A DNA stretch of 64,000 nucleotides. Source: Pseudomonadota bacterium. Its GTDB lineage: Bacteria; Pseudomonadota; Gammaproteobacteria; Burkholderiales; Burkholderiaceae_C. Of this stretch, positions 1-64,000 are shown piece by piece (the first letter of the stretch is position 1; the number at the start of each line of letters is the position of its first letter). The stretch spans positions 124,001 to 188,000 of the forward strand of contig JAFEDY010000022.1 in NCBI GenBank assembly GCA_018241405.1, read 5' to 3'. Made by a program: the position numbers and the translations under genes. Under the pieces are notes generated by a model. That model saw nothing but the letters and a program-made list of their open reading frames with translations, ran no database searches and was not told where the DNA came from.

Positions 1-2401
1 TGCCGTCGGGAATCGCCTGGTCGTAGAAGGCGTAGATCAGCTCGTCGTCCACCAGCACGTCCTGGCGCCGGCTCTTGTGTTCAAGTTCCTCCACCTTGCG
101 CACCGTCTTGTGGTTGGCCGCCAGAAAGGGCCAGTGCGACTCCCACTCGCCCTCGACCAGCGCGCGGCGGATGAACATCTGCCGCGCCTCTATGGGATCG
201 ACGCGGCCGTAGCTGACGCCGCGCTGGTTGTAGACCACCAGGCCGTAGAGCGTGGCGCGCTCGTAAGCGACGACATCAGCCTGCTTCTTGCTCCAATGCG
301 GGTCAAGCAGTTGCTTACGCAGCAAATGGCCGCCGACCTCCTCCAGCCATTGCGGCTCGATGGCGGCAATGCCCCGGCCATAGAGGCGCGATGTCTCGAC
401 CTGCTCGGCCGCGACGATCCAGCGCCCGGGCTTCTTGTTCAGGTGCGCACCTGGATGCGGATGAAACTTGATGCCGTGGGCGCCGAGATAGGCCTCGCTC
501 TCCTCGCCCTTGAAGCCGATGTTGCCCAAGAGGCCCGCGAGCATGGACAGGTGCACTGCCTCATAGCCCGCAGGCTGGGGGTTGAGCGGCCACTGGTGCT
601 CGCGCACCACGGTGAGCAGCTGCGAGTGGATGTCGCGCCACTCGCGCACGCGGCGGATATTCAGGAAGTTCTGGCGCAGCAGCTGTTCCCACTGGCGGTT
701 GCTGAGCTTGTGCGTGTCGCCGTTGACGGTGGCGGAGGCCGGCGCAGGCTGCGCTCCACTGGCACGCTGGCTGACAGGTAAAAAGGCTTGGTTTTTCGCC
801 TTACCGGCAGGCGCCGCCTGCGCCGCCATCTCCCTGCGGCTGGTCGCCACCACCTTGCCGCCGCGCGCGTCGTGCAGCCAGTTCCACAGCCGCACATAGC
901 CGCTGAATTCGCTCTTCTCGTCATCGAACTTGGCGTGCGCCTGGTCCGCCTGGGTCTGAGCCTCCAGCGGCCGGTCGCGTACGTCCTGCACCGACAGAGC
1001 CGCGGCGATGATGAGCACCTCGGCCAGCGCACCACGCGTGCGCGCCTCCAGAATCATGCGACCCACGCGCGGGTCCAGCGGCAGCTTGGCCAGTTCCTTG
1101 CCCATGGGCTGCAAGTTGCCGCGCTCGTCCACCGCGCCCAGCTCCTGCAGCAGTTGGTAGCCGTCGGCAATCGCCCGGCCCGAGGGCGCCTCGAGGAACG
1201 GGAAGTTGACCACGTCGCCCAGGCCCAGCGACTTCATGCGCAGGATGACGCCGGCCAGCGAACTGCGCAGGATCTCGGGGTCGGTAAAGCGGTCGCGCTG
1301 GTTGAAGTCCGCCTCGTCGTACAAGCGTATGCAGATGCCGTTGGCCACGCGCCCACAGCGGCCGGCGCGCTGGTTGGCGGCGGCCTGGCTGATGGGCTCG
1401 ACCAGCAGCTGCTCCACCTTGCTACGGAAGGAATAGCGCTTGACGCGCGCCGTTCCTGCGTCAATGACGTATCTGATGCCTGGAACGGTGAGCGAGGTCT
1501 CGGCCACATTGGTGGCGAGCACGATGCGCCGCTGGCTGTGCGTGTCAAAGATGCGGTCCTGCTCGGCCTGCGACAGGCGCGAGAACAGCGGCAGCACCTC
1601 GGCGGAGCGCAGCACGGGCGAATGCTGCAGGTGCTTGCGCAAATGGTCCGCCGCCTCGCGGATTTCGCGTTCGCCGGGCAGAAAGATCAATATATCGCCC
1701 CCGGCACCGCCCGCCCACAGCTCATCCACGCCATCGGCAATCGCGTCGTTGAGGTCGAAGTCCTTCTTCTCCTCGAACGGCCGCCAGCGCATCTCCACCG
1801 GGTAGGTGCGCCCGGACACCATGATGACCGGCGCCGGGCCGTTCTTGCCTTTGAAATGCTGCGCGAAACGTTCCGCGTCGATGGTGGCCGAGGTGACGAC
1901 CACCTTCAAATCCGGCCGCTGCGGCAGGATCTGGCGCAGATAGCCGAGCAGAAAGTCGATGTTCAGGCTGCGCTCGTGCGCCTCGTCGATGATCAGCGTG
2001 TCATAGGCCTTGAGCAGCGGGTCGGTCTGCGTCTCGGCCAGCAGGATGCCGTCGGTCATCAGCTTGACCGAGGCGCCCTTTTGCAGCGTGTCGGCAAAGC
2101 GCACCTTGTAGCCCACGACCTCGCCCGGCGCCGTTTTCAGTTCCTCGGCGATGCGCTTGGCCACGCTGCTCGCCGCAATGCGGCGCGGCTGGGTGTGGCC
2201 GATCAGCCGGCCCTTTTGGCCCTCGGAGGCGTTGCATTTGCCGCGCCCCAGGGCCAGGGCGATCTTGGGCAGCTGCGTGGTCTTGCCCGAGCCGGTTTCA
2301 CCGCAGACGATGATGACCTGGTGCTTGTCCATGGCCGCCATGATTTCGTCGCGGCGGGCGCTTACGGGAAGGGACTCGGGAAAGGTGATGGCGAAAGGCA
2401 T
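1..2401 (-). CDS. hrpA: ATP-dependent RNA helicase HrpA, N-terminal two thirds (partial, runs off left edge)
   Basis: DEAH-box RNA helicase, cytoplasmic, acting in RNA and ribosome metabolism. About 800 residues are visible, against a usual family length near 1,300; the C-terminus lies outside the window. The start is the ATG at 2401, giving an N-terminus with Walker A GETGSGKTT at residues 34-42, DEAH at 139-142 and SAT at 171-173, followed by the helicase C domain with the QRAGRCGR motif and the OB-fold/HA2 region. An alanine-rich insert between the HA2 and DUF3418-like regions looks lineage specific. A long open frame runs antisense to it and is a high-GC shadow. Confidence 0.95.
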   Translation of the reverse strand, partial: MPFAITFPESLPVSARRDEIMAAMDKHQVIIVCGETGSGKTTQLPKIALALGRGKCNASEGQKGRLIGHTQPRRIAASSVAKRIAEELKTAPGEVVGYKVRFADTLQKGASVKLMTDGILLAETQTDPLLKAYDTLIIDEAHERSLNIDFLLGYLRQILPQRPDLKVVVTSATIDAERFAQHFKGKNGPAPVIMVSGRTYPVEMRWRPFEEKKDFDLNDAIADGVDELWAGGAGGDILIFLPGEREIREAADHLRKHLQHSPVLRSAEVLPLFSRLSQAEQDRIFDTHSQRRIVLATNVAETSLTVPGIRYVIDAGTARVKRYSFRSKVEQLLVEPISQAAANQRAGRCGRVANGICIRLYDEADFNQRDRFTDPEILRSSLAGVILRMKSLGLGDVVNFPFLEAPSGRAIADGYQLLQELGAVDERGNLQPMGKELAKLPLDPRVGRMILEARTRGALAEVLIIAAALSVQDVRDRPLEAQTQADQAHAKFDDEKSEFSGYVRLWNWLHDARGGKVVATSRREMAAQAAPAGKAKNQAFLPVSQRASGAQPAPASATVNGDTHKLSNRQWEQLLRQNFLNIRRVREWRDIHSQLLTVVREHQWPLNPQPAGYEAVHLSMLAGLLGNIGFKGEESEAYLGAHGIKFHPHPGAHLNKKPGRWIVAAEQVETSRLYGRGIAAIEPQWLEEVGGHLLRKQLLDPHWSKKQADVVAYERATLYGLVVYNQRGVSYGRVDPIEARQMFIRRALVEGEWESHWPFLAANHKTVRKVEELEHKSRRQDVLVDDELIYAFYDQAIPDG

Positions 2402-2446
2402 AGGGGCGGCGATTATCCCAGCCCCGGCGCGGCGCGGCAGATGCGC

Positions 2447-3139
2447 TCAGCGCAGCATGCTGAAGTAGCGCGCCAGCGGCTCGCGCTCGGTGCGGGTGCG
2501 GTTCACGGGCGCTTGTGCGTCCTCCCAGCCCAGGGCCATGCCGCAGACCACGATCTCGGTCGCGGGCAGGCCCAGCGCGTCGCGCACGATCTGCGGGTAG
2601 CTGGCCAGGGCGCCGATGGCGCAGCTGGCCAGGCCCTGGGCCTCTGCGGCCAGCATCAGGGCATGCAGGCACATGCCCAGATCCATGAAGCCGCCGGCGC
2701 CGAAGTCGCGGTCTATGGTGACGACCAGGGCCACGGGAGCGCCGAAGAAGCGGAAGTTGCGCTCGAACTGCCCCGCCCTGGCCGCGCTGTCGCCGCGCGC
2801 CACGCCCAGAGCGCCGTAGAGCGCCTGCGCCGCCGCTACCTGGCGCTTGCGCAGGGCCAAGGGCATGGGCTGGGGAAAATAGCCGTAGTCCTCGGCCTCT
2901 GGAACCTGGTCGCGCCAGGCCTGTGTCAGAGCGGCGCTCAGGCGTTCGCGCGCGGCACCCTCCACGGCCCAGAAGCGCCCAGGTTGCAGGTTGGCGCCGC
3001 TGGGCGCGAGGCGTGCCGTGGTCAGCAAGCGCTCCAGCAGCGCCAAGGGCACGGGGCGCGGCAGGAAGGCGCGCACCGAATGGCGCGCCTGCGCCAGCGT
3101 CTCGAATGCATCAGCGGCAGGCGCCAGCGGTTCGCTCAT
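2447..3139 (-). CDS. nitroreductase-family flavoprotein
   Basis: 230-residue member of the FMN nitroreductase fold (NfsA/BluB-type oxidoreductases). The N-terminus has the family motif RHSVRAF, and the middle has the LAPSGANLQPG stretch that contacts FMN. The start is taken at 3139, where ATG overlaps the TGA of the upstream thiolase (ATGA), rather than the ATG at 3145. That places it as last gene of the run bioM-bioN-bioY-ligase-thiolase-nitroreductase. It is probably an NAD(P)H-dependent reductase of unknown substrate; the context with acyl-CoA genes could mean an enoate or quinone substrate, but nothing in the sequence decides it. Confidence 0.8.
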   Translation of the reverse strand: MSEPLAPAADAFETLAQARHSVRAFLPRPVPLALLERLLTTARLAPSGANLQPGRFWAVEGAARERLSAALTQAWRDQVPEAEDYGYFPQPMPLALRKRQVAAAQALYGALGVARGDSAARAGQFERNFRFFGAPVALVVTIDRDFGAGGFMDLGMCLHALMLAAEAQGLASCAIGALASYPQIVRDALGLPATEIVVCGMALGWEDAQAPVNRTRTEREPLARYFSMLR

Positions 3140-4296
3140 CCACATGCGCCCACCTCTACCCAGGTCGCCGTGCCCAGGCCGCCCGCGCCCGCAATGCAGG
3201 CGATGCCGCGCTGCGCCCGCGCGCCTGCCCGGGCGCCGAGCTGTGCCAGCACCCGCACCAGTGCAATCGCGCCCGACGCACCGATGGGGTGGCCGCGCGC
3301 CAGGCCGCCGCCGCCGCGGTTGATGGCCTCGGGCGCCAGGCCCAGGGCGTCGCAGAAGGCCAGGCCCTGGGCGGCAAAGGCGTCGTGCAGCTCCAGTGCG
3401 TCCAGTCCTTCAAGTTGCCAACCGCTGCGTGCCTGCGCGGCGCGGGCCGCTGCTATGGCGCAGAGCATGGGCGATTCGGGCGCGCCGCCCACGCTGGCGC
3501 TGCCGCACCAGTGCGCGCGCGGCCGCAGGCCAAGGCGCTCGCAGGCCGCAGGCAGGGCCAGCAACAGCAGGGCCGCGCCGTCGGCCTTGGGCGATACGGC
3601 CACGGTGCTCAGGCTGCAGTCCCTGCCGTCCGCCGCGCGGCCCACGGCCACGGCGGGCATGCGCGCCACGCGCTCGGCGCTCAAGCTGCGCGGGTAGGCG
3701 TCATGCGCCAGGCCGGCCAGCGGCACGATCTCGGCCGCCATCGCTGCGCGCGCGGCCACCGCGCGTGTATGGCTGACCTGGGCGTAGGCGTCCTGCGCGG
3801 CGCGCGACAGGCCCAGGCGCTGCGCGCCGTCCAGCGCGGCCTGCAGCATGTCCGGGTCGCGCTCGGGCCAGGGCGTGAACGCCGGCTGCTCGTAGGGCTG
3901 GGGCTCTGCGCCGGCCTGCGCGGGCCTGTGCATGCGCAGCGGCGCGCGGCTCCAGGCCTCTGCCCCGCCGGCGATCACCACCTGGGCCTGGCCCAGGGCC
4001 AGCAGGCCGCAAGCATGGATGATGGCGTCCAAGCCGGCGCAGCATTGGCTGTCCAGAGTGATGGCGGGAACACGCTCGCCCAGGCCGGCCGCCAGCGCCA
4101 GCATGCGCGCGGGATTGCCGCCCGCGCCCAGCGCGTTGCCCAGCACCACGGCGTCCACGGCCTCGGGCGGCAGGCCGCTGTCCGCTAGCAAGCGCGCCAC
4201 CAGCGGGGCGGCCAGGTCGTGCGGCTGGCAGGCGGCCAGTGCGCCACCCACGGGCGCGACCGGCGTGCGCGCCCAGGCCAGGATGGGGATGGTCAT
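3136..4296 (-). CDS. thiolase (acetyl-CoA acetyltransferase-type)
   Basis: 386-residue thiolase that condenses or cleaves beta-ketoacyl-CoA. The nucleophilic cysteine is in DSQCCAGLDA (Cys85), the C-terminal GHPIGASG motif is intact, and the last catalytic cysteine lies in GIACIAGAGGLG. The start ATG at 4296 overlaps the TGA of the upstream ligase (ATGA), so the two are probably translationally coupled. Sitting directly after bioY and an acyl-CoA ligase, it may take part in making or salvaging a pimeloyl-type acyl-CoA for biotin. That role is an inference from neighbourhood only; ordinary beta-oxidation is equally possible. Confidence 0.85.
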   Translation of the reverse strand: MTIPILAWARTPVAPVGGALAACQPHDLAAPLVARLLADSGLPPEAVDAVVLGNALGAGGNPARMLALAAGLGERVPAITLDSQCCAGLDAIIHACGLLALGQAQVVIAGGAEAWSRAPLRMHRPAQAGAEPQPYEQPAFTPWPERDPDMLQAALDGAQRLGLSRAAQDAYAQVSHTRAVAARAAMAAEIVPLAGLAHDAYPRSLSAERVARMPAVAVGRAADGRDCSLSTVAVSPKADGAALLLLALPAACERLGLRPRAHWCGSASVGGAPESPMLCAIAAARAAQARSGWQLEGLDALELHDAFAAQGLAFCDALGLAPEAINRGGGGLARGHPIGASGAIALVRVLAQLGARAGARAQRGIACIAGAGGLGTATWVEVGACG

Positions 4297-5717
4297 GGCC
4301 AGGCCTTCAATGCCGGTGCGCCCGCCATGAGCGCGCGGCCTATGGCCGCATGGTCGGTCTTGCCGCTGGCGGTCTGCGGCCAGTCGCCCCGCCACAGCCA
4401 CCAGTGGCGCGGCGCCTTGAAGGGCTCCAGCGCCGCGCGGCACCAGGCGGCCAGATCCTGCGCAGCGGGCGGCGCATCGCCCTGCCACTGCAGCACGGCA
4501 TGCACGCGGGTGCCGCGCAGGCCGTCGGCCAGGCCCTGCAGGCTGGCCTGGGCCACGCCGGGGTGGGCCAGTAGGCGCGCCTCCACCTCTTCGGGGAACA
4601 GGTTCTTGCCTTGGGTGACCAGCATGCGGTTTTCGCGCCCGCACAGGTGCAGCAGGCCGCTTGCGTCCAGGTAGCCGAAGTCGCGCACCGACAGCCAGTC
4701 GCCCTCGCGCAGCGCCGCCGTGGCGTCGGCCCGGTTCACATAGTCAGTGAACAGCATGGGGCTGCGCACCCAGATCAGCCCCGGCTGGCCGGGCGGCAGC
4801 GGCGGGCTGTGCGGGTGCGAGCCTATGTGCAGGTCCACATTGCTGAACGGCCGGCCCACGGCCTGGGCGGGCGCGGCGGGTTCGGCGTCCATCCAGGCGA
4901 TGTAGCTGGCCTCGGACGCGCCGTAGAACTCCACGATGCGCGCGCGTGGGAACAGCCGGCGCAGCGCGGGCGTGCGCTCGCGCAGCCAGCGCGCGCCGCT
5001 GATCAGCACCAGCTGTACGCCCTCGATAGCCGCGAGCCGCCGGCGCTGCGCGTGCTCCAGCATCAGCACCAGCTGGCTGGGCACGGCCACCAGCAGGGGC
5101 GCGGCGCCTGCGCGCAGCGCGTCCAGCGCCCGCGGGGCGGAAAAGCGCTCCTGCAGCACCGCGCCCGCGCCCGTCCACAGCCCCAGCAGCGCGCCGAACA
5201 AAAACAGTGAATGCGACATGCGCCCAGGCGCCAGCACGCGCGCACCGGCGGCGGGGCCGAAGTCCTGCAGGCTGACGCGAAAGCTCTCGGCCCAGGAGCG
5301 GTGGTGGCGCATGAAGCCCTTGGGCAGACCCGTGCTGCCCGAGGTAAAGCCTATGTAGAACGGTGACAGAGGCGTGGCCGCCGCACTGGCCTGGCCCTGC
5401 GGCAGTTGCCGGGTAATTGCCTGGGCCACGCCGGCGGGCCACTGCGCATCGCCCATGGCGGCGCAGCGCCCGCTGGCGATCACGCCCAGGAAGGCGACCA
5501 CCCCCTCCAGCGTGCCGGCGTCGCCCCGCAGCAGCACGGTGGCGGGCGCGCCCTCGGCATCGAGCCGGCGCGCATGGGCCTGCACGCGCTCGTGCAGCTC
5601 GGCAAAGCTCAGGCGGCAGGCTTCACTGGCCAGGGCCAGCGCGCCGGGCCGCTCGCGCGCCCAATGGGCGAGCGGGCCGTGCACCAGCGCAAACGGATCC
5701 GGCAGCAGGCCAGCCAT
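4293..5717 (-). CDS. AMP-forming acyl-CoA ligase
   Basis: Adenylate-forming acyl-CoA synthetase of about 474 residues. The phosphate loop TSGSTGLPKG, the EFYGASEAS motif, GDWLSVRDFGYLD (the Asp that binds ribose) and the C-terminal lysine in QTASGKTDHA are all present, so it should be active on a carboxylic acid, ATP and CoA. Start is uncertain: the ATG at 5717 is chosen, but a TTG at 5762 overlapping the bioY stop (TTGA) would add about 15 residues. It lies between bioY and the thiolase in the same direction. Its substrate is not evident; a dicarboxylate such as pimelate would fit the biotin context. Confidence 0.85.
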   Translation of the reverse strand: MAGLLPDPFALVHGPLAHWARERPGALALASEACRLSFAELHERVQAHARRLDAEGAPATVLLRGDAGTLEGVVAFLGVIASGRCAAMGDAQWPAGVAQAITRQLPQGQASAAATPLSPFYIGFTSGSTGLPKGFMRHHRSWAESFRVSLQDFGPAAGARVLAPGRMSHSLFLFGALLGLWTGAGAVLQERFSAPRALDALRAGAAPLLVAVPSQLVLMLEHAQRRRLAAIEGVQLVLISGARWLRERTPALRRLFPRARIVEFYGASEASYIAWMDAEPAAPAQAVGRPFSNVDLHIGSHPHSPPLPPGQPGLIWVRSPMLFTDYVNRADATAALREGDWLSVRDFGYLDASGLLHLCGRENRMLVTQGKNLFPEEVEARLLAHPGVAQASLQGLADGLRGTRVHAVLQWQGDAPPAAQDLAAWCRAALEPFKAPRHWWLWRGDWPQTASGKTDHAAIGRALMAGAPALKAWP

Positions 5718-5758
5718 GGCTGCGGCCGGCGCCAGGGGCACGGTGAGGTCGGCGACGC

Positions 5759-6343
5759 TCAACGCTCGCGCCCGCCAAACTGCCAGTCCGGCAGCGCCTT
5801 GGCCACCGTGTGCACGACCACGGCGCACAGCACGCACTTGACCAGATCACCGGGCACGAACACCAGATCGGCAAGGAATGCTTTCTCCAGTGGCATCTGC
5901 GCCAGCAGCACCAACCCAGCAATGCCCATGGCGTGCAGGAACACCAGGCCGCCGAGCACCGAGGCGATGAAGGCGCTCAGCGCCGTGCGCATGGGCGTGC
6001 CCTGGGGCAGCAGGCGCATCAGCGCACCCGTCACGCCCGCGGCCAGCGCATAGCCCACCAAGTAGCCTGCCGACGGCGCCATGAACACGCCGATGCCGCC
6101 GCGCCCGCCCGACAGCAGCGGCAGGCCCGCGGCCACGGCCACCAGGAACAGCAGCAGCGCCTGAAAGCCCCTGCGCGCACCCAGCAGGCAGCCCGCGAGC
6201 ATGACGCCCAGCGACTGCAGCGTGATGGGCACGCCCAGCGGCAGGTCGATCTTGGGGATCAGCCCCATCACGGCCATGAGCGAGGCAAACAGCGCCACCA
6301 GCGCCATGGAGTGGGAAGTCGTGCGAGAGACGGCAGCAGTCAT
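5759..6343 (-). CDS. bioY: BioY, substrate-binding membrane subunit of a biotin ECF transporter
   Basis: 194-residue hydrophobic protein with about six membrane segments and the BioY-type sequence in the N-terminal half (IPKIDLPLGVPITLQSLGVML, followed by LLGARRG). BioY binds biotin in the inner membrane and works with the energising pair BioM and BioN encoded immediately upstream. Spacing to bioN is about 30 bp, and the ligase follows after a short gap. All three transporter parts are here, so this is a complete group I-like ECF importer. Confidence 0.92.
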   Translation of the reverse strand: MTAAVSRTTSHSMALVALFASLMAVMGLIPKIDLPLGVPITLQSLGVMLAGCLLGARRGFQALLLFLVAVAAGLPLLSGGRGGIGVFMAPSAGYLVGYALAAGVTGALMRLLPQGTPMRTALSAFIASVLGGLVFLHAMGIAGLVLLAQMPLEKAFLADLVFVPGDLVKCVLCAVVVHTVAKALPDWQFGGRER

Positions 6344-6373
6344 GAGAAGTCCTTGAAGAAAACAGAAGGCGGG

Positions 6374-6967
6374 TCACCCGCCCAGGCGGGCATAGAGGGC
6401 GTCGGCCACGCGCCGCGCGGTCTGCAGCATCTGCACCGTGAGCGGCGCGATCAGCCGCAGGCCGCCGGGGCGGCCCGTGCGCAGGCGATGGGCCTCGTCC
6501 AGCCTCTTCCACTGCACGAAGAAATGCTCGGTAAAGCGCAGCATCAGCGCCAGCTGCAGCGACCAGCGCTCGGGCCGCAGGCCCAGGCGCGCCAGGGGCG
6601 CGAGCAGGCCGTCGAGCACCAGCAGCAGATCCGTGGGGCGCGTGCTCACCGTGAGCGCCACGCCCAGCGTGGAGGCGCAGGCCAGGCGCAGTGCGCTCAC
6701 CGCCGCCACGTCAGGCCGGCCCAGCCACAGGTGAAAACAGGCCACCAGGCCCGCCGCCATCAGCACCGACACCATGAGCCGCCGCGCCACGCGCGTGGCC
6801 GGCCCCAGGCTGCACCACAGCAGCGCGCAGCCCGCCCCGGCCACCGCCAGCGCCCAGGGCGCCGACAGCAGGAACAGCAGCGTGCCCAGGATCGCCATGC
6901 AGGCCAGCTTGCGGCCTGCCGGCCAGCGGTGCAGCCAGGTGAGGTGTTCGCTGTAGAGACTGCCCAT
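6374..6967 (-). CDS. bioN: BioN, transmembrane coupling protein of the ECF transporter
   Basis: 197-residue T-component with several hydrophobic helices and the cytoplasmic Ala-Arg-x motif region expected for the CbiQ/BioN family (ALYARLGG near the C-terminus). It couples ATP hydrolysis by BioM to BioY. It begins 12 bp after the bioM stop and precedes bioY, so the three form one transcription unit. Shorter than CbiQ proteins of cobalt transporters, as usual for BioN. Confidence 0.88.
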   Translation of the reverse strand: MGSLYSEHLTWLHRWPAGRKLACMAILGTLLFLLSAPWALAVAGAGCALLWCSLGPATRVARRLMVSVLMAAGLVACFHLWLGRPDVAAVSALRLACASTLGVALTVSTRPTDLLLVLDGLLAPLARLGLRPERWSLQLALMLRFTEHFFVQWKRLDEAHRLRTGRPGGLRLIAPLTVQMLQTARRVADALYARLGG

Positions 6968-6979
6968 GGCGTACGGCCC

Positions 6980-7753
6980 TCACGCGACCGCACGCATGGT
7001 GGCGCGCCTGTCCCGGGACTGGGCGACCTCTCGCGCCACGGCCGCCTCGTAGGCGGCGCAGACCTCGCGCCCCGGCCCGTCGCCGCGCACCCGGCCCGCG
7101 TCCAGCCAGATCACGCGCGGCCAGTCGCGCACGGGATCGAGCACATGGGTGGACACCAGCACCTGCTGCGCGCAGCCGGCGATGTCGTCGGCCAGGCGCG
7201 CGCGGCCTGGCAGGTCCAGGCTGGCGAAGGGTTCATCAAGCAGCAGCGTGCGCGGCCCGGCCAGCAGCAGGGCCAGCCAGCAGACCTGCTGGCGCTGGCC
7301 CTGGCTCAGGCTGCCGACGGCGCGCGCCGCCCAGTCGCCCAGGCCGCGCCCGGCCAGAAAATCGCGGGCGCGCGCCAGCGCCTCGCGCCGTTTCAATCCC
7401 AGCGGCTGCAGGCTCAGGGCCAGTTCTTCCTCCACCGTGGGGAAGATGATCTGGTCATCCGGGTTCTGGAACATCATGCCCACGCGGCGGGTGTGCGATT
7501 CGCCATGGGGCAAAGCGTGCAAATCCTGCCCTTGCGAAAGCACCTGGCCGCTGTCCTGCAGCTCCAGCGCGCACAGCAAGCGCAGCAGGCTGGTCTTGCC
7601 TGCGCCGTTGTGGCCAATGAGGCCTATGCGCGGCTCATCGAGGCGCAGATTCAGGCCCGCAAACACCTGGCTTGCGCCCCGGCGCAAATGCAGCTGCCGC
7701 AGCTCCAGCAAGGGGGCAGCGACAACGGTGGGCACAAAAGCGACAGGCGGCAT
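6980..7753 (-). CDS. bioM: BioM, ATPase of the biotin ECF transporter
   Basis: 257-residue ABC ATPase. Walker A is GHNGAGKTS, the Q-loop lies in MMFQNPDDQIIF (the double-D Q-loop typical of ECF ATPases), the signature is LSQGQRQ and Walker B is LLLDEPFASLD. First gene of the minus-strand biotin-type run; the start is the ATG at 7753. The roughly 240-bp region upstream (7754-7988) is noticeably AT-richer than the surroundings and should carry the promoter; no clear BirA or BioR site was recognised there. Confidence 0.92.
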   Translation of the reverse strand: MPPVAFVPTVVAAPLLELRQLHLRRGASQVFAGLNLRLDEPRIGLIGHNGAGKTSLLRLLCALELQDSGQVLSQGQDLHALPHGESHTRRVGMMFQNPDDQIIFPTVEEELALSLQPLGLKRREALARARDFLAGRGLGDWAARAVGSLSQGQRQQVCWLALLLAGPRTLLLDEPFASLDLPGRARLADDIAGCAQQVLVSTHVLDPVRDWPRVIWLDAGRVRGDGPGREVCAAYEAAVAREVAQSRDRRATMRAVA

Positions 7754-8081
7754 TCGGAATATCCAAAGCAGGTATTCAGCAAATTCTAACCCGACAAAAA
7801 ATCCTCATTTAGCAGTCAAAAGTTTGCTTTTTTCAACAACATCTTTTATTTATCATCTAAAACACACCAAGAAAAGCATTTAACTGTCGGCAAAATTGGC
7901 GCCAGTTAGCTTGCGTTGTCGGTGATCTGACGTAAATTCCGCGAACGCGCCATCTTCTTACCGCGATCTGCGTTCTTTTTACAGGCTCGTGCATGCAATG
8001 TACGCAGCAGCACGCTCGGCGCGGTATGCATATGCGCGGACAATACGCGCTCGCCCTGGCTTCGCACCCTCCTTCCAACCC
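7754..8081. promoter_or_regulatory. AT-rich divergent intergenic region between bioM and the MFS gene
   Basis: About 330 bases without a convincing gene, between two divergently transcribed genes. The part 7785-7880 is clearly AT-rich with runs of T and A, as expected for overlapping promoters. No operator could be identified with confidence. Confidence 0.5.
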
Positions 8082-9290
8082 ATGACAACAGCTTCCTCCG
8101 CGCTGGAGCGCCGCAACCTTGGCCTGCTGGTAGCCGTCCAATCCCTGGGCGGCGCATCGCCGCCCATCATCATTTCGCTGGGTGGATTGGTGGGGCAGAT
8201 GCTGTCGAGCACGCCCTCGGCTGCCACCCTGCCCGTGAGCCTGTACCAGCTGGGCTTGGCCCTGTCCACGCTGCCCGCGGCCTGGCTCATGCACCGCGCG
8301 GGGCGGCGTGCGGCCTATCTGCTGGGCGCGGTGATGGGCATGCTGTCGGGGCTGGTGGCGGCCTGGGGTATCAGCCAGTCGGACTTCACGCTGTTCTGCC
8401 TGGGCACGGCATTGGCGGGCTTCTACGGCGCCTGCGTGCAGAGCTACCGGTTTGCCGCCATCGACGCGGTGGGCGACCCGGCGCGCCACGCCAACGCCAT
8501 CTCGCGCGTCATGGTGGGCGGCCTGATCGCCGGCATCATCGGCCCGCAGGTGGTGATCTGGACGCGCGATTCCCTGCCCGCCACGCCGTTTGCCGGCAGC
8601 TTCTACAGCCAGGCGGCGCTGGCCCTGCTGGCGCTGCCGCTACTGCTGTTACTGCGCCTGCCGCCCGCTGCTCCGCGGGCAGCGGCGCATGGCGCGCGCG
8701 ACCTGTCCGAGATCGTGCGCACGCCACAGTTCATCGTTGCTGCCGCCGCGGGCGTGGTCAGCTACGGCCTGATGTCCTTCCTGATGACGGCCGCGCCCAT
8801 GGCCATGGTGGGCTGCGGCCACAGCGTGGGCGAGGCGGCGCTGGGCATACAGTGGCATGTGCTGGCCATGTTCGGCCCCAGCTTCTTCACGGGACGGCTG
8901 ATCGAGCGCTTTGGCAAGCGCCGCATCACCGCACTGGGCCTGCTGCTGATCGCCGCCTCCGGCGCACTGGCGCTGATGGGGCTGGCGCTGACGCATTTCT
9001 GGGGCGCACTGGTGCTGCTGGGCCTGGGCTGGAACTTCGGCTTCATCGGCGCCACCGCCCTGCTGGCCGAGGCCTACCGCCCATCGGAGCGCGCCAAGGT
9101 GCAGGCGCTCAATGACTTCCTGGTGTTCGGCACCGTGGCCGTGGCCTCGTTCGGCTCGGGCCAACTGCTGCACAGCGTGGGCTGGAATGGCATCAACGCC
9201 GGCATGCTGCCCATGGTGGCCCTGGTGCTGGCGCTGCTCGCCTGGCAGGGGCTGCGACAGCGGCGACATGCCCGTGCAACCGGTGCCTGA
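8082..9290 (+). CDS. MFS permease (drug/metabolite type)
   Basis: 402-residue major facilitator with about twelve membrane segments. The loop after the second helix reads MHRAGRRAAYLLG, a form of the A-type motif of MFS proteins, and the equivalent in the second half is LIERFGKRRI. The start is placed at the ATG at 8082; an in-frame ATG at 7989 would add a basic, unmatched 31-residue stretch. Transcribed away from the biotin genes and followed closely by the glyoxalase gene. Substrate unknown. Confidence 0.8.
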   Translation: MTTASSALERRNLGLLVAVQSLGGASPPIIISLGGLVGQMLSSTPSAATLPVSLYQLGLALSTLPAAWLMHRAGRRAAYLLGAVMGMLSGLVAAWGISQSDFTLFCLGTALAGFYGACVQSYRFAAIDAVGDPARHANAISRVMVGGLIAGIIGPQVVIWTRDSLPATPFAGSFYSQAALALLALPLLLLLRLPPAAPRAAAHGARDLSEIVRTPQFIVAAAAGVVSYGLMSFLMTAAPMAMVGCGHSVGEAALGIQWHVLAMFGPSFFTGRLIERFGKRRITALGLLLIAASGALALMGLALTHFWGALVLLGLGWNFGFIGATALLAEAYRPSERAKVQALNDFLVFGTVAVASFGSGQLLHSVGWNGINAGMLPMVALVLALLAWQGLRQRRHARATGA

Positions 9291-9311
9291 CTTGTCGGCA
9301 CAATACGCGGC

Positions 9312-9725
9312 ATGAGACTCCTGCACACCATGCTGCGCGTTGGCGACCTCCAGCGCTCCATTGACTTCTACACCCAGGTGCTGGGCATGCAGTTGCTGCG
9401 CACCTCCGAAAACCCCGAGTACAAGTACTCGCTGGCCTTCCTCGGCTTCGAGGGCGGCAATCCCGGCCAGGCCGAGATCGAGCTGACCTACAACTGGGGC
9501 GTCACGGACTACGAAATGGGCACGGCGTACGGCCATATCGCCCTGGGCGTGCCTGATGCCTACGCAGCCTGTGCAAAGATCAAGGCGGCCGGCGGCGCCG
9601 TGACGCGCGAGGCAGGCCCGGTCAAGGGCGGCACTACGGTGATCGCCTTCGTGACCGACCCCGATGGCTACAAGATCGAGTTGATCGAACGCAAGGATGC
9701 CGGAAGCGGGACCGGTTTGCGCTGA
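9312..9725 (+). CDS. gloA: lactoylglutathione lyase (glyoxalase I)
   Basis: 137-residue glyoxalase I, which isomerises the methylglyoxal-glutathione hemithioacetal to S-lactoylglutathione. The whole length matches the family: N-terminal [20 protein letters not shown], metal ligand His near residue 5, a Glu in EIELTYNWG, the YGHIALGV histidine, and the C-terminal [12 protein letters not shown] glutamate. Metal class is probably Ni(II)-type given the short length. Confidence 0.93.
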
Positions 9726-9730
9726 TTGCT

Positions 9731-9780
9731 CTTTATTTGATAGCTGTTAGCGCTTTATTCACCAGCACTAGCAGCCTTTT
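9731..9780 (+). repeat. short interspersed repeat, copy 1
   Basis: Between the convergent gloA and eda genes lies a 50-base sequence (core TGATAGCTGTTAGCGCTT, then a partly complementary AGCACTAGCAGCC) that can fold on itself. The same sequence in reverse orientation occurs at about 13372-13422. I remember elements of this type being scattered through Comamonadaceae intergenic regions; the match between the two copies is seen directly here. Confidence 0.6.
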
Positions 9781-9784
9781 TTCC

Positions 9785-10438
9785 TTATGGATTAGTGCGC
9801 GCCAGCATGGCCGCGCCTTGTGCCAGCCGCGTGATGCCCTGCCAATCACCGCGCTGCAAAGCGTCGGGCGGCACCAGCCAGGAACCGCCCACGCAGGCCA
9901 CGTTTTCAAGCGCCAGGAAGTCCGCCGCATTGCCCGCCTGAATTCCGCCCGTGGGGCAGAACACCACATCGCCGAAAGGGCCCTGCCAGGCTTTCAGCAT
10001 GGCCAGGCCGCCCGCCTGCACTGCAGGAAAGAACTTGAGGGCCGAAAAACCCTCCTCCTGCGCTGCCATGATCTCGCCGCCCGTAGCCACGCCCGGCAAA
10101 AGGGGCAGGCCTGCGTCGCGGCAGGCGCGCCCCAGGGTCGGCGTGAAACCCGGGCTTACGGCAAAACATGCGCCTGCGCGCGCGGCGGCCTGGGCATCGG
10201 CGGCGCTGCGCACGGTGCCGGCGCCCACCACGGCCTCGGGCACCTCGGCGGCGATGGCACGCATGCAATCGAGCGCCTGCGGGGTGCGCAGCGTGACTTC
10301 CAGCATGCGTATACCGCCGGCCACCAGCGCGCGCGCCAGGGGTACGGCGTGGCGGACTTCATGCAGCACGATGACCGGAATCACCGGCGCGTCGCGCATC
10401 ACCTCGCGCGCGGTCAATGCGTTCACAACCATGAGCAT
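9785..10438 (-). CDS. eda: KDPG aldolase (2-keto-3-deoxy-6-phosphogluconate aldolase)
   Basis: 217 residues; cleaves KDPG to pyruvate and glyceraldehyde 3-phosphate, the last step of the Entner-Doudoroff pathway. Catalytic Glu47 is in LEVTLRT and the Schiff-base Lys135 in ALKFFPA, both in their normal setting. The gene overlaps the end of edd by 16 bp in the same direction, so the two enzymes of the pathway are made together. A GTG/ATG-type start a few codons in (MVVNAL) is also possible. Confidence 0.95.
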
Positions 10439-12240
10439 GCTCCCTGTTCGGCGCTCAGGGCGTTGCGGCGCAGCCCGGCGAACAGCTCACGCCCCAGGCC
10501 ATGGGCGTTGTCCTCGGCCTGTGCGGCGGGCAGGGTGTCGGGGGTACGCGCCTGCCAGGCGGCCTCGTCGACCAGCACCTGCAGCGTGCCAGCCACCGCG
10601 TCCAGGCGAATCATGTCGCCGTCACGCACACGCGCCAGCGGCCCGCCGGCATGGGCCTCGGGCGAGACATGGATCGCCGCGGGCACCTTGCCCGATGCGC
10701 CGCTCATGCGCCCATCGGTCACCAGCGCCACCCTGTGCCCCTTGCCCTGCAGCACCGCCAGCGGCGGTGTGAGCTTGTGCAGCTCCGGCATGCCGTTGGC
10801 CTGGGGGCCCTGCCAGCGCACGACGCACACCACGTCGCGGTCGAGCTCGCCGGCCGCAAATGCCTGGTGCAGCGCGGACTGCGAGTCAAAGACCCGCGCG
10901 GGCGCCTCGATCACATGCCGGTCCTGCGGCACGGCACTCACCTTGATGACGGCGCGCCCGATGTTGCCGGCCAGCAGTTTGAGGCCGCCCGTGGCGCTGA
11001 ACGGCGCGGCCGCCGGGCGCAGGACATCGCCGTCGCCGCTGGCGCCGGTATCACGCCAGGCCAGGCCGCCGGGCCCGGCCTCGGGAACCCGGGTGTACTC
11101 GCGGATGCCTCCGGCGCGCACGGTCAGCACGTCGCCGTGCATCAGCCCGGCGTCGAGAAGCTCGCGGATCACGTAGCCCGGCCCGCCCGCGGCCTGAAAC
11201 TGATTCACGTCGGCGTCGCCGTTCGGGTACACGCGCGCCAGCAGCGGCACGACGGCCGACAGCTCGGAGAAATCATCCCAGTCGATCACGATCCCCGCGG
11301 CCCGTGCCACGGCCACCCAGTGGATCAGGTGGTTGGTCGAGCCCCCCGTGGCCAGCAGCGCCGCCGTGGCGTTGACGATGCATCGCTCATCGACCATGCG
11401 GCCGATGGGCGTGAACCGCTGCTGGCGCGTAATGCCCAGCGCCGTGCGCAGCGCCTCACGCGTCAGCAGCTCGCGCTCGGCCCTGCCGGGGTTGACGAAG
11501 GCCGTTCCGGGCACATGCAGGCCCATGGCCTCCATCAGCATCTGGTTGCTGTTGGCCGTGCCGTAGAAGGTGCAGGTGCCCGGGCTGTGGTAGGCGGCCA
11601 TTTCGGCCGCCAGCAGCTCCTCGCGGCCGGCCAGTCCCTGCGCGGCCTGCTCGCGCACCCGGGCCTTGGCGCTGTTGGACAGGCCCGATGTCATCGGCCC
11701 CGCAGGCACGAACACCGTGGGCAGATGGCCGAAGTGCAGCGCCCCGATGAGCAGGCCCGGCACGATCTTGTCGCACACGCCCAGCATCAGGGCCGCGTCG
11801 AACGTGTCATGGCTCAGTGCAATCGCCGTGCCCATGGCGATCGCGTCGCGGCTGAAGAGTGACAGCTCCATGCCCGGTGCGCCCTGGGTCACGCCGTCGC
11901 ACATCGCGGGCACGCCACCGGCCACCTGGGCGGTGGCGCCGTGGCGGCGCGCCTCTTCCTTGAGCAGCTCGGGGTAGTGCGCCAGCGGCGCGTGGGCCGA
12001 CAGCACATCGTTGTACGAGGTGACGATGCCGACGTTGGGCGCGCGCTGCTCGACGATGCGCAGCTTGTCCGCCACGGGCAGTCCGGCGAAGGCGTGGGCA
12101 ATGTTGGCGCAGCCCATGTTCCTGAGGCCCGGCGGCCGCGCGGCCAGGGCGTCCACGCGCGCCAGGTAGGCGCCGCGGGTGGCGGCGCTGCGTTCTTGGA
12201 TGCGGCGCGTGACCGCAACAACGGTGGGGTGGAGTGTCAT
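10423..12240 (-). CDS. edd: 6-phosphogluconate dehydratase
   Basis: 605-residue member of the IlvD/Edd family with a [4Fe-4S] cluster; converts 6-phosphogluconate to KDPG in the cytoplasm. Landmark segments include [11 protein letters not shown] near the N-terminus, [24 protein letters not shown] with a cluster cysteine, and a C-terminal [11 protein letters not shown]. Full length for the family. It feeds eda directly downstream. With the gluconokinase and TRAP transporter upstream, it completes a gluconate-to-pyruvate route. Confidence 0.95.
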
Positions 12241-12311
12241 GGGCGGGGTTCCTGTTCAGGCAAACATGCGGTAGCCGTCACCCAGCCGTACCTGGGTGTT
12301 CTGAACGGCGG

Positions 12312-13322
12312 CTATTTGGCGGCGCGCACCTTGGCCAGCTCGTCCTGGGCCTGCTTCCACAGGTCCTGTCCCACGCTGACAGCCACGCTCGCATGCACCG
12401 TGGTCAGCTTGTCGCGCATGCGGCCGGCCTCGGCCGGCGCCAATTCGTTGACCTGCATGCCCTTTTGCTTCAGCTCGGCCAGCGCCTTGGCGGCCTCGTC
12501 GCGCGTGTCCTTGCGCTCAAACTCGCGGCTCTTCACGGCGGCATCCTGCAGCACCTTCTTCTCGGCCGGGGAGAGCTGGTCCCACCACTTCTTGCTCACG
12601 GTGACGATCCACGGGCTGTAGACATGGTTGGTCACCGTCAGGTACTTCTGCACCTCATAGAACTTGCTCGACAGCACGGTGTTGTAGGGGTTCTCCTGGC
12701 CGTCCACGGCCCTGGTCTCCAGCGCGGTGAACAGCTCCGAGAACGGCAGCGGCACGGCGTTGGCGCCCAGGGCTTTGAAGCTGTCGAGGAAGACGTTGTT
12801 CTGCATCACGCGCAGCTTGATGCCGTTCATGTCCTCCAACTTGGCCACGGGGTGCTTGTTGTTGGTCAGGTTGCGAAAACCGTTTTCCCAGTACGCCAGG
12901 CCCACCATGCCCTTGGGCTCCAGCGTGGCCTTCACGCGCTCGCCCACGGGACCGTCCAGCAGCGCATCGGCCTCCCTGGCGCTGTTGATCAGGAACGGCG
13001 TATCCCACAGCGCCATCTGCGGCGCGATGCCCACCAGCGTGGCCGTGGAGCCCACCATCATCTCCTGGGCGCCGCCAATCAGTGCCTGCTGCATCTGCGT
13101 GTCCGAGCCCAGCGATGCATTGCCGATGGCGCGCACCTTCATCTTGCCGCCCGTGGCCTTCTCCACCTCCTTGGCGAAGAAGCGCACGGCGCGGCCCTGG
13201 TTCGACTCATCGACCAGGCCGTAGCCAAAGCGCACGATGCGCGGCTTGAAGTCCTGGGCCTGCACGGCAGTGGCGGTCAGCAGCGCGGCCAGCGTGCCGG
13301 CCAGAGCAAATGTGAAACGCAT
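12312..13322 (-). CDS. dctP: TRAP transporter periplasmic solute-binding protein (DctP family)
   Basis: 336 residues starting at the ATG at 13322, preceded by a strong AAGGAG ribosome-binding site. The N-terminus is a Sec signal peptide (basic start, hydrophobic core, cleavage likely after AVQA). The DctP-type arginine region (MNGIKLRVMQNN) that binds the carboxylate of the ligand is present. Near gluconokinase, edd and eda, so the ligand is probably gluconate or a related sugar acid; the exact ligand is inferred. Confidence 0.9.
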   Translation of the reverse strand: MRFTFALAGTLAALLTATAVQAQDFKPRIVRFGYGLVDESNQGRAVRFFAKEVEKATGGKMKVRAIGNASLGSDTQMQQALIGGAQEMMVGSTATLVGIAPQMALWDTPFLINSAREADALLDGPVGERVKATLEPKGMVGLAYWENGFRNLTNNKHPVAKLEDMNGIKLRVMQNNVFLDSFKALGANAVPLPFSELFTALETRAVDGQENPYNTVLSSKFYEVQKYLTVTNHVYSPWIVTVSKKWWDQLSPAEKKVLQDAAVKSREFERKDTRDEAAKALAELKQKGMQVNELAPAEAGRMRDKLTTVHASVAVSVGQDLWKQAQDELAKVRAAK

Positions 13323-13371
13323 GGGAGTTCTCCTTGTGTGGATGGATGGAACGGGAACGGGGATTTGAGGT

Positions 13372-13422
13372 ATTTTTGGCCTGCAGCGCTTGTCCATGAA
13401 GCGCTGCAAGCTATTAATTTGC
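13372..13422 (-). repeat. short interspersed repeat, copy 2 (inverse orientation)
   Basis: In the gap between dctM and dctP lies a reverse copy of the element at 9731-9780, with the core AATAGCTTGCAGCGCTT on the minus strand and a self-complementary partner AAGCGCTGCAGG. It sits inside an apparent operon, where it could act as an RNA processing or attenuation hairpin between the binding protein and membrane subunit genes. That function is inferred. Confidence 0.6.
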
Positions 13423-14702
13423 TAGTGCATCCAGCGCAGCGGCGCGGTCACGATCTGCGGAAAGATCACCAGCAGGATGGCCAGCAGCACATAGGCGATG
13501 AGGAACGGCGTCGTGCCCTTGATGACAGTCTCCATGCGCAGCCGGCCCACGCCGGCGACGACGTTCTGCACCGTGCCCACGGGCGGCGTGATCAGGCCTA
13601 TGCAACCCACGAAGATGAACATGAAGCCGAAGTACACCGGGTCGATGCCCGCCTTCGCCGCCAGCGGCGCGCACACCGGGCCGAAGATCAGGATGGTCGG
13701 CGTCAGGTCCATGGCCGTGCCCACGACCAGCAGGAACAGCATCATCAGCGCCATGAACAGCATCGGGCTGCCGAGCAGGCCGGCAAAGCTGTCGGCCAGC
13801 ATGTTGGGCAGGTCGGCCAGCGTGATCATGTAGGCCGTGACCGTGGCCGCGCCGCACAGGAACATCACCACCGCCGTCGTCTTGGCGGCATTGAGGAACA
13901 CCGCGTACAGCCGGCTCCAGCTCATCTCGCGGTACACCACCATGGAGACGAACAGCGCGTACACCGCGGCCACCACCGCCGCCTCGGTCGGCGTGAAGAT
14001 GCCGCCCTTGAGGCCGCCCAGGATGATGACCGGCATCATCATGGCCCAGAAGCTCTTGACCAGGGCCCGCAGCCGCGCGCCCCAACGCACGCGCTCGCCG
14101 CCCGACAGCCCATGGTCGCGCGCAATCCACCACCACGCCAGCAGCAGAAAGCTGCCCATGATCAGCCCCGGCACCACGCCCGAGAGGAACAGCTTGCTGA
14201 TCGAGGTATTGGTCGTCACGCCGTAGATCACGAACGGCATGGACGGCGGAATGATGGGCGCGATGATGCCGCCCGAGGCCAGCAGCCCGGCGCTGTAGCT
14301 GTCGGGGTACTTCTGGTCGCGCATCATCGGCAGCAGGATGGTGGCCAGCGCCGCGGTATCGGCGATGGCCGATCCGCTCATCGACGCCAGCAGCACCGCC
14401 GCGCCGATGGCCACATAGCCCAGCCCGCCGCGGATATGACCGACGAAGGCCCCGGCCAGGTCGATGATGCGGCGCGAGAGGCCGCCCGCGTTCATCAGTT
14501 CGCCGGCCAGGATGAAGAACGGCACGGCCAGCAGCGGGAAGTTGTCGAACCCCGCCTGCAGGTTCTGCGCCAGCAGCTGCGCGTCGAAGAAGTCCAGGTG
14601 CCACATCAGCGCCACGCCGGTCAGCACCAGGGCGTGGGCGATCGGCATGCCGATCACCATGCCGCCGATCAGCACGAAGAGGAAAATGAAGGTCACAACC
14701 AT
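13422..14702 (-). CDS. dctM: TRAP transporter large membrane subunit (DctM)
   Basis: 426-residue, highly hydrophobic protein of the DctM family with about twelve membrane segments; it uses a sodium or proton gradient to move the solute delivered by DctP. Family landmarks are the N-terminal GMPIAHALVLTG, the PFFILAGELMNAGG loop and the PPSMPFVIYG segment. It lies 12 bp after dctQ, the standard TRAP arrangement. Confidence 0.93.
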   Translation of the reverse strand: MVVTFIFLFVLIGGMVIGMPIAHALVLTGVALMWHLDFFDAQLLAQNLQAGFDNFPLLAVPFFILAGELMNAGGLSRRIIDLAGAFVGHIRGGLGYVAIGAAVLLASMSGSAIADTAALATILLPMMRDQKYPDSYSAGLLASGGIIAPIIPPSMPFVIYGVTTNTSISKLFLSGVVPGLIMGSFLLLAWWWIARDHGLSGGERVRWGARLRALVKSFWAMMMPVIILGGLKGGIFTPTEAAVVAAVYALFVSMVVYREMSWSRLYAVFLNAAKTTAVVMFLCGAATVTAYMITLADLPNMLADSFAGLLGSPMLFMALMMLFLLVVGTAMDLTPTILIFGPVCAPLAAKAGIDPVYFGFMFIFVGCIGLITPPVGTVQNVVAGVGRLRMETVIKGTTPFLIAYVLLAILLVIFPQIVTAPLRWMH

Positions 14703-14714
14703 GGCGCGCGCTCC

Positions 14715-15236
14715 TTACTCGATATCCAGCGTATCGCCATGGGCCGGCGCCTGCGGGCCGCGCCGCACGTCGCGCACCAGCACCGCCAGCAGCCCCGCGG
14801 CCAGCGCCAGCGTGGCCGCCGCGCCCAGCGCCAGCGGGTATCCGAGCACCGTGCTGAAGCTCTCCAGCCCCGCCACCACCTGCGCCCAGGAGCCCCAGAG
14901 CAGCAGGCCCATGCACAGCAGCACCAGCGCCTGCGTCAGCCAGAACAGCGCCGCCCGCGCGCCCGGGCCGACGCGCGAGGTCACCATGTCAAAGCCCAGG
15001 TGGCTGCCCTCCCAGGCCGCGACGATGGTGCCCACCGCCACCAGCCAGACGAACAGCAGGCGCGAGATTTCCTCGTACGACACGATGCTGGTGTTGAACA
15101 CATAGCGCAGCATCACGTTGACGAACACCGCCACCACCATGCCGGCCAGCGCCAGCACCATGAAATGCTCGGCCAGACGCTGCGCGAGCGGCTTGCGCCG
15201 CGCGGCGCAGGGGGGGAAGGACGAGGAATCGCTCAT
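14715..15236 (-). CDS. dctQ: TRAP transporter small membrane subunit (DctQ)
   Basis: 173-residue protein with four membrane helices and the DctQ-type segment VSYEEISRLLFVWLVAVG. The start ATG at 15236 overlaps the gluconokinase stop (ATGA), so a longer frame running to 15800 is a read-through of the neighbouring gene and not part of this protein. It forms the membrane complex with DctM. Confidence 0.9.
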   Translation of the reverse strand: MSDSSSFPPCAARRKPLAQRLAEHFMVLALAGMVVAVFVNVMLRYVFNTSIVSYEEISRLLFVWLVAVGTIVAAWEGSHLGFDMVTSRVGPGARAALFWLTQALVLLCMGLLLWGSWAQVVAGLESFSTVLGYPLALGAAATLALAAGLLAVLVRDVRRGPQAPAHGDTLDIE

Positions 15237-15790
15237 GCATCGGCTCCGTTGGAAAGAGGGGTGGCAGCCGGTGCGCGCAGCCAGCGGGCCGTCTCCTGCA
15301 CCAGTTGCGCCACGGGAAGGGTGGCGTCCAGCGCCAGCACCTGGGGCTCGCCCACGGGAGACTCCAGCGTGGCGAACTGGTCGGCCACCAGGGCGGGCGA
15401 GAAGAAATGGCCGGGCCGCGCCTGCACGCGCTCCAGCGCCTGGGCATAGTCCAGCCGCAGAAAGACGAAGCCCAGGCCCGGCTGGGCCGCGCGCAGGCGT
15501 TCGCGGTAGCTGCGGCGCAGGGCCGAGCAGGTCAGCACCACGCCGTGCCCCGCCCGCGCGGGCGCCAGCAGCGCCGCCAGCCGTTCCAGCCAGCCCGCGC
15601 GGTCGGCGTCGGTCAGGGGCGTGCCGGCGCGCATCTTGGCAATGCTCTCGGGAGCGTGGTAGGCGTCGCCCTCGTGCATCGTCCAGCCCATGGCGTCGGC
15701 GCAGGCCGCACCCACGCTGGATTTGCCACAGCCGGAGACGCCCATGACCACGACGGCGGAAAGAGAGGGATGCAAGATAGCGCTGTCCAT
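15233..15790 (-). CDS. gntK: gluconokinase
   Basis: 185-residue P-loop kinase of the GntK family; phosphorylates gluconate to 6-phosphogluconate, the substrate of Edd. Walker A GVSGCGKS is at residues 17-24, and the family signature FLRLDYAQALERVQARPGHFF (split in text: FLRLDYAQAL then ERVQARPGHFF) is intact. Start taken at the ATG at 15790, which lies inside the operator-like sequence at 15774-15789; an upstream in-frame start would add residues not seen in the family. First gene of the gntK-dctQ-dctM-dctP run. Confidence 0.92.
   Translation of the reverse strand: MDSAILHPSLSAVVVMGVSGCGKSSVGAACADAMGWTMHEGDAYHAPESIAKMRAGTPLTDADRAGWLERLAALLAPARAGHGVVLTCSALRRSYRERLRAAQPGLGFVFLRLDYAQALERVQARPGHFFSPALVADQFATLESPVGEPQVLALDATLPVAQLVQETARWLRAPAATPLSNGADA
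15774..15789. promoter_or_regulatory. operator-like half-perfect palindrome at the gntK start
   Basis: The sequence AAGATAGCGCTGTCCA matches 13 of 16 bases of the perfect palindrome at 15928-15943, and the preceding TGC is shared too. It overlaps the gntK start codon. Two near-identical sites about 150 bp apart flanking the intergenic region suit a LacI-type repressor that blocks gntK and itself. Confidence 0.55.
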
Positions 15791-15927
15791 GATGATCCAA
15801 AAAATCGGCACCGCCATGACGGGCGAGCGCCGCAACCAGAGCCCTTTATTGCTCCATGGGGGCAGATTGCACGGCTATTCGGTGAAAACCGGCCATTGAA
15901 AGGCCTTTATCCTTGAAAACCCGGTGC

Positions 15928-15943
15928 AAGATAGCGCTATCTT
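15928..15943. promoter_or_regulatory. perfect 16-bp palindrome, probable operator of the LacI-type regulator
   Basis: AAGATAGCGCTATCTT is a perfect dyad with a central CG, the layout expected for LacI-family operators. It lies 38 bp upstream of the regulator start and has a related copy at 15774-15789 by gntK. Confidence 0.65.
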
Positions 15944-15980
15944 AGGCAACAATCCCGGGTATTCACTCCGGATTTACCCT

Positions 15981-17006
15981 GTGACCGACACCCGCCGCTC
16001 CCGCCGCTCCAGCGGCCGCATCACCCTTAACGACGTGGCCGGCGCGGCGGGCGTCAGCCCCATCACCGTCTCGCGCGCGCTGCGCGGCGAGCGCAGCGTC
16101 GATCCCGAGCTGGCGCGGCGCGTGCATGAGGCCGCCGAGCGCCTGGGCTACGTGCCCGACCCGGCGGCACGCGCCCTGGCCTCGCAGCGCAGCAGCCAGG
16201 TGCTGGTGCTGGTGCCGCTGCTGTCCAACGCGCTGTTCGTCGATCTGCTGGAGGCCGTGCACCGCAGCCTGTTCCCCGAAGGCTACCTGCCGCTGATAGG
16301 CGTCACGCACTACGACAGCGCCGAAGAAGAGCTGTTGCTGCGCACCTACCTGCCGCACCGCCCCGCCGGGCTGCTGGTCACCGGCTTCGACCGCAGCGAG
16401 GCCGCGCGCCAGCTCATCGTGCGCAGCGGCGTGCCCTGCGTGCACCTCATGGAGACCAGCCACGCGCCGGGCGTGGCCTGCGTGGGCTTCTCGCAGCAGG
16501 AGGCCGGCGCCACCATCACCCGCCACCTGATCGAGCGCGGGCGCCGGCGCATCGCCTTCTGCGGCGCGCAGCTCGACCCGCGCGTGCTGCAGCGCGCCGA
16601 GGGCTACCGCAGTGCCCTGCGCGCCGCCGGCCTGTACGACCCGCGGCTGGAAATGCTCAGCCCCGAGCGCTCATCCATCGCCCTGGGCGCGCGCCTGTTC
16701 GAGGAAATGCTGCAACGCATGCCCGGCATCGACGCCATCTTCTTCTGCAATGACGACATCGCCCAGGGTGGGCTGCTGGCGGCCAATCGGCTGGGCATCG
16801 CCGTGCCGGAGCGCATTGCCGTCGCGGGGTTCAATGACCTGGCGGGAAGCGCCCAGATGGTGCCGCCGCTGACCACCATACGCACACCGCGCGGTGAAGT
16901 GGGCAAGGCCGGCGCCACCGTGCTGCTGGGCCTGATGCGCGGCACGCTGGACCAGCCGCAATGCATTGAACTGGACTACGAACTCATCGTGCGCGAGAGC
17001 ACCTGA
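15981..17006 (+). CDS. LacI-family regulator of the gluconate genes
   Basis: 341-residue transcription factor. The N-terminal helix-turn-helix reads TLNDVAGAAGVSPITVSRAL, with the hinge helix region DPAARALASQRS, followed by a periplasmic-binding-protein-like effector domain. GTG at 15981 is chosen as start because it puts the DNA-binding domain about 12 residues in; an in-frame GTG at 15924 would lie upstream of the palindrome. Divergent from gntK, so most likely it represses gntK-dctQMP in the absence of gluconate or 6-phosphogluconate (GntR-like role, inferred). Confidence 0.85.
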   Translation: MTDTRRSRRSSGRITLNDVAGAAGVSPITVSRALRGERSVDPELARRVHEAAERLGYVPDPAARALASQRSSQVLVLVPLLSNALFVDLLEAVHRSLFPEGYLPLIGVTHYDSAEEELLLRTYLPHRPAGLLVTGFDRSEAARQLIVRSGVPCVHLMETSHAPGVACVGFSQQEAGATITRHLIERGRRRIAFCGAQLDPRVLQRAEGYRSALRAAGLYDPRLEMLSPERSSIALGARLFEEMLQRMPGIDAIFFCNDDIAQGGLLAANRLGIAVPERIAVAGFNDLAGSAQMVPPLTTIRTPRGEVGKAGATVLLGLMRGTLDQPQCIELDYELIVREST

Positions 17007-17158
17007 GACGCGCGCCCACCCTGGGCGCAAATCGGCATAGGGGGCCTCTACTATCGGAGGCGCCCCTGCCACACCACCCGGCATGCGGGTCCGCACCGGG
17101 CGGTTCGAGAGCTTGAGGTCAGGACAACCTCGGCACTCCCAGCCTGTCAAAGTACGCA
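17007..17158. other. hairpin-rich spacer at the chromosome/island junction
   Basis: No gene. The stretch holds an imperfect inverted repeat (GGGGGCCTC and GGAGGCGCCCC around 17040-17068) and a second one built from CACCCGG, GCATGCGG, CCGCA and CCGGGCGG at about 17078-17104. There is no T-run, so these are not clear terminators. They may be left over from a mobile element. Confidence 0.3.
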
Positions 17159-17996
17159 ATGCTGAGCACCGTCTTGAGCAGACGATCGCTGTTGCGCCAC
17201 CAGCGGCGGCTGTTGGCCGCTACCGAGCTGTCGGTGGTGTTCTATGACCTGACGACGATTCGCGCCGCGGGTGGCCTGGGCGGGTCAGCGCTTGGTGGTG
17301 GCGCACGACCCGCACAAGGGGCAGGAGCAAACGAATCAGCGCAGGCAGCGCATTGCCGAGCTGGAGCGGCGGGCGGCGCAACTGGCGGGCAAGCTCGACG
17401 CGCAGGAGGCCGGCCAGACATCCCGGGGCCGCAAGATGAGCGACAGCGGTGCCAAGGCACGTTTCTACCGTGAGGTGTGCGAGGCCCACCTGGCCAGCAT
17501 CATCCGGGTCGATCTCAAGAGCGCGTTGTTTACCTACGAGATCCATGAGCCAGCGCTGCAGCGTGCCCAAATGATGGATGGCAAGCTGCTGATGGTCACC
17601 AACGTGCCCGGCGAGGATTTGTCGGCCCAAGAGGTGCTGGAGCGCTACAAGAGTCTGGCCGACATTGAGCGGGGGTTCAGGGTGCTCAAGTCCGATATCG
17701 AGATGGCGCCGGTGTACCACCGTCTGCCCCAGCGTATCCGCTCGCATGTCAGTATTTGCTTCATGGCGTTGATCCTGCACCGGGTGATGCGCATGCGCCT
17801 CAAGCGCGCCCAGCATCCCGACAGCCCGCAGACCGCCTTGCGGCTGCTGCGCCGGGTGCAGCGCCAGACGGTGCGCATCAATGACGCGCAGCCCGTGACG
17901 GGCATCTCCAGTATCAATGACCAGCAGTGCGCCATCATGGCGGCACTGGACCTGAAGAAGCTGCCGCAGGAAGGAGGACAGATGAGCCTCGTGTAG
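17159..17996 (+). pseudogene. IS1634-family transposase remnant (internal deletion and frame change)
   Basis: Two frames together look like an IS4/IS1634-type DDE transposase. The first (from 17159) has ELSVVFYDLTTIR, matching the first catalytic Asp region. The second (from about 17271) has SDSGAKARF and the C-terminal YKSLADIERGFRVLKSDIEMAP segment with the catalytic Glu, then HVSICFMALIL. The intervening catalytic region and the N-terminus are missing and the frame changes at about 17260, so it cannot be active. Confidence 0.75.
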
Positions 17997-18039
17997 CCGG
18001 TTGTAGTGGCAATTTGAAAACCGGGTTCAATAGAATCAA

Positions 18040-18316
18040 TGACTTATCGCGGTTGGTGCCGAACTCGGGCTACCTGAGCGCACGGCGCAGCGAAATGCTC
18101 AAGGCGCTGGACTACCGGGAACACATCCAGCGCAAGGGCCAGAAGAACAAGCCCCTGAGCGCATGCCAGAAGAAGCGCAATACGCGCATCGCCAAGATCC
18201 GTGCCCGAGTGGAGCACCCCTTTGCCCAGATGCGCCACATGGGCGGCAAGCTCATTCGCACCATCGGCCAGGCACACTCGCCTGCGCGCTGCAAATGCCC
18301 GCCAGCAAGGGCCTGA
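18040..18316 (+). pseudogene. IS5-family transposase C-terminal fragment
   Basis: In frame +2 the segment YLSARRSEMLKALDYREH, then IAKIRARVEHPFAQMRHMGGK and LIRTIGQA, is the C-terminal end of an IS5-group transposase, including the conserved glutamate in RVEHPF. There is no N-terminal half; it directly abuts the IS1634 remnant. It ends about 20 bp from the last gene of the catabolic region, so this is the physical border of the island. Confidence 0.7.
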
Positions 18317-18336
18317 AACTTTGCTGTCACCCCTTG

Positions 18337-21300
18337 CTACATGCGGCACACAGCGGCTGCATTCGGGTAATGGGGGACGGCAGCCATGGGGTAATCGGTG
18401 TAGCCCGCTGGGCCCGGTGTATAAAACGTCCGTCGATCGAATTTCGCAAGCGGAAGACCGCTACGCATTCGCCGGACGAGATCTGGATTGCCGATAAAGT
18501 GGCGCGCAAAAGACACCGCTTCGCCTTCACCACCGGCAATCGCACGCTCGGCCGACTCCGGATCGAAGCCGTCGTTGAGGATCAGGCGCCCGGGAAAATA
18601 CTTGCGAGCGAGGGCGAAGGCGTCGATGTCAGATACCGGCGCGCGCATCACATGCAGATAGGCGAGCCCAAGTGGCGCGGCCTGACGCAGAAACTCCTCG
18701 TGTGTCGCCGCCGAATCTTCATCCCTTGCGTCGTTATAGGTATTCCCCGGATTGACACGAAATCCCACACGATCCGCACCAATAGCGCCCACAATCGCCT
18801 TCAGGCATTCGACCGCGAAGCGCACCCGTTCCGATGCGCTGCCGCCGTACTCGTCCGTACGACGGTTGGTTTCTGAGTACATGAATTGCATAGGCAGGTA
18901 GCCACTCGTGCAGTGCAGTTCCACCCCATCGAATCCGGCCTCGCGCGCTCGAAGGGCAGCCAGGCGATGCGCCTCGATCGCCATCCGGATATCGTCCAGC
19001 GTCATTTCGCGCGGAATGTCGAAATCCTGCATGCTGGCAGCATCGGTATAGATCTGCCCCTGGGCGCGGATGACCGAGGGAGCGAGTGTCGCCACCCCGT
19101 CGGGTTTGATGCGCGAACTGCCTATCCGACCAGAGTGCATGATCTGCAGCACGATCTGCCCCCCACGGGCGTGCACTGCATCGACAACCTTGCGCCAACC
19201 CGCAACGTGTGCGTCGGTCACGATCCCGGGCTGACGACAGTAAGCCTGACCTTCTGCGCAGGGCCAAGTCCCCTCGGCGACGATGAGCCCGGCGTCGGCA
19301 CGCGCCGCATAGTATTCGACCATCAGGTCGTCTGGCACGCCGTCAGGCAGCGCCCGGTTACGCGTCATTGGCGCCATCACGATCCGGTTCGCGAGCACCA
19401 GCGCCCCCAGCGTGAGGGGTCGGAAGATCGCGTACTCTTCAAACTCGTCAGAGCGGTCGCCGACGCCCGGGAGTGCATCAGCAACCAGTTCGGCAATGTC
19501 GAACACCTTGCGCTCGGATCCCTCGCGAGACGCGCTCGAACTCAGCATCAGCAGGCAGAACGAGCAGGAGGTGGCGATCTTGTCGGCGCCAGTATCGAGG
19601 GCCTCACGAGTGCGTACGTCGTTGATTCGCGTGGTGCCGCTCTTCCCCGCACTCCAATAATTGCAGCCACCAGCACCGCAGCACATGCTGTCCTTCCGGT
19701 TGCGAGGCATCTCGATCAATTGTCCGACTGCGGAAAGGACCTTGCGCGGCTGTTCAACAATATCGTTGTGACGCGCAAGGTAGCATGGATCGTGGAAGGT
19801 GATCTTGTCCGCCTCGTCACGCTCCACCTTGAGGCGTCCGTCGGCAATCCACTGCTCGATCAGCACGGAATGCGGAATCGTGACCCACTTCGCCCCCAAC
19901 TCCGGGTAGTAGCGCTCGAAACTGTTGAAGCAGTGTGCGCACATCGTGATGACCTTCTGGATGCCCCGCTCATGGAGGGTCTCGATGTTGTCCTGCGCCA
20001 TCTCCACAAACTGAATCTCGTTGCCGGCCATTTTGGCGGGATCGCCAGTGCAGCGCGCCTCGCCTAGCACCCCCCAGGACACACCCGCGGCTTCGAGGAT
20101 GCGCACCATCGCGCGCGCGACCTCCTGGGCCCGTTCCTCGTAGGTCACGGCACAGCCCAGCCACAACAGGTACTCGGTCTTGCCGGCTTCGAACAAGGGT
20201 ACGTCCAGCCCCTTGCACCAGTCCTCCGGATTGGCAGCGGTCCCAGCGAAGGGGTGCCCACGCGACTCCAGGTTGCGGTTCGCCATCGCCAGCGTGTCCG
20301 GCATCTCGGAGCGATCCATTACCAGGTTTCGGCGGAACTCCAGAATGATCTCCGCCGGATTGTTGCTAACCGGGCACTCCTCGACACAGGCGGCGCAGGT
20401 TGTGCAATCGAAGATGGCCTCGCTCCCGACCTCGTCGATCAGCGCTGGGTCGTCGAATCGGCCCTGCTCAAGGTATTCGGCGCAGGTGAGCATAACCGTC
20501 TTGGGGGACAGCGCCTTGCCGGTCTGTGCCGCGGGGCAGGCCTCCTGGCAGCGGCCGCAGCCCAGGCAGGCGGAGAGGTCGAGCAGGCTCTTGCGCGACA
20601 GTTCGTCCAGCCGCGTTGCGCCTAGGCGGAGCGTGTCTTCGTCGGCGTCGAAGTCGATCGGCGTAAGCTGAATGCCAGGGCGCTTGCGCGCAAACGCCGA
20701 GTTGGCCGGCCCCAACACCATGTGTGAAAGCGGAGTGTATGCAATCAACGCGATGAAGCCGACACCCAGCAGCCCATGCACCCACCACATCAAGGCGGTT
20801 CCACGCATTATCTTGTCGGCATCAAGGCCACTCAAACCCGCGGCAACGAGGCTACCGACGAACTCACCGGAGGGCGGCTGCGGCAGTCCCGCCAAACGGA
20901 AGGACTCGGCTAGAAATCCAGCCACCACGGTCAGCAGCAGCAGGGCCTCCATGCAGATGAAACCCTTGCGCTCACCCCCATCCACCAGCCGAGGCAGGCG
21001 GGCGAGCCGACGCAGGAGGAAAAAGCCCACGCCCGTGAGCATCGCAAGCCCCGCCAACTCGCGTGCCCACCGCATCACTACCGTACCGAACCAGCCCGCG
21101 TACACATCGATGCCGACGAAGCTGAGCGCAAAGCTCGCATGACCAAAAATGGCAATCAGCGCACCGCCAAACAGCAGGGTATGCGCTAGCCCGGCCACCG
21201 GCCGCTTCCAGAGCCGGGAGGTGAGCAAGGCACGATGAAGGAAACTCTCCGCATTGAAGTCACGCCCGAGGAAGTCCGCTTCCTCGCCACCGGGAGACGG

Positions 21301-21432
21301 GTCGCGTCCGTGGGCGATGCGCTGACGGTGGCGCCGCAAACCCAAGATGAGCGCCACCAGTGCAGCACTCAGCAGGACAGCGAGCAAAAGGTATTCGATC
21401 ACCGAAGGAGCGTACATCTCGGGCTTCCCCAT
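18337..21432 (-). CDS. fusion: membrane Fe-S (CCG-domain) oxidoreductase with C-terminal Old Yellow Enzyme domain
   Basis: 1,031 residues. Residues 1-250 contain about five membrane helices like the cytochrome b (NarI-type) part of ETF:quinone oxidoreductases. Two CxxCxxCxxxCP ferredoxin motifs follow (Cys289/292/295/299 and Cys343/346/349/353), then two CCG domains (HDPCYLARH near 547, MCCGAGGC near 583). From about residue 668 a complete OYE-type flavin domain begins (RPLTLGALVLANRIVMAPMTRNR). This joins a quinone-side electron carrier to an enoate reductase in one chain. In the OYE active site His840 is kept, but the residue three later, normally Asn or His, is Ser843. Last gene of etfA-DUF35-ltp1-fusion. 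The last 15 residues, next to the IS scar, look unlike OYE ends. A start at 21417 (after GGGGAAG) is possible. Confidence 0.85.
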   Translation of the reverse strand: MGKPEMYAPSVIEYLLLAVLLSAALVALILGLRRHRQRIAHGRDPSPGGEEADFLGRDFNAESFLHRALLTSRLWKRPVAGLAHTLLFGGALIAIFGHASFALSFVGIDVYAGWFGTVVMRWARELAGLAMLTGVGFFLLRRLARLPRLVDGGERKGFICMEALLLLTVVAGFLAESFRLAGLPQPPSGEFVGSLVAAGLSGLDADKIMRGTALMWWVHGLLGVGFIALIAYTPLSHMVLGPANSAFARKRPGIQLTPIDFDADEDTLRLGATRLDELSRKSLLDLSACLGCGRCQEACPAAQTGKALSPKTVMLTCAEYLEQGRFDDPALIDEVGSEAIFDCTTCAACVEECPVSNNPAEIILEFRRNLVMDRSEMPDTLAMANRNLESRGHPFAGTAANPEDWCKGLDVPLFEAGKTEYLLWLGCAVTYEERAQEVARAMVRILEAAGVSWGVLGEARCTGDPAKMAGNEIQFVEMAQDNIETLHERGIQKVITMCAHCFNSFERYYPELGAKWVTIPHSVLIEQWIADGRLKVERDEADKITFHDPCYLARHNDIVEQPRKVLSAVGQLIEMPRNRKDSMCCGAGGCNYWSAGKSGTTRINDVRTREALDTGADKIATSCSFCLLMLSSSASREGSERKVFDIAELVADALPGVGDRSDEFEEYAIFRPLTLGALVLANRIVMAPMTRNRALPDGVPDDLMVEYYAARADAGLIVAEGTWPCAEGQAYCRQPGIVTDAHVAGWRKVVDAVHARGGQIVLQIMHSGRIGSSRIKPDGVATLAPSVIRAQGQIYTDAASMQDFDIPREMTLDDIRMAIEAHRLAALRAREAGFDGVELHCTSGYLPMQFMYSETNRRTDEYGGSASERVRFAVECLKAIVGAIGADRVGFRVNPGNTYNDARDEDSAATHEEFLRQAAPLGLAYLHVMRAPVSDIDAFALARKYFPGRLILNDGFDPESAERAIAGGEGEAVSFARHFIGNPDLVRRMRSGLPLAKFDRRTFYTPGPAGYTDYPMAAVPHYPNAAAVCRM

Positions 21433-21470
21433 TCAGGCTGGGTTCAAATGTTGAATGCGTTTGATGGCGT

Positions 21471-22664
21471 TCAACGCTTGAGGATGGCCGCTGTGGCATT
21501 GCCACCCAGGCCATTCGTCTGAGCCAGACCGACCCGCGCCCCCTGCACTTGGCGTGCTCCAGCCTCGCCACGCAGTTGCCAGGTCAGCTCTGCGATCTGG
21601 AATACACCCATCGCGGTCGTCGCCTCACCGAAGGACACGAAACCGCCCGAAGGGTTGATCGGCATCCGACCACTTGGCGCGGTTTCTCCCGCCTCCAGCA
21701 ACCGCTCGGCCTCACCCGGCTCGCACAACCCCCATTCCTCGGGAAAAGCGAGCTCGTAGTAGCAGGTGTTGTCCTGGAGCTCGGTGAAGCTGATCTCACG
21801 CGGACCGATACCGGCCTGCTCAAACGCGCGCATTACCGCAGCCTTGGCCTCTGTATGGAAGCTCGGGCCGGAAGGTACCGGCCCAGCAAGGCTGCGCGGC
21901 AAGGCATCTTCGAACGCGATCGTGGCCACCGCGCTGGTGGCCACGGTGATCGGCTTGCGGGTGAAGCGGCGAGCCATCGCAGCAGAACAGATCACCGCAG
22001 CGGCGGCACCGTTCGACACCGGACAGATCTCGAACAAGCGTAGCGGGTCGCTGACGTACGGCGATGAGAGCACCTCGTCTACGCTCACTTCCTTCTGGAA
22101 ACGGGCGAAGGGGTTGCCGACGGCACACTTGCGCGCCTTGACCGTCACCTTGGCCATTTGCTCTTCCGTCGTGCCGAAATCGTGCATGCGGCGACGGGCA
22201 AGCGTGGCCCAGAACGACGGTCCGGGCATGCCGACGCAGCGTTGACGCAAGAACTCCGGATCATTGACATCCTCGACACCCGAGGTCTGGATCATGCCCT
22301 TGGGCATCACCTCGCCGCCAACAACCAACACCATGTTATAGATGCCGCCGGCCACCAGCGAGTAGCCCACATTGAAGGCGTTTCCACCTGCGGCGCAGCC
22401 GGCCGACAGGTTGTAGACCGGAACGCCGGTGCACCCGAGATCTTCGACGATGTCGTTACCGTTCAACCCCCAGCCCTTGCCGCCGGAGAACCGCGAACTC
22501 GCCGCCGACACAGCCTCAATCTGCCGCCAGGACACGCCCGCGTCCTTGAGCGCCATATCGACTGCCGCACGACACAATTCGGTGACCGACTTGTTGCCCA
22601 CGATGGCATCGCCAGTTTTGCCGAACCGATGCATGCCAACACCTAGAACCACGACTTCCTGCAT
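21471..22664 (-). CDS. lipid-transfer-protein thiolase/aldolase (SCP2-thiolase-like), first copy
   Basis: 397 residues of the thiolase superfamily, non-decarboxylating SCP2/Ltp branch. A cysteine sits at the nucleophile position (NLSAGCAAGG, Cys90), but the GHPxG motif of true thiolases is replaced by FGEATTAMG. Proteins of this branch act as thiolases or as retro-aldolases that release a short acyl-CoA, and usually need a DUF35 partner. Such a partner is encoded 13 bp upstream in the same operon. Expected in the cytoplasm on a beta-keto- or beta-hydroxyacyl-CoA; substrate unknown. Confidence 0.82.
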   Translation of the reverse strand: MQEVVVLGVGMHRFGKTGDAIVGNKSVTELCRAAVDMALKDAGVSWRQIEAVSAASSRFSGGKGWGLNGNDIVEDLGCTGVPVYNLSAGCAAGGNAFNVGYSLVAGGIYNMVLVVGGEVMPKGMIQTSGVEDVNDPEFLRQRCVGMPGPSFWATLARRRMHDFGTTEEQMAKVTVKARKCAVGNPFARFQKEVSVDEVLSSPYVSDPLRLFEICPVSNGAAAAVICSAAMARRFTRKPITVATSAVATIAFEDALPRSLAGPVPSGPSFHTEAKAAVMRAFEQAGIGPREISFTELQDNTCYYELAFPEEWGLCEPGEAERLLEAGETAPSGRMPINPSGGFVSFGEATTAMGVFQIAELTWQLRGEAGARQVQGARVGLAQTNGLGGNATAAILKR

Positions 22665-22677
22665 GTTGTTTGCTCCC

Positions 22678-23091
22678 TCAGGTCAGCCTGAATTTCCAGG
22701 ACGTAAAAGCCTTGCCATCCTCGTGATAAATCGGTTCGATGACGAGCTCGACACGCGCACCAACACGCATGCTTTCAGCATCTCCGACCATCTGCCCGAC
22801 AACGCGTAATCCCTCTTCCAGATCGACCACGCCGATCACGTAGGGGCGGAAGGGCGCGTCGAACTTGTGCGGTGCAGGCGGCGTGAAATTGGCGACAGAA
22901 TAGCTCCAAAGGGTTCCGCCCCCGCCGAAACCATGAGCCTCCAGATCGGAGCCGCTGCAATCGGGATTTCGGCAATGCGCCGGAGCGGGAAAATAGGGCG
23001 TGCCACAGCAACGGCAGCGGGCACCCGCCAGCCGCGCGCCACCCACTTCGCTGAAAAGGTTCGGCACGCAGGCTTCGCGCATTTCACTCAT
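22678..23091 (-). CDS. DUF35 OB-fold zinc-ribbon protein, partner of the Ltp thiolase
   Basis: 137 residues. The N-terminal rubredoxin-like zinc ribbon has CRCCG and CRNPDC (four cysteines), followed by an OB-fold with FGGGGTLWSYSV and PYVIGVVDLEEGLRVVGQMV. DUF35 proteins bind acyl-CoA and form complexes with Ltp-type thiolases or aldolases (for example the ChsH2 DUF35 part with Ltp2 in steroid catabolism). Lies between etfA (9 bp gap) and ltp1 (13 bp gap). Confidence 0.88.
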   Translation of the reverse strand: MSEMREACVPNLFSEVGGARLAGARCRCCGTPYFPAPAHCRNPDCSGSDLEAHGFGGGGTLWSYSVANFTPPAPHKFDAPFRPYVIGVVDLEEGLRVVGQMVGDAESMRVGARVELVIEPIYHEDGKAFTSWKFRLT

Positions 23092-23100
23092 GCCGCCCCC

Positions 23101-24048
23101 TCAGGCCTTCGCTGCGCGGATAAGCTCCGGCAGCAGTTCGACACAATCCCCGACGACGCCATACCGGGCGTAGCGGAAGATCGAGGCATCCGGATCGGTG
23201 TTGATGGCGATGATCGTCTTCGCAGCAGAGCAGCCAGCCATGTGCTGGCTGGCACCGGAGATACCGAGCGCGATGTAAAGCCCCGGACGAGTGATCTTGC
23301 CGGTGAGGCCTACCTGACGCGAGGAATCGATCCAGCCGTCATCCACGATCGCACGCGACCCGCCCCACATCCCGCCAAGCGCATCCGCCATATTCTTGAC
23401 AAACTCGAAGTTCTCGCGCTTGCCCAGGCCGCGCCCGCCCGAAACAATGATCTCCGCATCCTCGAGGCGCTGCCCCTGAACCTGCGGCGCCGAGATCACC
23501 TCGAAGACTCCCCCACCGACGACCGACTCCACGTCGACGCGCCGGGTTTCCACTTGGGCAGTTGCATCAACCTTGCGGGCGACGATGGTGGCCGTCACGA
23601 CGGATACGACGTTGCGCGGTGCCTTCAGCAGGTACTCGGCCCGGGTGTCGCCACCGTAGGCACTCGCCTCGGCCCTGAGGGCACCGCCATCCGGCGCCAG
23701 CGAGACCACGTTCGCGAGCACCGGAAGGCCGAGACGTCCGGCCACGCGCGCCGCCACCACACGACCTTCGACAGTCTGATTAAAGAGCATCAGCTCGGGT
23801 GCCTGCGCCGTACAGTAGCCGGCGATGACCGACACGCGCTCATCGACGCTGCCGGGCGAAGCCGTGATCACATCGATCTTGCGCACACCATACAGCGCGG
23901 CCGCAGCTGCGGCCTCCTGCTCGAGCGCGAGCGTCACCACCCAGCGCACCTCGACGCCACGCGCAGCCGCAATCTCCGCGGCAAGTGTCAAGGCCTCTAC
24001 CGCACCCCCTTCAATCCTGTCACCCCAGGAAAACAGAACGATCGTCAT
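23101..24048 (-). CDS. etfA: electron transfer flavoprotein alpha subunit
   Basis: 315 residues. The C-terminal FAD-binding domain is typical: SGGRGLGKRENFE, VGLTGKITRPGLYIALGISG, HMAGCSAAKTIIAINTDPDA and IFRYARYGVVGD. It should pass electrons from acyl-CoA dehydrogenases to a membrane oxidoreductase, which could be the fusion protein in the same operon. Preceded by AAGGAG, first gene of the minus-strand run. Odd: no etfB is found next to it or elsewhere in the window, although alpha and beta genes are normally adjacent. Confidence 0.9.
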   Translation of the reverse strand: MTIVLFSWGDRIEGGAVEALTLAAEIAAARGVEVRWVVTLALEQEAAAAAALYGVRKIDVITASPGSVDERVSVIAGYCTAQAPELMLFNQTVEGRVVAARVAGRLGLPVLANVVSLAPDGGALRAEASAYGGDTRAEYLLKAPRNVVSVVTATIVARKVDATAQVETRRVDVESVVGGGVFEVISAPQVQGQRLEDAEIIVSGGRGLGKRENFEFVKNMADALGGMWGGSRAIVDDGWIDSSRQVGLTGKITRPGLYIALGISGASQHMAGCSAAKTIIAINTDPDASIFRYARYGVVGDCVELLPELIRAAKA

Positions 24049-24444
24049 GACATCCGCTCCTTACTTTGTGTCGCTTTGACTCCGGGCCGATCGCCGACGA
24101 CCCAGCCCGATCTCGAATACCTGCAGCGAAGTCTAGAGGAGCGAACTACCACGTACTGCGCCTCATCGAGTCAGATGGGGCCTTTGCCATTTCATTTTTG
24201 GCCAACCGCACCTCACCTATTCAGCAGCGCGAAAAGGCTGTGTACCCCCTGTATCCGCGCTTTCAACAGACCTAGCGGGAAGGTACTTCGGACTGTCCGT
24301 ATCTGCCATTACTCCGGCCAGTTCCGAAACTCGGAAGCGAGACTGCCGACCTGTGCGCTCCCTAGAATGAATTCCGGCATGGGGGCATCAAATGCAGAGC
24401 ACGCCCATCGTTTTTTCCCAGAATGAATCACGCAGAGGACAAAC
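24049..24444. promoter_or_regulatory. divergent promoter region between the etfA run and the long plus-strand operon
   Basis: About 395 bp without a gene, separating two divergent catabolic operons. It contains small perfect dyads: CGGACTGTCCG at 24289-24299 and TTCCGA-AAC-TCGGAA at 24322-24336. These are candidate regulator sites for the AraC- or LuxR-type proteins of the island; which one binds is not known. Confidence 0.45.
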
Positions 24445-25626
24445 ATGGACTTTGAGTTTTCAGAACAGGAGCGCGAGTTCCTGCGCGATGTCGACGCCTT
24501 CCTCACCGAGAATCACGATCCGAAGGTGATGGACGTAACCCGCGAGAACATGGCTCAGGTGTGCGACACCCCGGAGCGGCGCGCGTTCATGAAGAAACTT
24601 GCTGCCAAAGGTTGGCTAGGCATCACCTGGCCGAAAGAATGCGGCGGCCAGGAGGGTGCTGGCTTCTACGAGTACCTTCTCAACGAGAAGCTTTCATCGG
24701 TCGGCGCACCGCAGATCGGCAAGGGCATCGGCATCATCGGAAAGACGTTGATTAAGGTCGGCTCGGAGAAGCTGAAGAAGGAATTTCTGCCCAAGATACT
24801 CAACGCAGAAGTGGAATTCGCGGTGGGATACTCGGAACCTAGCGCCGGCTCCGATTCGGCAGCAATGCGACTGAAGGCGGAGCGAAGCGGCGACGGCTGG
24901 ATGCTCAACGGACAAAAGGTCTTCACCACCTCGGCACACTTCGCCGACTGGTACTGGGTAGGCGCCCGTACCGACCCCGATGCCCCCAAGCATCACGGCA
25001 TCTCGCTCTTCCTGGTGCCGATGAATCATTCTGGGCTGACCATCCATCCGATGTACACGATGGGCAACGAGCGCACCAACGCGGTCTTCTTTGATAACGT
25101 GTACGTGCCTGACGAGTACCGTGTGGGGGAGCTGAACAAGGGTTTTCAGTACATCGCCGAAGCGTTGGATATCGAACGCTTCACCATGTTCACCCTGTCG
25201 CCGATCCGCGGCCGCATGGAGCTGCTCTCCGACTATGTGCGCAGTGCAACCCGCGACGGAAAACCCCTGCGCGAGGATCCTGTCATCCGGCAGCGCATCG
25301 CCCAGCTGGCCACCGAGTGCGAGGTCGCGCGGGTGCTGAGTATCCGCTTCGTTGACGCTGCACTCCATAGCGACAAGACGCCTACCAACGAGGCCTCGCA
25401 GTACAAGCTCTATGCCACCGAGCTGTCGCGCCGCATTGCGGACGCCACGATGGACATCGTCGGGCCAGGTGCCCAGCTGGCGCTCGGCACCGAGGACGCG
25501 CCGCTGCGCGGTCGCGGCGAAAGCTGCTACACCTACACCGTGATCGATACCATCGGCGGCGGCTCGTCCGAGGTGCAGAAGAACATCATCGCCAAGCGCA
25601 AGCTCGGCCTGCCGAAGAATTTCTGA
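24445..25626 (+). CDS. acyl-CoA dehydrogenase, first copy
   Basis: 393-residue flavoprotein that makes an alpha,beta-double bond in an acyl-CoA and delivers electrons to ETF. N-terminal helical domain, middle FAD segment (VGYSEPSAGSDSAAM, then NGQKVFTTSAHFADW), and C-terminal DTIGGGSSEVQKNIIAKRKLG. The canonical Tyr-Glu-Gly base of short/medium-chain enzymes is not present in that last motif. With the second dehydrogenase at 27919 it may form an alpha2-beta2 enzyme like the steroid side-chain dehydrogenases. First gene of the plus-strand operon. Confidence 0.9.
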   Translation: MDFEFSEQEREFLRDVDAFLTENHDPKVMDVTRENMAQVCDTPERRAFMKKLAAKGWLGITWPKECGGQEGAGFYEYLLNEKLSSVGAPQIGKGIGIIGKTLIKVGSEKLKKEFLPKILNAEVEFAVGYSEPSAGSDSAAMRLKAERSGDGWMLNGQKVFTTSAHFADWYWVGARTDPDAPKHHGISLFLVPMNHSGLTIHPMYTMGNERTNAVFFDNVYVPDEYRVGELNKGFQYIAEALDIERFTMFTLSPIRGRMELLSDYVRSATRDGKPLREDPVIRQRIAQLATECEVARVLSIRFVDAALHSDKTPTNEASQYKLYATELSRRIADATMDIVGPGAQLALGTEDAPLRGRGESCYTYTVIDTIGGGSSEVQKNIIAKRKLGLPKNF

Positions 25627-25643
25627 TCCAGGAGCGGAAGCAC

Positions 25644-26804
25644 ATGTCCGCAATGAAGGATTTGATCGTACTCGACCTGGCGAGTGTAGGCCCGGCCGCA
25701 CGCGCCTCGCGCATCCTTGCAGACTTCGGCATGCAGGTGATCAAGGTGGCGCCGGTGAGCGGAAAGAGCGCTAAACAGGTCGACCCGGTGTTTCATGCCT
25801 ATGGAGCTGGCCGGGGCATGCGAAGGATGCGCGTCGATCTCAAGGCGGACAAGGGCCGCCAACTGATCCGCCATTTGGCCTCTTTTGCCGACGTGCTGAT
25901 CGAGAGCTATCGCCCCGGGGTCGCAGTACGACTGGGCGTGGGCAACGAAGAGTTGTGCGCGCTGAACCCCCGGCTCGTGTACTGCTCCACCAGCGGCTAC
26001 GGTCAGGACGGTCCTTACGCCGGCTGGGTCGGGCACGACATCAACTATCAGGCGCTCAGCGGCTATCTGGCCTGCACAGCTCCCGACGCCGATGGCGTAC
26101 CGGCGCTACCGGGTGCCACCATCGCAGATGGCGCAGGTGGCGGCATGCACGCGGCGCTTTCCATCATCGCTGCACTGCTCGAGAGAGCACATACCGGCCG
26201 CGGAAAATATCTCGACGTTTCCGTCACCGACGGCATGCTGAACCTGATGTCCCTGTACGTGGATCAGTATCTCGCCACCGGCGAGGATACACAGCCGGGC
26301 TCGGGCGTATTGACGGGGAAGTTCGCATGGTACGGCGTTTATCCGACCCGGGACAGGCGGTTCATCTCTGTCGGCGCGATCGAAGCACACTTCTTCCGCA
26401 ACCTGTGCAGCCTGCTCGAACTTGAGCAATTCGCTGAGCGCCAGTACGACGCTGCCGCACAGGACGAGATGCGTGCGGCGTTCCGCGCGCGCTTTCTTGC
26501 CCGCGATCGCGACGAATGGGTAGCACTGCTTGCTGGCGCCGATACCTGCGTAGCCCCGGTGCTATCGATACCCGAGGTTTGCGTCGATCCCCACCTGCGT
26601 GCACGCGGCGATTTCATCTCTGCGGGTCATCCGGAGCGCGGTGAATTCGAGCAGCTCGCCCCGACCCTGGCTGGGTGCGCACGGATTCCACCACCCCACG
26701 TGGTCAAAGCGGCCGCCCACACGGATACAGACGAGATCTTGCGCGACGCCGCCTTGAGCGCGGCTGATATTGCCGCTCTTCATGAGGAGGGATGCATCGA
26801 ATGA
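25644..26804 (+). CDS. class III CoA-transferase (CaiB/BaiF family), copy 1
   Basis: 386 residues. Begins with the class III pattern VLDLASVGPAARASRILADFGMQVIKV (shown in part: LDLASVGPAARASRILADFG), then VDLKADKGRQLIRHLA, and later YCSTSGYGQDGPYAG and VSVTDGMLNLM, all typical. These enzymes move CoA between carboxylic acids through an aspartyl-CoA mixed anhydride. It follows the first dehydrogenase by 17 bp. Unpaired, so probably a homodimer. Confidence 0.88.
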   Translation: MSAMKDLIVLDLASVGPAARASRILADFGMQVIKVAPVSGKSAKQVDPVFHAYGAGRGMRRMRVDLKADKGRQLIRHLASFADVLIESYRPGVAVRLGVGNEELCALNPRLVYCSTSGYGQDGPYAGWVGHDINYQALSGYLACTAPDADGVPALPGATIADGAGGGMHAALSIIAALLERAHTGRGKYLDVSVTDGMLNLMSLYVDQYLATGEDTQPGSGVLTGKFAWYGVYPTRDRRFISVGAIEAHFFRNLCSLLELEQFAERQYDAAAQDEMRAAFRARFLARDRDEWVALLAGADTCVAPVLSIPEVCVDPHLRARGDFISAGHPERGEFEQLAPTLAGCARIPPPHVVKAAAHTDTDEILRDAALSAADIAALHEEGCIE

Positions 26805-26862
26805 GCTATGCGAATCCATCCTCAACCACCTACACCCGGCCTGCACCAAGGAGGGAAGCCCG

Positions 26863-27384
26863 ATGAGCGAAGTCGATACGTTGCCCGAAGCCGCCCGGAG
26901 AATGATCGGTGTACCCCTGTACGAGGAACGCACCGAGTTTCCGATCGAGATCGGCTACGTTTACAACGCCTGCGCGGCCGTGGAAAACGGCAACCCATTG
27001 TTCTGGGATGCCGAGGCCGCGCAAGAGATCGTCGGTGGGCGCATTGCACCGCCAACGATGATGTCAGTCTGGTTCCGACCGCATAGATGGGCGCCGGGTG
27101 CGACAGGCGAGCGCAAGGCCCTGAAAGCGCATTTCGATCTGAAGGAACTGCTCGACCTGCCGGAAGCTGTGGTCGCCAACAACGAAGCCAGCTTCGGCGA
27201 GCCGGTGCGGATGGGCGACACGCTCACCACCTGCCAGGTCGTGCGCTCCATCGGCCCGATCAAACAGACCCGGCTCGGGATCGGGCGCTTCTGGACCATC
27301 GACGTACGCACTACGAACCAGCGCGGCGAGTGGGTCGGCACCGAGGCCTACACGCTGCTTGGCTACCGGAGGCCCGAACAATGA
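26863..27384 (+). CDS. MaoC-like hydratase subunit, FAS1-type N-terminal half
   Basis: 173 residues, with an AAGGAGGG ribosome-binding site 6 bp before the ATG at 26863 (an earlier in-frame ATG at 26770 lies in the previous gene). It resembles the N-terminal MaoC-like dehydratase domain (IGYVYNACAAVENGNPLFWD, GGRIAPPTMMSVWFRPHRW). Such proteins are usually the non-catalytic partner of a hot-dog hydratase heterodimer. The next gene overlaps by ATGA and supplies the catalytic half. Confidence 0.82.
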   Translation: MSEVDTLPEAARRMIGVPLYEERTEFPIEIGYVYNACAAVENGNPLFWDAEAAQEIVGGRIAPPTMMSVWFRPHRWAPGATGERKALKAHFDLKELLDLPEAVVANNEASFGEPVRMGDTLTTCQVVRSIGPIKQTRLGIGRFWTIDVRTTNQRGEWVGTEAYTLLGYRRPEQ

Positions 27385-27869
27385 ACACGAGCCTTACCCC
27401 GAAGCTGTTGTTCCGCGATATCAAGGTCGGCGACCGGCTGCCGACACTCGAATACAGGGTGACGGCGACGACCGTGGTGCTCGGCGCGCTTGCCAGCCGT
27501 GACTGGCGGCCAATGCATCACGACAAGGACTTCGCCGTTGAGCGAAATGGCACGCGAGACATATTCATCAACACACCGAACAACGCCGCCTGGTTCGAAC
27601 GCTACATCACCGACTGGACCGGCCCCTTCGGCCGCCTTGGGCGCCTGAGCTTCCAGATGAAGACACCTGTCTTCCCCGGCGACGAGATGTGCTTCAGCGG
27701 TGAAGTCAAGGCGCTGACGACCGATGACGCCGGCTGCCACTGGGCAGATCTTGATCTGAGCATAAGCGTCGATGACGAGCTGCGTACGGTGGGTAAGGCG
27801 CGGGTCGCCATCTCCGCCGCGATCGACGACAACCCCTGGCGCCGCAAGGGTGAGCGCTGGCAGCCCTGA
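27381..27869 (+). CDS. MaoC-like hydratase subunit, catalytic half
   Basis: 162-residue hot-dog protein. The hydratase motif is visible in LASRDWRPMHHDKDFA, with the Asp and His that activate water. FINTPNNAAWFERYITDW follows. Coupled by a 4-bp overlap to the other half, forming a likely heterodimer analogous to ChsH1/ChsH2-type enoyl-CoA hydratases. It would add water to the enoyl-CoA made by the dehydrogenases on either side of it. Confidence 0.85.
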   Translation: MNTSLTPKLLFRDIKVGDRLPTLEYRVTATTVVLGALASRDWRPMHHDKDFAVERNGTRDIFINTPNNAAWFERYITDWTGPFGRLGRLSFQMKTPVFPGDEMCFSGEVKALTTDDAGCHWADLDLSISVDDELRTVGKARVAISAAIDDNPWRRKGERWQP

Positions 27870-27918
27870 GAGCGGCTTGACCGCAACCAGAACAACCACT
27901 GAATCGAAAGAGGTCATC

Positions 27919-29079
27919 ATGGATCTGATATTTACTCACGAACAGAACATGTTGCGTGACATGGCGCACAACCTGTGCAGCGATTTCAGCGGCGTCGATG
28001 TGGTACGCACAATGGAAAACGATCCGATCGGCATGCCGGCGGATCTGTGGACGCAGATGCAGGAAACGGGGCTGCTCGGCATGCGCATCCCAGAGGCCAA
28101 CGGCGGTATGGGGCTGAGCCTGCTCGACTGCGCGGTGATCTACGAGCAGCTCGGCAGATTCCTCGCTCCGGGGCCGTACTTCTCGAGCACGGTCATGAGC
28201 GCCGGCGCACTGGTTCACTCGGCCGACACCGTGTGGCAAACCAAGCTGCTGCCCGCAATCGCCGCGGGCGAGATGATCGTCGTCCCTGCGTGGACGGAGC
28301 CCGACAATGGCTTTGGTGCGGCCGGTGTGCAGATGCGAGCGCGCCGTGAAGGCGACGGCTACGTGCTCGATGGTGTGAAGCGTCATGTGTTTCACGCCCG
28401 CGCCGCCCACAAGCTGCTCGTTCTTGCCCGGACGGGCGATACAGAGGAGGCTGTCTCCCTGTTTATCGTCGACGCGGACAGCGCTGGCCTCGAATATACG
28501 CAGCAGAAAAGCATGGCCTCCGACACCCAGTACAGGCTCGTTTTCGACAAGGTGAGGGTGCCGCTGTCCGGCCTTGTCGGTCAGGAGAACGCGGGCTGGA
28601 AGGCCTGGGACGCGGCCATGCGCGAAGGCATCGTGCTCCTCGCCGCCTGGGCTGCGGGCGGTGCCGAGCGCGCACTCGAAATCACGGTTCAGTACGCCAA
28701 GGACCGCGAGCAGTTCGGCAAGCCGATCGGCGCCTTTCAGGCGCTCGCCCATTACATGGCCGATGCCAGTGCGGTGGTCGAAGGTGCGAAGACGCTTGTG
28801 CTGGAGGCGGCCTGGGCACACAGCGCCGGAAAGCCGATTGAGCGGCTCGCGCCAATGGCCAAACTTTTCGCATGCAAGGCCTTCCGCGACGTGACCACGA
28901 TGGCGCAACAGGTCCACGGCGGTATCGGCTTCACGCTCGATTACGACATCCAGCTCTACTACCGTCGTGCCAAGCAGTTGCAGATGAACTGGTGGGATTC
29001 GCGTTATCTCGAGCAGCTGATTGCCGACGAGATCCTCGACGGTACGGGTAGAACCATCGAGGATCCCTTCACCGTGTGA
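27919..29079 (+). CDS. acyl-CoA dehydrogenase, second copy (probable beta partner)
   Basis: 386 residues starting at the ATG at 27919 after AAAGAGG. Acyl-CoA dehydrogenase fold with FAD contact segments (WTEPDNGFGAAG) and QVHGGIGFTLDYDIQLYYRRAKQ near the C-terminus. It lacks the C-terminal GTSEIQ-like motif of the first copy, the pattern of the partner subunit in heterotetrameric dehydrogenases. Lies after the hydratase pair. Confidence 0.87.
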   Translation: MDLIFTHEQNMLRDMAHNLCSDFSGVDVVRTMENDPIGMPADLWTQMQETGLLGMRIPEANGGMGLSLLDCAVIYEQLGRFLAPGPYFSSTVMSAGALVHSADTVWQTKLLPAIAAGEMIVVPAWTEPDNGFGAAGVQMRARREGDGYVLDGVKRHVFHARAAHKLLVLARTGDTEEAVSLFIVDADSAGLEYTQQKSMASDTQYRLVFDKVRVPLSGLVGQENAGWKAWDAAMREGIVLLAAWAAGGAERALEITVQYAKDREQFGKPIGAFQALAHYMADASAVVEGAKTLVLEAAWAHSAGKPIERLAPMAKLFACKAFRDVTTMAQQVHGGIGFTLDYDIQLYYRRAKQLQMNWWDSRYLEQLIADEILDGTGRTIEDPFTV

Positions 29080-29112
29080 GCACGACTACCCCATCCCTGA
29101 GCGAGTGCACGT

Positions 29113-29865
29113 ATGGCAAAACCGAACGCCAATTATGGAAAGGGCATTTTCCGCCGGCGGATTTTCGTACGCGGTGAGCCAGGCATTGTGACGGTGGAGC
29201 TCGAAGACGGTAATCACGGTTTTCGAGTCCGCCTTGAGCATGATGGCGAGGTGGTGACGGACATCAAGGTAGACGCCGTCCGTTACCCCTTCAATACCTG
29301 CCCCGAGGCGATCACGCCCTTGCGTCGCATCGTCGGCTTTCCGCTTTGCGGCGACGCTCAAGCGCTGCGTGACCGCGCCGTGCCGGGTGAGAACTGCACG
29401 CACATGTTCGACATGACCGCGCTGGCCATTGCCCATGTCGGGCAGGAAAACGCGGTGCTGGACTACCTCATGGCTGTAGAAGACCAAGGCGAGGCGCCGG
29501 CACGCGTGGAAGTTCACTGCAACGGACAAATCGTCCACGCATGGAGGGTCAAGGATCATCAGATCGTTTTTCCATCGGCGCTGGCAGGTAAACCCATGAT
29601 GCGCGGTTTCCACGCCTGGGCTTCGCACGCCTTCAACGCCCCCGAACTCCAGGCGGCAATCGCTCTGCAACGAGCCTACTTCGTTGCCCAAAGCAGACGC
29701 TATGACTTCGACCCTCCCGAAGCCAACCCTGGAATCGGCGATGGGATGCCTCAGGGCTCCTGCTACACCTACAACCACGGTGCGGTCGAACGCGCGCAGC
29801 GCAGAGCAGGAACGGTCCGCGACTTCACCCACACCCCCGAAAAGCTTCTCCGCTTCGAACCCTGA
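29113..29865 (+). CDS. DUF2889 family protein
   Basis: 250 residues matching the DUF2889 pattern: RRRIFVRGEPGIVTVELEDG, a short HDGEVV segment, RYPFNTCPEAITPLRRIVG, and CTHMFDMTALAIAH. No biochemical function is known to me. In my recollection the family turns up next to acyl-CoA and aromatic or terpenoid catabolism genes. It sits in the middle of the operon between the second dehydrogenase and a pair of CoA-transferases, so it should be part of the same pathway, perhaps binding a CoA ester. Confidence 0.75.
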   Translation: MAKPNANYGKGIFRRRIFVRGEPGIVTVELEDGNHGFRVRLEHDGEVVTDIKVDAVRYPFNTCPEAITPLRRIVGFPLCGDAQALRDRAVPGENCTHMFDMTALAIAHVGQENAVLDYLMAVEDQGEAPARVEVHCNGQIVHAWRVKDHQIVFPSALAGKPMMRGFHAWASHAFNAPELQAAIALQRAYFVAQSRRYDFDPPEANPGIGDGMPQGSCYTYNHGAVERAQRRAGTVRDFTHTPEKLLRFEP

Positions 29866-29880
29866 ACGAGGACATCCCGA

Positions 29881-31113
29881 ATGACCGACAGCAAGCAACC
29901 GCAAGGAAAAGGCGCGCTCGACGGCCTGCTCGTCCTGGACTTCGGCCAGGGTGTGTCCGCGCCGCATTGCGCCCGCCTGTTCGCGGACTACGGTGCAGAT
30001 GTCATCAAGATCGAGCCTCGCCATGGCGACGCGGCGCGCAGCAGCGGGCCCTACCCGGGGGATCAGCCCCATCCCGAGCGCAGCGGCCTGTTCTTCTTTC
30101 ATAACACGAACAAGCGTGGCGTCACCTGCAAGGTCTCGCACCCCGAGGGGCGTGCGTTGTTTATGGATCTCGTCAGGCGGGCAGACGTACTGATCGAGAA
30201 CAACCTGCCGGCACAGATGCGCGAATGGGGGATCGATTTTCCGACCCTCGCCGAAATCAACCCAAAGCTGGTGATGATCTCAATCACGCCCTTTGGTCAG
30301 ACCGGCCCCTACAGCGAGTGGCATGGACACGATCTCAACGCCTACCACCTGTCGGGCGCAAGCGCGCGCTACTGTGGTCGCCCGGGTGAGATGCCACTTG
30401 AGCACGGCACGTTCTCGGCCGACTACTTCGGCTCGGTCGCTGCAGCCGCCTGGGGGCTCGCCGCCGTCATTGGCCGTGACCTGGTCGGTGGCGGTCAACA
30501 AGTCGATGTGTCATGTGCCGAGGCGATTGCAGCGGCTTTCGTCGGCGGGCAGAACATCGGAGGGCTCGCGCAGGACGGACGCTGGGACTCGCGCACCGGC
30601 GTGGGGATGCCACTCGGCGCCCCTGCGACGATCCTTCCATGCAAGGACGGCCATGTCTGGATGCTCGCCCTAGAGCCGGGACAGTGGAAAGGGCTATGCA
30701 AGGTAATGGGCGACCCGGAGTGGGCCAGCCTGGAGATGTTCAATGACATGTATACGCGTGCGCAAAACGCCGACCTCATCTACGACCTGATGAGCGACTG
30801 GCTGATGGCGCACGGCAAGATGGAAATCATGGAGCAGTGCCAGGCGGCCGGTTGCCCGGTCACTGCGGTCTTCACCATTGAGGAAGCGGCGCGCCACCCC
30901 CATCTCCACGCCCGTGACTACTTCGTCGACATAGAGCACCCCGAGCTTGGACGGTTGCATTGCCTAGGCGCCCCCTTCAAGTTGCCTGCGGTTCCGGGTG
31001 GGCCGCGCACCGCTGCACCACTGCTCGGTGAGCACAACCGGGAAGTCTACTCAGGGCTGCTCGGCAGAACCGCCGCCGAACTCGACCACCTCGGCGCAAT
31101 CGGCGCAATCTGA
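29881..31113 (+). CDS. class III CoA-transferase, copy 2 (first of a pair)
   Basis: 410 residues, N-terminus LLVLDFGQGVSAPHCARLFADYGADVIKI (key parts LDFGQGVSAPHCARLFADYG and VIKIEPRHGD), then NTNKRGVTCKVSHPEGRALF and ISITPFGQTGPYSEWHGHD. Class III fold. The next gene is another class III transferase after a 21-bp gap, the arrangement of hetero-oligomeric transferases such as BbsEF (succinyl-CoA:benzylsuccinate). Likely half of an alpha2-beta2 enzyme. Confidence 0.88.
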   Translation: MTDSKQPQGKGALDGLLVLDFGQGVSAPHCARLFADYGADVIKIEPRHGDAARSSGPYPGDQPHPERSGLFFFHNTNKRGVTCKVSHPEGRALFMDLVRRADVLIENNLPAQMREWGIDFPTLAEINPKLVMISITPFGQTGPYSEWHGHDLNAYHLSGASARYCGRPGEMPLEHGTFSADYFGSVAAAAWGLAAVIGRDLVGGGQQVDVSCAEAIAAAFVGGQNIGGLAQDGRWDSRTGVGMPLGAPATILPCKDGHVWMLALEPGQWKGLCKVMGDPEWASLEMFNDMYTRAQNADLIYDLMSDWLMAHGKMEIMEQCQAAGCPVTAVFTIEEAARHPHLHARDYFVDIEHPELGRLHCLGAPFKLPAVPGGPRTAAPLLGEHNREVYSGLLGRTAAELDHLGAIGAI

Positions 31114-31134
31114 GTGCACAGACAGGATCAAGTC

Positions 31135-32355
31135 ATGTCGAACAAGCTCCCACTGCAAGGCACCCGCGTCATCAACTTCGGCTGGGTGTGGGCTGGGCCG
31201 GTCGTCGGCCAAACGCTCGGTTTCCTCGGCGCAGAGGTGCTCAAAATCGAATCGCGCGCCCGCGTCGACATGACGCGCAACCTGCCACCCTTCGCCGAGG
31301 GCATCGCCGACCCGAATCGCAGCCTCTCCAACCATGCCTGCTGGGCGGGCAACGGCTCGGTGACCATCGACCTAAAGCACGCCGAAGGCCGCGCCCTGGC
31401 CCTGCGCCTGATCGCGGAGTCGGATGTGGTCATCGAGAATTTCGGCCCGGGCGTCATGGAGCGGCTGGGTTTCGGCTACGAAGCTCTGCGTGCTGTCAAG
31501 GACGACATCATCCTGTTCTCGATGCCTGCAGCCGGCCTCTATGGTCCGCTCGAGCATGTACGTACCTATGGCCTGAGCCTGACATCGCTCACCGGCCTCG
31601 ACAGCCTTGTCGGCTACAAGGGCGAAGCACCGATCCCGGTTGAGAATGCCTATTCCGATCCCTTCGCGGGGATCTTCGGCGGCTTCGCAATCCTCACCGC
31701 TTTGCATCACCGCCGCCGGTCCGGCCAGGGTCAGCACATCGATTTCTCGCAACAGGAAGCGGTGATGCAGATGGTTGGGCCCGCCTACATGGACTACCTG
31801 TTCAACGGCCGTTCGGGCGCTCCGAAAGGCAACGAGCATCCGACCGGGGCGATGGCGCCTCATGGTGTCTTTCCGTGCGGCGGGAATGACCGCTGGATCG
31901 CGATCGCGATCGCGGGCGACAACGAATGGGCAGCGCTGGTGGAGGTGATGGGGCGGCCCGAATGGGCCATTGATGCAGCCCTGGCGACCACCGATGGACG
32001 CCTGCGGGCAATCGATCGGATTCACGAGGCAATCGCAGCCTGGAGCCTCAGCTTCGATGCCCACGCACTCGCTGAACGCCTGCAGGCATCTGGCATCGCT
32101 GCAAGTTCTGTGCTGAAGGTCGCGGACCTGCTCGAGGATCCACACTATCGCGCCCGCGGCACGTTCATCGAGGTCACGCACCCGCTCGGGTTCCGCGAGA
32201 CGATCTACGGCCCCTACGTCAAGCTCAGCAGGACACCCGCTCGGGTGTCACCCGGCCCGGTCATGGGGCAGGACAACGACAGGGCCTTCCTGGAAATCCT
32301 GAAGCTGCCCCCTGAGGAGTACCAGCGTCTGAAAGACGCCCGCGTGATTCACTGA
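31135..32355 (+). CDS. class III CoA-transferase, copy 3 (second of a pair)
   Basis: 406 residues from the ATG at 31135 (a GTG at 31114 immediately after the previous stop is also in frame). INFGWVWAGPVVGQTLGFLGAEVLKI shows the family start (INFGWVWAGPVVGQTLGFLG), followed by NGSVTIDLKHAEGRALALRL and VIENFGPGVMERLGFGYEAL. Its N-terminal segment WVWAGP resembles that of the BbsF/phthalate-transferase type. Probably the partner of the preceding gene. Confidence 0.88.
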   Translation: MSNKLPLQGTRVINFGWVWAGPVVGQTLGFLGAEVLKIESRARVDMTRNLPPFAEGIADPNRSLSNHACWAGNGSVTIDLKHAEGRALALRLIAESDVVIENFGPGVMERLGFGYEALRAVKDDIILFSMPAAGLYGPLEHVRTYGLSLTSLTGLDSLVGYKGEAPIPVENAYSDPFAGIFGGFAILTALHHRRRSGQGQHIDFSQQEAVMQMVGPAYMDYLFNGRSGAPKGNEHPTGAMAPHGVFPCGGNDRWIAIAIAGDNEWAALVEVMGRPEWAIDAALATTDGRLRAIDRIHEAIAAWSLSFDAHALAERLQASGIAASSVLKVADLLEDPHYRARGTFIEVTHPLGFRETIYGPYVKLSRTPARVSPGPVMGQDNDRAFLEILKLPPEEYQRLKDARVIH

Positions 32356-32420
32356 CCAGCGACCCCATCCCTGCTTCCTTCCCGACGGTCCGAACGCAAA
32401 CGATACGGAGACACAAAACC

Positions 32421-33344
32421 ATGAAATTTGCACTGGCAACACCTGCACTGAACACCTATCCGGCCGCGATGGCTCCTTGGGAGCCGCGTGCGGGAGGAGT
32501 CGATATCCTGCGCTATGCGCGTAAGGCGGACTCGCTGAGCTGGAACTGGCTGACTCTGCCGGAGCATATCGTGATGCCCAGCGAGATGAAGGAAGTCATG
32601 GGGCCGCGCTGGGCCGAGAGCATCGTCGCCGCGGCGACCCTGATGGGGGCAACCGAACGCATCCACATGCTCACCTACATCTTGCCGCTTCCCTATCGGC
32701 ACCCCCTGCTGCTGGCCAAGCAAATCGCCACGATGGAGTTCCTGGCCGGCGGCCGGTTCACCCTCGGCACCGCAGTCGGTCATCTGGAAAAGGAGTTCGA
32801 GGCGCTGGGGATTCCCTTCAACAAGCGCGGAGCGATGACTGACGAATACCTGGCGGCGATGAAGGTGGCCTGGACGTCCGACAACCCCGAATTCGAAGGC
32901 GAATTCGTGCGCTTCAAGGACATCACCGTCGAACCCAAGCCGGTTCAGAAGCCGCACCCGCCGATCTTCATCGGTGGAAACTCCAAACCGGCCATGCGCC
33001 GTGCCGCCGAACACGGGGACGGCTGGATCCCATGGCTGGTCACGAGCGAAGACCTGCCCGACTGCATTGCTTACATGAAGAGCCTGCCGGCGTACGAGGC
33101 CAAGGCAGACCGCTTCGAGATCCTCGTCACCACGACTGCATACAAGGTCGAGGACTACTCGCACGCCGAATCCAGCGAAACACAGATTTCGAGCGACCGC
33201 GACAGCGTGCTGCGCGAGATCGAGGCTTTGCAGAAGGCCGGTGCGACCTCGGTGCAGGTAATGCCGCCACGCTTCGATGCCATCGATCAGACCCTCGACT
33301 GGATCGAGTGGTACGACCAGGAAATCATCCCAAACTTCCGCTGA
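32421..33344 (+). CDS. LLM-class (luciferase-like) oxidoreductase, probably F420-dependent, copy 1
   Basis: 307 residues with the bacterial-luciferase TIM barrel and the sequence of the TIGR03619-type F420-dependent group: LTLPEHIVMP, LPLPYRHPLLLAKQIATMEF, LAGGRFTLGTAVGHLEKEFE, PPIFIGGNSKPAMRRAAEHG, DGWIPWL. Members use F420 or FMN. The F420 biosynthesis operon at 57.7-63.1 kb and a second copy at 52.7 kb favour F420. It lies inside the acyl-CoA operon, so it probably oxidises an alcohol or reduces an enoyl intermediate. Which of these cannot be told. Confidence 0.85.
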   Translation: MKFALATPALNTYPAAMAPWEPRAGGVDILRYARKADSLSWNWLTLPEHIVMPSEMKEVMGPRWAESIVAAATLMGATERIHMLTYILPLPYRHPLLLAKQIATMEFLAGGRFTLGTAVGHLEKEFEALGIPFNKRGAMTDEYLAAMKVAWTSDNPEFEGEFVRFKDITVEPKPVQKPHPPIFIGGNSKPAMRRAAEHGDGWIPWLVTSEDLPDCIAYMKSLPAYEAKADRFEILVTTTAYKVEDYSHAESSETQISSDRDSVLREIEALQKAGATSVQVMPPRFDAIDQTLDWIEWYDQEIIPNFR

Positions 33345-33407
33345 ACGAACGACAACCATTGCAGCCCGCCTTGCGGCAGCGGTGGCCACTCTTCCGAGGA
33401 TGCATGC

Positions 33408-34238
33408 ATGACCGAAGACCTCCGTTACCTGAAATTCCGCACTGAAGACAACGTCGGAATCATCACCCTAAACCGCCCCGAGAAGCTCAACGCTCTCAGC
33501 TGGGAACTGGTCGAGGAGCTCGCCGCCCTGTTGCGCCGCCTTCGCTACGACGACGATGTGCGCTGCATCCTGCTACATGGCGCCGGGCGCTCGTTCTGTG
33601 CCGGCGGCGACGTAGACTGGATCTCCGGCGAAGGCGACCGCCCGATGCCGGGCACCTCCGATCCTTCGCGCCCGATACCCCGCTCCCAACGCATGACGCC
33701 TGGTGGCCCGTTCATGGACGTGACCCGGCAGCTGGTGGCTGTCGATAAGCCTATCGTCGCAGCAATCCACGGCCACGCGGTTGGTGCCGGCCTCGCCTAC
33801 GCGATCGTCTGTGATCGCCGCTTCGGCGATACCACCACCAAGATGTCGGCGATCTTCACCAACGTCGGTGTCGCACCCGACTGCGGCCTGTCCTGGTTCC
33901 TTCCACGCGTGGTTGGACTGCCGACCGCGCTGATGATGGTCGAGACCGGTAAGGTCTTCAAGGCCGACGATTGCAAGGCACTCGGACTGATTGATGAACT
34001 TGTCCCGGAGGGGCAGAGCTTCGAGGCGGCCTTCGAATACGCGCGTACGCTCGCCAGCCGTGCCTCCGTCGCGGTGTCCATGGCCAGACGCATGGTGTTG
34101 ATGGGGCAGACCGCGACCCTCGAGCAAATCCTCGACTATGAAGGCATCGCGGGCGTGATCGTTGCCTCGACCCTTGATGCCAAGGAAGGCACGCAATCCT
34201 TCCTCGAGCGCCGCAAGGCGGTGTACCGGGGTATCTGA
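33408..34238 (+). CDS. enoyl-CoA hydratase/isomerase (crotonase), PaaG-like copy 1
   Basis: 276 residues. Crotonase fold with oxyanion-hole segments FCAGGDVDW and HGHAVGAGLAYAI. At the active site it reads FTNVGVAPDCGLSWFLPRVVG: the first glutamate of classical hydratases is missing, but the Asp in VAPD is kept, as in PaaG-type isomerases. So double-bond isomerisation is as likely as hydration. Follows LLM copy 1 by 63 bp. Confidence 0.85.
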   Translation: MTEDLRYLKFRTEDNVGIITLNRPEKLNALSWELVEELAALLRRLRYDDDVRCILLHGAGRSFCAGGDVDWISGEGDRPMPGTSDPSRPIPRSQRMTPGGPFMDVTRQLVAVDKPIVAAIHGHAVGAGLAYAIVCDRRFGDTTTKMSAIFTNVGVAPDCGLSWFLPRVVGLPTALMMVETGKVFKADDCKALGLIDELVPEGQSFEAAFEYARTLASRASVAVSMARRMVLMGQTATLEQILDYEGIAGVIVASTLDAKEGTQSFLERRKAVYRGI

Positions 34239-34261
34239 ACTCAGCGCAAAAGGATTTGGCC

Positions 34262-34855
34262 ATGATATCTCCCCACATCAATGCCCCAGCGGGGGGCGAG
34301 GATCAGCGAGTCACCCTGGCGGACCTGCAGAAACAGGTTCAGGTGCTGCAGGACATCGAGGCGATAAAGCGTCTCAAGCACGCCTACTTCAGGGCCATCG
34401 ACAGCGCAGACCTTGCGCTGATGAACACGCTTGTGACCCTGGACGTCAAGGTCCATTTCGTGGGGGGTGACTACGAGTGGCGCCTCAACGGGCGCGATGA
34501 ATACATCGAGGCGGTAGGCTGCAACTTCAACTCGGAAGTCATCGCGCAGCATAACGGTCACCACCCCGAGATCACCATCATCAACGATACGGAGGCCGAA
34601 GGTATCTGGTATCTGCATGACAACTTCTACAACCTGCGCGCGAAGTTGTTCACTACGGGCTCGGCCTTCTACCATGACCGCTACCGCAAGGTGGACGGGC
34701 AGTGGCGGATCGCAAGCACACGGTACACGCGGCACTACGAGATCGTCACCCCAATCGAGACCGTGCCAAACATCACGGTTCACTACCTTGGCAAGCACGG
34801 GCGCGTCATTGACAAGGATTGCCATACAGGCGCCCTGTGCAAGGACGTTCAGTGA
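34262..34855 (+). CDS. SnoaL/NTF2-like protein
   Basis: 197 residues; start at the ATG at 34262 preceded by AAAAGGA (a TTG at 34256 is in frame). An N-terminal coiled segment (LADLQKQVQVLQDIEAIKRLKHAYFRAID, core LQKQVQVLQDIEAIKRLKHA) leads into an NTF2-like cone fold with FYHDRYRKVDGQWRIASTRY. Many such proteins are isomerases, dehydratases or binding proteins (scytalone dehydratase, ketosteroid isomerase). A catalytic Asp-Tyr set cannot be assigned with certainty. Probably a cyclic-ketone isomerase or cyclase-like enzyme; inferred only. Confidence 0.75.
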   Translation: MISPHINAPAGGEDQRVTLADLQKQVQVLQDIEAIKRLKHAYFRAIDSADLALMNTLVTLDVKVHFVGGDYEWRLNGRDEYIEAVGCNFNSEVIAQHNGHHPEITIINDTEAEGIWYLHDNFYNLRAKLFTTGSAFYHDRYRKVDGQWRIASTRYTRHYEIVTPIETVPNITVHYLGKHGRVIDKDCHTGALCKDVQ

Positions 34856-34980
34856 ATCCTGGGCATGGCCTGCACGTCCGCGTTCACACGTTTGGGTGAT
34901 GCGCGCGAACGCCCGGCGCCGTATGGTTAGGGACATCGAACGCCAAAGCCGAGCCCCGGCACCCCGTCTAGGATCAAACC

Positions 34981-35859
34981 ATGAAACCGGCACCCTTCGA
35001 GTACTACGCCCCGTCCTCGCTGACCGACGCGGTTGATCTGCTCGCCCAACTCGACGCCGACGGATGCGACATGAAGATCATCGCCGGGGGGCAGAGCCTC
35101 ATGCCAATGCTTGCGTTACGGGTAGCGCGACCCGAGGCGCTGGTCGACCTCCGTTTGCTCGGGGAGCTTGACTACATCCGCAAGCAAGAGGACGGTACGC
35201 TCGCAATCGGCGCCATGACGAGCAAGCAGGCTGCGGTGGATTCGCCGCTGGTCAAGGACGCGCAACCGCTGTTCCATGCCGCCACGGAGCTAGTGGGCCA
35301 CCGCCAGATCCGCAACAGAGGATCGGTCGGCGGATCCTTCGCGCATGCCGATCCCGCTTCGGAGTATCCCGCTGTGGCGCTTGTGCTCGACACCGAATTC
35401 GATGCCAGCGGGCACAACGGCCCACGCACGATTCCTGCGCAGGATTTTTTCGTCACCTACATGACCACTGCGCTCGAATCCACCGATATCCTCACCGCGG
35501 TGCGCTTTGCGCCTTTCCCGTATGGACGCCGCTGGGCCATCCAGGAGTTCTCGCGCCGCAACGGTGATCTCGCGCTCGCCGGTGTGGCCCTTGCCTTCAA
35601 TATCGAAGCTGGCTTGTGCCGCGACGTGCGCATTGCAGCCTTTGGCGTCGAGGCGACCGCCGTCCGCCTGACTGCGGCCGAGCAGATGCTCGAAGGACGC
35701 CCTGCGCAGGGCGTCGAGTTCGAACGCGCGGGCAAGATTGCGGCGGCGGCGCTCGATGATCCGATGAGTTGCATCCATGCCTCGTCCGAATACCGTCGCC
35801 ATCTCGTTGGTGTACTGACCGCACGCGCGCTTGGCGAAGCCGCCGCACGCAGCAACTGA
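34981..35859 (+). CDS. molybdenum hydroxylase FAD subunit (CoxM/HcrB-like)
   Basis: 292 residues of the medium subunit of xanthine dehydrogenase-family enzymes. FAD is bound by AGGQSLMPMLALRVARPEALVD (IAGGQSLMPML) and TELVGHRQIRNRGSVGGSFAHADPA. It passes electrons from the Mo centre via the Fe-S subunit to an acceptor. First gene of the order M-S-L (FAD, Fe-S, Mo), as in carbon monoxide dehydrogenase clusters, but see the large subunit. Confidence 0.9.
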   Translation: MKPAPFEYYAPSSLTDAVDLLAQLDADGCDMKIIAGGQSLMPMLALRVARPEALVDLRLLGELDYIRKQEDGTLAIGAMTSKQAAVDSPLVKDAQPLFHAATELVGHRQIRNRGSVGGSFAHADPASEYPAVALVLDTEFDASGHNGPRTIPAQDFFVTYMTTALESTDILTAVRFAPFPYGRRWAIQEFSRRNGDLALAGVALAFNIEAGLCRDVRIAAFGVEATAVRLTAAEQMLEGRPAQGVEFERAGKIAAAALDDPMSCIHASSEYRRHLVGVLTARALGEAAARSN

Positions 35860-35882
35860 TCAACCGAACCTGGGAAGCACTC

Positions 35883-36377
35883 ATGGCCAGCAAACAGCGC
35901 ATCGAAGTCCGGGTAAATGAAACCACATACGTCCGTGAGGTCGAGCCCCGCCTGACGCTCGCCGATTTCCTCCGTCACGAACTCCACCTCGGCGGCACAC
36001 ACGTGGGCTGCGAACATGGGATTTGCGGTGCGTGCACGGTTCTGATCGACGGGCATAGCGCGCGCGCATGCCTCACCCTGGCAGTGCAGACCGACGGCAG
36101 CGAAGTGACCACGGTCGAAGGCCTTCGTGACCACGACACTGGCGCCCTGCACCCCATCCAGCAGGCCTTCGTGGACGGTCACGGACTGCAGTGCGGCTTC
36201 TGCACACCCGGTTTCATGATGACCACACTGGAGCTGCTGCGTGACATCCCGGATCCGAACGACGATCAGATCAAGGATGCGCTTGGCGGAAACCTGTGCC
36301 GCTGCACCGGCTATCAGTCGATCCTCGATTCGGTGAAGCTCGCCGCACGGCGCATGAAATCGAACGCCCCTACCTGA
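35883..36377 (+). CDS. molybdenum hydroxylase [2Fe-2S] subunit (CoxS-like)
   Basis: 164 residues starting at the ATG at 35883. The plant-ferredoxin-type cluster motif is CEHGICGACTVLIDG with a fourth cysteine following, and the second cluster is held by CGFCTPGFMM and CRCTGY. It transfers electrons between the molybdopterin centre and FAD. Full length for the family. Confidence 0.93.
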   Translation: MASKQRIEVRVNETTYVREVEPRLTLADFLRHELHLGGTHVGCEHGICGACTVLIDGHSARACLTLAVQTDGSEVTTVEGLRDHDTGALHPIQQAFVDGHGLQCGFCTPGFMMTTLELLRDIPDPNDDQIKDALGGNLCRCTGYQSILDSVKLAARRMKSNAPT

Positions 36378-36393
36378 GCATGACGAAAAGACT

Positions 36394-38811
36394 ATGGCGA
36401 TCGAAATTCCCACCCTGCCAGACCAGATGCCGAACGACGCGCCGCGCTACGTCGGGAAAGCGGTCAACCGCGTTGAAGACCCAGCCCTCGTCTCGGGAAC
36501 AGTCCAATTCATCGACAACCTTTCTCTGCCGGGCATGCTGCACTGCGCGATCCTACGCAGCCCACATCCCCATGCCCGCATCGTGTCGATTGATGTGGAC
36601 GCAGCGCTGTCCGCCGAAGGCGTCGCCGCGGTACTCACCGGCGAAGACGTGCGGCGCTGGACCAACCCCTGCTTCACCGCCCCTGAAGGATGGGGCAACT
36701 ACTGCATGGCGGTGGACAAGGTGCGTTTCGTCGGAGAGCCGGTCGTGGCCATCGCGGCAAGCAGCCGCTACCTGGCCGAAGACGCGCTCGAACTAGTGAC
36801 TATCGAGTACGAGCCGCTCCCGCCGGTGGCCAGCCCCGAGCAGGCGATGGCACCCGGCGCACCCGTCATTTTCGAGGAGCGTGGCACCAACGTCATCTTG
36901 AGCCGCACCTACACCTGGGGCGAACTGGATCGCGTGTTCTCGCAAGCCGATCGTGTGGTGAGCCGGCGCTTCCGCTGGAACCGCGTGGGTGCGAACCCAA
37001 CCGAAACCTTCGGCTGCATTTGCCAGTGGGACTTTGCCGACAACAGCCTCACCTGCCACGGCTCCTACCAGACTCCTCGCTTCATGGCCATCGGCCGGGC
37101 AGCTTCCCTGAATCTGCCGACAAACCGCATCCGCATCGTCCCCCACCCGCAAGGTGGCGGTTTCGGTGGTAAGGGTGGACCGCGCGGCACCGACATTGCG
37201 GCCCTGCTGTCCCGCAAGGCGCGGGGACGCCCCGTCAAATACATCGAGGATCGCATGGAGTACCTGCTCGCCGGTGGCGGGCAGTCCTGGGACCGCTATT
37301 ACGACGCTGCGCTCGCGGTTATGGCTGATGGGAGTGTCACAGGCTTCCGGGTTCGTCTGGTGGACGACCAGGGCGCAGGCGCCGAGGGCTACGGAACGAT
37401 CTCCGCTGCGAAGCCCCTGGCAGCATTCACCGGCAACTATCGCATCGAGGCAGCCGGCTACGATCTCACTCTGGTGGCGACGAATCGCGCGCCAACCTAT
37501 CCCTACCGCGGCTACGGCCCCCCTCCGCACAACCTGGTACTTGAGTCGCTGATGGACTGCACGGCACGCGAGCTGGGCATCGACCCGGCCGAGCTGCGCC
37601 GCCGCAACTACATTCGCCCGGAACAGTTTCCCTACACGGTGCCCAGCGGCAACGAATACGACAGCGGCAACTACGAGGCCGTACTGGATCGCGTCCTCGA
37701 TCTGGCCGACTACAAGGCCATGCGCACACGCCAGGCCGAGGCCCGCGCCCAGGGAAGACTGGTCGGTATCGGCGTGGTAAGTACCGTCGAGCCCGGGGTC
37801 TTTGACTGGAACGCGTATGCCACCGTTGGGGTTCCCGGCGTCGGCGTGCCGGAGGGCGTGAAGGTCGCGGTCGATCTGTTTGGGAACGTGACCGTGGCCG
37901 TGGGCTTCAACCTGCAAGGACAGGGGCAGTTCACTGTCGCCGCGCAGGTCGCAGCCGACTACTTCGGCATCGACATCGCACAGGTTCGCATCGCGAGTAC
38001 GCCCTCGGACGTTGCGCTGCCCCACTTCGGGCAGGGTGGCAGCCGCCTGGGCGTCGCGGTCACCGGGGCGACCCTGGGCGCATGCGAAAAGCTACGGGCG
38101 ACTTTTTGCAAGGTCGCGGCACACGTGATGCAGGCGCCGGAGGATTCCGTGGCGCTGCGCAACGGTCGCCTGCACCGCATCGACGCGCCCGGGCATTCCA
38201 TGTCCCTGGCCGAGGTCGCAGGCCTGATGCTGTCGCGCACCGACCTGCTGCCGCCAGGCGTCGAGCCCTGCCCCGAGGCGACCTACGTGTGGGCCTCGCC
38301 CAACCGTAACGCGCCGGATGACCAAGGTCGCTGCCGCAGCTACCTCACTGCTGCCAACGCCACCCATGTCGCGCTGATCGAGATCGACCACGACACCGGT
38401 CGCACCCAGATACTGGACTACGCCATCGTCGACGACTGCGGCACACGCCTCAACCCGGCCAGCGTCGAGGGCCAGCTGCAGGGCGGCGTCGCCCAGGGCG
38501 TCGGTGCGGCGCTATATGAGGAGTATGTCTACGACGCCGACTGCCAGCCGCTCGTGAGCACCTTCGTCGACTATCTGATCCCGACCATCCATGAAGTCCC
38601 GATGACGAGAAAGGATCACATCGTCACGCCATCGCCGGTCACGCCGCTGGGCGCGAAGGGTTGCGGTGAAGGCGCAATCCACACCACGCCGGCGACTATC
38701 CTGTGTGCCATCAATGACGCCCTCGCGCCGCTGGGCAAGGAACTGCTCGAAACACCGGCGTCGCCCCACCGCATTTGGAAGCTGCTTCACCAAAATGGGC
38801 CGGCGGCTTGA
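36394..38811 (+). CDS. molybdenum hydroxylase large subunit (xanthine dehydrogenase family, not CO dehydrogenase)
   Basis: 805 residues, large molybdopterin subunit. GGGFGGKGG binds molybdopterin, and the C-terminal GAKGCGEGA carries the base glutamate. The active-site loop around residues 367-377 reads PTYPYRGYGPP, not the AYxCSFR of true aerobic CO dehydrogenases, so CO oxidation is unlikely. It probably hydroxylates a C-H bond of a pathway intermediate, using water as oxygen source. The cofactor is probably molybdopterin cytosine dinucleotide (family knowledge). A maturation gene (xdhC type) exists only as a broken piece at 52.4 kb. Confidence 0.9.
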   Translation: MAIEIPTLPDQMPNDAPRYVGKAVNRVEDPALVSGTVQFIDNLSLPGMLHCAILRSPHPHARIVSIDVDAALSAEGVAAVLTGEDVRRWTNPCFTAPEGWGNYCMAVDKVRFVGEPVVAIAASSRYLAEDALELVTIEYEPLPPVASPEQAMAPGAPVIFEERGTNVILSRTYTWGELDRVFSQADRVVSRRFRWNRVGANPTETFGCICQWDFADNSLTCHGSYQTPRFMAIGRAASLNLPTNRIRIVPHPQGGGFGGKGGPRGTDIAALLSRKARGRPVKYIEDRMEYLLAGGGQSWDRYYDAALAVMADGSVTGFRVRLVDDQGAGAEGYGTISAAKPLAAFTGNYRIEAAGYDLTLVATNRAPTYPYRGYGPPPHNLVLESLMDCTARELGIDPAELRRRNYIRPEQFPYTVPSGNEYDSGNYEAVLDRVLDLADYKAMRTRQAEARAQGRLVGIGVVSTVEPGVFDWNAYATVGVPGVGVPEGVKVAVDLFGNVTVAVGFNLQGQGQFTVAAQVAADYFGIDIAQVRIASTPSDVALPHFGQGGSRLGVAVTGATLGACEKLRATFCKVAAHVMQAPEDSVALRNGRLHRIDAPGHSMSLAEVAGLMLSRTDLLPPGVEPCPEATYVWASPNRNAPDDQGRCRSYLTAANATHVALIEIDHDTGRTQILDYAIVDDCGTRLNPASVEGQLQGGVAQGVGAALYEEYVYDADCQPLVSTFVDYLIPTIHEVPMTRKDHIVTPSPVTPLGAKGCGEGAIHTTPATILCAINDALAPLGKELLETPASPHRIWKLLHQNGPAA

Positions 38812-38998
38812 AACCGGATTTGCGCCACCCGATGGCGCGCAGTACGCCGGGCGCACACGCATCGCGGACATCGCAGCCCCACTGTGCGAGGACTCGGTGT
38901 TCCTGCGCGACCCTGTCCACCGTATCCATTCCAACGGCGCCACCTGCCATCCCGTGCCGCGGGATGTCGCCATCACCCGCTAGACAAGGATCCACGAC

Positions 38999-40279
38999 GT
39001 GAGCAAACCCGACCTTTCCGAAGGCCCGCTGGCCGGCCTGCGCGTACTCGACCTCTCCACCATGCTTGCCGGCCCCTACGGCGCCACCCTGCTTGGCGAT
39101 CTCGGCGCCGACGTCATCAAGGTGGAATCGCCCTACGGCGACGAGAGCCGCCACCTTGGGCCCAGGCGCGGCGAGGAACGCGGCCCCTACCTCAGCCTCA
39201 ACCGCAGCAAACGCGCCATCGTGCTGGATCTGCAGCAGGCCGACGCCCAGACCGTGTTCGCCCGCCTGGCGGCAACATCCGACATCCTCGTCACGAACAT
39301 TCGCGAGCCTGCACTGAGCAAGCTCGGTCTCGACTACGAACAGGTGCGCAAGCACCGGCCCGACATCATCTGGATCCGTGTCACCGCCTTCGGCGCTGAT
39401 GGGCCCTATGCCGGCCGCCCCGGAATCGACTTCCTAGCCCAGGGATATACCGGCGTCCTCACCTTGAACGGAGCACCCGACGGCGAGCCGGTGCGCACCG
39501 GCTTCCCAGCGGTCGATGTGATGACCTCGTTGCTGGTGAGCAACGCTGCGCTCGCCGCGCTGCGTGCGCGCGAACTTACCGGCGAGGGTCAACGCATCGA
39601 AGTCTCGCTGCTCGATGCTCTGATGCACGCGCAGGCGAGCTCGATCGGAACCTACCTTGCGACTGGCGACCGCCCGATGCGCACAGGCAACCGCAGCCTC
39701 TACTTCGCGCCGTCCGGCGTATATCCGACGCGCGACGGCAAACATGTCGTGATCACGACGCCAGGAGAGAAATTCTTCGTCAAGGTATGTCGGGCATTGG
39801 GCACCGACTGGGATACCGATCCGCGTTTCCACGACATCGACGCACGGCTTGCGAACCAGGACGAACTCGATCGCGTGATGGCGGAGCACACACGCCGCTT
39901 CGATCGGGAGGAACTGGTCGCCAGGCTGATTGCAGCCGATGTGCTCACCGCGCCGATCAACGAAGTCGAGGATGTGATCAAGGACCCGCAGATTCTGCAC
40001 AACCGCATGATCGTGCCCGTCGAACACCCCGAACTCGGTCGCATCGATGTCACCGGAATTCCAGTGCGCTTCTACGGCACTCCCACCGAGGTGCGCAAGC
40101 ACCCGCCCATGCAGGGCGAGCACACGCGCGAACTGCTTGCCGAGCTGGGCTACGCGCAAGGCGAGATCGACACCCTCATCACCGCCGGCCTTGCAGCCGA
40201 CCACCTGGAGCTGCGCCGCCTGCGCGCCGAACGCAGCAGTGCGCGCACAAGCCGGCTGAGCAGACAGGCTGGGTCGTGA
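38999..40279 (+). CDS. class III CoA-transferase, copy 4
   Basis: 426 residues from GTG at 38999 with AAGGA before it. VLDLSTMLAGPYGATLLGDL is a clean class III start, followed by GADVIKVESPYGDESR, LNRSKRAIVLDLQQA and WIRVTAFGADGPYAGRPGID. It ends the long plus-strand operon. Its C-terminal tail (LRAERSSARTSRLSRQAGS) is a basic extension. Unpaired, so perhaps a second activation or a CoA-recycling step. Confidence 0.88.
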   Translation: MSKPDLSEGPLAGLRVLDLSTMLAGPYGATLLGDLGADVIKVESPYGDESRHLGPRRGEERGPYLSLNRSKRAIVLDLQQADAQTVFARLAATSDILVTNIREPALSKLGLDYEQVRKHRPDIIWIRVTAFGADGPYAGRPGIDFLAQGYTGVLTLNGAPDGEPVRTGFPAVDVMTSLLVSNAALAALRARELTGEGQRIEVSLLDALMHAQASSIGTYLATGDRPMRTGNRSLYFAPSGVYPTRDGKHVVITTPGEKFFVKVCRALGTDWDTDPRFHDIDARLANQDELDRVMAEHTRRFDREELVARLIAADVLTAPINEVEDVIKDPQILHNRMIVPVEHPELGRIDVTGIPVRFYGTPTEVRKHPPMQGEHTRELLAELGYAQGEIDTLITAGLAADHLELRRLRAERSSARTSRLSRQAGS

Positions 40280-40363
40280 TATCGCCCAGGATTTATCGAG
40301 TCTAACCCTAAGGTTGCCCCCAAAACCCGAAGAGTGGAATTGGGTATATTCCGGCGCCCAATG

Positions 40364-40430
40364 ATGGGCAATTGAGGTGCCCATCGAATTTCATTTTCCG
40401 GGCACATGCCCGTTTACGAGTCCGTAAACG
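40364..40430. promoter_or_regulatory. three stacked dyads between CoA-transferase 4 and the AraC-type gene
   Basis: ATGGGCA-N7-TGCCCAT (40364-40384), CGGGCA-CA-TGCCCG (40399-40412) and CGTTTACG-AGTC-CGTAAACG (40411-40430) are all perfect. Followed within about 130 bp by the regulator gene. The first two share GGGCA/TGCCC arms, so they may be operators. A terminator role for the upstream operon is weaker because no T-run follows. Confidence 0.5.
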
Positions 40431-40559
40431 AACCCGAATAGGCCGCACCAGAATTTAACTCGATCGGGTGATGTGGTATCGGCCCGAGGCTGATCAAATG
40501 TGACCATACTGACAAGGGTGACCGGGCAATGTGCCCGCAGAGGCCCGCAGGAGGGGATC

Positions 40560-41564
40560 ATGAAAGACCTGAGGCCCAAGAGCAAGATCGATTTCTACCT
40601 TGAGCGCATGCAGTACCGGGGGTTCACCGCCGAGCAGGTGCTCCAAGGTACGGGGTTGAGGCTCGACCGTCTCGACGATCCCCATGGTCGTCCAAAACCG
40701 CCCCAGTATCGTCAGGTCATCCTCAACATGCTGGCGCTTACCGGTGATCCGCATCTCGGTATCGGTCTCGGGCAGGAGTTCAAGATCAGTGATCTGGGAA
40801 TCCTCGGCTATGCAGCGCTCAGTGCGCCCACGCTGAAGGCATCGCGCGAACTCTATGATCGCTACCGGGATCTGAACGAGCAGCACATCTTTGCTTCGCG
40901 CAATTACATTGCCAACGGGCGGTGGTTCTCCGAGATACAGGACATTCACCGCCTGACCGACGTGCTTCGCTTCGGGATCGAGGAGTTCGTGAGTCAGACC
41001 ATCGAACTCGCATCATCGCTAACAAACCGCCCGTTCCAGGTGCTCGAGCTCCACCTGACCTATCCTCGGCCAGCCGATATCTCGTGCTACATCCGTCGTT
41101 TCAATTGCCCCATCTACTTCAACCAACCGAGGAATGTGGTGGTGTTCGATATTCACAGGCTGCAGGATCCGATCAGCCTCGCGAATGCCGAGGTGTTCAA
41201 GCTATGCGCGCGCAACTGCGAACTGCTCGCGGCGAACAACCGGGATAGCACGGTGCTTGCGGAGTCCATCCGCAACTACCTGATGAACAATCCTGGCAAT
41301 TTTCCGACTCTGGATGAGATGGCCCTGCAACTGAAGATGGGCGCCCGAACGTTGCGCCGCCGCCTGGTCGAGGAGGAAATGAGCTATCAGCAAATTCTCG
41401 ATCAGACCCGGCAGGATCTTGCCATCCAATACCTCAAACACACCATGCTGACGCCCAAGGAAATCGGCTTCCTGCTCGGCTATAGCAGCGTCAGCAATTT
41501 CCGGCGGGCATTCAAGGGATGGACAGGCAAGACGCTCTCGGACGCGCGCGATCTGGAGACCTGA
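40560..41564 (+). CDS. AraC-family transcription regulator (arabinose-binding-domain type, OruR-like)
   Basis: 334 residues; start ATG at 40560 with GGAGGGG 5 bp upstream. N-terminal ligand-binding region of the Arabinose_bd type, C-terminal HTH_18: LDEMALQLKMGARTLRRRLVEE and PKEIGFLLGYSSVSNFRRAFKGWTG, both AraC helices. The spacing and context suggest it activates the catabolic operons in response to a pathway substrate. Target sites may be the dyads just upstream. Confidence 0.87.
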   Translation: MKDLRPKSKIDFYLERMQYRGFTAEQVLQGTGLRLDRLDDPHGRPKPPQYRQVILNMLALTGDPHLGIGLGQEFKISDLGILGYAALSAPTLKASRELYDRYRDLNEQHIFASRNYIANGRWFSEIQDIHRLTDVLRFGIEEFVSQTIELASSLTNRPFQVLELHLTYPRPADISCYIRRFNCPIYFNQPRNVVVFDIHRLQDPISLANAEVFKLCARNCELLAANNRDSTVLAESIRNYLMNNPGNFPTLDEMALQLKMGARTLRRRLVEEEMSYQQILDQTRQDLAIQYLKHTMLTPKEIGFLLGYSSVSNFRRAFKGWTGKTLSDARDLET

Positions 41565-41724
41565 TTCGCCGGGCCGCCGGCACATTGACTTTCGCCAGCG
41601 AAGGATGTCCCGAATTGGCATCGCAAAGGCCGCATCCGAAATTCCGGCTCCGTGAGCGTCTGAGTCCACGTTCACTAGACTGAACGCAGGGCACATTTTC
41701 TCAAGTTGTCTGGAGGATGGAATC

Positions 41725-42243
41725 ATGTCAACACACGAGCGGGACAAGATGGTGAAGCCGGACTACATGTCCGACGCGGACTGGGAGGGGCTCAAGGCAG
41801 CGACGGCATCGCTCGAGCGCATTCGCGGCGACGCGAAGGCCGATGTAGCGCGCTATCTCGCCAACCCGGATGGCTGGTCAACCGGGACGGGTTCGCCTTC
41901 CGGCCTGCCCACCCTGCTGCTCACCATGGTCGGTCGCAAGTCCGGAGAGAAGCGGACTACGCCGCTGGTCTTTCTCCAGGATGGAGGGAACATGGTGGTG
42001 GTGGCCTCACTTGCCGGTTACGACCAGGATCCAGCGTGGTTCCTCAACGTGACGGCAAACCCTGAGTGCTGGGTTCAGTGTGACCGCAACCGGATGACTG
42101 CTATCGCGCATCAGGCGAGTGATGAGGAACGTAAAGCGCTTTGGCCTCGCCTTGTGGAGCTGTTCCCCACCTGGGGCTATTTCCAGGCGCAGACCGATCG
42201 CCCGTTCGGGATCGTGGTACTCGTCCCGACCGGTGAGGCCTGA
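41725..42243 (+). CDS. deazaflavin (F420)-dependent nitroreductase-family protein (DDN type)
   Basis: 172 residues with the DDN/split-barrel pattern: LPTLLLTMVGRKSGEKRTTPLVF, then VVVASLAGYDQDPAWFLNVTANPECWVQC (key parts MVGRKSGEKRTTPLVF and DPAWFLNVTANPECWV). In actinobacteria such proteins bind F420H2 and reduce quinones, nitro-imidazoles or enones. Finding one next to an OYE homologue in a betaproteobacterium is notable. Start at 41725 with CTGGAGG upstream. It is the third kind of F420-linked enzyme in this window. Confidence 0.85.
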   Translation: MSTHERDKMVKPDYMSDADWEGLKAATASLERIRGDAKADVARYLANPDGWSTGTGSPSGLPTLLLTMVGRKSGEKRTTPLVFLQDGGNMVVVASLAGYDQDPAWFLNVTANPECWVQCDRNRMTAIAHQASDEERKALWPRLVELFPTWGYFQAQTDRPFGIVVLVPTGEA

Positions 42244-42308
42244 GACGGTACGTCAGGCGGGCATCGATGGCCCCGCCTGCCGTACCGGTGAAACCGGAGG
42301 AGATATTC

Positions 42309-44306
42309 ATGAGCAATGTGAAGTTCGAGCATCTGTTCTCGCCGCTGCAGGTCGGACCGATGAGGGTGCCCAATCGAATCTGTGAAACCACGAACACGAT
42401 CAATTCATCGCGGGCACCTGGGCTGATCGACGAGCATTTCATTGCCCATCACGGCGCGAAGGCCAAAGGGGGCACCGGCTGGATCGGCAGCGAGACTTGG
42501 CTGCTCAATCTTCCCTTTCCCGAAGGCGCACCGGATGAGGTGTCCTTGCGCGGTGGTTTCGGCTCCCACTTTGCGGCGCATCAGAATCCGGCGTTCATCG
42601 AGGGCTGGGCGCGCTTCGTGGAGGAAATCCACTCCAGTGGTTCGGTCGTGGTGGTTCAGCTAACGCATCTGAATGCCCTGTGGGCACCGTCGCCGGTGCC
42701 GGTGGTTGGTGCGCAGGACTACACCCCGCACGTCCTTGGCGAGAAGGAGATTGAGTTCCTCCTTGAGGGCTACGCCGACGCGGCCGAAGCGGCGATGAAG
42801 AGCGGAGCGGACGGGGTGGAGATCCACTGTGCGCACGAAACAGTGGGCTACAGCTTCCTGTCACCAGTGACCAACCGCCGCACCGACCAATGGGGAGGCG
42901 GGCCGAAGGAGCGAGTGCGCTTCGTGATCGAGGCCTTGCGTCGCGTGCGTTCGCGAGTCGGAGACAAGCTCGCGGTCGGCATTCGCATCAACGGGCAGGA
43001 GTCGCGCGAAGGAGGTTACGACAACATCGAGCTTCGCGAGATGCTCTACTACATCGCCGAGACCGGCTTGCTTGATTTCGTCGACCTTGATGTGGGACAT
43101 TGCTGGGGGGCGCCGTCCTATGTGCCTTCGTCCTACCATCCTCACGCCGAATACCGTGAATTCGGCAAGGCGGCGCGTTCGGACATGGCCGAATTCGATC
43201 GCAAGATTGCCGTCTTGTTCACTGGTCGCATCAACGACACGGTACTGGCCGAAGAACTGCTCAAGGGCGGCTTTTGCGACTTAGTCGGCATGGTCAGGGC
43301 CGGCATCGCCGATCCCGAGTTCGCCAACAAGGCACGTGAAGGGCGCATGAACGAGATCCGCCGCTGCATCGCATGCACGCGATGCATTGACGAGGCGTCG
43401 GAACCGATGACGATTCCCTACGCTCCCACGTGTTCTATCAATCCTGAAATCGGCAACGAACTGCACTGGCGGGATCACTTCCGCCCCGCAGCGCAGCCGG
43501 GGCATGTGGTGGTGGTCGGCGGTGGCGCTGCGGGTTGCGAGGCCGCCAGAATCGCTGCCATACGTGGTCACAAGGTAACGCTGCTCGAACGGGGCAAGCG
43601 CCTGGGCGGCCAGTTGCTGATCGCCGCGCGCGCGCCCGGGCGTGATTCCTTCGAGGATCAGGTGTATTTCGAAGAAAACGCACTTGAGCGCCTTGGGGTC
43701 GAAGTTCGCCTGCAAACATGCGCTGATGTGGACATGATCAAGTCGCTCGCGCCGAGCGCGGTGGTTGTGGCCACCGGGGCTTTGCCACGGCTTCCCGCAG
43801 AAGTGGCCGGCATTGATCTGCCGCACGTGGTTCAAGGCTGGGATGCGCTGCTTGGAAAGGTCGAAACTGGAAAGCGAGTGGCAGTGGTGTCGCAGGAGGA
43901 CTACTACCAGACGCCCTGCGTGGCCGAATATCTCGCCGCGCAAGGCAGGCGGGTAGAGGTGTTCCACAAGTCGGTTCATCTCGCCACCGAGGTTGCACGC
44001 TACTCTATCGGCATGGTGCTCAAGCGCATGGAGCAGTGCGGGGTGGTGGTGCATCCGAACCGCGTACTCAAGGCAGTGCAGGCGGATGGGCTTGAGTTCG
44101 TATCCGCCTGGGGTGACCGAACCTACCGTGAGCAGGGCTTTGACACTGTGGTGCTGGTGTACGGCGCCATCCAGCAATCAGCCTTGTATTATCAGCTGCA
44201 GGCGGAGCCCGGTATTCCCCGCGTGTTCCTGGCTGGCTCGGCCTGGGTGCCTCGACGTCTGGCGGAAGCGACCCGTCACGGTTCGAGCGTCGGCATGTTA
44301 CTCTGA
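42309..44306 (+). CDS. OYE/Fe-S/FAD reductase (2,4-dienoyl-CoA reductase- or BaiH-like)
   Basis: 665 residues from the ATG at 42309 (SD GGAGG). Three parts: an FMN-binding OYE barrel (LFSPLQVGPMRVPNRI; VTNRRTDQWGG), a four-cysteine [4Fe-4S] site (C353, C356, C359, C375), and a C-terminal FAD/NAD(P)H domain beginning with VVVVGGGAAGCEAARIAA near residue 400. The set matches 2,4-dienoyl-CoA reductase, bile-acid BaiCD/BaiH reductases and the naphthoyl-CoA reductase group, all of which reduce conjugated C=C bonds. Which one is not decided. In line with ddn after the AraC gene. Confidence 0.87.
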   Translation: MSNVKFEHLFSPLQVGPMRVPNRICETTNTINSSRAPGLIDEHFIAHHGAKAKGGTGWIGSETWLLNLPFPEGAPDEVSLRGGFGSHFAAHQNPAFIEGWARFVEEIHSSGSVVVVQLTHLNALWAPSPVPVVGAQDYTPHVLGEKEIEFLLEGYADAAEAAMKSGADGVEIHCAHETVGYSFLSPVTNRRTDQWGGGPKERVRFVIEALRRVRSRVGDKLAVGIRINGQESREGGYDNIELREMLYYIAETGLLDFVDLDVGHCWGAPSYVPSSYHPHAEYREFGKAARSDMAEFDRKIAVLFTGRINDTVLAEELLKGGFCDLVGMVRAGIADPEFANKAREGRMNEIRRCIACTRCIDEASEPMTIPYAPTCSINPEIGNELHWRDHFRPAAQPGHVVVVGGGAAGCEAARIAAIRGHKVTLLERGKRLGGQLLIAARAPGRDSFEDQVYFEENALERLGVEVRLQTCADVDMIKSLAPSAVVVATGALPRLPAEVAGIDLPHVVQGWDALLGKVETGKRVAVVSQEDYYQTPCVAEYLAAQGRRVEVFHKSVHLATEVARYSIGMVLKRMEQCGVVVHPNRVLKAVQADGLEFVSAWGDRTYREQGFDTVVLVYGAIQQSALYYQLQAEPGIPRVFLAGSAWVPRRLAEATRHGSSVGMLL

Positions 44307-44325
44307 CGCCCGCACGCGGATATGA

Positions 44326-44360
44326 GCAAAAGACCACGGCACACGGTGGCCGTTTGCTTT
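44326..44360 (+). terminator. probable intrinsic terminator after the OYE reductase
   Basis: A 14-bp imperfect stem (GCAAAAGACCACGG against CGGTGGCCGTTTGC, loop CACA) is followed by TTT, about 20 bp after the stop of the OYE gene. The stem has three mismatches and the T-run is short, so efficiency is uncertain. Confidence 0.45.
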
Positions 44361-44375
44361 AGGTTGAGTAACTAT

Positions 44376-44475
44376 CCCCCGGCAAAGCCGTGGGCTTTAG
44401 CTTGTGAGCCGCTCGAAGCGGCTACAGGCGGTCGCTAACGCGACCGATCAATTTGGGAGCCACCGTAACGGTGGC
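44376..44475. repeat. tandem array of four short hairpins
   Basis: Four stem-loops in 100 bp: CCCCCGGC-aaa-GCCGTGGG (44376-44394, one mismatch), AGCCGCT-cga-AGCGGCT (44407-44423), CGGTCGC-taac-GCGACCG (44429-44446) and GCCACCG-taa-CGGTGGC (44459-44475). The last three are perfect 7-bp stems with 3-4-base loops. The rest of the stretch 44476-44789 shows no recognisable gene. It may be a transposon end (IS200/IS605 type) or a structured RNA. Confidence 0.55.
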
Positions 44476-44789
44476 GGGCCCATTTCCGAAGTCCCAGTTG
44501 TTCGCAAGCGACGCCCGCCGCCGCTGACAAGTCCATGCAGCGCCTTGCACACAAAAATTCAGACAGTCCCGGTCAGCGATTGATTTCAGCTCCGCGCCCT
44601 GATGCACTTGTTCAGGCACCATGCCACTCCGATCGCGCACAAGGAGACGAAGATCGCGAGCTCAAGTTGAGTTGGACACCATGGGCCCTCAACTCGACCA
44701 GGACTGACCCGATCTTGTCGCGGATACAGCGAAGGAAGGTCGCCACATCCGTCCGGAGGCACACCACAGTGCGTAGACCAACTTCTGCG

Positions 44790-45770
44790 TCACGTGTCCT
44801 TCGGTGCGCGCTTGGTCGGCTCGATGCCGGTCAAGCGGGCCAGGTTCAGCCCCAGGATGTTGGCCTTGTCCTGCTCGCTGAGCTGGGTGTAGCCCCACTT
44901 CTCCTGCAACTCGTGTGGCATGTCGAAGTAGCGGATGTAGTCGGTGACACGCTGTAGGTCATCGAACGGCAGGTCGAAGCCGAGCACGATCTTCTCGGAG
45001 TTCATCCACTGCAGCGCGGTACCGATCGCATGATAGCCGCGATAGGGCGCACGTTGGTACCAGCCGATGATGCCCGAGATGCTCATGTACAAGTTCTTGT
45101 GTTTGCCGCATAGACCGATCAGCTCCTCGGTGTCAGGCCAGCCGGCGTGATAGGCGATCACCTTCAGCTCGGGGAAGTCGAGCATGATGTCGTCGAGTTG
45201 GCCGACCGCGCAACGGTTGCTTGGCTGCGGACACACGTAGCTCATGCCGGTGTGGATGGTAAGCGGCACACCCAGCTCTTGTGCCTTCTCGTAGAACGGC
45301 CACATGCGGCGATCGTTCAGTGCTGCCTCGTCCTCGGGCGCATAGACCTTACACAGGCGGGCGTCGCGCTCCTTCACCAAGTATTCCAGCTCCCAGATCG
45401 CATGCTTGAGCCCGCGCTTGACCACCGGGCCGCAGTTGGCCTCGAGGTACATGCGACCGGGATAGGGCTCAATCTGCTGTAGCATGAATCCGTTGGTCGA
45501 CATCGACACCGTGCCGCCGGTGATGTCCATCATTGGCTCGCGCAGGCAGAACGCCACGTCGATATTGGCCTGATCCATGTACTTGATTAGCTCGCTTGCG
45601 ACCGGCGACGGCCACTCGCTGTCGAGGTCGCGACCGGCCCATGCACGCAGCACCCCGTTGACGCTGTCGTGGAAGTGCTTCATTCCGGGGTAGTAGCCGA
45701 TTTCACTCATGGTCTGCAGGTTCATGAAGTGGAACTCGGTCATCGCGACGAAATAGTCTTTCTCTGCCAT
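44790..45770 (-). CDS. amidohydrolase-family protein (COG2159 type)
   Basis: 326 residues of the amidohydrolase-2 family, which includes decarboxylases and hydrolases of aromatic or cyclic acids. Metal or catalytic residues visible are His in LTIHTG, His in AYHAGWP, and Asp in LGFDLPFDD; the N-terminal H-x-H of many members is not obvious (EFHFMN). Last gene of the minus-strand run starting at 51658. Could hydrolyse a cyclic acyl derivative; not testable from sequence. Confidence 0.8.
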   Translation of the reverse strand: MAEKDYFVAMTEFHFMNLQTMSEIGYYPGMKHFHDSVNGVLRAWAGRDLDSEWPSPVASELIKYMDQANIDVAFCLREPMMDITGGTVSMSTNGFMLQQIEPYPGRMYLEANCGPVVKRGLKHAIWELEYLVKERDARLCKVYAPEDEAALNDRRMWPFYEKAQELGVPLTIHTGMSYVCPQPSNRCAVGQLDDIMLDFPELKVIAYHAGWPDTEELIGLCGKHKNLYMSISGIIGWYQRAPYRGYHAIGTALQWMNSEKIVLGFDLPFDDLQRVTDYIRYFDMPHELQEKWGYTQLSEQDKANILGLNLARLTGIEPTKRAPKDT

Positions 45771-45809
45771 GCTCGTTTCTCCTTTGGTGGTGATCGCTGT
45801 GCCGCCCGC

Positions 45810-46589
45810 TCAGTGCCCGATGTAGTGGGGCTTGCGCTTCTCGGCGAAGGCACGCGGACCTTCCTGCGCATCCTCGGATGCGAAGACGCGTGCCGACATC
45901 GTCTTCTCGAGTACGAAGGCGGGTTCGTTGTTGAGCGCGCGCAGCGCGATTTCCTTGGCGGTGCGTACCGCCAGCGGTCCGTTCTCGCAAATTCGCTGCG
46001 CATAGGCGAACGCCTCGTCCATGAGCTTGTCCGCCGGCACGACCTTGTTGATCAGCCCGACCTCGTAGGCGCGTTGCGCGTCGATCGTGTTACCGGTGAG
46101 CAGCAGTTCCATCGCGATCGCCCATGGGATCTGCTGCGGCAAACGGATATGCGATCCACCTGCGGGCACGACAGCCCAGCGGACCTCGGCGAGACCGAAC
46201 TTTGCAGTATCGACCGCGATGCGGATGTCGGTGCCGAGCATGAACTCCAGCCCGCCCGCAACACACATGCCGTTGATGGCGGTGATGATGGGCTTGAAGT
46301 TGCGTTGGAAGGGGCGCTTGGCCGGATCCTCGTAGCCAAGCGCATCGCCATCATTGAGGGCGGGCAGCGCCGCCTTCATATCCAGACCGGTGCAGAACGA
46401 CCTGTTCCCAGCCCCGGTGAAAATCGCGACGCGCAGCGCCGGGTCCGCTTCGAAGTCGTTGAAGGCTGCCTCCAGGCCGATCAACATATCCTTGGTAAGC
46501 GAGTTCATTGCGTCGGGGCGATTCATGGTGATGATCGCGATCGAACCGCGCTTTTCGTACACCACACTTTCGGGCAAATTCAGTTCCAT
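45810..46589 (-). CDS. enoyl-CoA hydratase, copy 2 (classical glutamate pair)
   Basis: 259 residues from the ATG at 46589, preceded by AGGAGACGAG; the longer frame to 46676 is unlikely. Crotonase fold with oxyanion hole GNRSFCTGLDMK and GMCVAGGLEFMLG. Both hydratase glutamates are in place: FGLAEVRWAVVPAGG and IAMELLLTG. So a true enoyl-CoA hydratase is likely. Lies between the amidohydrolase and the DUF35/Ltp pair. Confidence 0.88.
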   Translation of the reverse strand: MELNLPESVVYEKRGSIAIITMNRPDAMNSLTKDMLIGLEAAFNDFEADPALRVAIFTGAGNRSFCTGLDMKAALPALNDGDALGYEDPAKRPFQRNFKPIITAINGMCVAGGLEFMLGTDIRIAVDTAKFGLAEVRWAVVPAGGSHIRLPQQIPWAIAMELLLTGNTIDAQRAYEVGLINKVVPADKLMDEAFAYAQRICENGPLAVRTAKEIALRALNNEPAFVLEKTMSARVFASEDAQEGPRAFAEKRKPHYIGH

Positions 46590-46651
46590 CTCGTCTCCTG
46601 TCGTCATCGTGTTGCGGGGCCGCGATCGGTGCGTGCGGCAACCCGCGGCTT

Positions 46652-47077
46652 TCAAACCCTCGACCGCCTGAAGCATGGCAGCCAGACGTTTTCCGTAACC
46701 TGTGTCAGGGAAAGCTCCACAGGCATGTCAATCTCGAGCGCCCCAGGGGCACAGTCGATCACCCGAGTGAGCAGGCGCACACCTTCGTCGAGCTCGACGA
46801 TCACCGGCGCAAAGGGTGCTTCGTCCGCAAAGGCCGGGTGCAGCGGGCGCACCACCTCGGTCCACGAGAAGACCTTGCCACGTCCGCTCACGCGCGACCA
46901 CGTCCAGTCGGATGATCCGCAGTGCGCGCACATCTCGCGCGGGACATGCCGATGGCGGCCACACCCCGCGCAACGCTGGATTCGCAATTCGCCCTGCGCG
47001 CACCACTGATAGAACTCGCCTGCGAGGCCGGTGCGCGCGGGAAGGGGTTTGCCATATCCCGCTGGTCGTTCGCTCAT
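46652..47077 (-). CDS. DUF35 OB-fold zinc-ribbon protein, second copy
   Basis: 141 residues: zinc ribbon CAGCG and CAHCG, then OB-fold GKVFSWTEVVRPLHPAF and APVIVELDEGVRLLTRVID. Located just downstream (21 bp) of the second Ltp gene, mirroring the pair at 21.5-23.1 kb. Expected to form a complex with that Ltp protein and contribute CoA binding. Confidence 0.87.
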   Translation of the reverse strand: MSERPAGYGKPLPARTGLAGEFYQWCAQGELRIQRCAGCGRHRHVPREMCAHCGSSDWTWSRVSGRGKVFSWTEVVRPLHPAFADEAPFAPVIVELDEGVRLLTRVIDCAPGALEIDMPVELSLTQVTENVWLPCFRRSRV

Positions 47078-47097
47078 TTGGTATTTCCCTCCCGTAT

Positions 47098-48261
47098 TCA
47101 GCGGCGCAGGACGGCGATGCTTCCGTCGCCAAAATCGCCCCAGCCTGTCACGACGCCAATCTCTGCGTCGGGCACCTGGCGTGCATCGGCCTCGCCGCGC
47201 AGTTGGCGCACTGCCTCGACGACATGGCCAATGCCAAGCACGTGCGCTTGCGAGAGCAGGCCGCCATGGGTATTCACAGGCAAGCGCCCGCCAAGCTCGA
47301 TGCCGCCGTTCTCGACGAAGGCACCACCCTCGCCGCGCGCGCAGAACCCGGCTTCCTCGAGCTGCTGGATGACCTCAAAGGTGAAGCAGTCGTAGATCTG
47401 TGCGAAATCCGCATCCTGCGGCGTAACGCCCGCCATGCGAAAGGCCTCGGGCGCCGCGGTGGTGAGCCCGATGCGATGAAAGTCTGGACGACCGCAGATC
47501 TCGTCGGCCGGATAGGGCTGGCTCGCCGCCGCACCCATGATGAAGACAGAGCGCTGCCGCAGATCACGCGCACGCTCGGCGCTGGTCACGATGAATGCGG
47601 CCGCGCCATCGGTCTCGAGGCTGCAGTCGAACAGGCGGTAGGGCGACGAAATCATCGGTGAGGCGAGGTACTGCGCCATATCGAGCGGCTTGCCGTACAT
47701 CACCGCGGCCGGATTGAGCTGCGCGTGGCGACGCATCGCAATGGCCACTGCGCCGAGCTGTTTCTCGGTAGTGCCGAACTCGTGCATATGTCGGCGCGCC
47801 ATCAGCGCGTACCACTGCGGTGGTGCCGTCAGCCCGAAGGGAAGGTAGAAGTCGCGTGCAATCGCTCCGCCCGGAATGGAATCCACGTCGTTGGCAGCCG
47901 TGTCGCGCACACGCGCACCCGAGTAGCCGTTCCAGCCACCCGGCACCAGCACATGCTCAGCCACCCCTGTAGCGACCGCCATCGCCGCCGTGCGCAGAGA
48001 GCCAACCGGCGCTGCCCCTCCCATGTGCAGGGTCGCGGCAAAGCGTAGATTGGTGCAACCGAGCTCGGCCGCGAGCGCCTCCGCCTTGCCGACATTCGGA
48101 AACGGCATGATGCCGTCGATGTCCGTCGGCCTCAGGCCCGCATCCTCAATCGCCGCCTTTGCTGCTTTGAGCTGGATGCCCATCTCCGAAAGCCCGGAGC
48201 CGGGTTTGCGGCAGAATGGGGTTTCACCGATTCCGACGATGCAAGCCTTGTCGCGCAGCAT
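47098..48261 (-). CDS. lipid-transfer-protein aldolase-like thiolase homologue, second copy
   Basis: 387 residues of the SCP2-thiolase branch. No cysteine occupies the thiolase nucleophile position: the segment reads RFAATLHMGGAAPVGSL. The C-terminal half has YDCFTFEVIQQLEEAGFC and NTHGGLLSQAHVLGIG, which match Ltp2-type proteins. Ltp2-type retro-aldolases use tyrosines rather than a cysteine to split beta-hydroxyacyl-CoA, which fits the missing Cys. Forms a pair with the DUF35 gene at 46652. Confidence 0.83.
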   Translation of the reverse strand: MLRDKACIVGIGETPFCRKPGSGLSEMGIQLKAAKAAIEDAGLRPTDIDGIMPFPNVGKAEALAAELGCTNLRFAATLHMGGAAPVGSLRTAAMAVATGVAEHVLVPGGWNGYSGARVRDTAANDVDSIPGGAIARDFYLPFGLTAPPQWYALMARRHMHEFGTTEKQLGAVAIAMRRHAQLNPAAVMYGKPLDMAQYLASPMISSPYRLFDCSLETDGAAAFIVTSAERARDLRQRSVFIMGAAASQPYPADEICGRPDFHRIGLTTAAPEAFRMAGVTPQDADFAQIYDCFTFEVIQQLEEAGFCARGEGGAFVENGGIELGGRLPVNTHGGLLSQAHVLGIGHVVEAVRQLRGEADARQVPDAEIGVVTGWGDFGDGSIAVLRR

Positions 48262-48264
48262 GGC

Positions 48265-49194
48265 TCAGCCCCCCACCACCGCGGGCGGATGCTCGGCCTG
48301 GTAGGCATCGAGCAGCCCCTGCCGCGCGCCGGCCTCGCGCTCGCGCAACGCCCAGAACCCAGGTTTGCGCTTGGCGAGGAAGGCCGCGCCCCCCTCCTTG
48401 CCCTCGGGCATGTCGAACCAATCAGGGTACATCGCCGCCGAGGTCACGCAGGACTCGCGGTAGCCTTCCATCTCCTGATCGAATGCAGCCTTGAGCACCT
48501 CGAGGCAGCCGGGGCTCTTTTCGAGCAGTTCAACGCACCAGCGATCCACCTCGGCCTCTAGTTCGTCGAGTGGCACCACAGTATTCACCAACCCCATATC
48601 GAGCGCCTGCTCAGCCTTGTACTTGCGGCACAGCATCCACATCTCGCGCGCCTTCTTGGCGCCTATCACCTTGGTCAGATAGGGCACGAAGAAGCCGTCC
48701 GCAGGCGAGGACACCTTTGGACCAGCCTGGCCGAACACAGCGTTGTCGGCGGCAATGGTGAAGTCGCAGCAGTAGGCCATGTGGTTGTGTCCGGCGATGC
48801 AGTAACCCTGTACCTGAGCTATCACCGGCTTGCGCGACAGGCGAATCAGGCGGTTGTGCGGATAGCGGTTGTAGAAGGCTTCGCGCAGGCCCCAGCGCTC
48901 CCATTCCACATCCCCACCTGCACCGAAATGCTTGCCCTTTCCCGCCACTACGATGACCCCGACCATCGGGTCGTGGTTGGCATCGTAGAAGGCTCGGAAC
49001 ATCTCATCGACCGTCGCCAGCGTGAGCGTGTTCATCTTGTCCGGCTTGTTGAGCGAGACGCGGGCAATGCGCCCTCCGCTCGCCAGGTGCTGCTTCTTCT
49101 CGTAGATGATCTCGGCAAAGTCATCCATGCCTTCGCCATCCACCTGCTCCCAGGCGCCCCACTCGGTTGCGCCACATTCGTCGGTCACGCTCAT
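48265..49194 (-). CDS. crotonase, MenB/BadI-like (possible alicyclic ring-opening hydrolase)
   Basis: 309 residues from the ATG at 49194 (AAAGAG upstream; an ATG 15 bp earlier is also possible). The sequence GKGKHFGAGGDVEWE, VFGQAGPKVSSPADGFFVPYL, AKKAREMWMLCRKYKAEQAL and DMGLVNTVVPLDELEAEVDR follows the MenB (naphthoyl-CoA synthase) pattern. BadI, which opens 2-ketocyclohexanecarboxyl-CoA, belongs to this branch. In a cluster without menaquinone genes, ring opening is the better guess. Ends 4 bp before ltp2 starts. Confidence 0.85.
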   Translation of the reverse strand: MSVTDECGATEWGAWEQVDGEGMDDFAEIIYEKKQHLASGGRIARVSLNKPDKMNTLTLATVDEMFRAFYDANHDPMVGVIVVAGKGKHFGAGGDVEWERWGLREAFYNRYPHNRLIRLSRKPVIAQVQGYCIAGHNHMAYCCDFTIAADNAVFGQAGPKVSSPADGFFVPYLTKVIGAKKAREMWMLCRKYKAEQALDMGLVNTVVPLDELEAEVDRWCVELLEKSPGCLEVLKAAFDQEMEGYRESCVTSAAMYPDWFDMPEGKEGGAAFLAKRKPGFWALREREAGARQGLLDAYQAEHPPAVVGG

Positions 49195-49246
49195 TGCTCG
49201 CTCTTTCATTCTCTTGCTAAGACGTCCACTGCTGCGCGCGACACCT

Positions 49247-50455
49247 TCAGGGAATCGCACCCTTGGCCTTCATTGCCTCGATCTCGCCCCACTCGTAGCC
49301 GAGCAGTTCCATCATCACCAGCTCAGTGTCCTGACCGAGCTGAGGCCCGAGGTGGTGCACCTCGCCTGGCGTTTTCGACAGGGTGACGGGCAGTCCACGG
49401 ATGTCGACCTCGCGCTGCACCTCCTCGCACCAAGCCTTCATGAAGTAGTTGTTGCGCCAGGCCTGCTCGTCGCGGATGACGTCGGCGAGGTTATTCACCG
49501 GGCTCGCCACCAATCCTTCGCGGTGGAACGCATCCATCAGGGTCTGGTGATCGTGGCATAGGGCATGCGCTTCGATGACCTCGATCAGCGCTTCGTTGTG
49601 CTCGCGGCGGCCTGCTGCACTCGCAAAACGCGAATCAGTGGCCAGCTGTCTATCGCCGAGCGCACGGCAAAGCGCGGCCCAGCGTCCATCCTCGTTCGGC
49701 TCGCATAGATAAACCCACTTGCCCAAGGACGGATACAGGTTCCATAGCGGGTTCTCCACCTGCTTGCGCGATTGCTGCAGCGCCGCGGATTCGTTACCGG
49801 CCAGGAAGGACTGCAGGAAAGGCGCGGCCAGGAACAGCTGCGCCCCATACAGAGAGGCGTCCAGGCACTGGCCGCGCCCGGTGCGCTTGCGCTGATAGAG
49901 CGCAAGCACGATACCAAGTGCCGACATGATTCCACCATAGGCGTCGCCCGATCCCATTCCGAGGTAGATCGGCGGCTCACCTGGCTCGCCAAGGCGAGCC
50001 ATGATCCCGGTGAGCGCTTGCACTGTCATGTCGAAGGATGGCTTCGATACATCGCCCTTGCGACCGTAGCCAGTATTGGTCGCATAGATGATGTCCGGCT
50101 TGATCGACTTGAGCTTCTCGTACGACAACCCCCAGCTTTCGAGCAGGGAGGGTGCGAGATTCGACAGGAATACGTCGGATTCGACTACCAAGCGGTACAT
50201 GATCTCGCGCCCGCCCTCAGTCTTGAGGTCGAGCGCGACACTCTTCTTATTGCGATTGATGACCAGGAAGTACTGGTTCCAGTCACCTATCTCGAGCGAC
50301 TTGATCGAGCGCACGCCACGCGCCTGGTCGCCACCCTGGGGGCGTTCGATCTTGATCACCTCGGCACCGAAGTCGGCCAGGTACTGTGCCGAAACCGGCC
50401 CCTGGAACCAGACCGTCAGGTCGAGGACGCGTATGCCTTCCAGCGCTCTTGCCAC
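49247..50455 (-). CDS. class III CoA-transferase, copy 5 (second of a pair)
   Basis: 402 residues. VLDLTVWFQGPVSAQYLADFGAEVIKIERPQGGDQ (core VLDLTVWFQGPVSAQYLADF) and later NRNKKSVALDLKTEGGREIM, ATNTGYGRKGD. The preceding gene on the same strand is another class III transferase (22-bp gap), so this is the second adjacent pair of the island. Likely half of a hetero-oligomer. Confidence 0.88.
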   Translation of the reverse strand: MARALEGIRVLDLTVWFQGPVSAQYLADFGAEVIKIERPQGGDQARGVRSIKSLEIGDWNQYFLVINRNKKSVALDLKTEGGREIMYRLVVESDVFLSNLAPSLLESWGLSYEKLKSIKPDIIYATNTGYGRKGDVSKPSFDMTVQALTGIMARLGEPGEPPIYLGMGSGDAYGGIMSALGIVLALYQRKRTGRGQCLDASLYGAQLFLAAPFLQSFLAGNESAALQQSRKQVENPLWNLYPSLGKWVYLCEPNEDGRWAALCRALGDRQLATDSRFASAAGRREHNEALIEVIEAHALCHDHQTLMDAFHREGLVASPVNNLADVIRDEQAWRNNYFMKAWCEEVQREVDIRGLPVTLSKTPGEVHHLGPQLGQDTELVMMELLGYEWGEIEAMKAKGAIP

Positions 50456-50476
50456 GTCAGCCTCCTTTGTGTGCCC

Positions 50477-51658
50477 TCATGCCACCACACCTGCGCGTCG
50501 GCAGGCATGGACAGCGTCTTCCGAATAGCCGAGCAGGTCGCGCAGGATCTGCGACGAGTGCTGGCCGATACAAGGCGCTAGCGCGTCGAGGCGCGCAGTG
50601 CCTTCGCTCAGAAAGATCGGAAATCCCAGGCTCTTCACTGCGCCGAAGCTGGGGTGCTCAAGCTCCAGGATGTAGCGGTTCGCCAGCGCTTGCGGATCGG
50701 AAGCCGGGAAATCGAAACGTTCGATGACGTCGGCTGACATCTGCTTCTCCAAAAACACCTGGCGCCAGTGCGCGCCGGGCTGTGTCGCAAATGCCGCCTC
50801 GAGCGCATGGATGAGCTCGATCCGGTTCATCTCGGTGCGCTTGTCGTGTGTGTCGAAACGCGGATCGTCTTCAGCCAAACCGACCGCAGTCGAGAATATC
50901 GGCCACCAGCGGTCGGTATCGGGCATGGTGAGTGTGACCCAGCGCCCGTCGGCACTCGGATACAAGGCGCCCGACATCGGGTTGGAGACGTCCAGGCGCG
51001 AGATCGGATTGAGCAGCCGATCACCCTTGCCGATGGCCAGGAAGGCCTGGATATCGAGTGCCGCGCCGTACATGTTGGCGCCGAACAGTGACACATCCAC
51101 CGCCTGCCCCTCGCCGGAATCGGCACGGTGCAACAGCGCAGTGACCACGCCGAAGGCGAGCATCGCGCTGGAGTGCATAGCCCCCGCACCGGTGAATACG
51201 GGCGGCTGTCCGGGCTGCGGCAGGATCGGCATTATCCCAGTGCGTGCGGCGGCCAGCTCGTCGATTGCCGGCAGTTCGCAGTCCGGCCCGACAGGCCCGA
51301 AACCCGACAGACGCCCGAACACGATGTCCGGGCGCAAGGCGCACGCCCGCTCGTAGTCGATGGCGAGTGCTTTCAGCTCGGCCGCGCTCCAGTCCGTCAC
51401 CACGACATCTGCCTTAGCAATCAGTTCGCGTAGCACGCTGACGCCTCGATCCCCATTCAGATCAAGGGCGATGCTCTCTTTGTTGCGGTGAGTGAGGTCG
51501 GCTTGGTAATTCCAGCCCTGCGCCGTACGCACGGTTGGCGCAAGGCTATCGACACGGATGACGCGGGCGCCGAAATCGGCAAGGAAAGCCGCACTCAGCG
51601 AGGCGCAGAACAGGCTTGTGAGGTCGATCACGACCACATCTTCGAGCGGACGACTCAT
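50477..51658 (-). CDS. class III CoA-transferase, copy 6 (first of a pair)
   Basis: 393 residues. VIDLTSLFCASLSAAFLADFGARVIRVDS, then THRNKESIALDLNGDRGVSVL and FGRLSGFGPVGPDC show a class III transferase. The start has an unusual CASLSA instead of the AGPxxA of most members, suggesting it is the divergent subunit of the pair. First gene of the minus-strand run. Confidence 0.86.
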   Translation of the reverse strand: MSRPLEDVVVIDLTSLFCASLSAAFLADFGARVIRVDSLAPTVRTAQGWNYQADLTHRNKESIALDLNGDRGVSVLRELIAKADVVVTDWSAAELKALAIDYERACALRPDIVFGRLSGFGPVGPDCELPAIDELAAARTGIMPILPQPGQPPVFTGAGAMHSSAMLAFGVVTALLHRADSGEGQAVDVSLFGANMYGAALDIQAFLAIGKGDRLLNPISRLDVSNPMSGALYPSADGRWVTLTMPDTDRWWPIFSTAVGLAEDDPRFDTHDKRTEMNRIELIHALEAAFATQPGAHWRQVFLEKQMSADVIERFDFPASDPQALANRYILELEHPSFGAVKSLGFPIFLSEGTARLDALAPCIGQHSSQILRDLLGYSEDAVHACRRAGVVA

Positions 51659-51790
51659 CTCTCATACCTCGTTCGGTTCGGAGCATTCAGGCCACTGCAC
51701 AAGCTGGCGGCATCCGAGCTCAACCGGCAGCCATGCGATCACCCGCAGGAACCATCGACTCACCCACAACTTGCAATGTTCGAATCGAGT

Positions 51791-52150
51791 TTAGTGATCC
51801 GACGCCAGCGAGTGGCTCCGGTATTGGCTCAATCGCGGCCGTAGAAACATCAAAAGCGGCCGCCGCGGAAAGGCCCAGTCGCGGGGCTCGTCAAACCATC
51901 GATGGGAATGGGCGTTGCGGGCGAATTCGTAGATCTGTCGGCGCTCTTCAAGCAGGGCTTGATCTTCGCCCGAATATCGCTGGTTTGGGGTCTCGAAGCC
52001 GGTGGTGCTGTGGCGATGCTGGTCGTTGCACCAATGCATCAGCTCACCCGCCCAGCGGCGCACCGAGAGCGGGCCTTCAAACCAAGACCGAGCAAGGTAC
52101 GAACTCGGCCTTCATCTAGGCCGTCACGCCTCCGCTCCAGATGCTGATAT
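51791..52150 (-). pseudogene. IS3-family transposase C-terminal remnant
   Basis: In the minus frame ending at 51791 the sequence GELMHWCNDQHRHSTTGFET and PNQRYSGEDQALLEERRQIYEFARNAH is the C-terminal end of an IS3-type integrase core, including the HRHS segment. The upstream part (to about 52150) continues in shifted frames without the DDE residues. It sits next to a truncated xdhC-like gene, which it may have broken. Confidence 0.7.
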
Positions 52151-52380
52151 TCGGTGCAGGCCAAAACGTCGTGCCGCAGGTTTCGTTCGGCAATAAACTC
52201 GGCTGGCGCACGCAGGTTTTGTACTGCGCATGGCGGGTTCGGTGCGCGCGAGCGGTTCATGGCGGACGAGGCGGTTCACATCGGCTCGGCGAGCGATGCG
52301 ATCCCGCCCCTGCAGCCGGATAGCATGGCGTCGTACTGTTGATGTCACACAACTTTCCTCACGGCGTTGAGGCATTCTGA

Positions 52381-52761
52381 CCGCTGGCACCCGCGCGTCC
52401 GAGCTTCATCAGACTGTTCGGGCCACATCACCGCGCCCAGCGCCTGATCGAGGAAGTGGAAGCGCTCGGAACACCTATCGACGATGCGCTGCGAAACAAC
52501 ATCTTCGATTTGGTCGGGCTGGATATCGGCGCCGATACCCTCGCCGAGGTGGCACTCGCTATTAGCGCTGAAATCCAGGCCCTGATCCAGGGCCGGCATG
52601 GCGGACATGCCCGCCTACGCACTGCCCTGCTGCACACCGACGCCATCGCTCCAAAGGCAGACGCCAATGCGCTTAGTGGGCCAGCCTGGTCTATGGCTTT
52701 GCAGCCTCAAGCCGGGCTGACCGGCATGAGGATCCTCAAGCTCAATCCACCCGAGCGATGA
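52381..52761 (+). pseudogene. C-terminal fragment of an XdhC/CoxF-family molybdenum-cofactor insertion factor
   Basis: An open stretch of 126 codons without its own proper start reads FIRLFGPHHRAQRLIEEVEA then LVGLDIGADTLAEVALAISAEIQALIQGRHGG, which is the conserved C-terminus of XdhC/CoxI-type proteins (consensus VGLDIGAxTPEEIAxSIxAEI). XdhC delivers the modified molybdenum cofactor to enzymes like the one at 34981-38811. The N-terminal part is gone; an in-frame stop lies at 52378-52380 and the IS3 scar lies before it. It overlaps the 3' end of the convergent LLM gene by 20 bp. Confidence 0.7.
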
Positions 52762-53614
52762 CCTCGTCGCCAAAGCGACGAATGGCATCGAGCCGTGCGG
52801 TCTTGTCCTCAGGATCACAGCCCAGATCCCACGGAATCAGTCCCGCATGCGTCAATCCAATGTCACGTAGGCGACGAAAATCATCCAGCGTTCGCGCACT
52901 GAAATCGATACCGTGGATCTCGTAGTCCACGCGATCCAGCGTTCCGTATTCGGCACGGTAACCATTGAGCTGCGAAATCAGCGACTTCAGGGTCTCCAGG
53001 TCGGTATTTGCCGAGGCCCAGCCGTCGCCGAGGCGCGCGGCGCGGCGCAAGGCCGGCTTGCTGTGCCCGCCCACCAGGATCGGCACCGGGTGCTCGGGTA
53101 CCGGGCGCATGCGCAGCGGCCCGAAATCGAAATGCCTGCCGTGATACTCGAAGAACTCACCGCCCATCGCCGCGCGCAGGATCTCGATACACTCGTCCAT
53201 AATCTCGCCGCGCTTGTCGAAGTTAACCCCGTTGTAGACGAAGTCCTCCTTCCACGGGCTTAGTCCTGCCCCTAGGCTGATCCGGCCACCCGACATGACC
53301 GCTAAAGAGGTCAACGACTTGGCCAGAATCAGGGGCTGACGGACTGGCACCTTGAGCACCCCGGGATAAAAGCGCAGACGCGTGGTCACCGCTGCCATGG
53401 AAGCCATCGCCACGAAGGGCTCGATAAACTCTGACTGCTCCAGGTAGCCGCGGATCGCATCCGTATCTGCATACGGGTAGTCCGATTCAGTCGCACGAGG
53501 ATAAAAAAGGCTGTCGGGCATGGAAAGGCTGTCCCAGCCGGCCTTTTCGGCTTCGCAGGCGATATCCATGTAGTGGCGATAGCTGGCGAAGCCGAGCTGC
53601 AGGACGAATTTCAT
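52742..53614 (-). CDS. LLM-class oxidoreductase, probably F420-dependent, copy 2
   Basis: 290 residues from the ATG at 53614 (CGGAG before it; the longer open frame upstream is noncoding). Same group as copy 1: FYPGVLKVPVRQPLILAKSL, MSGGRISLGAGLSPWKEDF, ILVGGHSKPALRRAARLGDG. The two copies are clearly distinct, so each probably serves a different step. It stands between the broken xdhC and an acyl-CoA dehydrogenase stump, on the same strand as the CoA-transferase run. Confidence 0.85.
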   Translation of the reverse strand: MKFVLQLGFASYRHYMDIACEAEKAGWDSLSMPDSLFYPRATESDYPYADTDAIRGYLEQSEFIEPFVAMASMAAVTTRLRFYPGVLKVPVRQPLILAKSLTSLAVMSGGRISLGAGLSPWKEDFVYNGVNFDKRGEIMDECIEILRAAMGGEFFEYHGRHFDFGPLRMRPVPEHPVPILVGGHSKPALRRAARLGDGWASANTDLETLKSLISQLNGYRAEYGTLDRVDYEIHGIDFSARTLDDFRRLRDIGLTHAGLIPWDLGCDPEDKTARLDAIRRFGDEVIARVD

Positions 53615-53646
53615 CGGGATACTCCGGTTGGAATGGCTGTGTGGCT

Positions 53647-53820
53647 TCAGCGTGGCATCTTCAATGCACCCTCGGAAATGATGTTGAGCTGAATTCCGTT
53701 GGTTCCGGCATAGATCTTGTCTGCGCACGAGAAGAAAAGCACCTGCTGCAGGCGCCTTACGGCAGGGTTCTGCTCTCCGGTGCGCAGATCCCCCTGCACA
53801 CTGATGACATCCATAGCGAG
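53647..53820 (-). pseudogene. acyl-CoA dehydrogenase C-terminal stump
   Basis: The minus strand between a stop at about 53821 and a TGA at 53647 encodes 57 residues ending in CADKIYAGTNGIQLNIISEG and ALKMPR, the unmistakable end of an acyl-CoA dehydrogenase. No start or upstream domains are present. The remaining gap to the next gene (53821-54005) shows no recognisable coding. Confidence 0.75.
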
Positions 53821-54005
53821 CTACCGGGGCGATTCTGCGTATTCCGAAACCTGCAGGCATCATCAATAGGGACTACGAGGGACAGCCAGCGGCTATTCAC
53901 GTTGATCGCCCAATGCAAGCGCTCCTTCATCCATGTGAATGATGCGGGGCACGCCCTCCCTTGTTAACGTACTCCCGACACTGATTAGAGGAAGAGGAGC
54001 TCGCC

Positions 54006-54644
54006 ATGGCCCTTGAGATCAAGGAAAGTTTCGAGGTCGCCGCACCGATCGATGAGGTGTGGGCCTTCATCAACAACCCAGAGAACGTAGTGGCCTGCAT
54101 GCCCGGGGCCAGCCTGAAGGAAATCGTCGACGCGAACCAGTTTATCGGTGCAGTCAAACTCAAGATAGGAGCGGTCAGCGCCCAGTACCAGGGCACGATC
54201 ACCTATGTCGACCGGGATGAACGGGCACATGTGGTCAAGATGCTCGCAGCCGGAAACGAACGCGGAGGAGGAACCGTGAGTGGAACGATTCTGACCCGGC
54301 TTGAGTCGCTCCGGTCGGGTCGCTCGACGCACATCGAGTGCGAATCGAGCATCGACCTCACAGGTAAGATCGTCCAGGTAGGTCGGGGCATGATCGAAGG
54401 CGTCTCTGCACAGATCATCAAGAAATACGTGGGCAATGTACGCAACCTCCTCGAGGTACCCGGCGACGCAGCGACAGAGGCGACACCGGATGCGGATACC
54501 GGTGCACCCTACGCGCAAGCCGCTACTAGTACCCCGATACCCCGACCGGTGAAAGAGGATTCGATCAATGTGGTCGCGGTCGTCTTCAAGGTCATGATGG
54601 ATCGCATTGCCGGCTATTTCCGTCGACTGTTCGGCCGCGCCTGA
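54006..54644 (+). CDS. CoxG-like SRPBCC protein with membrane tail
   Basis: 212 residues. The START/Bet v 1-like SRPBCC domain matches CoxG (carbon monoxide dehydrogenase subunit G family): SFEVAAPIDEVWAFINNPEN, VVACMPGASLKEIVD, KIGAVSAQYQGTITY. After a proline-rich linker the C-terminal VVFKVMMDRIAGYFRRLFGRA is an amphipathic helix, like the anchor that tethers molybdenum hydroxylases to the membrane. Probably anchors the enzyme at 34981-38811. Confidence 0.82.
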   Translation: MALEIKESFEVAAPIDEVWAFINNPENVVACMPGASLKEIVDANQFIGAVKLKIGAVSAQYQGTITYVDRDERAHVVKMLAAGNERGGGTVSGTILTRLESLRSGRSTHIECESSIDLTGKIVQVGRGMIEGVSAQIIKKYVGNVRNLLEVPGDAATEATPDADTGAPYAQAATSTPIPRPVKEDSINVVAVVFKVMMDRIAGYFRRLFGRA

Positions 54645-54691
54645 ATCGGACTGGACTGGCTGGAGCAACCCACCACACCGGAGCAGGTTCG

Positions 54692-55729
54692 ATGTCTTCG
54701 ACTTCTGGCTGTGCTTCGATCACGGCAGACAGGCTCACCGAACTCGCCCTTGAGTCGGCCTACTCGAGCGCGGTTTCGCCGCTGAACGGCCCCTGCTGTC
54801 TGCTCGTCGATCTGAGCGACGGCGGCGCCGAAACTTCCGGGTTGCAGCCGCGCCTACAGCAATGGCTGGCGGCGCAGGCTGGCCCAGTGATCGGCGTCGG
54901 CGGCGCGACTGTCGTCCGGCATGAACTCGGCGCAGCCTGCGATCTCGTCCTCGATGACGACAAGGGGCTGGGCACGCTGCTGGACAACATCACGCAGGCG
55001 CCCTTCACTGCAATGACGCTCGTGCAGGTTCTGCGCGTGACCGAGAAGATGCCCGCCACACAGGCACTCACTGTGGAATCGCTCGCATACTCCACATTGC
55101 AGTCGGGCGCGGATTTTCGCCGCTGGTTCGCGGCCCGTCCGTCTGAACCGCAGCGCCCTTCGACCGATGACGGCCCACCGCTCCTCATCGAACGCCGCAA
55201 CAGCGCGCTGAAAATCAGACTGAACCGTCCTTCCATCCGCAATGCAATGACCATCGAGATGCGCGACGCGCTGGTCGAAGCGCTCGAGCTTTCCGTCATC
55301 GACGACAGCATCAAACACATCGAGGTGAGCGGCCTTGGAGCCTGCTTCTGCACCGGTGGAGCGCTCGAGGAGTTCGGTAGCGCCTCCGACCCGGCCACTG
55401 CCCACGCAGTACGCAGCCTCCGCCTACCTGCGGCCACCCTGCTATGCAGCGCTGCATCTACCCGGTTTCATGTGCATGGCGCCTGTATCGGCTCGGGCAT
55501 CGAGTTTCCAGCCTTCGCCCACCATCTGAGCGCCAGCCCGGGCAGTTTCTTCCAACTCCCGGAGATCCGCTTCGGCCTCATTCCCGGCGCCGGCGGCTGC
55601 GTCAGCATCCCGCGCCGAATCGGCCGGCAGCGTACTGCGTACCTGGCACTCTCCGCTCGTCGCATCAATACAAGCACCGCACTCGAATGGGGTCTGATCG
55701 ACGAGATGACGCCGGCCGCGGCTCGTTAG
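54692..55729 (+). CDS. crotonase-family protein with degenerate N-terminal half, C-terminus short
   Basis: 345 residues. The second half (about 165-345) is a crotonase with LNRPSIRNAMTIEMRDAL, GACFCTGGALEEF, HGACIGSGIEFPAFAHH and QLPEIRFGLIPGAGGC, keeping the first catalytic Glu. The N-terminal 150 residues resemble a worn crotonase repeat (GPVIGVGGATVVRHELGAACDLV and LESAYSSAVS). It ends at GLIDEM plus seven residues, about 60 short of a normal crotonase end. Either a truncated gene or an unusual two-domain family. Follows coxG-like gene by 47 bp. Confidence 0.7.
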   Translation: MSSTSGCASITADRLTELALESAYSSAVSPLNGPCCLLVDLSDGGAETSGLQPRLQQWLAAQAGPVIGVGGATVVRHELGAACDLVLDDDKGLGTLLDNITQAPFTAMTLVQVLRVTEKMPATQALTVESLAYSTLQSGADFRRWFAARPSEPQRPSTDDGPPLLIERRNSALKIRLNRPSIRNAMTIEMRDALVEALELSVIDDSIKHIEVSGLGACFCTGGALEEFGSASDPATAHAVRSLRLPAATLLCSAASTRFHVHGACIGSGIEFPAFAHHLSASPGSFFQLPEIRFGLIPGAGGCVSIPRRIGRQRTAYLALSARRINTSTALEWGLIDEMTPAAAR

Positions 55730-55802
55730 CGCGTCTCATCAAATCATCCAAATGACTACTGCGGCAAGATGGACGGCTCTCAGGAAGCTGCAAGTTTACG
55801 CA

Positions 55803-56972
55803 TCAGTGTACTAGGGGCGCCACCCCGCTGAGGAGCAGTCGCACCAATTCGCTCTGCCGAGCGACTCCTGTCTTGTCAAAGATCGCGCGCAACTGACATC
55901 TCGCCGTATTCCGACTGATGTGAAGTTGTTCGGAGGCTTCGTCCACCGTCATTCCCTCGAGCAGCTTCAGGGCGAGTGTGGCCTCGGCAGGAGTGAGGCC
56001 ATAAAGCCGCTTCAAAACGGCCTGAGACGCTACAGACTTTTGCTCCACGTCGCGGATGATGACCACACCAGCGGGGCTCTCGGCAGACTCAGACCACGCG
56101 GTCATTGGGGCCGCCTTAACCACGATACCGAGGTTCTGACGCCCGGAAGGCCGCGTCAGGGACATCCCCGAAACAAGGTGAGGCCGCGGAGATGTCTCGC
56201 CACGGATTGCGTGCTCGATCATGGTCTGCAACTCCCTATTCTCGCTTCCCAACGCTGCATGCAGACCACCGTTGGCGATGCTGAGGCCATCGCGCTCACG
56301 CAGGATCTCGGTCGCTGCGCCATTACTACGCAGAATCTTGCCGCGCTTATCCAGGATCACGGCCCCCACGGAAAGCCGCTCGAGCGTTCCTGCATAAAAC
56401 TGGCGCTCGGACTCAGTCACATCGACCTGATTGCGCAACCGAACCGCACACCGAATGTGCGGCAAGAGAATCTGACAGATCGCGCGCTCGGCATCACCGA
56501 AATTCAGGCTACGCTCTGCACGACTTATCCGGAGTCGGCAAAAGGGCTCGCCGCCATCGCCGAGATCCACACCCAGGTAGTAGCGCACCTCAAGCAGCGA
56601 CAGGAACTCTTGGTAGATTGCGCTGCGCAGCCATTCCTCTTCGTTCACCACTTCCTCTATCGTCATCACCCGCCCCACCGGCAGATTGACGAACGGATCG
56701 ACGACGTAAAAGAAGCTGTTGTAAGTTTCCGCAATTTCGGGCTTTGCCTCACCGGCGAAAACCACCTGCCAGGAGTGTTCAGGCGAAGGCGGCCGCAGAA
56801 TCATGGTGACGTAGTTCGCGTCCAGCATGCCACGCAGGACTTCGAGGAACCCGCTCCATGGCGTCGCCTCTGCCGTCCCCTCGTAGATCATTCGCACGAG
56901 GCGGTCATAGTTGACCAGCGTCAGGCCGGATTTCAGGAACAGGTCTTCAGCGTCGATTCCGATGATGTCCAC
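55803..56972 (-). CDS. LuxR-type transcription regulator with PAS-like sensor
   Basis: 389 residues. The middle carries a PAS-like segment (AVILDKRGKILRSNGAATEI, then LRERDGLSI), and the C-terminus is a LuxR helix-turn-helix: LTPAEATLALKLLEGMTVDE, ASEQLHISRNTARCQLRAIF. No receiver domain, so it is not a response regulator of a two-component pair. Divergent from the F420 operon side and likely controls one of the two flanking operons. The region 56973-57197 upstream is noncoding and should hold its promoter. Confidence 0.85.
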   Translation of the reverse strand: MDIIGIDAEDLFLKSGLTLVNYDRLVRMIYEGTAEATPWSGFLEVLRGMLDANYVTMILRPPSPEHSWQVVFAGEAKPEIAETYNSFFYVVDPFVNLPVGRVMTIEEVVNEEEWLRSAIYQEFLSLLEVRYYLGVDLGDGGEPFCRLRISRAERSLNFGDAERAICQILLPHIRCAVRLRNQVDVTESERQFYAGTLERLSVGAVILDKRGKILRSNGAATEILRERDGLSIANGGLHAALGSENRELQTMIEHAIRGETSPRPHLVSGMSLTRPSGRQNLGIVVKAAPMTAWSESAESPAGVVIIRDVEQKSVASQAVLKRLYGLTPAEATLALKLLEGMTVDEASEQLHISRNTARCQLRAIFDKTGVARQSELVRLLLSGVAPLVH

Positions 56973-57197
56973 GCTTCAAGGTCTCCTCTCGATCAGCATC
57001 CTCGCCACATGCAACGAGAAGAAACATGTCGTAGCCGAGCCAAAGTTGATCAACCGCAAGGTGCCAAGGTTCCACTCTACCCATCGACCCTGGTGACCAT
57101 CTTTGATCTAGCGCAACGACGAGCCTTTAACACGATCGGATGACCGTGGTGGCCGATCGCGAAAGCGACATCTACAGATATGAAACCCGCTGAAGGG

Positions 57198-57464
57198 CTT
57201 ACTCAGCGGTCAGTAATTTAGGCGATAGATATTGAACTTCTACTCCTGTTGTGAACCATGCCATACATGAAGCGAGACGGACGCGCCCTGGCACACAACA
57301 TCCTGGAAGAAATGCGCATGCTGGCCGTTCAGCGCATGCGTGAAGGCGAGCGCCCAGAAGCCGTGGCCCAGTCGTTTGGAATGCACAGAAGTTGGGCTTC
57401 CTGCGTTGGTTCGGTCATTCTTTCAACACTCTTCTGTCGCCTATATTACTGACTGCTGAGTAAG
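57198..57464. mobile_element. 267-bp IS630-derived miniature element with terminal inverted repeats
   Basis: The two ends are inverted repeats of 30 bases with 27 matches (left begins CTTACTCAGCGGTCAG, right end reversed begins CTTACTCAGCAGTCAG). Both carry TA two bases inside the ends, as expected for the TA target of IS630-type elements. The interior codes for the N-terminal part (LEEMRMLAVQRMREGERPEA) of an IS630 transposase, joined directly to the right end. A nonautonomous deletion derivative. Confidence 0.8.
57258..57452 (+). pseudogene. IS630-family transposase N-terminal fragment
   Basis: 64 codons: the first 46 (MPYMKRDGRALAHNILEEMR, then LAVQRMREGERPEAVAQSFG, MHRSW) match the N-terminal helix-turn-helix of IS630 transposases. 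The rest (ASCVGSVILSTLFCRLYY) is read-through of the element end. No catalytic domain, so it cannot move DNA itself. Confidence 0.75.
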
Positions 57465-57671
57465 TTCTGGGGATTGGGGCAGCCCCTGGTAGGCCTGCGT
57501 TCAATGGCCGCGACTGTCCACATTTGAACTCGCCACCCTAATCCAATCGGTCGATGCAGCACCTGCACGCCCTAACTAAAGTGCCTCCACAGCACGGGGT
57601 GAATGCCGATACCTGAAGTCAGATTCGCGCCTTTTCCCTGGCCACATTGAAAACCACGAGGGGAGCAGGAC
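57465..57671. promoter_or_regulatory. leader region of the F420 operon
   Basis: About 205 bp between the miniature element and fno, with no coding signal on either strand. The ribosome-binding site GAGGGGAGCAGG precedes the fno start. The promoter should lie here or in the end of the IS630-derived element; no match to a known operator was recognised. Confidence 0.4.
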
Positions 57672-58343
57672 ATGGAACAGACAATCGCAGTCGTCGGCGG
57701 AACGGGAAACCTCGGCGCAGCACTTGCACGACGCTGGGCGAAGGCGGGCAGACAGGTGATCATCGGTTCCCGCACCGCTGCTAAGGCTCAGGAAGCCGCC
57801 GAGCATCTGAGCGCCGGGCTGGATACCGTGATCCGGTACGCCTCCAATCTGGAGGCCGCGCGCGCGGCAGACGTCATCGTCGCGACCGTGCCCTTCTCCT
57901 CCCAGTCGGCCGTGCTTGAAGAAATCCGCCCCGCCCTAGCCGGCAAGATCCTAATCGACACCACCGTTCCTCTCGTTCCACCCAAGGTCGCGCGCGTACA
58001 GTTGCCCGCTGAGGGCAGCGCCGCCCAGCGTGCGCAGCGGCAGCTCGGCGAGGGTGTGCGGCTAGTTTCCGCGTTCCACAACGTTGCCGCCCACAAGCTC
58101 GCCACCGACCAGGTCGTGGAATGCGACGTGCTTGTCTTCGGCGATGACAAGGCGGCACGGGCGGTCGCCGTGGACCTCGCCGACTGCGCAGGGCTGCGCG
58201 GACTGCATGCGGGCGGGCTGGCCAACTCCGCCGCGGCAGAGGCACTGACCTCAATCCTCATCTTTCTCAACAAGACCTACAAGGTGGATGGCGCGGGCAT
58301 CCGTATCACCGGTCAGCTTGATCGTTCGGCAGCTGCGGATTGA
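57672..58343 (+). CDS. fno: NADPH:F420 oxidoreductase
   Basis: 223 residues. N-terminal Rossmann GGTGNLGAALARRWAKAG (GxGxxG variant) and the family segments GSRTAAKAQEAAEH, TVPFSSQSAVLEEIRPALAG, LIDTTVPLVPPKV and SAFHNVAAHKLATDQ. It passes hydride between NADPH and F420, here presumably to give F420H2 for the LLM and DDN enzymes. First gene of the operon; 9 bp before cofE. Alternative names in the literature are npdG and fno. Confidence 0.9.
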   Translation: MEQTIAVVGGTGNLGAALARRWAKAGRQVIIGSRTAAKAQEAAEHLSAGLDTVIRYASNLEAARAADVIVATVPFSSQSAVLEEIRPALAGKILIDTTVPLVPPKVARVQLPAEGSAAQRAQRQLGEGVRLVSAFHNVAAHKLATDQVVECDVLVFGDDKAARAVAVDLADCAGLRGLHAGGLANSAAAEALTSILIFLNKTYKVDGAGIRITGQLDRSAAAD

Positions 58344-58352
58344 GGCCTAACG

Positions 58353-59129
58353 ATGGCATCGTCTGTCCGCTTTGCTGCGCTTCAGGGTCTCCCCGAGATC
58401 GTCCCGGGTGACGATCTCGCGGCGCTGATCGTCGCGGCTGCCGAGCGCGACGCGATCCCGATCACCGATGACACAACGCTGGTCATCGCCCAGAAGGTCG
58501 TCTCGAAGGCCGAGGGGCGCTTCGTCCGTATCTCCGAAGTGTCCCCCTCACCGCGTGCGCAGTCGCTCGCCGCGGCGACAGGCAAGGACGCGCGGTTGGT
58601 CGAGTTGATCCTCTCCGAATCCGACGCGGTATTGCGCGCCGTCCCGGGCGTGCTGGTCGTGCGCCACCGGCTCGGCCACGTCATGGCCAATGCCGGCATC
58701 GACCGCTCCAACGTCCCCGGCACTGCCTCGGACGAGACGGTGCTGCTGCTGCCACGCGACCCCAACCACAGCGCGCAGGTGCTGCGCGCCTCGATCGCCG
58801 CACGCTGCGGTGCCAAGCCGGGCGTGCTCATAAGCGACAGCTTCGGCCGTCCATGGCGCAACGGCGTGGTGAATGTTGCACTCGGTACAGCAGGCATCCC
58901 CAGCTTGGTTGACCGTCGCGGTGAGACCGACCGGATGGGGCGACGCCTGGAGGTTACTCAGATTGCGTTTGCCGACGCCATCTGCGCCGCAGCGGCTCTG
59001 GTCATGGGCGAGGGCGCGGAAGGTACCCCGGTCGTCGTGATCGATGGCCTTGCAGGCCGCTACCCCAATGCACCAGAGCGCGACTGCCGCGCCCTCATTC
59101 GGCCACTCGAAGAGGATCTTTTCCAATGA
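58353..59129 (+). CDS. cofE: coenzyme F420:L-glutamate ligase (F420-0 gamma-glutamyl ligase)
   Basis: 258 residues. GTP-dependent addition of glutamates to F420-0. Landmarks: DTTLVIAQKVVSKAEGR, LVVRHRLGHVMANAGIDRSN, SDSFGRPWRNGVVNVALG, and RMGRRLEVTQIAFADAICAA. The single-domain length shows there is no FbiB-type C-terminal FMN reductase domain, which matters for the kind of F420 made. The stop overlaps the cofD start (ATGA). Confidence 0.93.
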   Translation: MASSVRFAALQGLPEIVPGDDLAALIVAAAERDAIPITDDTTLVIAQKVVSKAEGRFVRISEVSPSPRAQSLAAATGKDARLVELILSESDAVLRAVPGVLVVRHRLGHVMANAGIDRSNVPGTASDETVLLLPRDPNHSAQVLRASIAARCGAKPGVLISDSFGRPWRNGVVNVALGTAGIPSLVDRRGETDRMGRRLEVTQIAFADAICAAAALVMGEGAEGTPVVVIDGLAGRYPNAPERDCRALIRPLEEDLFQ

Positions 59130-60100
59130 CTTCCATCGGCCAAGCCCATGTGGTAGCGCTTTCGGGCGGAGTGGGCGGTGCCAAGCTCGCCTACGGCCTG
59201 CTGCAGGCCCTCCCGGCCGATAGCCTGAGCATCTGTCTCAATACCGGGGATGATTTCGAACACCTCGGCCTGCATATCTCACCCGACATCGACACTGCGC
59301 TTTACACACTCGCCGATCTCGCCAACCCGCAAACTGGTTGGGGCAGGCGTGATGAAACGTGGACCTTCATGCAGGCGCTAGACCGGCTCGGCGGCGAGAC
59401 CTGGTTCCAACTCGGTGACGGCGATCTGGCGACCCATGTGGAGCGCACATGCAGGCTTGCCCGCGGAGAACTCCTGAGCGGCATCGTGAGCGATTTCGCA
59501 CGGCGTCTGGGCATTCGCGCACGCTTGGTGCCGATGAGCGATTCGCAGGTACGCACCCGCGCCATCACCGATGAAGGGGAGTTCGATTTCCAGGACTACT
59601 TCGTCCGCCTGCAGTGCCGTCCGCGCATCCAAGCGATCCGCTACATGCACGCCGATGCGGCGCGTCCAGCGCCAGCGATCGAGTCGGTACTGCGCGATCC
59701 AGGCCTGGAGGCGATCGTGATCTGCCCCTCCAATCCCTACTTGAGCATCGATCCGATTCTCGCCGTGCCCGGCATGCGATCCGCCATCCGGGCAGCCGGC
59801 GTACCGGTCGTCGCGGTGTCGCCGATCATTGCTGGCGAGGCGGTGAAAGGGCCTACCGCGAAGATCATGCGGGAACTGGGCCGGCCGGCGAGTGCCAATG
59901 AAATCGCCCACCACTATGCCGGGCTGATCGACGGCTTCGTGCTCGACAGCCGCGACCGCGGCCTTGCCGACACGATCGGCTGCTCCGTCCACATTGCCGA
60001 CACATTGATGCGCACTACGGACGACCGCATACGCCTGGCCGGCGAAACCCTCCGCTTCGCCCGCACCCTCGCTGCCACGCCAGGGGGGAGGAGACAATGA
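59126..60100 (+). CDS. cofD: 2-phospho-L-lactate (or equivalent) transferase
   Basis: 324 residues. Joins the activated three-carbon phosphoacid to the deazaflavin FO. LSGGVGGAKLAYGLLQALPA at the N-terminus, VNTGDDFEHLGLHISPDIDT-type (here CLNTGDDFEHLGLHISPDID), SPIIAGEAVKGPTAKIMREL and a C-terminal YAGLIDGFVLDS. All standard for CofD/FbiA. Overlaps cofC by ATGA. Confidence 0.94.
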   Translation: MTSIGQAHVVALSGGVGGAKLAYGLLQALPADSLSICLNTGDDFEHLGLHISPDIDTALYTLADLANPQTGWGRRDETWTFMQALDRLGGETWFQLGDGDLATHVERTCRLARGELLSGIVSDFARRLGIRARLVPMSDSQVRTRAITDEGEFDFQDYFVRLQCRPRIQAIRYMHADAARPAPAIESVLRDPGLEAIVICPSNPYLSIDPILAVPGMRSAIRAAGVPVVAVSPIIAGEAVKGPTAKIMRELGRPASANEIAHHYAGLIDGFVLDSRDRGLADTIGCSVHIADTLMRTTDDRIRLAGETLRFARTLAATPGGRRQ

Positions 60101-60771
60101 ACTGCTGGGCACTTTTGGCACTCAAGCCTCCGCACCTGGGCAAGAGCCGGCTGGGCGGCACACTGTCGCGCCGACAGCGCGAACACTTGGTCATCACCAT
60201 GTTCGAACATGTGCTGGAGACGCTCAACGCCGCACTCGAGATAGACCGGGTCGCGGTGATCACGCCAAATCCTGAAATACTGCCGCAGGGAGTGCTGGCG
60301 CTCGAGGACCGCGGAGCCGGGCTCAACCAGGCCCTCGACGACGGCCGAGATGCGCTGCTGGCCTTCGGCGCGACCGAGTTGCTCGTGCTCCATGCCGACC
60401 TGCCCTGGCTCAAACCGGCCGAAGTCGACGGGTTCGTGCGCCTTGGCCGCGGCACAGGGCTGGCGTTGGCGCCGGATCATCACGGTTCGGGCACCAATGC
60501 GGTGTTCCTGACTCAGCCCGACCGTTTCGATTTCCACTTCGGTAACTCCAGTTTCAGGCAGCACCTCATGGAGGCGCGAAGCCGCGGGTTCGAACCGATC
60601 ATCAACGCCCCACATGGCTTCGCCGTCGACATCGATGAACCCGCAGACCTTCAGCACTACCTCGACACCCGAAGCGGCCTTCTTGAGCCGTTCCTCTCAT
60701 CCTGGAGTACGACGCGATGGACAGCACGCCCGAAACACTTCTCGCCCTTGCACGCGGCGGAACACGGCTGA
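60097..60771 (+). CDS. cofC: 2-phospho-L-lactate guanylyltransferase-type protein
   Basis: 224 residues. Activates 2-phospholactate, phosphoenolpyruvate or 3-phosphoglycerate, depending on the host, with GTP. LKPPHLGKSRLGGTLSRRQR at the start, LVLHADLPWLKPAEVDGF and HHGSGTNAVFL in the middle are typical. The last 18 codons overlap fbiC by 55 bp in another frame. Which phosphoacid it uses cannot be told from sequence. Confidence 0.9.
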   Translation: MNCWALLALKPPHLGKSRLGGTLSRRQREHLVITMFEHVLETLNAALEIDRVAVITPNPEILPQGVLALEDRGAGLNQALDDGRDALLAFGATELLVLHADLPWLKPAEVDGFVRLGRGTGLALAPDHHGSGTNAVFLTQPDRFDFHFGNSSFRQHLMEARSRGFEPIINAPHGFAVDIDEPADLQHYLDTRSGLLEPFLSSWSTTRWTARPKHFSPLHAAEHG

Positions 60772-63116
60772 GCGACGAACAGCTCCGCACACTCGCGGCG
60801 CATACCGCCCCGCAAGCACTGTTCGATTGTGCGCGCGCCCTCACCGTGGCGGGTCACGGGCGACTGGTGGGGCATTCCCGAAAGGTATTCATTCCGGTCA
60901 CGCGTCTGTGCCGTAACGTCTGTGGCTACTGCACATTCGCGGCATCACCCAAAGCCGTCCCAGCCCCGTTCCTAAGCCCCGAGGAAGTGCTCGAAATCGC
61001 TCGCGCTGGCGCCGCCGCCGGTTGCCGGGAGGCCTTGTTCACCCTCGGCGAGAAACCTGAGCTGCGCTACGGTGCCGCACGTGAAGCCCTAGAGGCGCAG
61101 GGCTATGCCAGCACCGTAGCGTATGTAGCCGCCCTCGCGGAGCGCGTTTTCCGCGAAACGGGATTGCTGCCGCACATCAATGCCGGCAACCTTGACGCCG
61201 CCGAGTTCAGCCTGCTGCGCCCCCACGCCGTGTCGATGGGCATCATGCTCGAGACCACCGCCGAGCGTCTCGGCATGCGCGGCCAGCCTCACTGGAACTG
61301 CCCGGACAAGCGGCCCGAGGCGCGTCTTGCCACGCTCGATGCCGCTGGCGAGGCCGGGGTGGCAATGACAAGTGGCCTGCTCATCGGCATCGGTGAGACA
61401 CCCTCGGAGCGTGTTGATGCCCTGCTCGCTCTACGCGCCACCCATGAACGCCACGGCCACATCCAGGAAGTCATCGTGCAGAACTTCCGCGCAAAGGCGC
61501 GCACGCGGATGGCCGCAGCCCCTGAACCGACCGTGGCGGAGCACGCGTGGACGATCGCCATGGCGCGCATTGTGTTCGGCCCGTCCATGTCGATCCAGGC
61601 CCCACCGAATCTGCGCACCGGTGAACTGCCCGCCCTGATAGGGGCCGGCGTGAATGACTGGGGCGGCATTTCCCCGGTCACGATCGATCACGTGAACCCG
61701 GAGGCGGCCTGGCCCGAGCTCGAGCGCCTCGACGCCGAGACCCGGCGCTGTGATCGCCTGCTCGTCGAACGTCTGGCGCTGACCCCTGCGTTCGCAAACC
61801 AGGCTGCCCGATGGACCGCAGGCGACGTATTACGGGCCGTGCTGCGCAGCACGGATGCGAACGGCTGGGTGCGCGAGGACGACTGGCTCGCGGGCGCGGC
61901 AATGTCCCCAACGGCATCGATCCGCGGCCTTGCCGGCAGCGCCTCACAGGCACAGCCAAGCGCCGAGGTCGCCGCCATCCTGAACCGTGCACGCGACGGC
62001 CAAACGCTTGACGAGGGCAGCATCGCACGCCTATTCCTTGCTCGCGACAACGATTTCGCCGCCATCGTGCACGCGGCCGACACGATGCGCTCCGCACTCG
62101 TCGGCGACGCCGTGACCTATGTGCGCAACTGCAACATCAATTACACAAACATCTGCAAGCATCGGTGTGGATTCTGCGCGTTCGCCAAAAGCCGCTCCGC
62201 AAGCTCCCTGCGCGGCCCCGCCTACAGGCTCGACGCGGATTCGGTGGTCGAGCGCGCACAAGAGGCCTGGGCGCGTGGCGCACGCGAGGTGTGCATGCAG
62301 GGCGGGATCCACCCGCACTACGACGGCAACACATATCTCGAGCTCACACATGCGGTGAAGTCCGCACTCCCGGGGATGCATATTCATGCCTTCTCCCCGC
62401 TCGAGATCTTGCACGGCGCACGCTCCCTGCACCTGTCGGTGGACGCCTATCTTGGCAGGCTGCGCGAAGCTGGTCTCGGCTCCCTACCCGGCACGGCTGC
62501 CGAAATCCTTGACGACGAGGTGCGTGCACTCATCTGTGTGGACAAGCTCGACACTGCCGAGTGGCTTGACGTGATGCGCGTCGCTCATCACAGCGGTATA
62601 CGTACGACCGCGACGATCATGTTCGGGCATGTGGACACGCCAGTGCACTGGGCGCGCCACCTGTTGCACCTTCGTGCGCTCCAGGCCGAGACCGGCGGCT
62701 TCACCGAGTTCGTTCCGCTGCCCTTCGTGCACATGGAGTCGCCACTCTGGCACAAGGGCCACGCGCGTTCGGGTCCCAGCCTGCGCGAGGCGGTTCTGAT
62801 GCATGCGGTACCGCGCCTGGTGTTCGGTACGCTGCTGCCCAATATCCAGACCTCCTGGGTGAAGATGGGGCGCGAAGGCGCCGCCCTGTGCCTGCGCGCG
62901 GGCGCCAACGACCTCGGCGGTACCCTGATGTACGAGTCGATCACCCGTGCCGCAGGCGGGGCAAATGGCCAGTTGATGAACGATGACGACTTGCGTTCCA
63001 TCGCCACCGCGGCGGGCCGCCCCCTACGGCGACGCACGACCATCTATCGGTTCGCCGATGACGAAGCGGCCGTTGGATCGACGAATCGTGCCGCCGACGT
63101 CGCTACCGCCATCTGA
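60717..63116 (+). CDS. fbiC: FO synthase, fused CofG-CofH radical SAM protein
   Basis: 799 residues. Two radical-SAM halves: the CofG part has CRNVCGYC (Cys65, 69, 72) and the CofH part has CKHRCGFC (Cys480, 484, 487), both CX3CX2C. Together they make the deazaflavin FO from tyrosine and 5-amino-6-ribitylaminouracil. Fusion as in actinobacteria and some proteobacteria; archaea use separate genes. Start ATG at 60717, preceded by CTGGAG and lying inside the cofC end. Completes the F420 pathway in this operon. Confidence 0.95.
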   Translation: MDSTPETLLALARGGTRLSDEQLRTLAAHTAPQALFDCARALTVAGHGRLVGHSRKVFIPVTRLCRNVCGYCTFAASPKAVPAPFLSPEEVLEIARAGAAAGCREALFTLGEKPELRYGAAREALEAQGYASTVAYVAALAERVFRETGLLPHINAGNLDAAEFSLLRPHAVSMGIMLETTAERLGMRGQPHWNCPDKRPEARLATLDAAGEAGVAMTSGLLIGIGETPSERVDALLALRATHERHGHIQEVIVQNFRAKARTRMAAAPEPTVAEHAWTIAMARIVFGPSMSIQAPPNLRTGELPALIGAGVNDWGGISPVTIDHVNPEAAWPELERLDAETRRCDRLLVERLALTPAFANQAARWTAGDVLRAVLRSTDANGWVREDDWLAGAAMSPTASIRGLAGSASQAQPSAEVAAILNRARDGQTLDEGSIARLFLARDNDFAAIVHAADTMRSALVGDAVTYVRNCNINYTNICKHRCGFCAFAKSRSASSLRGPAYRLDADSVVERAQEAWARGAREVCMQGGIHPHYDGNTYLELTHAVKSALPGMHIHAFSPLEILHGARSLHLSVDAYLGRLREAGLGSLPGTAAEILDDEVRALICVDKLDTAEWLDVMRVAHHSGIRTTATIMFGHVDTPVHWARHLLHLRALQAETGGFTEFVPLPFVHMESPLWHKGHARSGPSLREAVLMHAVPRLVFGTLLPNIQTSWVKMGREGAALCLRAGANDLGGTLMYESITRAAGGANGQLMNDDDLRSIATAAGRPLRRRTTIYRFADDEAAVGSTNRAADVATAI

Positions 63117-63333
63117 CTGCCCGAGTTCCCAGTGCAAGCAACCACACCAACGCCGAACCATCTGCGCGAGGTAGTCGATTGCCAATGAGACTGCACGACC
63201 CACACCCCGGGTCCCAAGTACATCCGCTTGATTGCGACGTGCGCGCATGCCGAAGGCAATGCAGTGAACTGGCACACGACCATTGCGCTGTGAGTACAGC
63301 GCGCAGACCAATATCCGACCTGGAGCATCATCG
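63117..63333. other. spacer between fbiC and the MFS gene
   Basis: About 215 bp. No convincing coding sequence, hairpin or operator was seen. Confidence 0.3.
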
Positions 63334-64000
63334 ATGGAAGCTCGGAATCCCTGGGGTGTCTTCGTCGCCCTGCTATTTGGCACCTTCGTCACGATCGAGG
63401 CCGCCGCGTTCCAGGCACCGGCCCTTCCCAGCGTCACACGGCACTTTGGCATCCCCGTCAATCTCGCCGCGCTGATCCTGGTTCTCTATTTCCTCGCGCT
63501 CACCGTGTTTGCACCCATCATGGGCCGCTTCGGCGACCAGCATGGGCGCAAGAAGGTGCTCACCGGCGGGCTGCTGATCTTCGCACTGTCGGAGTTCGCG
63601 GCCGCCTGGGCGCCCAACTTCCCTACCTTCCTCACAGCTCGGTTCGCACAGGGCTTCGGTGTCGCCTGCATTCTGCCGGGCGTGTTCGCCTATGTCACCC
63701 ATTTGTTCCCGGAGCAGCGTCGCGGCACGGCCCTAGGCGTCCTGACCTTCACGATGACCTTCGGTGCCGCCTCCGGCGGTCTGCTCGGCGGCCTGCTCAT
63801 CGACCGCCTCGGCTGGCCCAGCGTGTACTGGATTAGCGGAGCCCTGGCGCTCGTCGGACTTCTGACTGTGCGCCTGCTGGTGCCGGAGATCCGCGCCAAA
63901 CGCATGGATGGCACCTTTGACTACCCGGGGGCAATGCTGTTGTTCGCAGCCATCGCATCGCTGCTGTCCCTGCCGACATGGGCCGGCAACTTCGGTGCCC
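63334..64000 (+). CDS. MFS permease (partial, runs off right edge)
   Basis: The first 222 residues of a major facilitator starting at the ATG at 63334, after TGGAG. NPWGVFVALLFGTFVTIEAA begins the first helix; the loop after helix 2 is MGRFGDQHGRKKVLTGG, a clear MFS signature A. Several membrane segments follow up to the edge. It probably moves the growth substrate or a product of the island; the C-terminus is outside the window. Confidence 0.85.
   Translation, partial: MEARNPWGVFVALLFGTFVTIEAAAFQAPALPSVTRHFGIPVNLAALILVLYFLALTVFAPIMGRFGDQHGRKKVLTGGLLIFALSEFAAAWAPNFPTFLTARFAQGFGVACILPGVFAYVTHLFPEQRRGTALGVLTFTMTFGAASGGLLGGLLIDRLGWPSVYWISGALALVGLLTVRLLVPEIRAKRMDGTFDYPGAMLLFAAIASLLSLPTWAGNFGA

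Follow-up and report, generated by a model that had tools for sequence, protein, structure and literature searches.

An EtfD-OYE fusion protein in a putative anaerobic androgen-degradation island of a Pseudomonadota bacterium

Here we describe a gene in which an EtfD-type electron-transfer protein and a complete Old Yellow Enzyme (OYE) domain are encoded as a single polypeptide of 1,031 amino acids. The gene lies on the minus strand at 18337..21432 of the window, by which we mean the whole stretch of 64,000 nucleotides that was analysed (GenBank assembly GCA_018241405.1, contig JAFEDY010000022.1, positions 124,001 to 188,000). Its frame opens with an ATG at 21432, comprises 1,031 codons and closes with a stop codon that ends at 18337; Pfam and NCBIfam domains were recognised in it. 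Residues 1-655 constitute the EtfD-family part, residues 656-667 a linker of about 12 residues (19432..19467, minus strand) and residues 668-1016 the OYE domain (18385..19431, minus strand). The parts and their pairing are known; as far as the genomes and plasmids searched extend, only the covalent join is new. An earlier note on this DNA had given the position, length and content of the frame correctly; the anatomy it described, with membrane helices, two ferredoxin motifs, two CCG domains and a full OYE, agrees with our Pfam and AlphaFold results, and its estimate of the junction falls in line with the linker.

Anatomy and origin of the fusion

The best solved relative of the first half is EtfD of Mycobacterium smegmatis (9ojn), which was also the top Foldseek match to the fusion model (E 2.9e-39, 734 columns, TM 0.78 by target). 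In the membrane domain (residues 1-246; 20695..21432, minus strand), delimited from the AlphaFold model and the alignment to EtfD, five transmembrane helices are predicted, modelled as long helices at 11-40, 78-104, 113-143, 155-181 and 205-232, and the heme b ligands of M. smegmatis EtfD, His78 and His241 (PMC13083937), have His84 and His237 as their counterparts in the alignment. Two [4Fe-4S] motifs follow (residues 284-356; 20365..20583, minus strand), recognised by Pfam as two-cluster ferredoxin (Fer4) domains and equivalent to the EtfD clusters D3 and D4. Their cysteines are C289/C292/C295/C299 and C343/C346/C349/C353; by alignment, C289, C292, C295 and C353 would hold one cubane and C299, C343, C346 and C349 the other, the corresponding ligands in M. 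smegmatis being Cys301/304/307/422 and Cys311/412/415/418 (PMC13083937). The two CCG domains (residues 420-630; 19543..20175, minus strand; two Pfam matches, E 5.6e-30) align with EtfD at both of its remaining clusters: C427, C461-T462, C498 and C501 form the linear [3Fe-4S] D1 motif, with its C-T/C-x-H-C pattern (Cys503/538/581/584 and Thr539 in M. smegmatis), and H500, C550, C584, C585, C623 and C626 are the ligands of the noncubane cluster D2 (Cys637/672/673/709/712 and His583; PMC13083937). Because every heme and Fe-S ligand reported for 9ojn is present in the alignment and 9ojn ranks first among solved structures, we regard the first half as a complete EtfD-type electron wire by sequence.

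The ETF-quinone type to which the earlier note had assigned this half can thus be specified as EtfD, and membership of that family is borne out by the five-helix domain with its heme b histidine pair, the two [4Fe-4S] motifs, the two CCG domains with D1 and D2, the fold and an ETF gene in the operon. Mammalian-type ETF-QO was rejected as an identity, EtfD being an unrelated family (PMC13083937). The fusion differs from 9ojn in having a full OYE domain where the latter has a disordered C-terminal region, and in its proteobacterial host; we know it from its sequence and a structural model. That model (AlphaFold, pTM 0.67) has pLDDT values below 50 in the linker and is unreliable at residues 661-694, partly since the alignment misplaced OYE N-termini. 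Because it does not fix the relative placement of the two halves, the model leaves the distance from FMN to the nearest cluster undefined.

The second half belongs to the OYE superfamily: Pfam Oxidored_FMN matches residues 669-995 (E 8.1e-69; 232.9 bits against a cut-off of 27), the barrel is complete (Foldseek TMt about 0.9), and the catalytic Tyr845 and the first substrate histidine, His840, are in place. The active-site positions read His840-x-x-Ser843-x-Tyr845, with Arg892 and with Met765 where Trp is usual. Its nearest solved relatives are NAD(P)H ene-reductases of the GTN reductase/NemA type. With NemA, XenB and GTN reductase it shares the fold, about 40-48% identity, the catalytic Tyr and the first His, but it has HxxS for their HxxN/H and Met for Trp, and it has EtfD attached; the second His/Asn of the substrate pair found in classical NemA/XenB-type enzymes is absent from the alignment, where Ser843 stands. 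The NCBIfam N-ethylmaleimide reductase model gave the domain 277.3 bits, below its cut-off of 403 bits. In the alignment, the combination of HxxS and Met is common to all OYE relatives of 55-88% identity and to some of 45-49%. The C-terminus (window 18337-18400; ...DYPMAAVPHYPNAAAVCRM) is longer than that of the relatives (...DYPVAA) and runs towards transposase debris. A search of the host's own genome found the fusion frame as the sole full-length copy, together with four further matches that were OYE-like genes only, the closest of them 70% identical.

The origin of the join can be read from three relatives in the genus Thauera, Thauera terpenica 58Eu (L007), G826 and G823 (loci including L094 and L095), in which EtfD and OYE are two adjacent genes. 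These relatives and the window share the gene order etfA - OB - thiolase - EtfD - OYE, and the two genes are 76-91% and 77-88% identical to their counterparts in the fusion. The spacer between EtfD and OYE measures 25, 136 and 197 nt in the three genomes; in the window, the EtfD stop, the spacer, the ribosome-binding site, the OYE start and the first few OYE codons are missing. At the level of DNA the window matches the relatives to the left and right of the junction, both halves align without a frameshift, and there is no in-frame ATG, GTG or TTG between fusion residues 644 and 678, the next in-frame start being residue 679. Because the stop-spacer-start segment is gone, the halves are in frame and no start codon lies between 644 and 678, the fusion appears to have arisen by a small deletion joining neighbouring genes and not from a misread frameshift. 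The earlier note had held that a stop or frameshift near residues 655-670, in reads or relatives, would make two genes of the frame: in the relatives there are two genes, whereas in the window the frame is continuous and has no stop. Two genes separated by a single-base sequencing error were rejected as the main explanation, the whole segment being absent relative to the relatives, and a separate OYE start at the GTG of codon 643, though a possible start, lacks a good ribosome-binding site. Comparison of both halves with unfused relatives gave dN/dS values of 0.09-0.13, which mostly reflect the time before the fusion.

A second EtfD-OYE fusion, as the earlier note had suggested looking for, was not found in about 1,500 genomes (samples of 399 from the order, 398 from the phylum, 369 from the class, 250 from the Thauera family and 29 from the Thauera genus, with only strong matches retained in the phylum and Thauera-family searches) or in 72,556 plasmids. 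Approximately 17 EtfD orthologues, with 57-90% identity and from genomes around Thauera, are all unfused, and among the orthologues a short OYE directly follows EtfD only in the three two-gene relatives. Because the search of about 1,500 genomes places it in a single assembly and its nearest relatives are unfused, the fusion is a recent event and not an established enzyme architecture.

Genomic partners and the surrounding island

The operon begins with the gene for an ETF alpha subunit (23101..24048), which has no adjacent ETF beta, followed by an OB-fold/zinc-ribbon protein of the ChsH2 type (DUF35; 22678..23091) and a thiolase-like protein (Thiolase_C_1; 21471..22664), all on the minus strand and recognised by Pfam. 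The thiolase-like protein is 82-97% identical in relatives that keep it beside EtfD. Together with the OB-fold protein it may form a retro-aldolase pair (21471-23091) comparable to Sal and the Shy DUF35 domain. An ETF beta gene is located about 2.4 kb past the window end (contig C14:190389-190904), about 42 kb from the ETF alpha of the operon and on one contig with it; it shares 84% identity with an ETF beta of T. terpenica and of the KAN-75 MAG, and in T. terpenica, too, the matching ETF beta and ETF alpha are on a single contig, about 50 kb apart. The fusion is followed directly downstream by transposase fragments (17159..18316, plus strand; identified from translated open reading frames), whereas in G826 and G823 canonical etfB-etfA genes come immediately after OYE.

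Similar associations recur elsewhere. Members of the OYE subfamily are found upstream of etfB(-etfA) at loci of the Thauera genus (L084-L089, L094-L096, L076 and L077) and before etfB in the more distant G717; other clusters that contain the subfamily have no ETF next to it (L060, L061 and L063-L067). In the window's own family it accompanies SnoaL/SDR and steroid C/D-ring-like genes instead; an example is the OYE paralogue of this genome, which adjoins a CoA-transferase A subunit and a weak match to an IpdE2-like acyl-CoA dehydrogenase. Relatives of EtfD stand beside a long OYE-family gene in L104 and, at about 31% identity, in L109-L113. In one further genome (G386, L034:1435-4536), an EtfD-family protein of 1,033 amino acids has a C-terminal part that reads as ETF beta. 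Like our fusion, it carries a redox partner at the C-terminus of an EtfD-family protein, and its upstream neighbour is a long OYE gene, but the partner, recognised by eye from its sequence, is ETF beta and the EtfD half is only 33% identical. From the etfBA genes beside OYE, the long OYEs beside EtfD and the EtfD-ETF beta fusion, OYE, EtfD and ETF are thus repeated genomic partners. Because their unfused genes adjoin in several lineages, electron exchange between OYE and EtfD is plausible. The window itself encodes a long OYE of 679 amino acids (42267-44306), BaiCD- or mycofactocin-OYE-like, of which a 77% identical relative lies 40 bp upstream of the EtfD orthologue in L104; this long OYE is as good a candidate partner of EtfD as the fused one.

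An atcABC-type molybdenum hydroxylase is encoded on the plus strand at 34981..38811 (FAD subunit 34981-35859, [2Fe-2S] subunit 35769-36377, Mo subunit 36394-38811). atcABC is a marker of the 2,3-seco androgen pathway, and T. terpenica, which carries it, is a reported anaerobic testosterone degrader. Sites for the published degenerate atcA primers are found in the correct orientation at 36496-36518 (three mismatches) and 37642-37668 (no mismatches); the predicted product of 1,173 bp, within 36394-38811, compares with reported products of about 1,100-1,200 bp. The window flank is 75-87% identical to matching regions in five Thauera-genus genomes. Because of these primer sites, the atcABC of T. 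terpenica and the Thauera flank match, a 2,3-seco island for anaerobic androgen degradation is the best reading of the region around the fusion. A monoterpene island, considered since T. terpenica shares genes with the window, was rejected as the primer test pointed to steroids; the accessible part of the Castellaniella defragrans monoterpene island table contains no EtfD-type protein. The 2,3-seco pathway includes a proposed aldolytic step and requires a Delta4 reduction, for which the literature that we found names the 3-ketosteroid Delta4-reductase only by activity. This proteobacterial steroid island also carries a coenzyme F420 gene set (57672-63116, 32421-33344, 52742-53866 and 41725-42243), comprising NpdG, CofE, CofD, CofC and a fused CofGH, all above the NCBIfam cut-offs, along with two F420-type luciferase-like oxidoreductases and a deazaflavin-dependent nitroreductase-family protein. 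F420H2 could supply one reduction of the steroid pathway.

A possible quinone-linked OYE and its alternatives

We tentatively propose, with a confidence that falls somewhat short of even, that the fusion is a membrane-bound quinone-linked OYE whose FMN electrons leave by the EtfD wire, directly or via ETF. The OYE domain would hang on the cytoplasmic C-terminus of an EtfD-type ETF:quinone oxidoreductase and would bind FMN together with a ketone of steroid size or a ring ketone or enone derived from a steroid. Substrate electrons would then pass from FMN to the EtfD clusters (D1/D2, D3 and D4), to heme b and to the quinone pool, the step from FMN to EtfD being taken either inside the chain itself or by way of soluble ETF, for which the EtfD half would still work. 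That FMN is bound, what the substrate is, which way the electrons flow and that they pass straight from FMN to Fe-S are all inferred. In a narrower form, which we consider unlikely but worth stating, the FMN of the single chain would feed the Fe-S/heme wire directly, soluble ETF being bypassed and the dedicated downstream ETF genes lost, and would supply the missing electron route for dehydrogenating a steroid, or for a Delta4 redox step, in anaerobic androgen degradation.

We favour the oxidative, quinone-linked reading because of the OYE/ETF/EtfD neighbourhoods, the direction of electron flow in EtfD and two precedents. The complete set of EtfD ligands, the fold match to 9ojn, the dN/dS values of both halves and the atcA of the island also speak for it. 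DgcA belongs to the OYE family. In dimethylglycine catabolism, DgcB is homologous to EtfD but lacks the D1 cysteines (PMC13083937). As in our proposal, dgcA-dgcB with ETF unites in one redox route a flavoenzyme of the OYE family, a membrane Fe-S protein of the EtfD family and ETF; there, however, the OYE is long and the two proteins are separate, whereas the fusion is a single chain in which the OYE is short and NemA-like and D1 is present. The other precedent, 5beta-Delta4-KSTD1 of Sphingobium sp. Chol11, is a steroid dehydrogenase of the OYE family that depends on an acceptor other than NAD: it reacts with ferricyanide and PMS, does not react with NAD(P)+, and according to its authors has quinones as likely acceptors (PMC8044976). 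At about 75 kDa, with its own [4Fe-4S] cluster and FAD, it differs from the short fused OYE, and in domain layout its nearer counterpart in the window is the long OYE.

Several points stand against the quinone-linked reading: the fusion is found in one assembly, most EtfD orthologues have no short OYE alongside, the dN/dS values speak mainly of the time before the fusion, the AlphaFold model does not fix the placement of the halves, and the Delta4 reduction of the 2,3-seco pathway runs opposite to the favoured oxidative direction. As the main alternative, the fusion might merely hold OYE and EtfD at the membrane in a 1:1 ratio, with EtfD passing ETF electrons to quinone independently and the OYE acting as an ordinary NAD(P)H ene-reductase, for example as the unassigned Delta4-reductase that the pathway needs. 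NADH-using OYE-family steroid reductases exist, the closest solved structures are of NAD(P)H ene-reductases, and the OYE subfamily does occur without an adjacent ETF. Simple tethering nevertheless seems doubtful to us, given the HxxS and Met in place of the HxxN/H and Trp of NemA/XenB-type enzymes and an OYE linkage that involves etfBA and EtfD, not genes that supply NAD(P)H. The Delta4 reduction would also suit the reading of the earlier note, in which quinol or reduced ETF drives an ene-reduction on OYE via the Fe-S wire. Electron wires being bidirectional, the same gene neighbourhoods fit, and electrons at that level would come from a Delta1-dehydrogenase of the pathway. Ubiquinol, however, is a weak reductant for enone reduction. 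The known EtfD passes electrons from ETF to menaquinone (PMC13083937). Because 5beta-Delta4-KSTD1 provides an example of an OYE that oxidises steroids without using NAD(P)+, we believe the reductive direction to be less likely than the oxidative one and give it only a slim chance.

The join could also be a recent accident, nearly neutral, whose products still act separately without a new function, or an error of assembly. Its restriction to a single genome, the transposase debris in place of the downstream etfBA and the altered C-terminus of OYE are in keeping with such an origin. Against it, the frame is kept on both sides of the deletion with no stop or frameshift in either half, and the residues lost belong to the non-conserved OYE N-terminus and leave the domain complete. 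With the junction deep within a contig of 234 kb, an assembly error, though possible, would need an in-frame segment to have been deleted in mid-contig. Taken together, we judge a neutral fusion or assembly error to be improbable.

Implications

The fusion places EtfD in an anaerobic androgen-degradation island, a setting for which the literature that we found does not establish how electrons are routed. A covalent EtfD-OYE protein would make direct flavin-to-wire transfer testable in one polypeptide. The covalent union of EtfD and OYE suggests EtfD as a docking platform for enzymes besides ETF, and it points to an electron partner of the OYE-family steroid dehydrogenases, whose natural acceptor has so far only been guessed to be quinones.

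What the first reader, a model, noticed from the sequence alone, without database searches (positions are those of the whole stretch)
48265..49194. MenB/BadI-like crotonase suggests an alicyclic ring-opening step
Sequence follows the MenB branch that contains BadI. There are no other menaquinone genes here, and the neighbours are CoA-transferases and a retro-aldolase pair. So a beta-keto-cycloalkane-carboxyl-CoA hydrolase is plausible, which would tell that the substrate contains a saturated ring.
Basis: inference. Interest (0 to 1): 0.6.

Follow-up and report, generated by a model that had tools for sequence, protein, structure and literature searches.

The report
Crotonase of anaerobic steroid ring degradation
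This gene encodes a MenB-like enzyme with a changed active site that sits in the gene cluster bacteria use to take steroids apart without oxygen, where it may help open one of the steroid rings, a step whose enzyme was still unnamed in the reviews we could read.

Summary
The gene is real: 309 aa, minus strand, 48265-49194, third of a tight seven-gene operon. It belongs to the MenB branch and has no menaquinone context. It is neither MenB nor BadI: it scores far below both cut-offs, forms a separate clade (100/100), and has Ala and Phe at the MenB/BadI catalytic Asp and Tyr in 81 of 81 homologues, with an invariant His138 and a one-residue-shifted Asp166. [quoted passage not shown] Homologues (58-91%) keep the same partner genes in Thauera, Azoarcus, Aromatoleum, Myxococcota, Acidimicrobiia, Binatota and Chloroflexi. 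My lead is a C-C (retro-Claisen) hydrolase after the retro-aldol step, i.e. ring B, called unknown in a 2021 review; the amidohydrolase beside atcA is the better ring A candidate. The reaction is not shown; a CoA-ester reaction is a strong rival. A 2025 paper on a ring A beta-diketone hydrolase exists but could not be read.

The parts
48265..49194 (-). MenB-branch crotonase (309 aa), subject of the finding
50477..51658 (-). family III CoA-transferase (CoAT50), operon
49247..50455 (-). family III CoA-transferase (CoAT49), operon
47098..48261 (-). thiolase-like protein (Ltp type), putative retro-aldolase subunit, 3 bp downstream of the crotonase
46652..47077 (-). DUF35/ChsH2-type zinc ribbon and OB-fold protein, partner of the Ltp protein (adjacent in 46 of 47 loci that hold both)
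45810..46676 (-). enoyl-CoA hydratase of EchA19 type with both catalytic Glu positions conserved
44790..45770 (-). amidohydrolase (PF04909) with conserved metal-site residues; adjacent to atcA in other phyla; best ring A hydrolase candidate
36394..38811 (+). molybdopterin large subunit, atcA (1-testosterone hydratase/dehydrogenase) by published primer sites at 36496 and 37642-37668
   Evidence: primers from PMC5554518
35769..36377 (+). 2Fe-2S subunit of the same molybdoenzyme (start codon not settled)
34981..35859 (+). FAD subunit of the same molybdoenzyme
38999..40279 (+). family III CoA-transferase next to atcA (CoAT38)
41725..42243 (+). F420H2-dependent quinone reductase-like protein
42267..44306 (+). 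OYE-type flavin oxidoreductase, adjacent to the previous gene in 14 of 14 loci that hold both

Best explanation
[quoted passage not shown] SHOWN: gene, operon, atcA identity of the neighbouring molybdoenzyme by primer sites, conservation of the partner genes across phyla, separate clade, altered active site (pathway membership alone: about 0.93). INFERRED: it acts after CoA activation and retro-aldol loss of acetyl-CoA, and cleaves a C-C bond by a retro-Claisen reaction, most likely opening ring B of the 1,5-dione left by the aldolase (2,5-SDAT). The oxyanion hole (Gly94/Gly135) would hold the carbonyl under attack; His138, with Asp166 and perhaps Glu99, would activate water and protonate the leaving enolate carbon. 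The adjacent amidohydrolase would be the ring A (1,3-dione) hydrolase acting straight after AtcABC.
For: Published atcA degenerate primers match at 36496 (3 mismatches) and 37642-37668 (0), product 1173 bp against about 1100-1200 reported. The literature's atcABC carriers, T. butanivorans, T. terpenica, Azoarcus and Aromatoleum, are among the top named homologue carriers, and Azoarcus Aa7 (L082) uses the 2,3-seco pathway. Of 80 loci, 65 have at least 3 of 10 partner genes within reach. In 50 of the 80 genomes tested, atcA is in 45 and the amidohydrolase in 46; atcA is in 1 of 369 genomes of the class, our own. Gene neighbours: crotonase adjacent to CoAT49 in 26 of 57 loci and to Ltp in 23 of 48, to atcA in 0 of 35; amidohydrolase adjacent to atcA in 23 of 27. 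Reviews call the ring A hydrolase unidentified (2019) and ring B cleavage unknown (2021).
Against: No activity data. The residues are not those of the crotonase beta-diketone hydrolases (His at the Glu164 position; here Gly158, with His138 at the Glu144 position). The C-terminal Phe272 (80 of 81, one gap) and Lys275 (73 Lys, 7 Arg, one gap of 81), equivalent to CoA contacts in other crotonases (recalled), suggest a CoA ester rather than a free diketone. Sister proteins lie beside CoA enzymes, one beside a methylmalonyl-CoA-mutase-like gene, as does homologue L153, whose genome lacks atcA and the amidohydrolase at the thresholds used. Eight of 80 loci show none of the 10 partners.
Confidence: 0.42

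Rival explanations
1. It is a hydratase, isomerase or other enolate enzyme acting on a CoA ester of the A/B-ring stage, such as a derivative of DSAO-CoA, and breaks no C-C bond.
For: CoA-contact motif kept; sister family and L153 sit beside CoA enzymes; operon with CoA-transferases and aldolase; Asp166 stands where dienoyl-CoA isomerase has its Asp (recalled).
Against: The operon already holds a hydratase with both catalytic Glu positions conserved; the MenB branch is known for Claisen-type chemistry.
Confidence: 0.25
2. It is the ring A 1,3-dione hydrolase that turns androstane-1,3,17-trione into the 2,3-seco acid, possibly the enzyme of Jacoby et al. 2025.
For: The step is hydrolytic and its enzyme was unidentified in 2019; crotonase-fold beta-diketone hydrolases exist.
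Against: Adjacent to atcA in 0 of 35 loci, the amidohydrolase in 23 of 27; residue set differs from the known crotonase diketone hydrolases. The 2025 paper was not readable.
Confidence: 0.15
3. BadI-type 2-ketocycloalkanecarboxyl-CoA hydrolase.
For: Same branch, 38-45% identity to 8 BadI; Asp166 is one residue from BadI's Asp and could stand in for it if the loop holds paired indels (inference from the alignment).
Against: Separate clade; 209 bits against a cut-off of 467.6; Phe at the Tyr position; no such intermediate in the published A/B-ring steps.
Confidence: 0.08
4. It is the EchA20-type ring D hydrolase of the C/D-ring stage.
For: EchA20 clusters with MenB and opens a steroid ring by reverse Dieckmann (PMC5380842).
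Against: The genome has another crotonase (L165:7605-8528) near a PF01144 CoA-transferase-family gene and next to a FabK/IpdC-like gene, the EchA20 position; it is 30% identical to ours. EchA20 is about 28% identical to MenB, ours 41-43%.
Confidence: 0.03
5. A menaquinone naphthoate synthase (MenB).
For: Best hit by sequence and fold.
Against: No menD over the cut-off, Asp and Tyr positions changed, below the MenB cut-offs, outside the MenB clade (99/99).
Confidence: 0.01

Closest known systems
[quoted passage not shown]
   Same: Fold (Z about 29), 41-43% identity, CoA-contact C-terminus
   Different: Ala at the catalytic Asp, Phe at the Tyr, invariant His138; steroid cluster instead of men genes
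2-ketocyclohexanecarboxyl-CoA hydrolase (BadI)
   Same: Branch, 38-45% identity, presumed ring opening by enolate chemistry
   Different: Separate clade; Asp/Tyr changed; no cyclic beta-ketoacyl-CoA at this stage of the pathway
6-oxocamphor hydrolase / Anabaena beta-diketone hydrolase (crotonase fold)
   Same: Superfamily, and the reaction type proposed here
   Different: In the Anabaena enzyme the catalytic His sits at the Glu164 position; here that position is Gly158
EchA20, steroid ring D hydrolase
   Same: MenB-clustered crotonase that opens a steroid ring
   Different: Different stage; another gene in this genome occupies its position
2,3-seco anaerobic androgen/cholesterol gene clusters (atcABC, acd3-acd5 of Sterolibacterium)
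   Same: atcABC, CoA-transferases, acetyl-CoA acetyltransferase plus small protein plus hydratase, F420 genes
   Different: No MenB-like gene is named in the part of the Figure 11 legend of PMC6678751 that I read

Membership tests
BadI | Score above the TIGR03210 cut-off (467.6) | tested here: not met
   209 bits
BadI | Catalytic Asp and Tyr of the MenB/BadI type (identity of residues recalled) | tested here: not met
   Ala165 and Phe260 in 81 of 81, Asp and Tyr in 8 of 8 BadI rows; caveat: Asp166 one residue away, loop pLDDT 58
BadI | Falls in the BadI clade | tested here: not met
   own clade 100/100, 98/99 branch apart; the 8 BadI rows themselves are not resolved as one clade
BadI | Hydrolyses 2-ketocyclohexanecarboxyl-CoA | not testable with these tools
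   needs an assay
MenB | Score above the MenB cut-offs (380, 342.7) | tested here: not met
   229 and 201 bits
MenB | Menaquinone genes in the genome | tested here: not met
   menD: 0 of 4 matches over the cut-off; of the men genes only menD and menB models were run
crotonase beta-diketone hydrolase (OCH/ABDH) | His at the Glu164 position with Asp 9 residues on, plus Glu and N-terminal His | tested here: not met
   Gly158 at that position in 81 of 81; a substitute His138/Asp166 pair exists
crotonase beta-diketone hydrolase (OCH/ABDH) | Structural nearness | tested here: inconclusive
   3q1t, reassigned as diketone hydrolase in PMC3584854, has Z 25.7 against 29.4 for MenB
2,3-seco steroid cluster | atcABC | tested here: met
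   primer sites, three subunit types
2,3-seco steroid cluster | Growth on steroid without oxygen | not testable with these tools
   strain unnamed
EchA20 | Located with ipdAB/ipdC | tested here: not met
   that place is held by L165:7605-8528

The most novel reading that the evidence does not exclude
The crotonase is the missing ring B-cleaving hydrolase of oxygen-independent steroid degradation, with a new His138/Asp166 active site on the MenB scaffold, in a pathway spread by gene transfer over at least Pseudomonadota, Myxococcota, Actinomycetota, Binatota and Chloroflexota.
Probability: 0.3. Interest if true: 0.75.

Novelty: new variant of a known kind. Interest (0 to 1): 0.5.

Why it matters
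Steroid rings are broken without oxygen in sewage, sediments and the gut, and the step that opens ring B had no enzyme in the reviews I could read (2019, 2021). A conserved crotonase with an unusual active site in that cluster gives a single gene to test, and its distribution suggests that the pathway reaches far beyond the known denitrifiers.

Tried and rejected
BadI and MenB membership: rejected on cut-offs, clade and residues. Benzylsuccinate-type (bbs) cluster, considered because CoA-transferases, thiolase and DUF35 occur together: BbsA and BbsB models match weakly (27 bits against 250, 96 against 750), and the atcA sites decide for steroids. Monoterpene degradation, considered because Thauera terpenica is a top hit: set aside for the same reason. 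EchA20: another gene holds that place.

Led nowhere: the amidohydrolase and atcA co-occur with the crotonase almost equally (46 and 45 of 50), so co-occurrence does not say which hydrolase opens which ring. The reverse test, atcA carriers without the crotonase, failed because only our own genome of 369 has atcA. BamA was not put in the tree; it is not among the best 25 NCBIfam matches shown of 70. The Foldseek and VIA lists show MenB first and no row named as 6-oxocamphor hydrolase among the 50 shown in each, which excludes nothing.

Limits of the counts: one search kept 80 of 403 relatives; the tree used 26 of 81 homologues, the 8 BadI over the cut-off, and 6 rows labelled MenB, of which 5 were over the menB cut-off and L060 was labelled by me. 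Fisher's p of 3e-55 compares different E-value limits (1e-150 and 1e-250) and MAGs with isolates, so I use it only as a rough contrast. A first tree input had some rows on the wrong strand; corrected before any tree was built.

Full report
Observation. The finding's range holds an intact gene on the minus strand, 49194 to 48265, 309 aa. It is the third gene of a tight operon read leftwards: CoA-transferase 51658-50477, CoA-transferase 50455-49247, crotonase, thiolase-like protein 48261-47098, DUF35 protein 47077-46652, enoyl-CoA hydratase 46676-45810, amidohydrolase 45770-44790; gaps are 21, 52, 3, 20, -25 and 39 bp. The crotonase matches MenB and BadI models best but well under their cut-offs, and its nearest solved structures are MenB. 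An AlphaFold2 model has mean pLDDT 83, with 58 over the active-site loop at residues 161-170, so loop geometry cannot be read from it.

Menaquinone. No menD match over the cut-off in the genome, no second MenB-branch protein.

Phylogeny and active site. A 58-row tree puts 26 homologues in one clade (100/100), joined with six proteins of 42-49% identity from the same order and one further row (98/99), apart from BadI and from MenB (99/99). In 81 homologues, the query included, His138, Ser163, Ala165, Asp166, Phe260, Asp261, Trp98 and Glu99 are present in 81 of 81. BadI (8 of 8) and MenB (6 of 6) rows have Asp where these have Ala165 and Tyr where these have Phe260; that these are the catalytic residues of MenB and BadI is recalled, not from a call. 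Asp166 lies one residue on and could replace the lost Asp if the loop holds paired indels; that remains open. The six sister proteins keep His138 and Ala165 but have Ser or Gly at 166.

What the cluster is. The large molybdopterin subunit at 36394-38811 with its 2Fe-2S and FAD subunits is matched by the published atcA degenerate primer pair (PMC5554518, passages read) at 36496 (3 mismatches) and 37642-37668 (none), 1173 bp apart; 0 of 100 shuffles give a match for either. A stricter search of the whole genome with the forward primer at 2 mismatches finds nothing, as expected from the 3 mismatches. AtcABC is the 1-testosterone hydratase/dehydrogenase of the 2,3-seco pathway (PMC9980454, PMC6208644, passages read). 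The genome also carries a C/D-ring type cluster: an extradiol dioxygenase, a CoA-transferase-family gene, a PRK08290 crotonase, a FabK/IpdC-like protein.

Distribution. A scan of genome contigs found 403 relatives, of which 80 were kept, 58-91% identical, from Thauera, Azoarcus, Aromatoleum, Sterolibacterium, Steroidobacteraceae, Halieaceae, Myxococcota, Acidimicrobiia, Binatota, Acidobacteria and Chloroflexi records. Of 80 loci, 65 hold at least three of ten partner genes at 48% identity or more, and 8 hold none. Of 50 genomes tested out of the 80, 46 have the amidohydrolase and 45 have atcA; three Chloroflexi genomes (L153, L157, L158) lack both, L120 has atcA without the amidohydrolase, L103 and L112 the reverse, at those thresholds. 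In the class, 1 of 369 genomes, our own, has atcA.

Which step. Published steps: AtcABC makes androstane-1,3,17-trione; hydrolysis opens ring A to DSAO (water is the oxygen source, PMC3691188); CoA activation by an unidentified enzyme; desaturation, hydration and retro-aldol release of acetyl-CoA give 2,5-SDAT, a dione whose two ketones flank C-10 (my reading of the name); ring B cleavage to HIP unknown. The operon fits the middle: CoA-transferases, a hydratase with both Glu positions conserved, and the Ltp/DUF35 pair. Two C-C hydrolyses remain, and two candidates: the amidohydrolase, with a conserved Glu-x-His, His, His, Asp set (that these are the metal ligands is recalled) and a weak similarity to a meta-cleavage compound hydrolase, LigY (E 0.08; the name LigY is recalled), and the crotonase. 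The amidohydrolase is adjacent to atcA in 23 of 27 loci; the crotonase is adjacent to atcA in 0 of 35 but to CoAT49 in 26 of 57 and to Ltp in 23 of 48. From this I infer amidohydrolase for ring A and crotonase for a later step, ring B first. The reading of ring B opening as a retro-Claisen reaction of 2,5-SDAT is my own chemical inference.

Against this. The C-terminal Phe272/Lys275 pair is kept and the sister proteins and L153 lie among CoA enzymes, so a CoA ester is a real possibility, and nothing here measures activity. Known crotonase diketone hydrolases use a different residue set (PMC3584854, passages read).

Print status. My searches found no paper in the held library that, in the listings and passages I saw, names a MenB-like crotonase of this cluster. 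Jacoby et al. [quoted passage not shown] it may describe this protein or the amidohydrolase, and the novelty rating depends on it. All papers cited were read as found passages only (PMC9980454, PMC6208644, PMC5554518, PMC3691188, PMC6678751, PMC8399759, PMC3584854, PMC5380842, PMC6016249, PMC12507874).

Noticed in passing
57672-63116: Coenzyme F420 genes (F420-dependent NADP reductase-like, CofE, CofD, CofC, CofGH/FbiC-like) in a proteobacterial steroid cluster; cofC, cofD and cofE are also listed near HIP genes of Sterolibacterium.
   Followed up: partly
41725-44306: F420H2 quinone reductase-like protein and OYE-type enzyme, adjacent in 14 of 14 loci that hold both; candidates for the Delta4 reduction whose enzyme is called unknown in PMC8399759.
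   Followed up: partly
22867-24426: 519-aa ORF without a Pfam match, beside acyl-CoA dehydrogenase and CoA-transferase genes.
   Followed up: no
18337-21432: 1031-aa protein fusing Fe-S domains, cysteine-rich CCG domains and an OYE-type domain.
   Followed up: no
54692-55729: 345-aa ORF whose C-terminal half is a crotonase domain cut off at about profile position 177 of 251, possibly truncated or a fusion.
   Followed up: no
L153:7096-7947 and L030:9544-10311: A homologue and a sister protein of the crotonase lie near methylmalonyl-CoA-mutase-like genes, hinting at a related use outside the atcA cluster.
   Followed up: partly
L165:4548-11104: C/D-ring type cluster with an extradiol dioxygenase, suggesting that the organism has both oxic and anoxic steroid routes.
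   Followed up: partly
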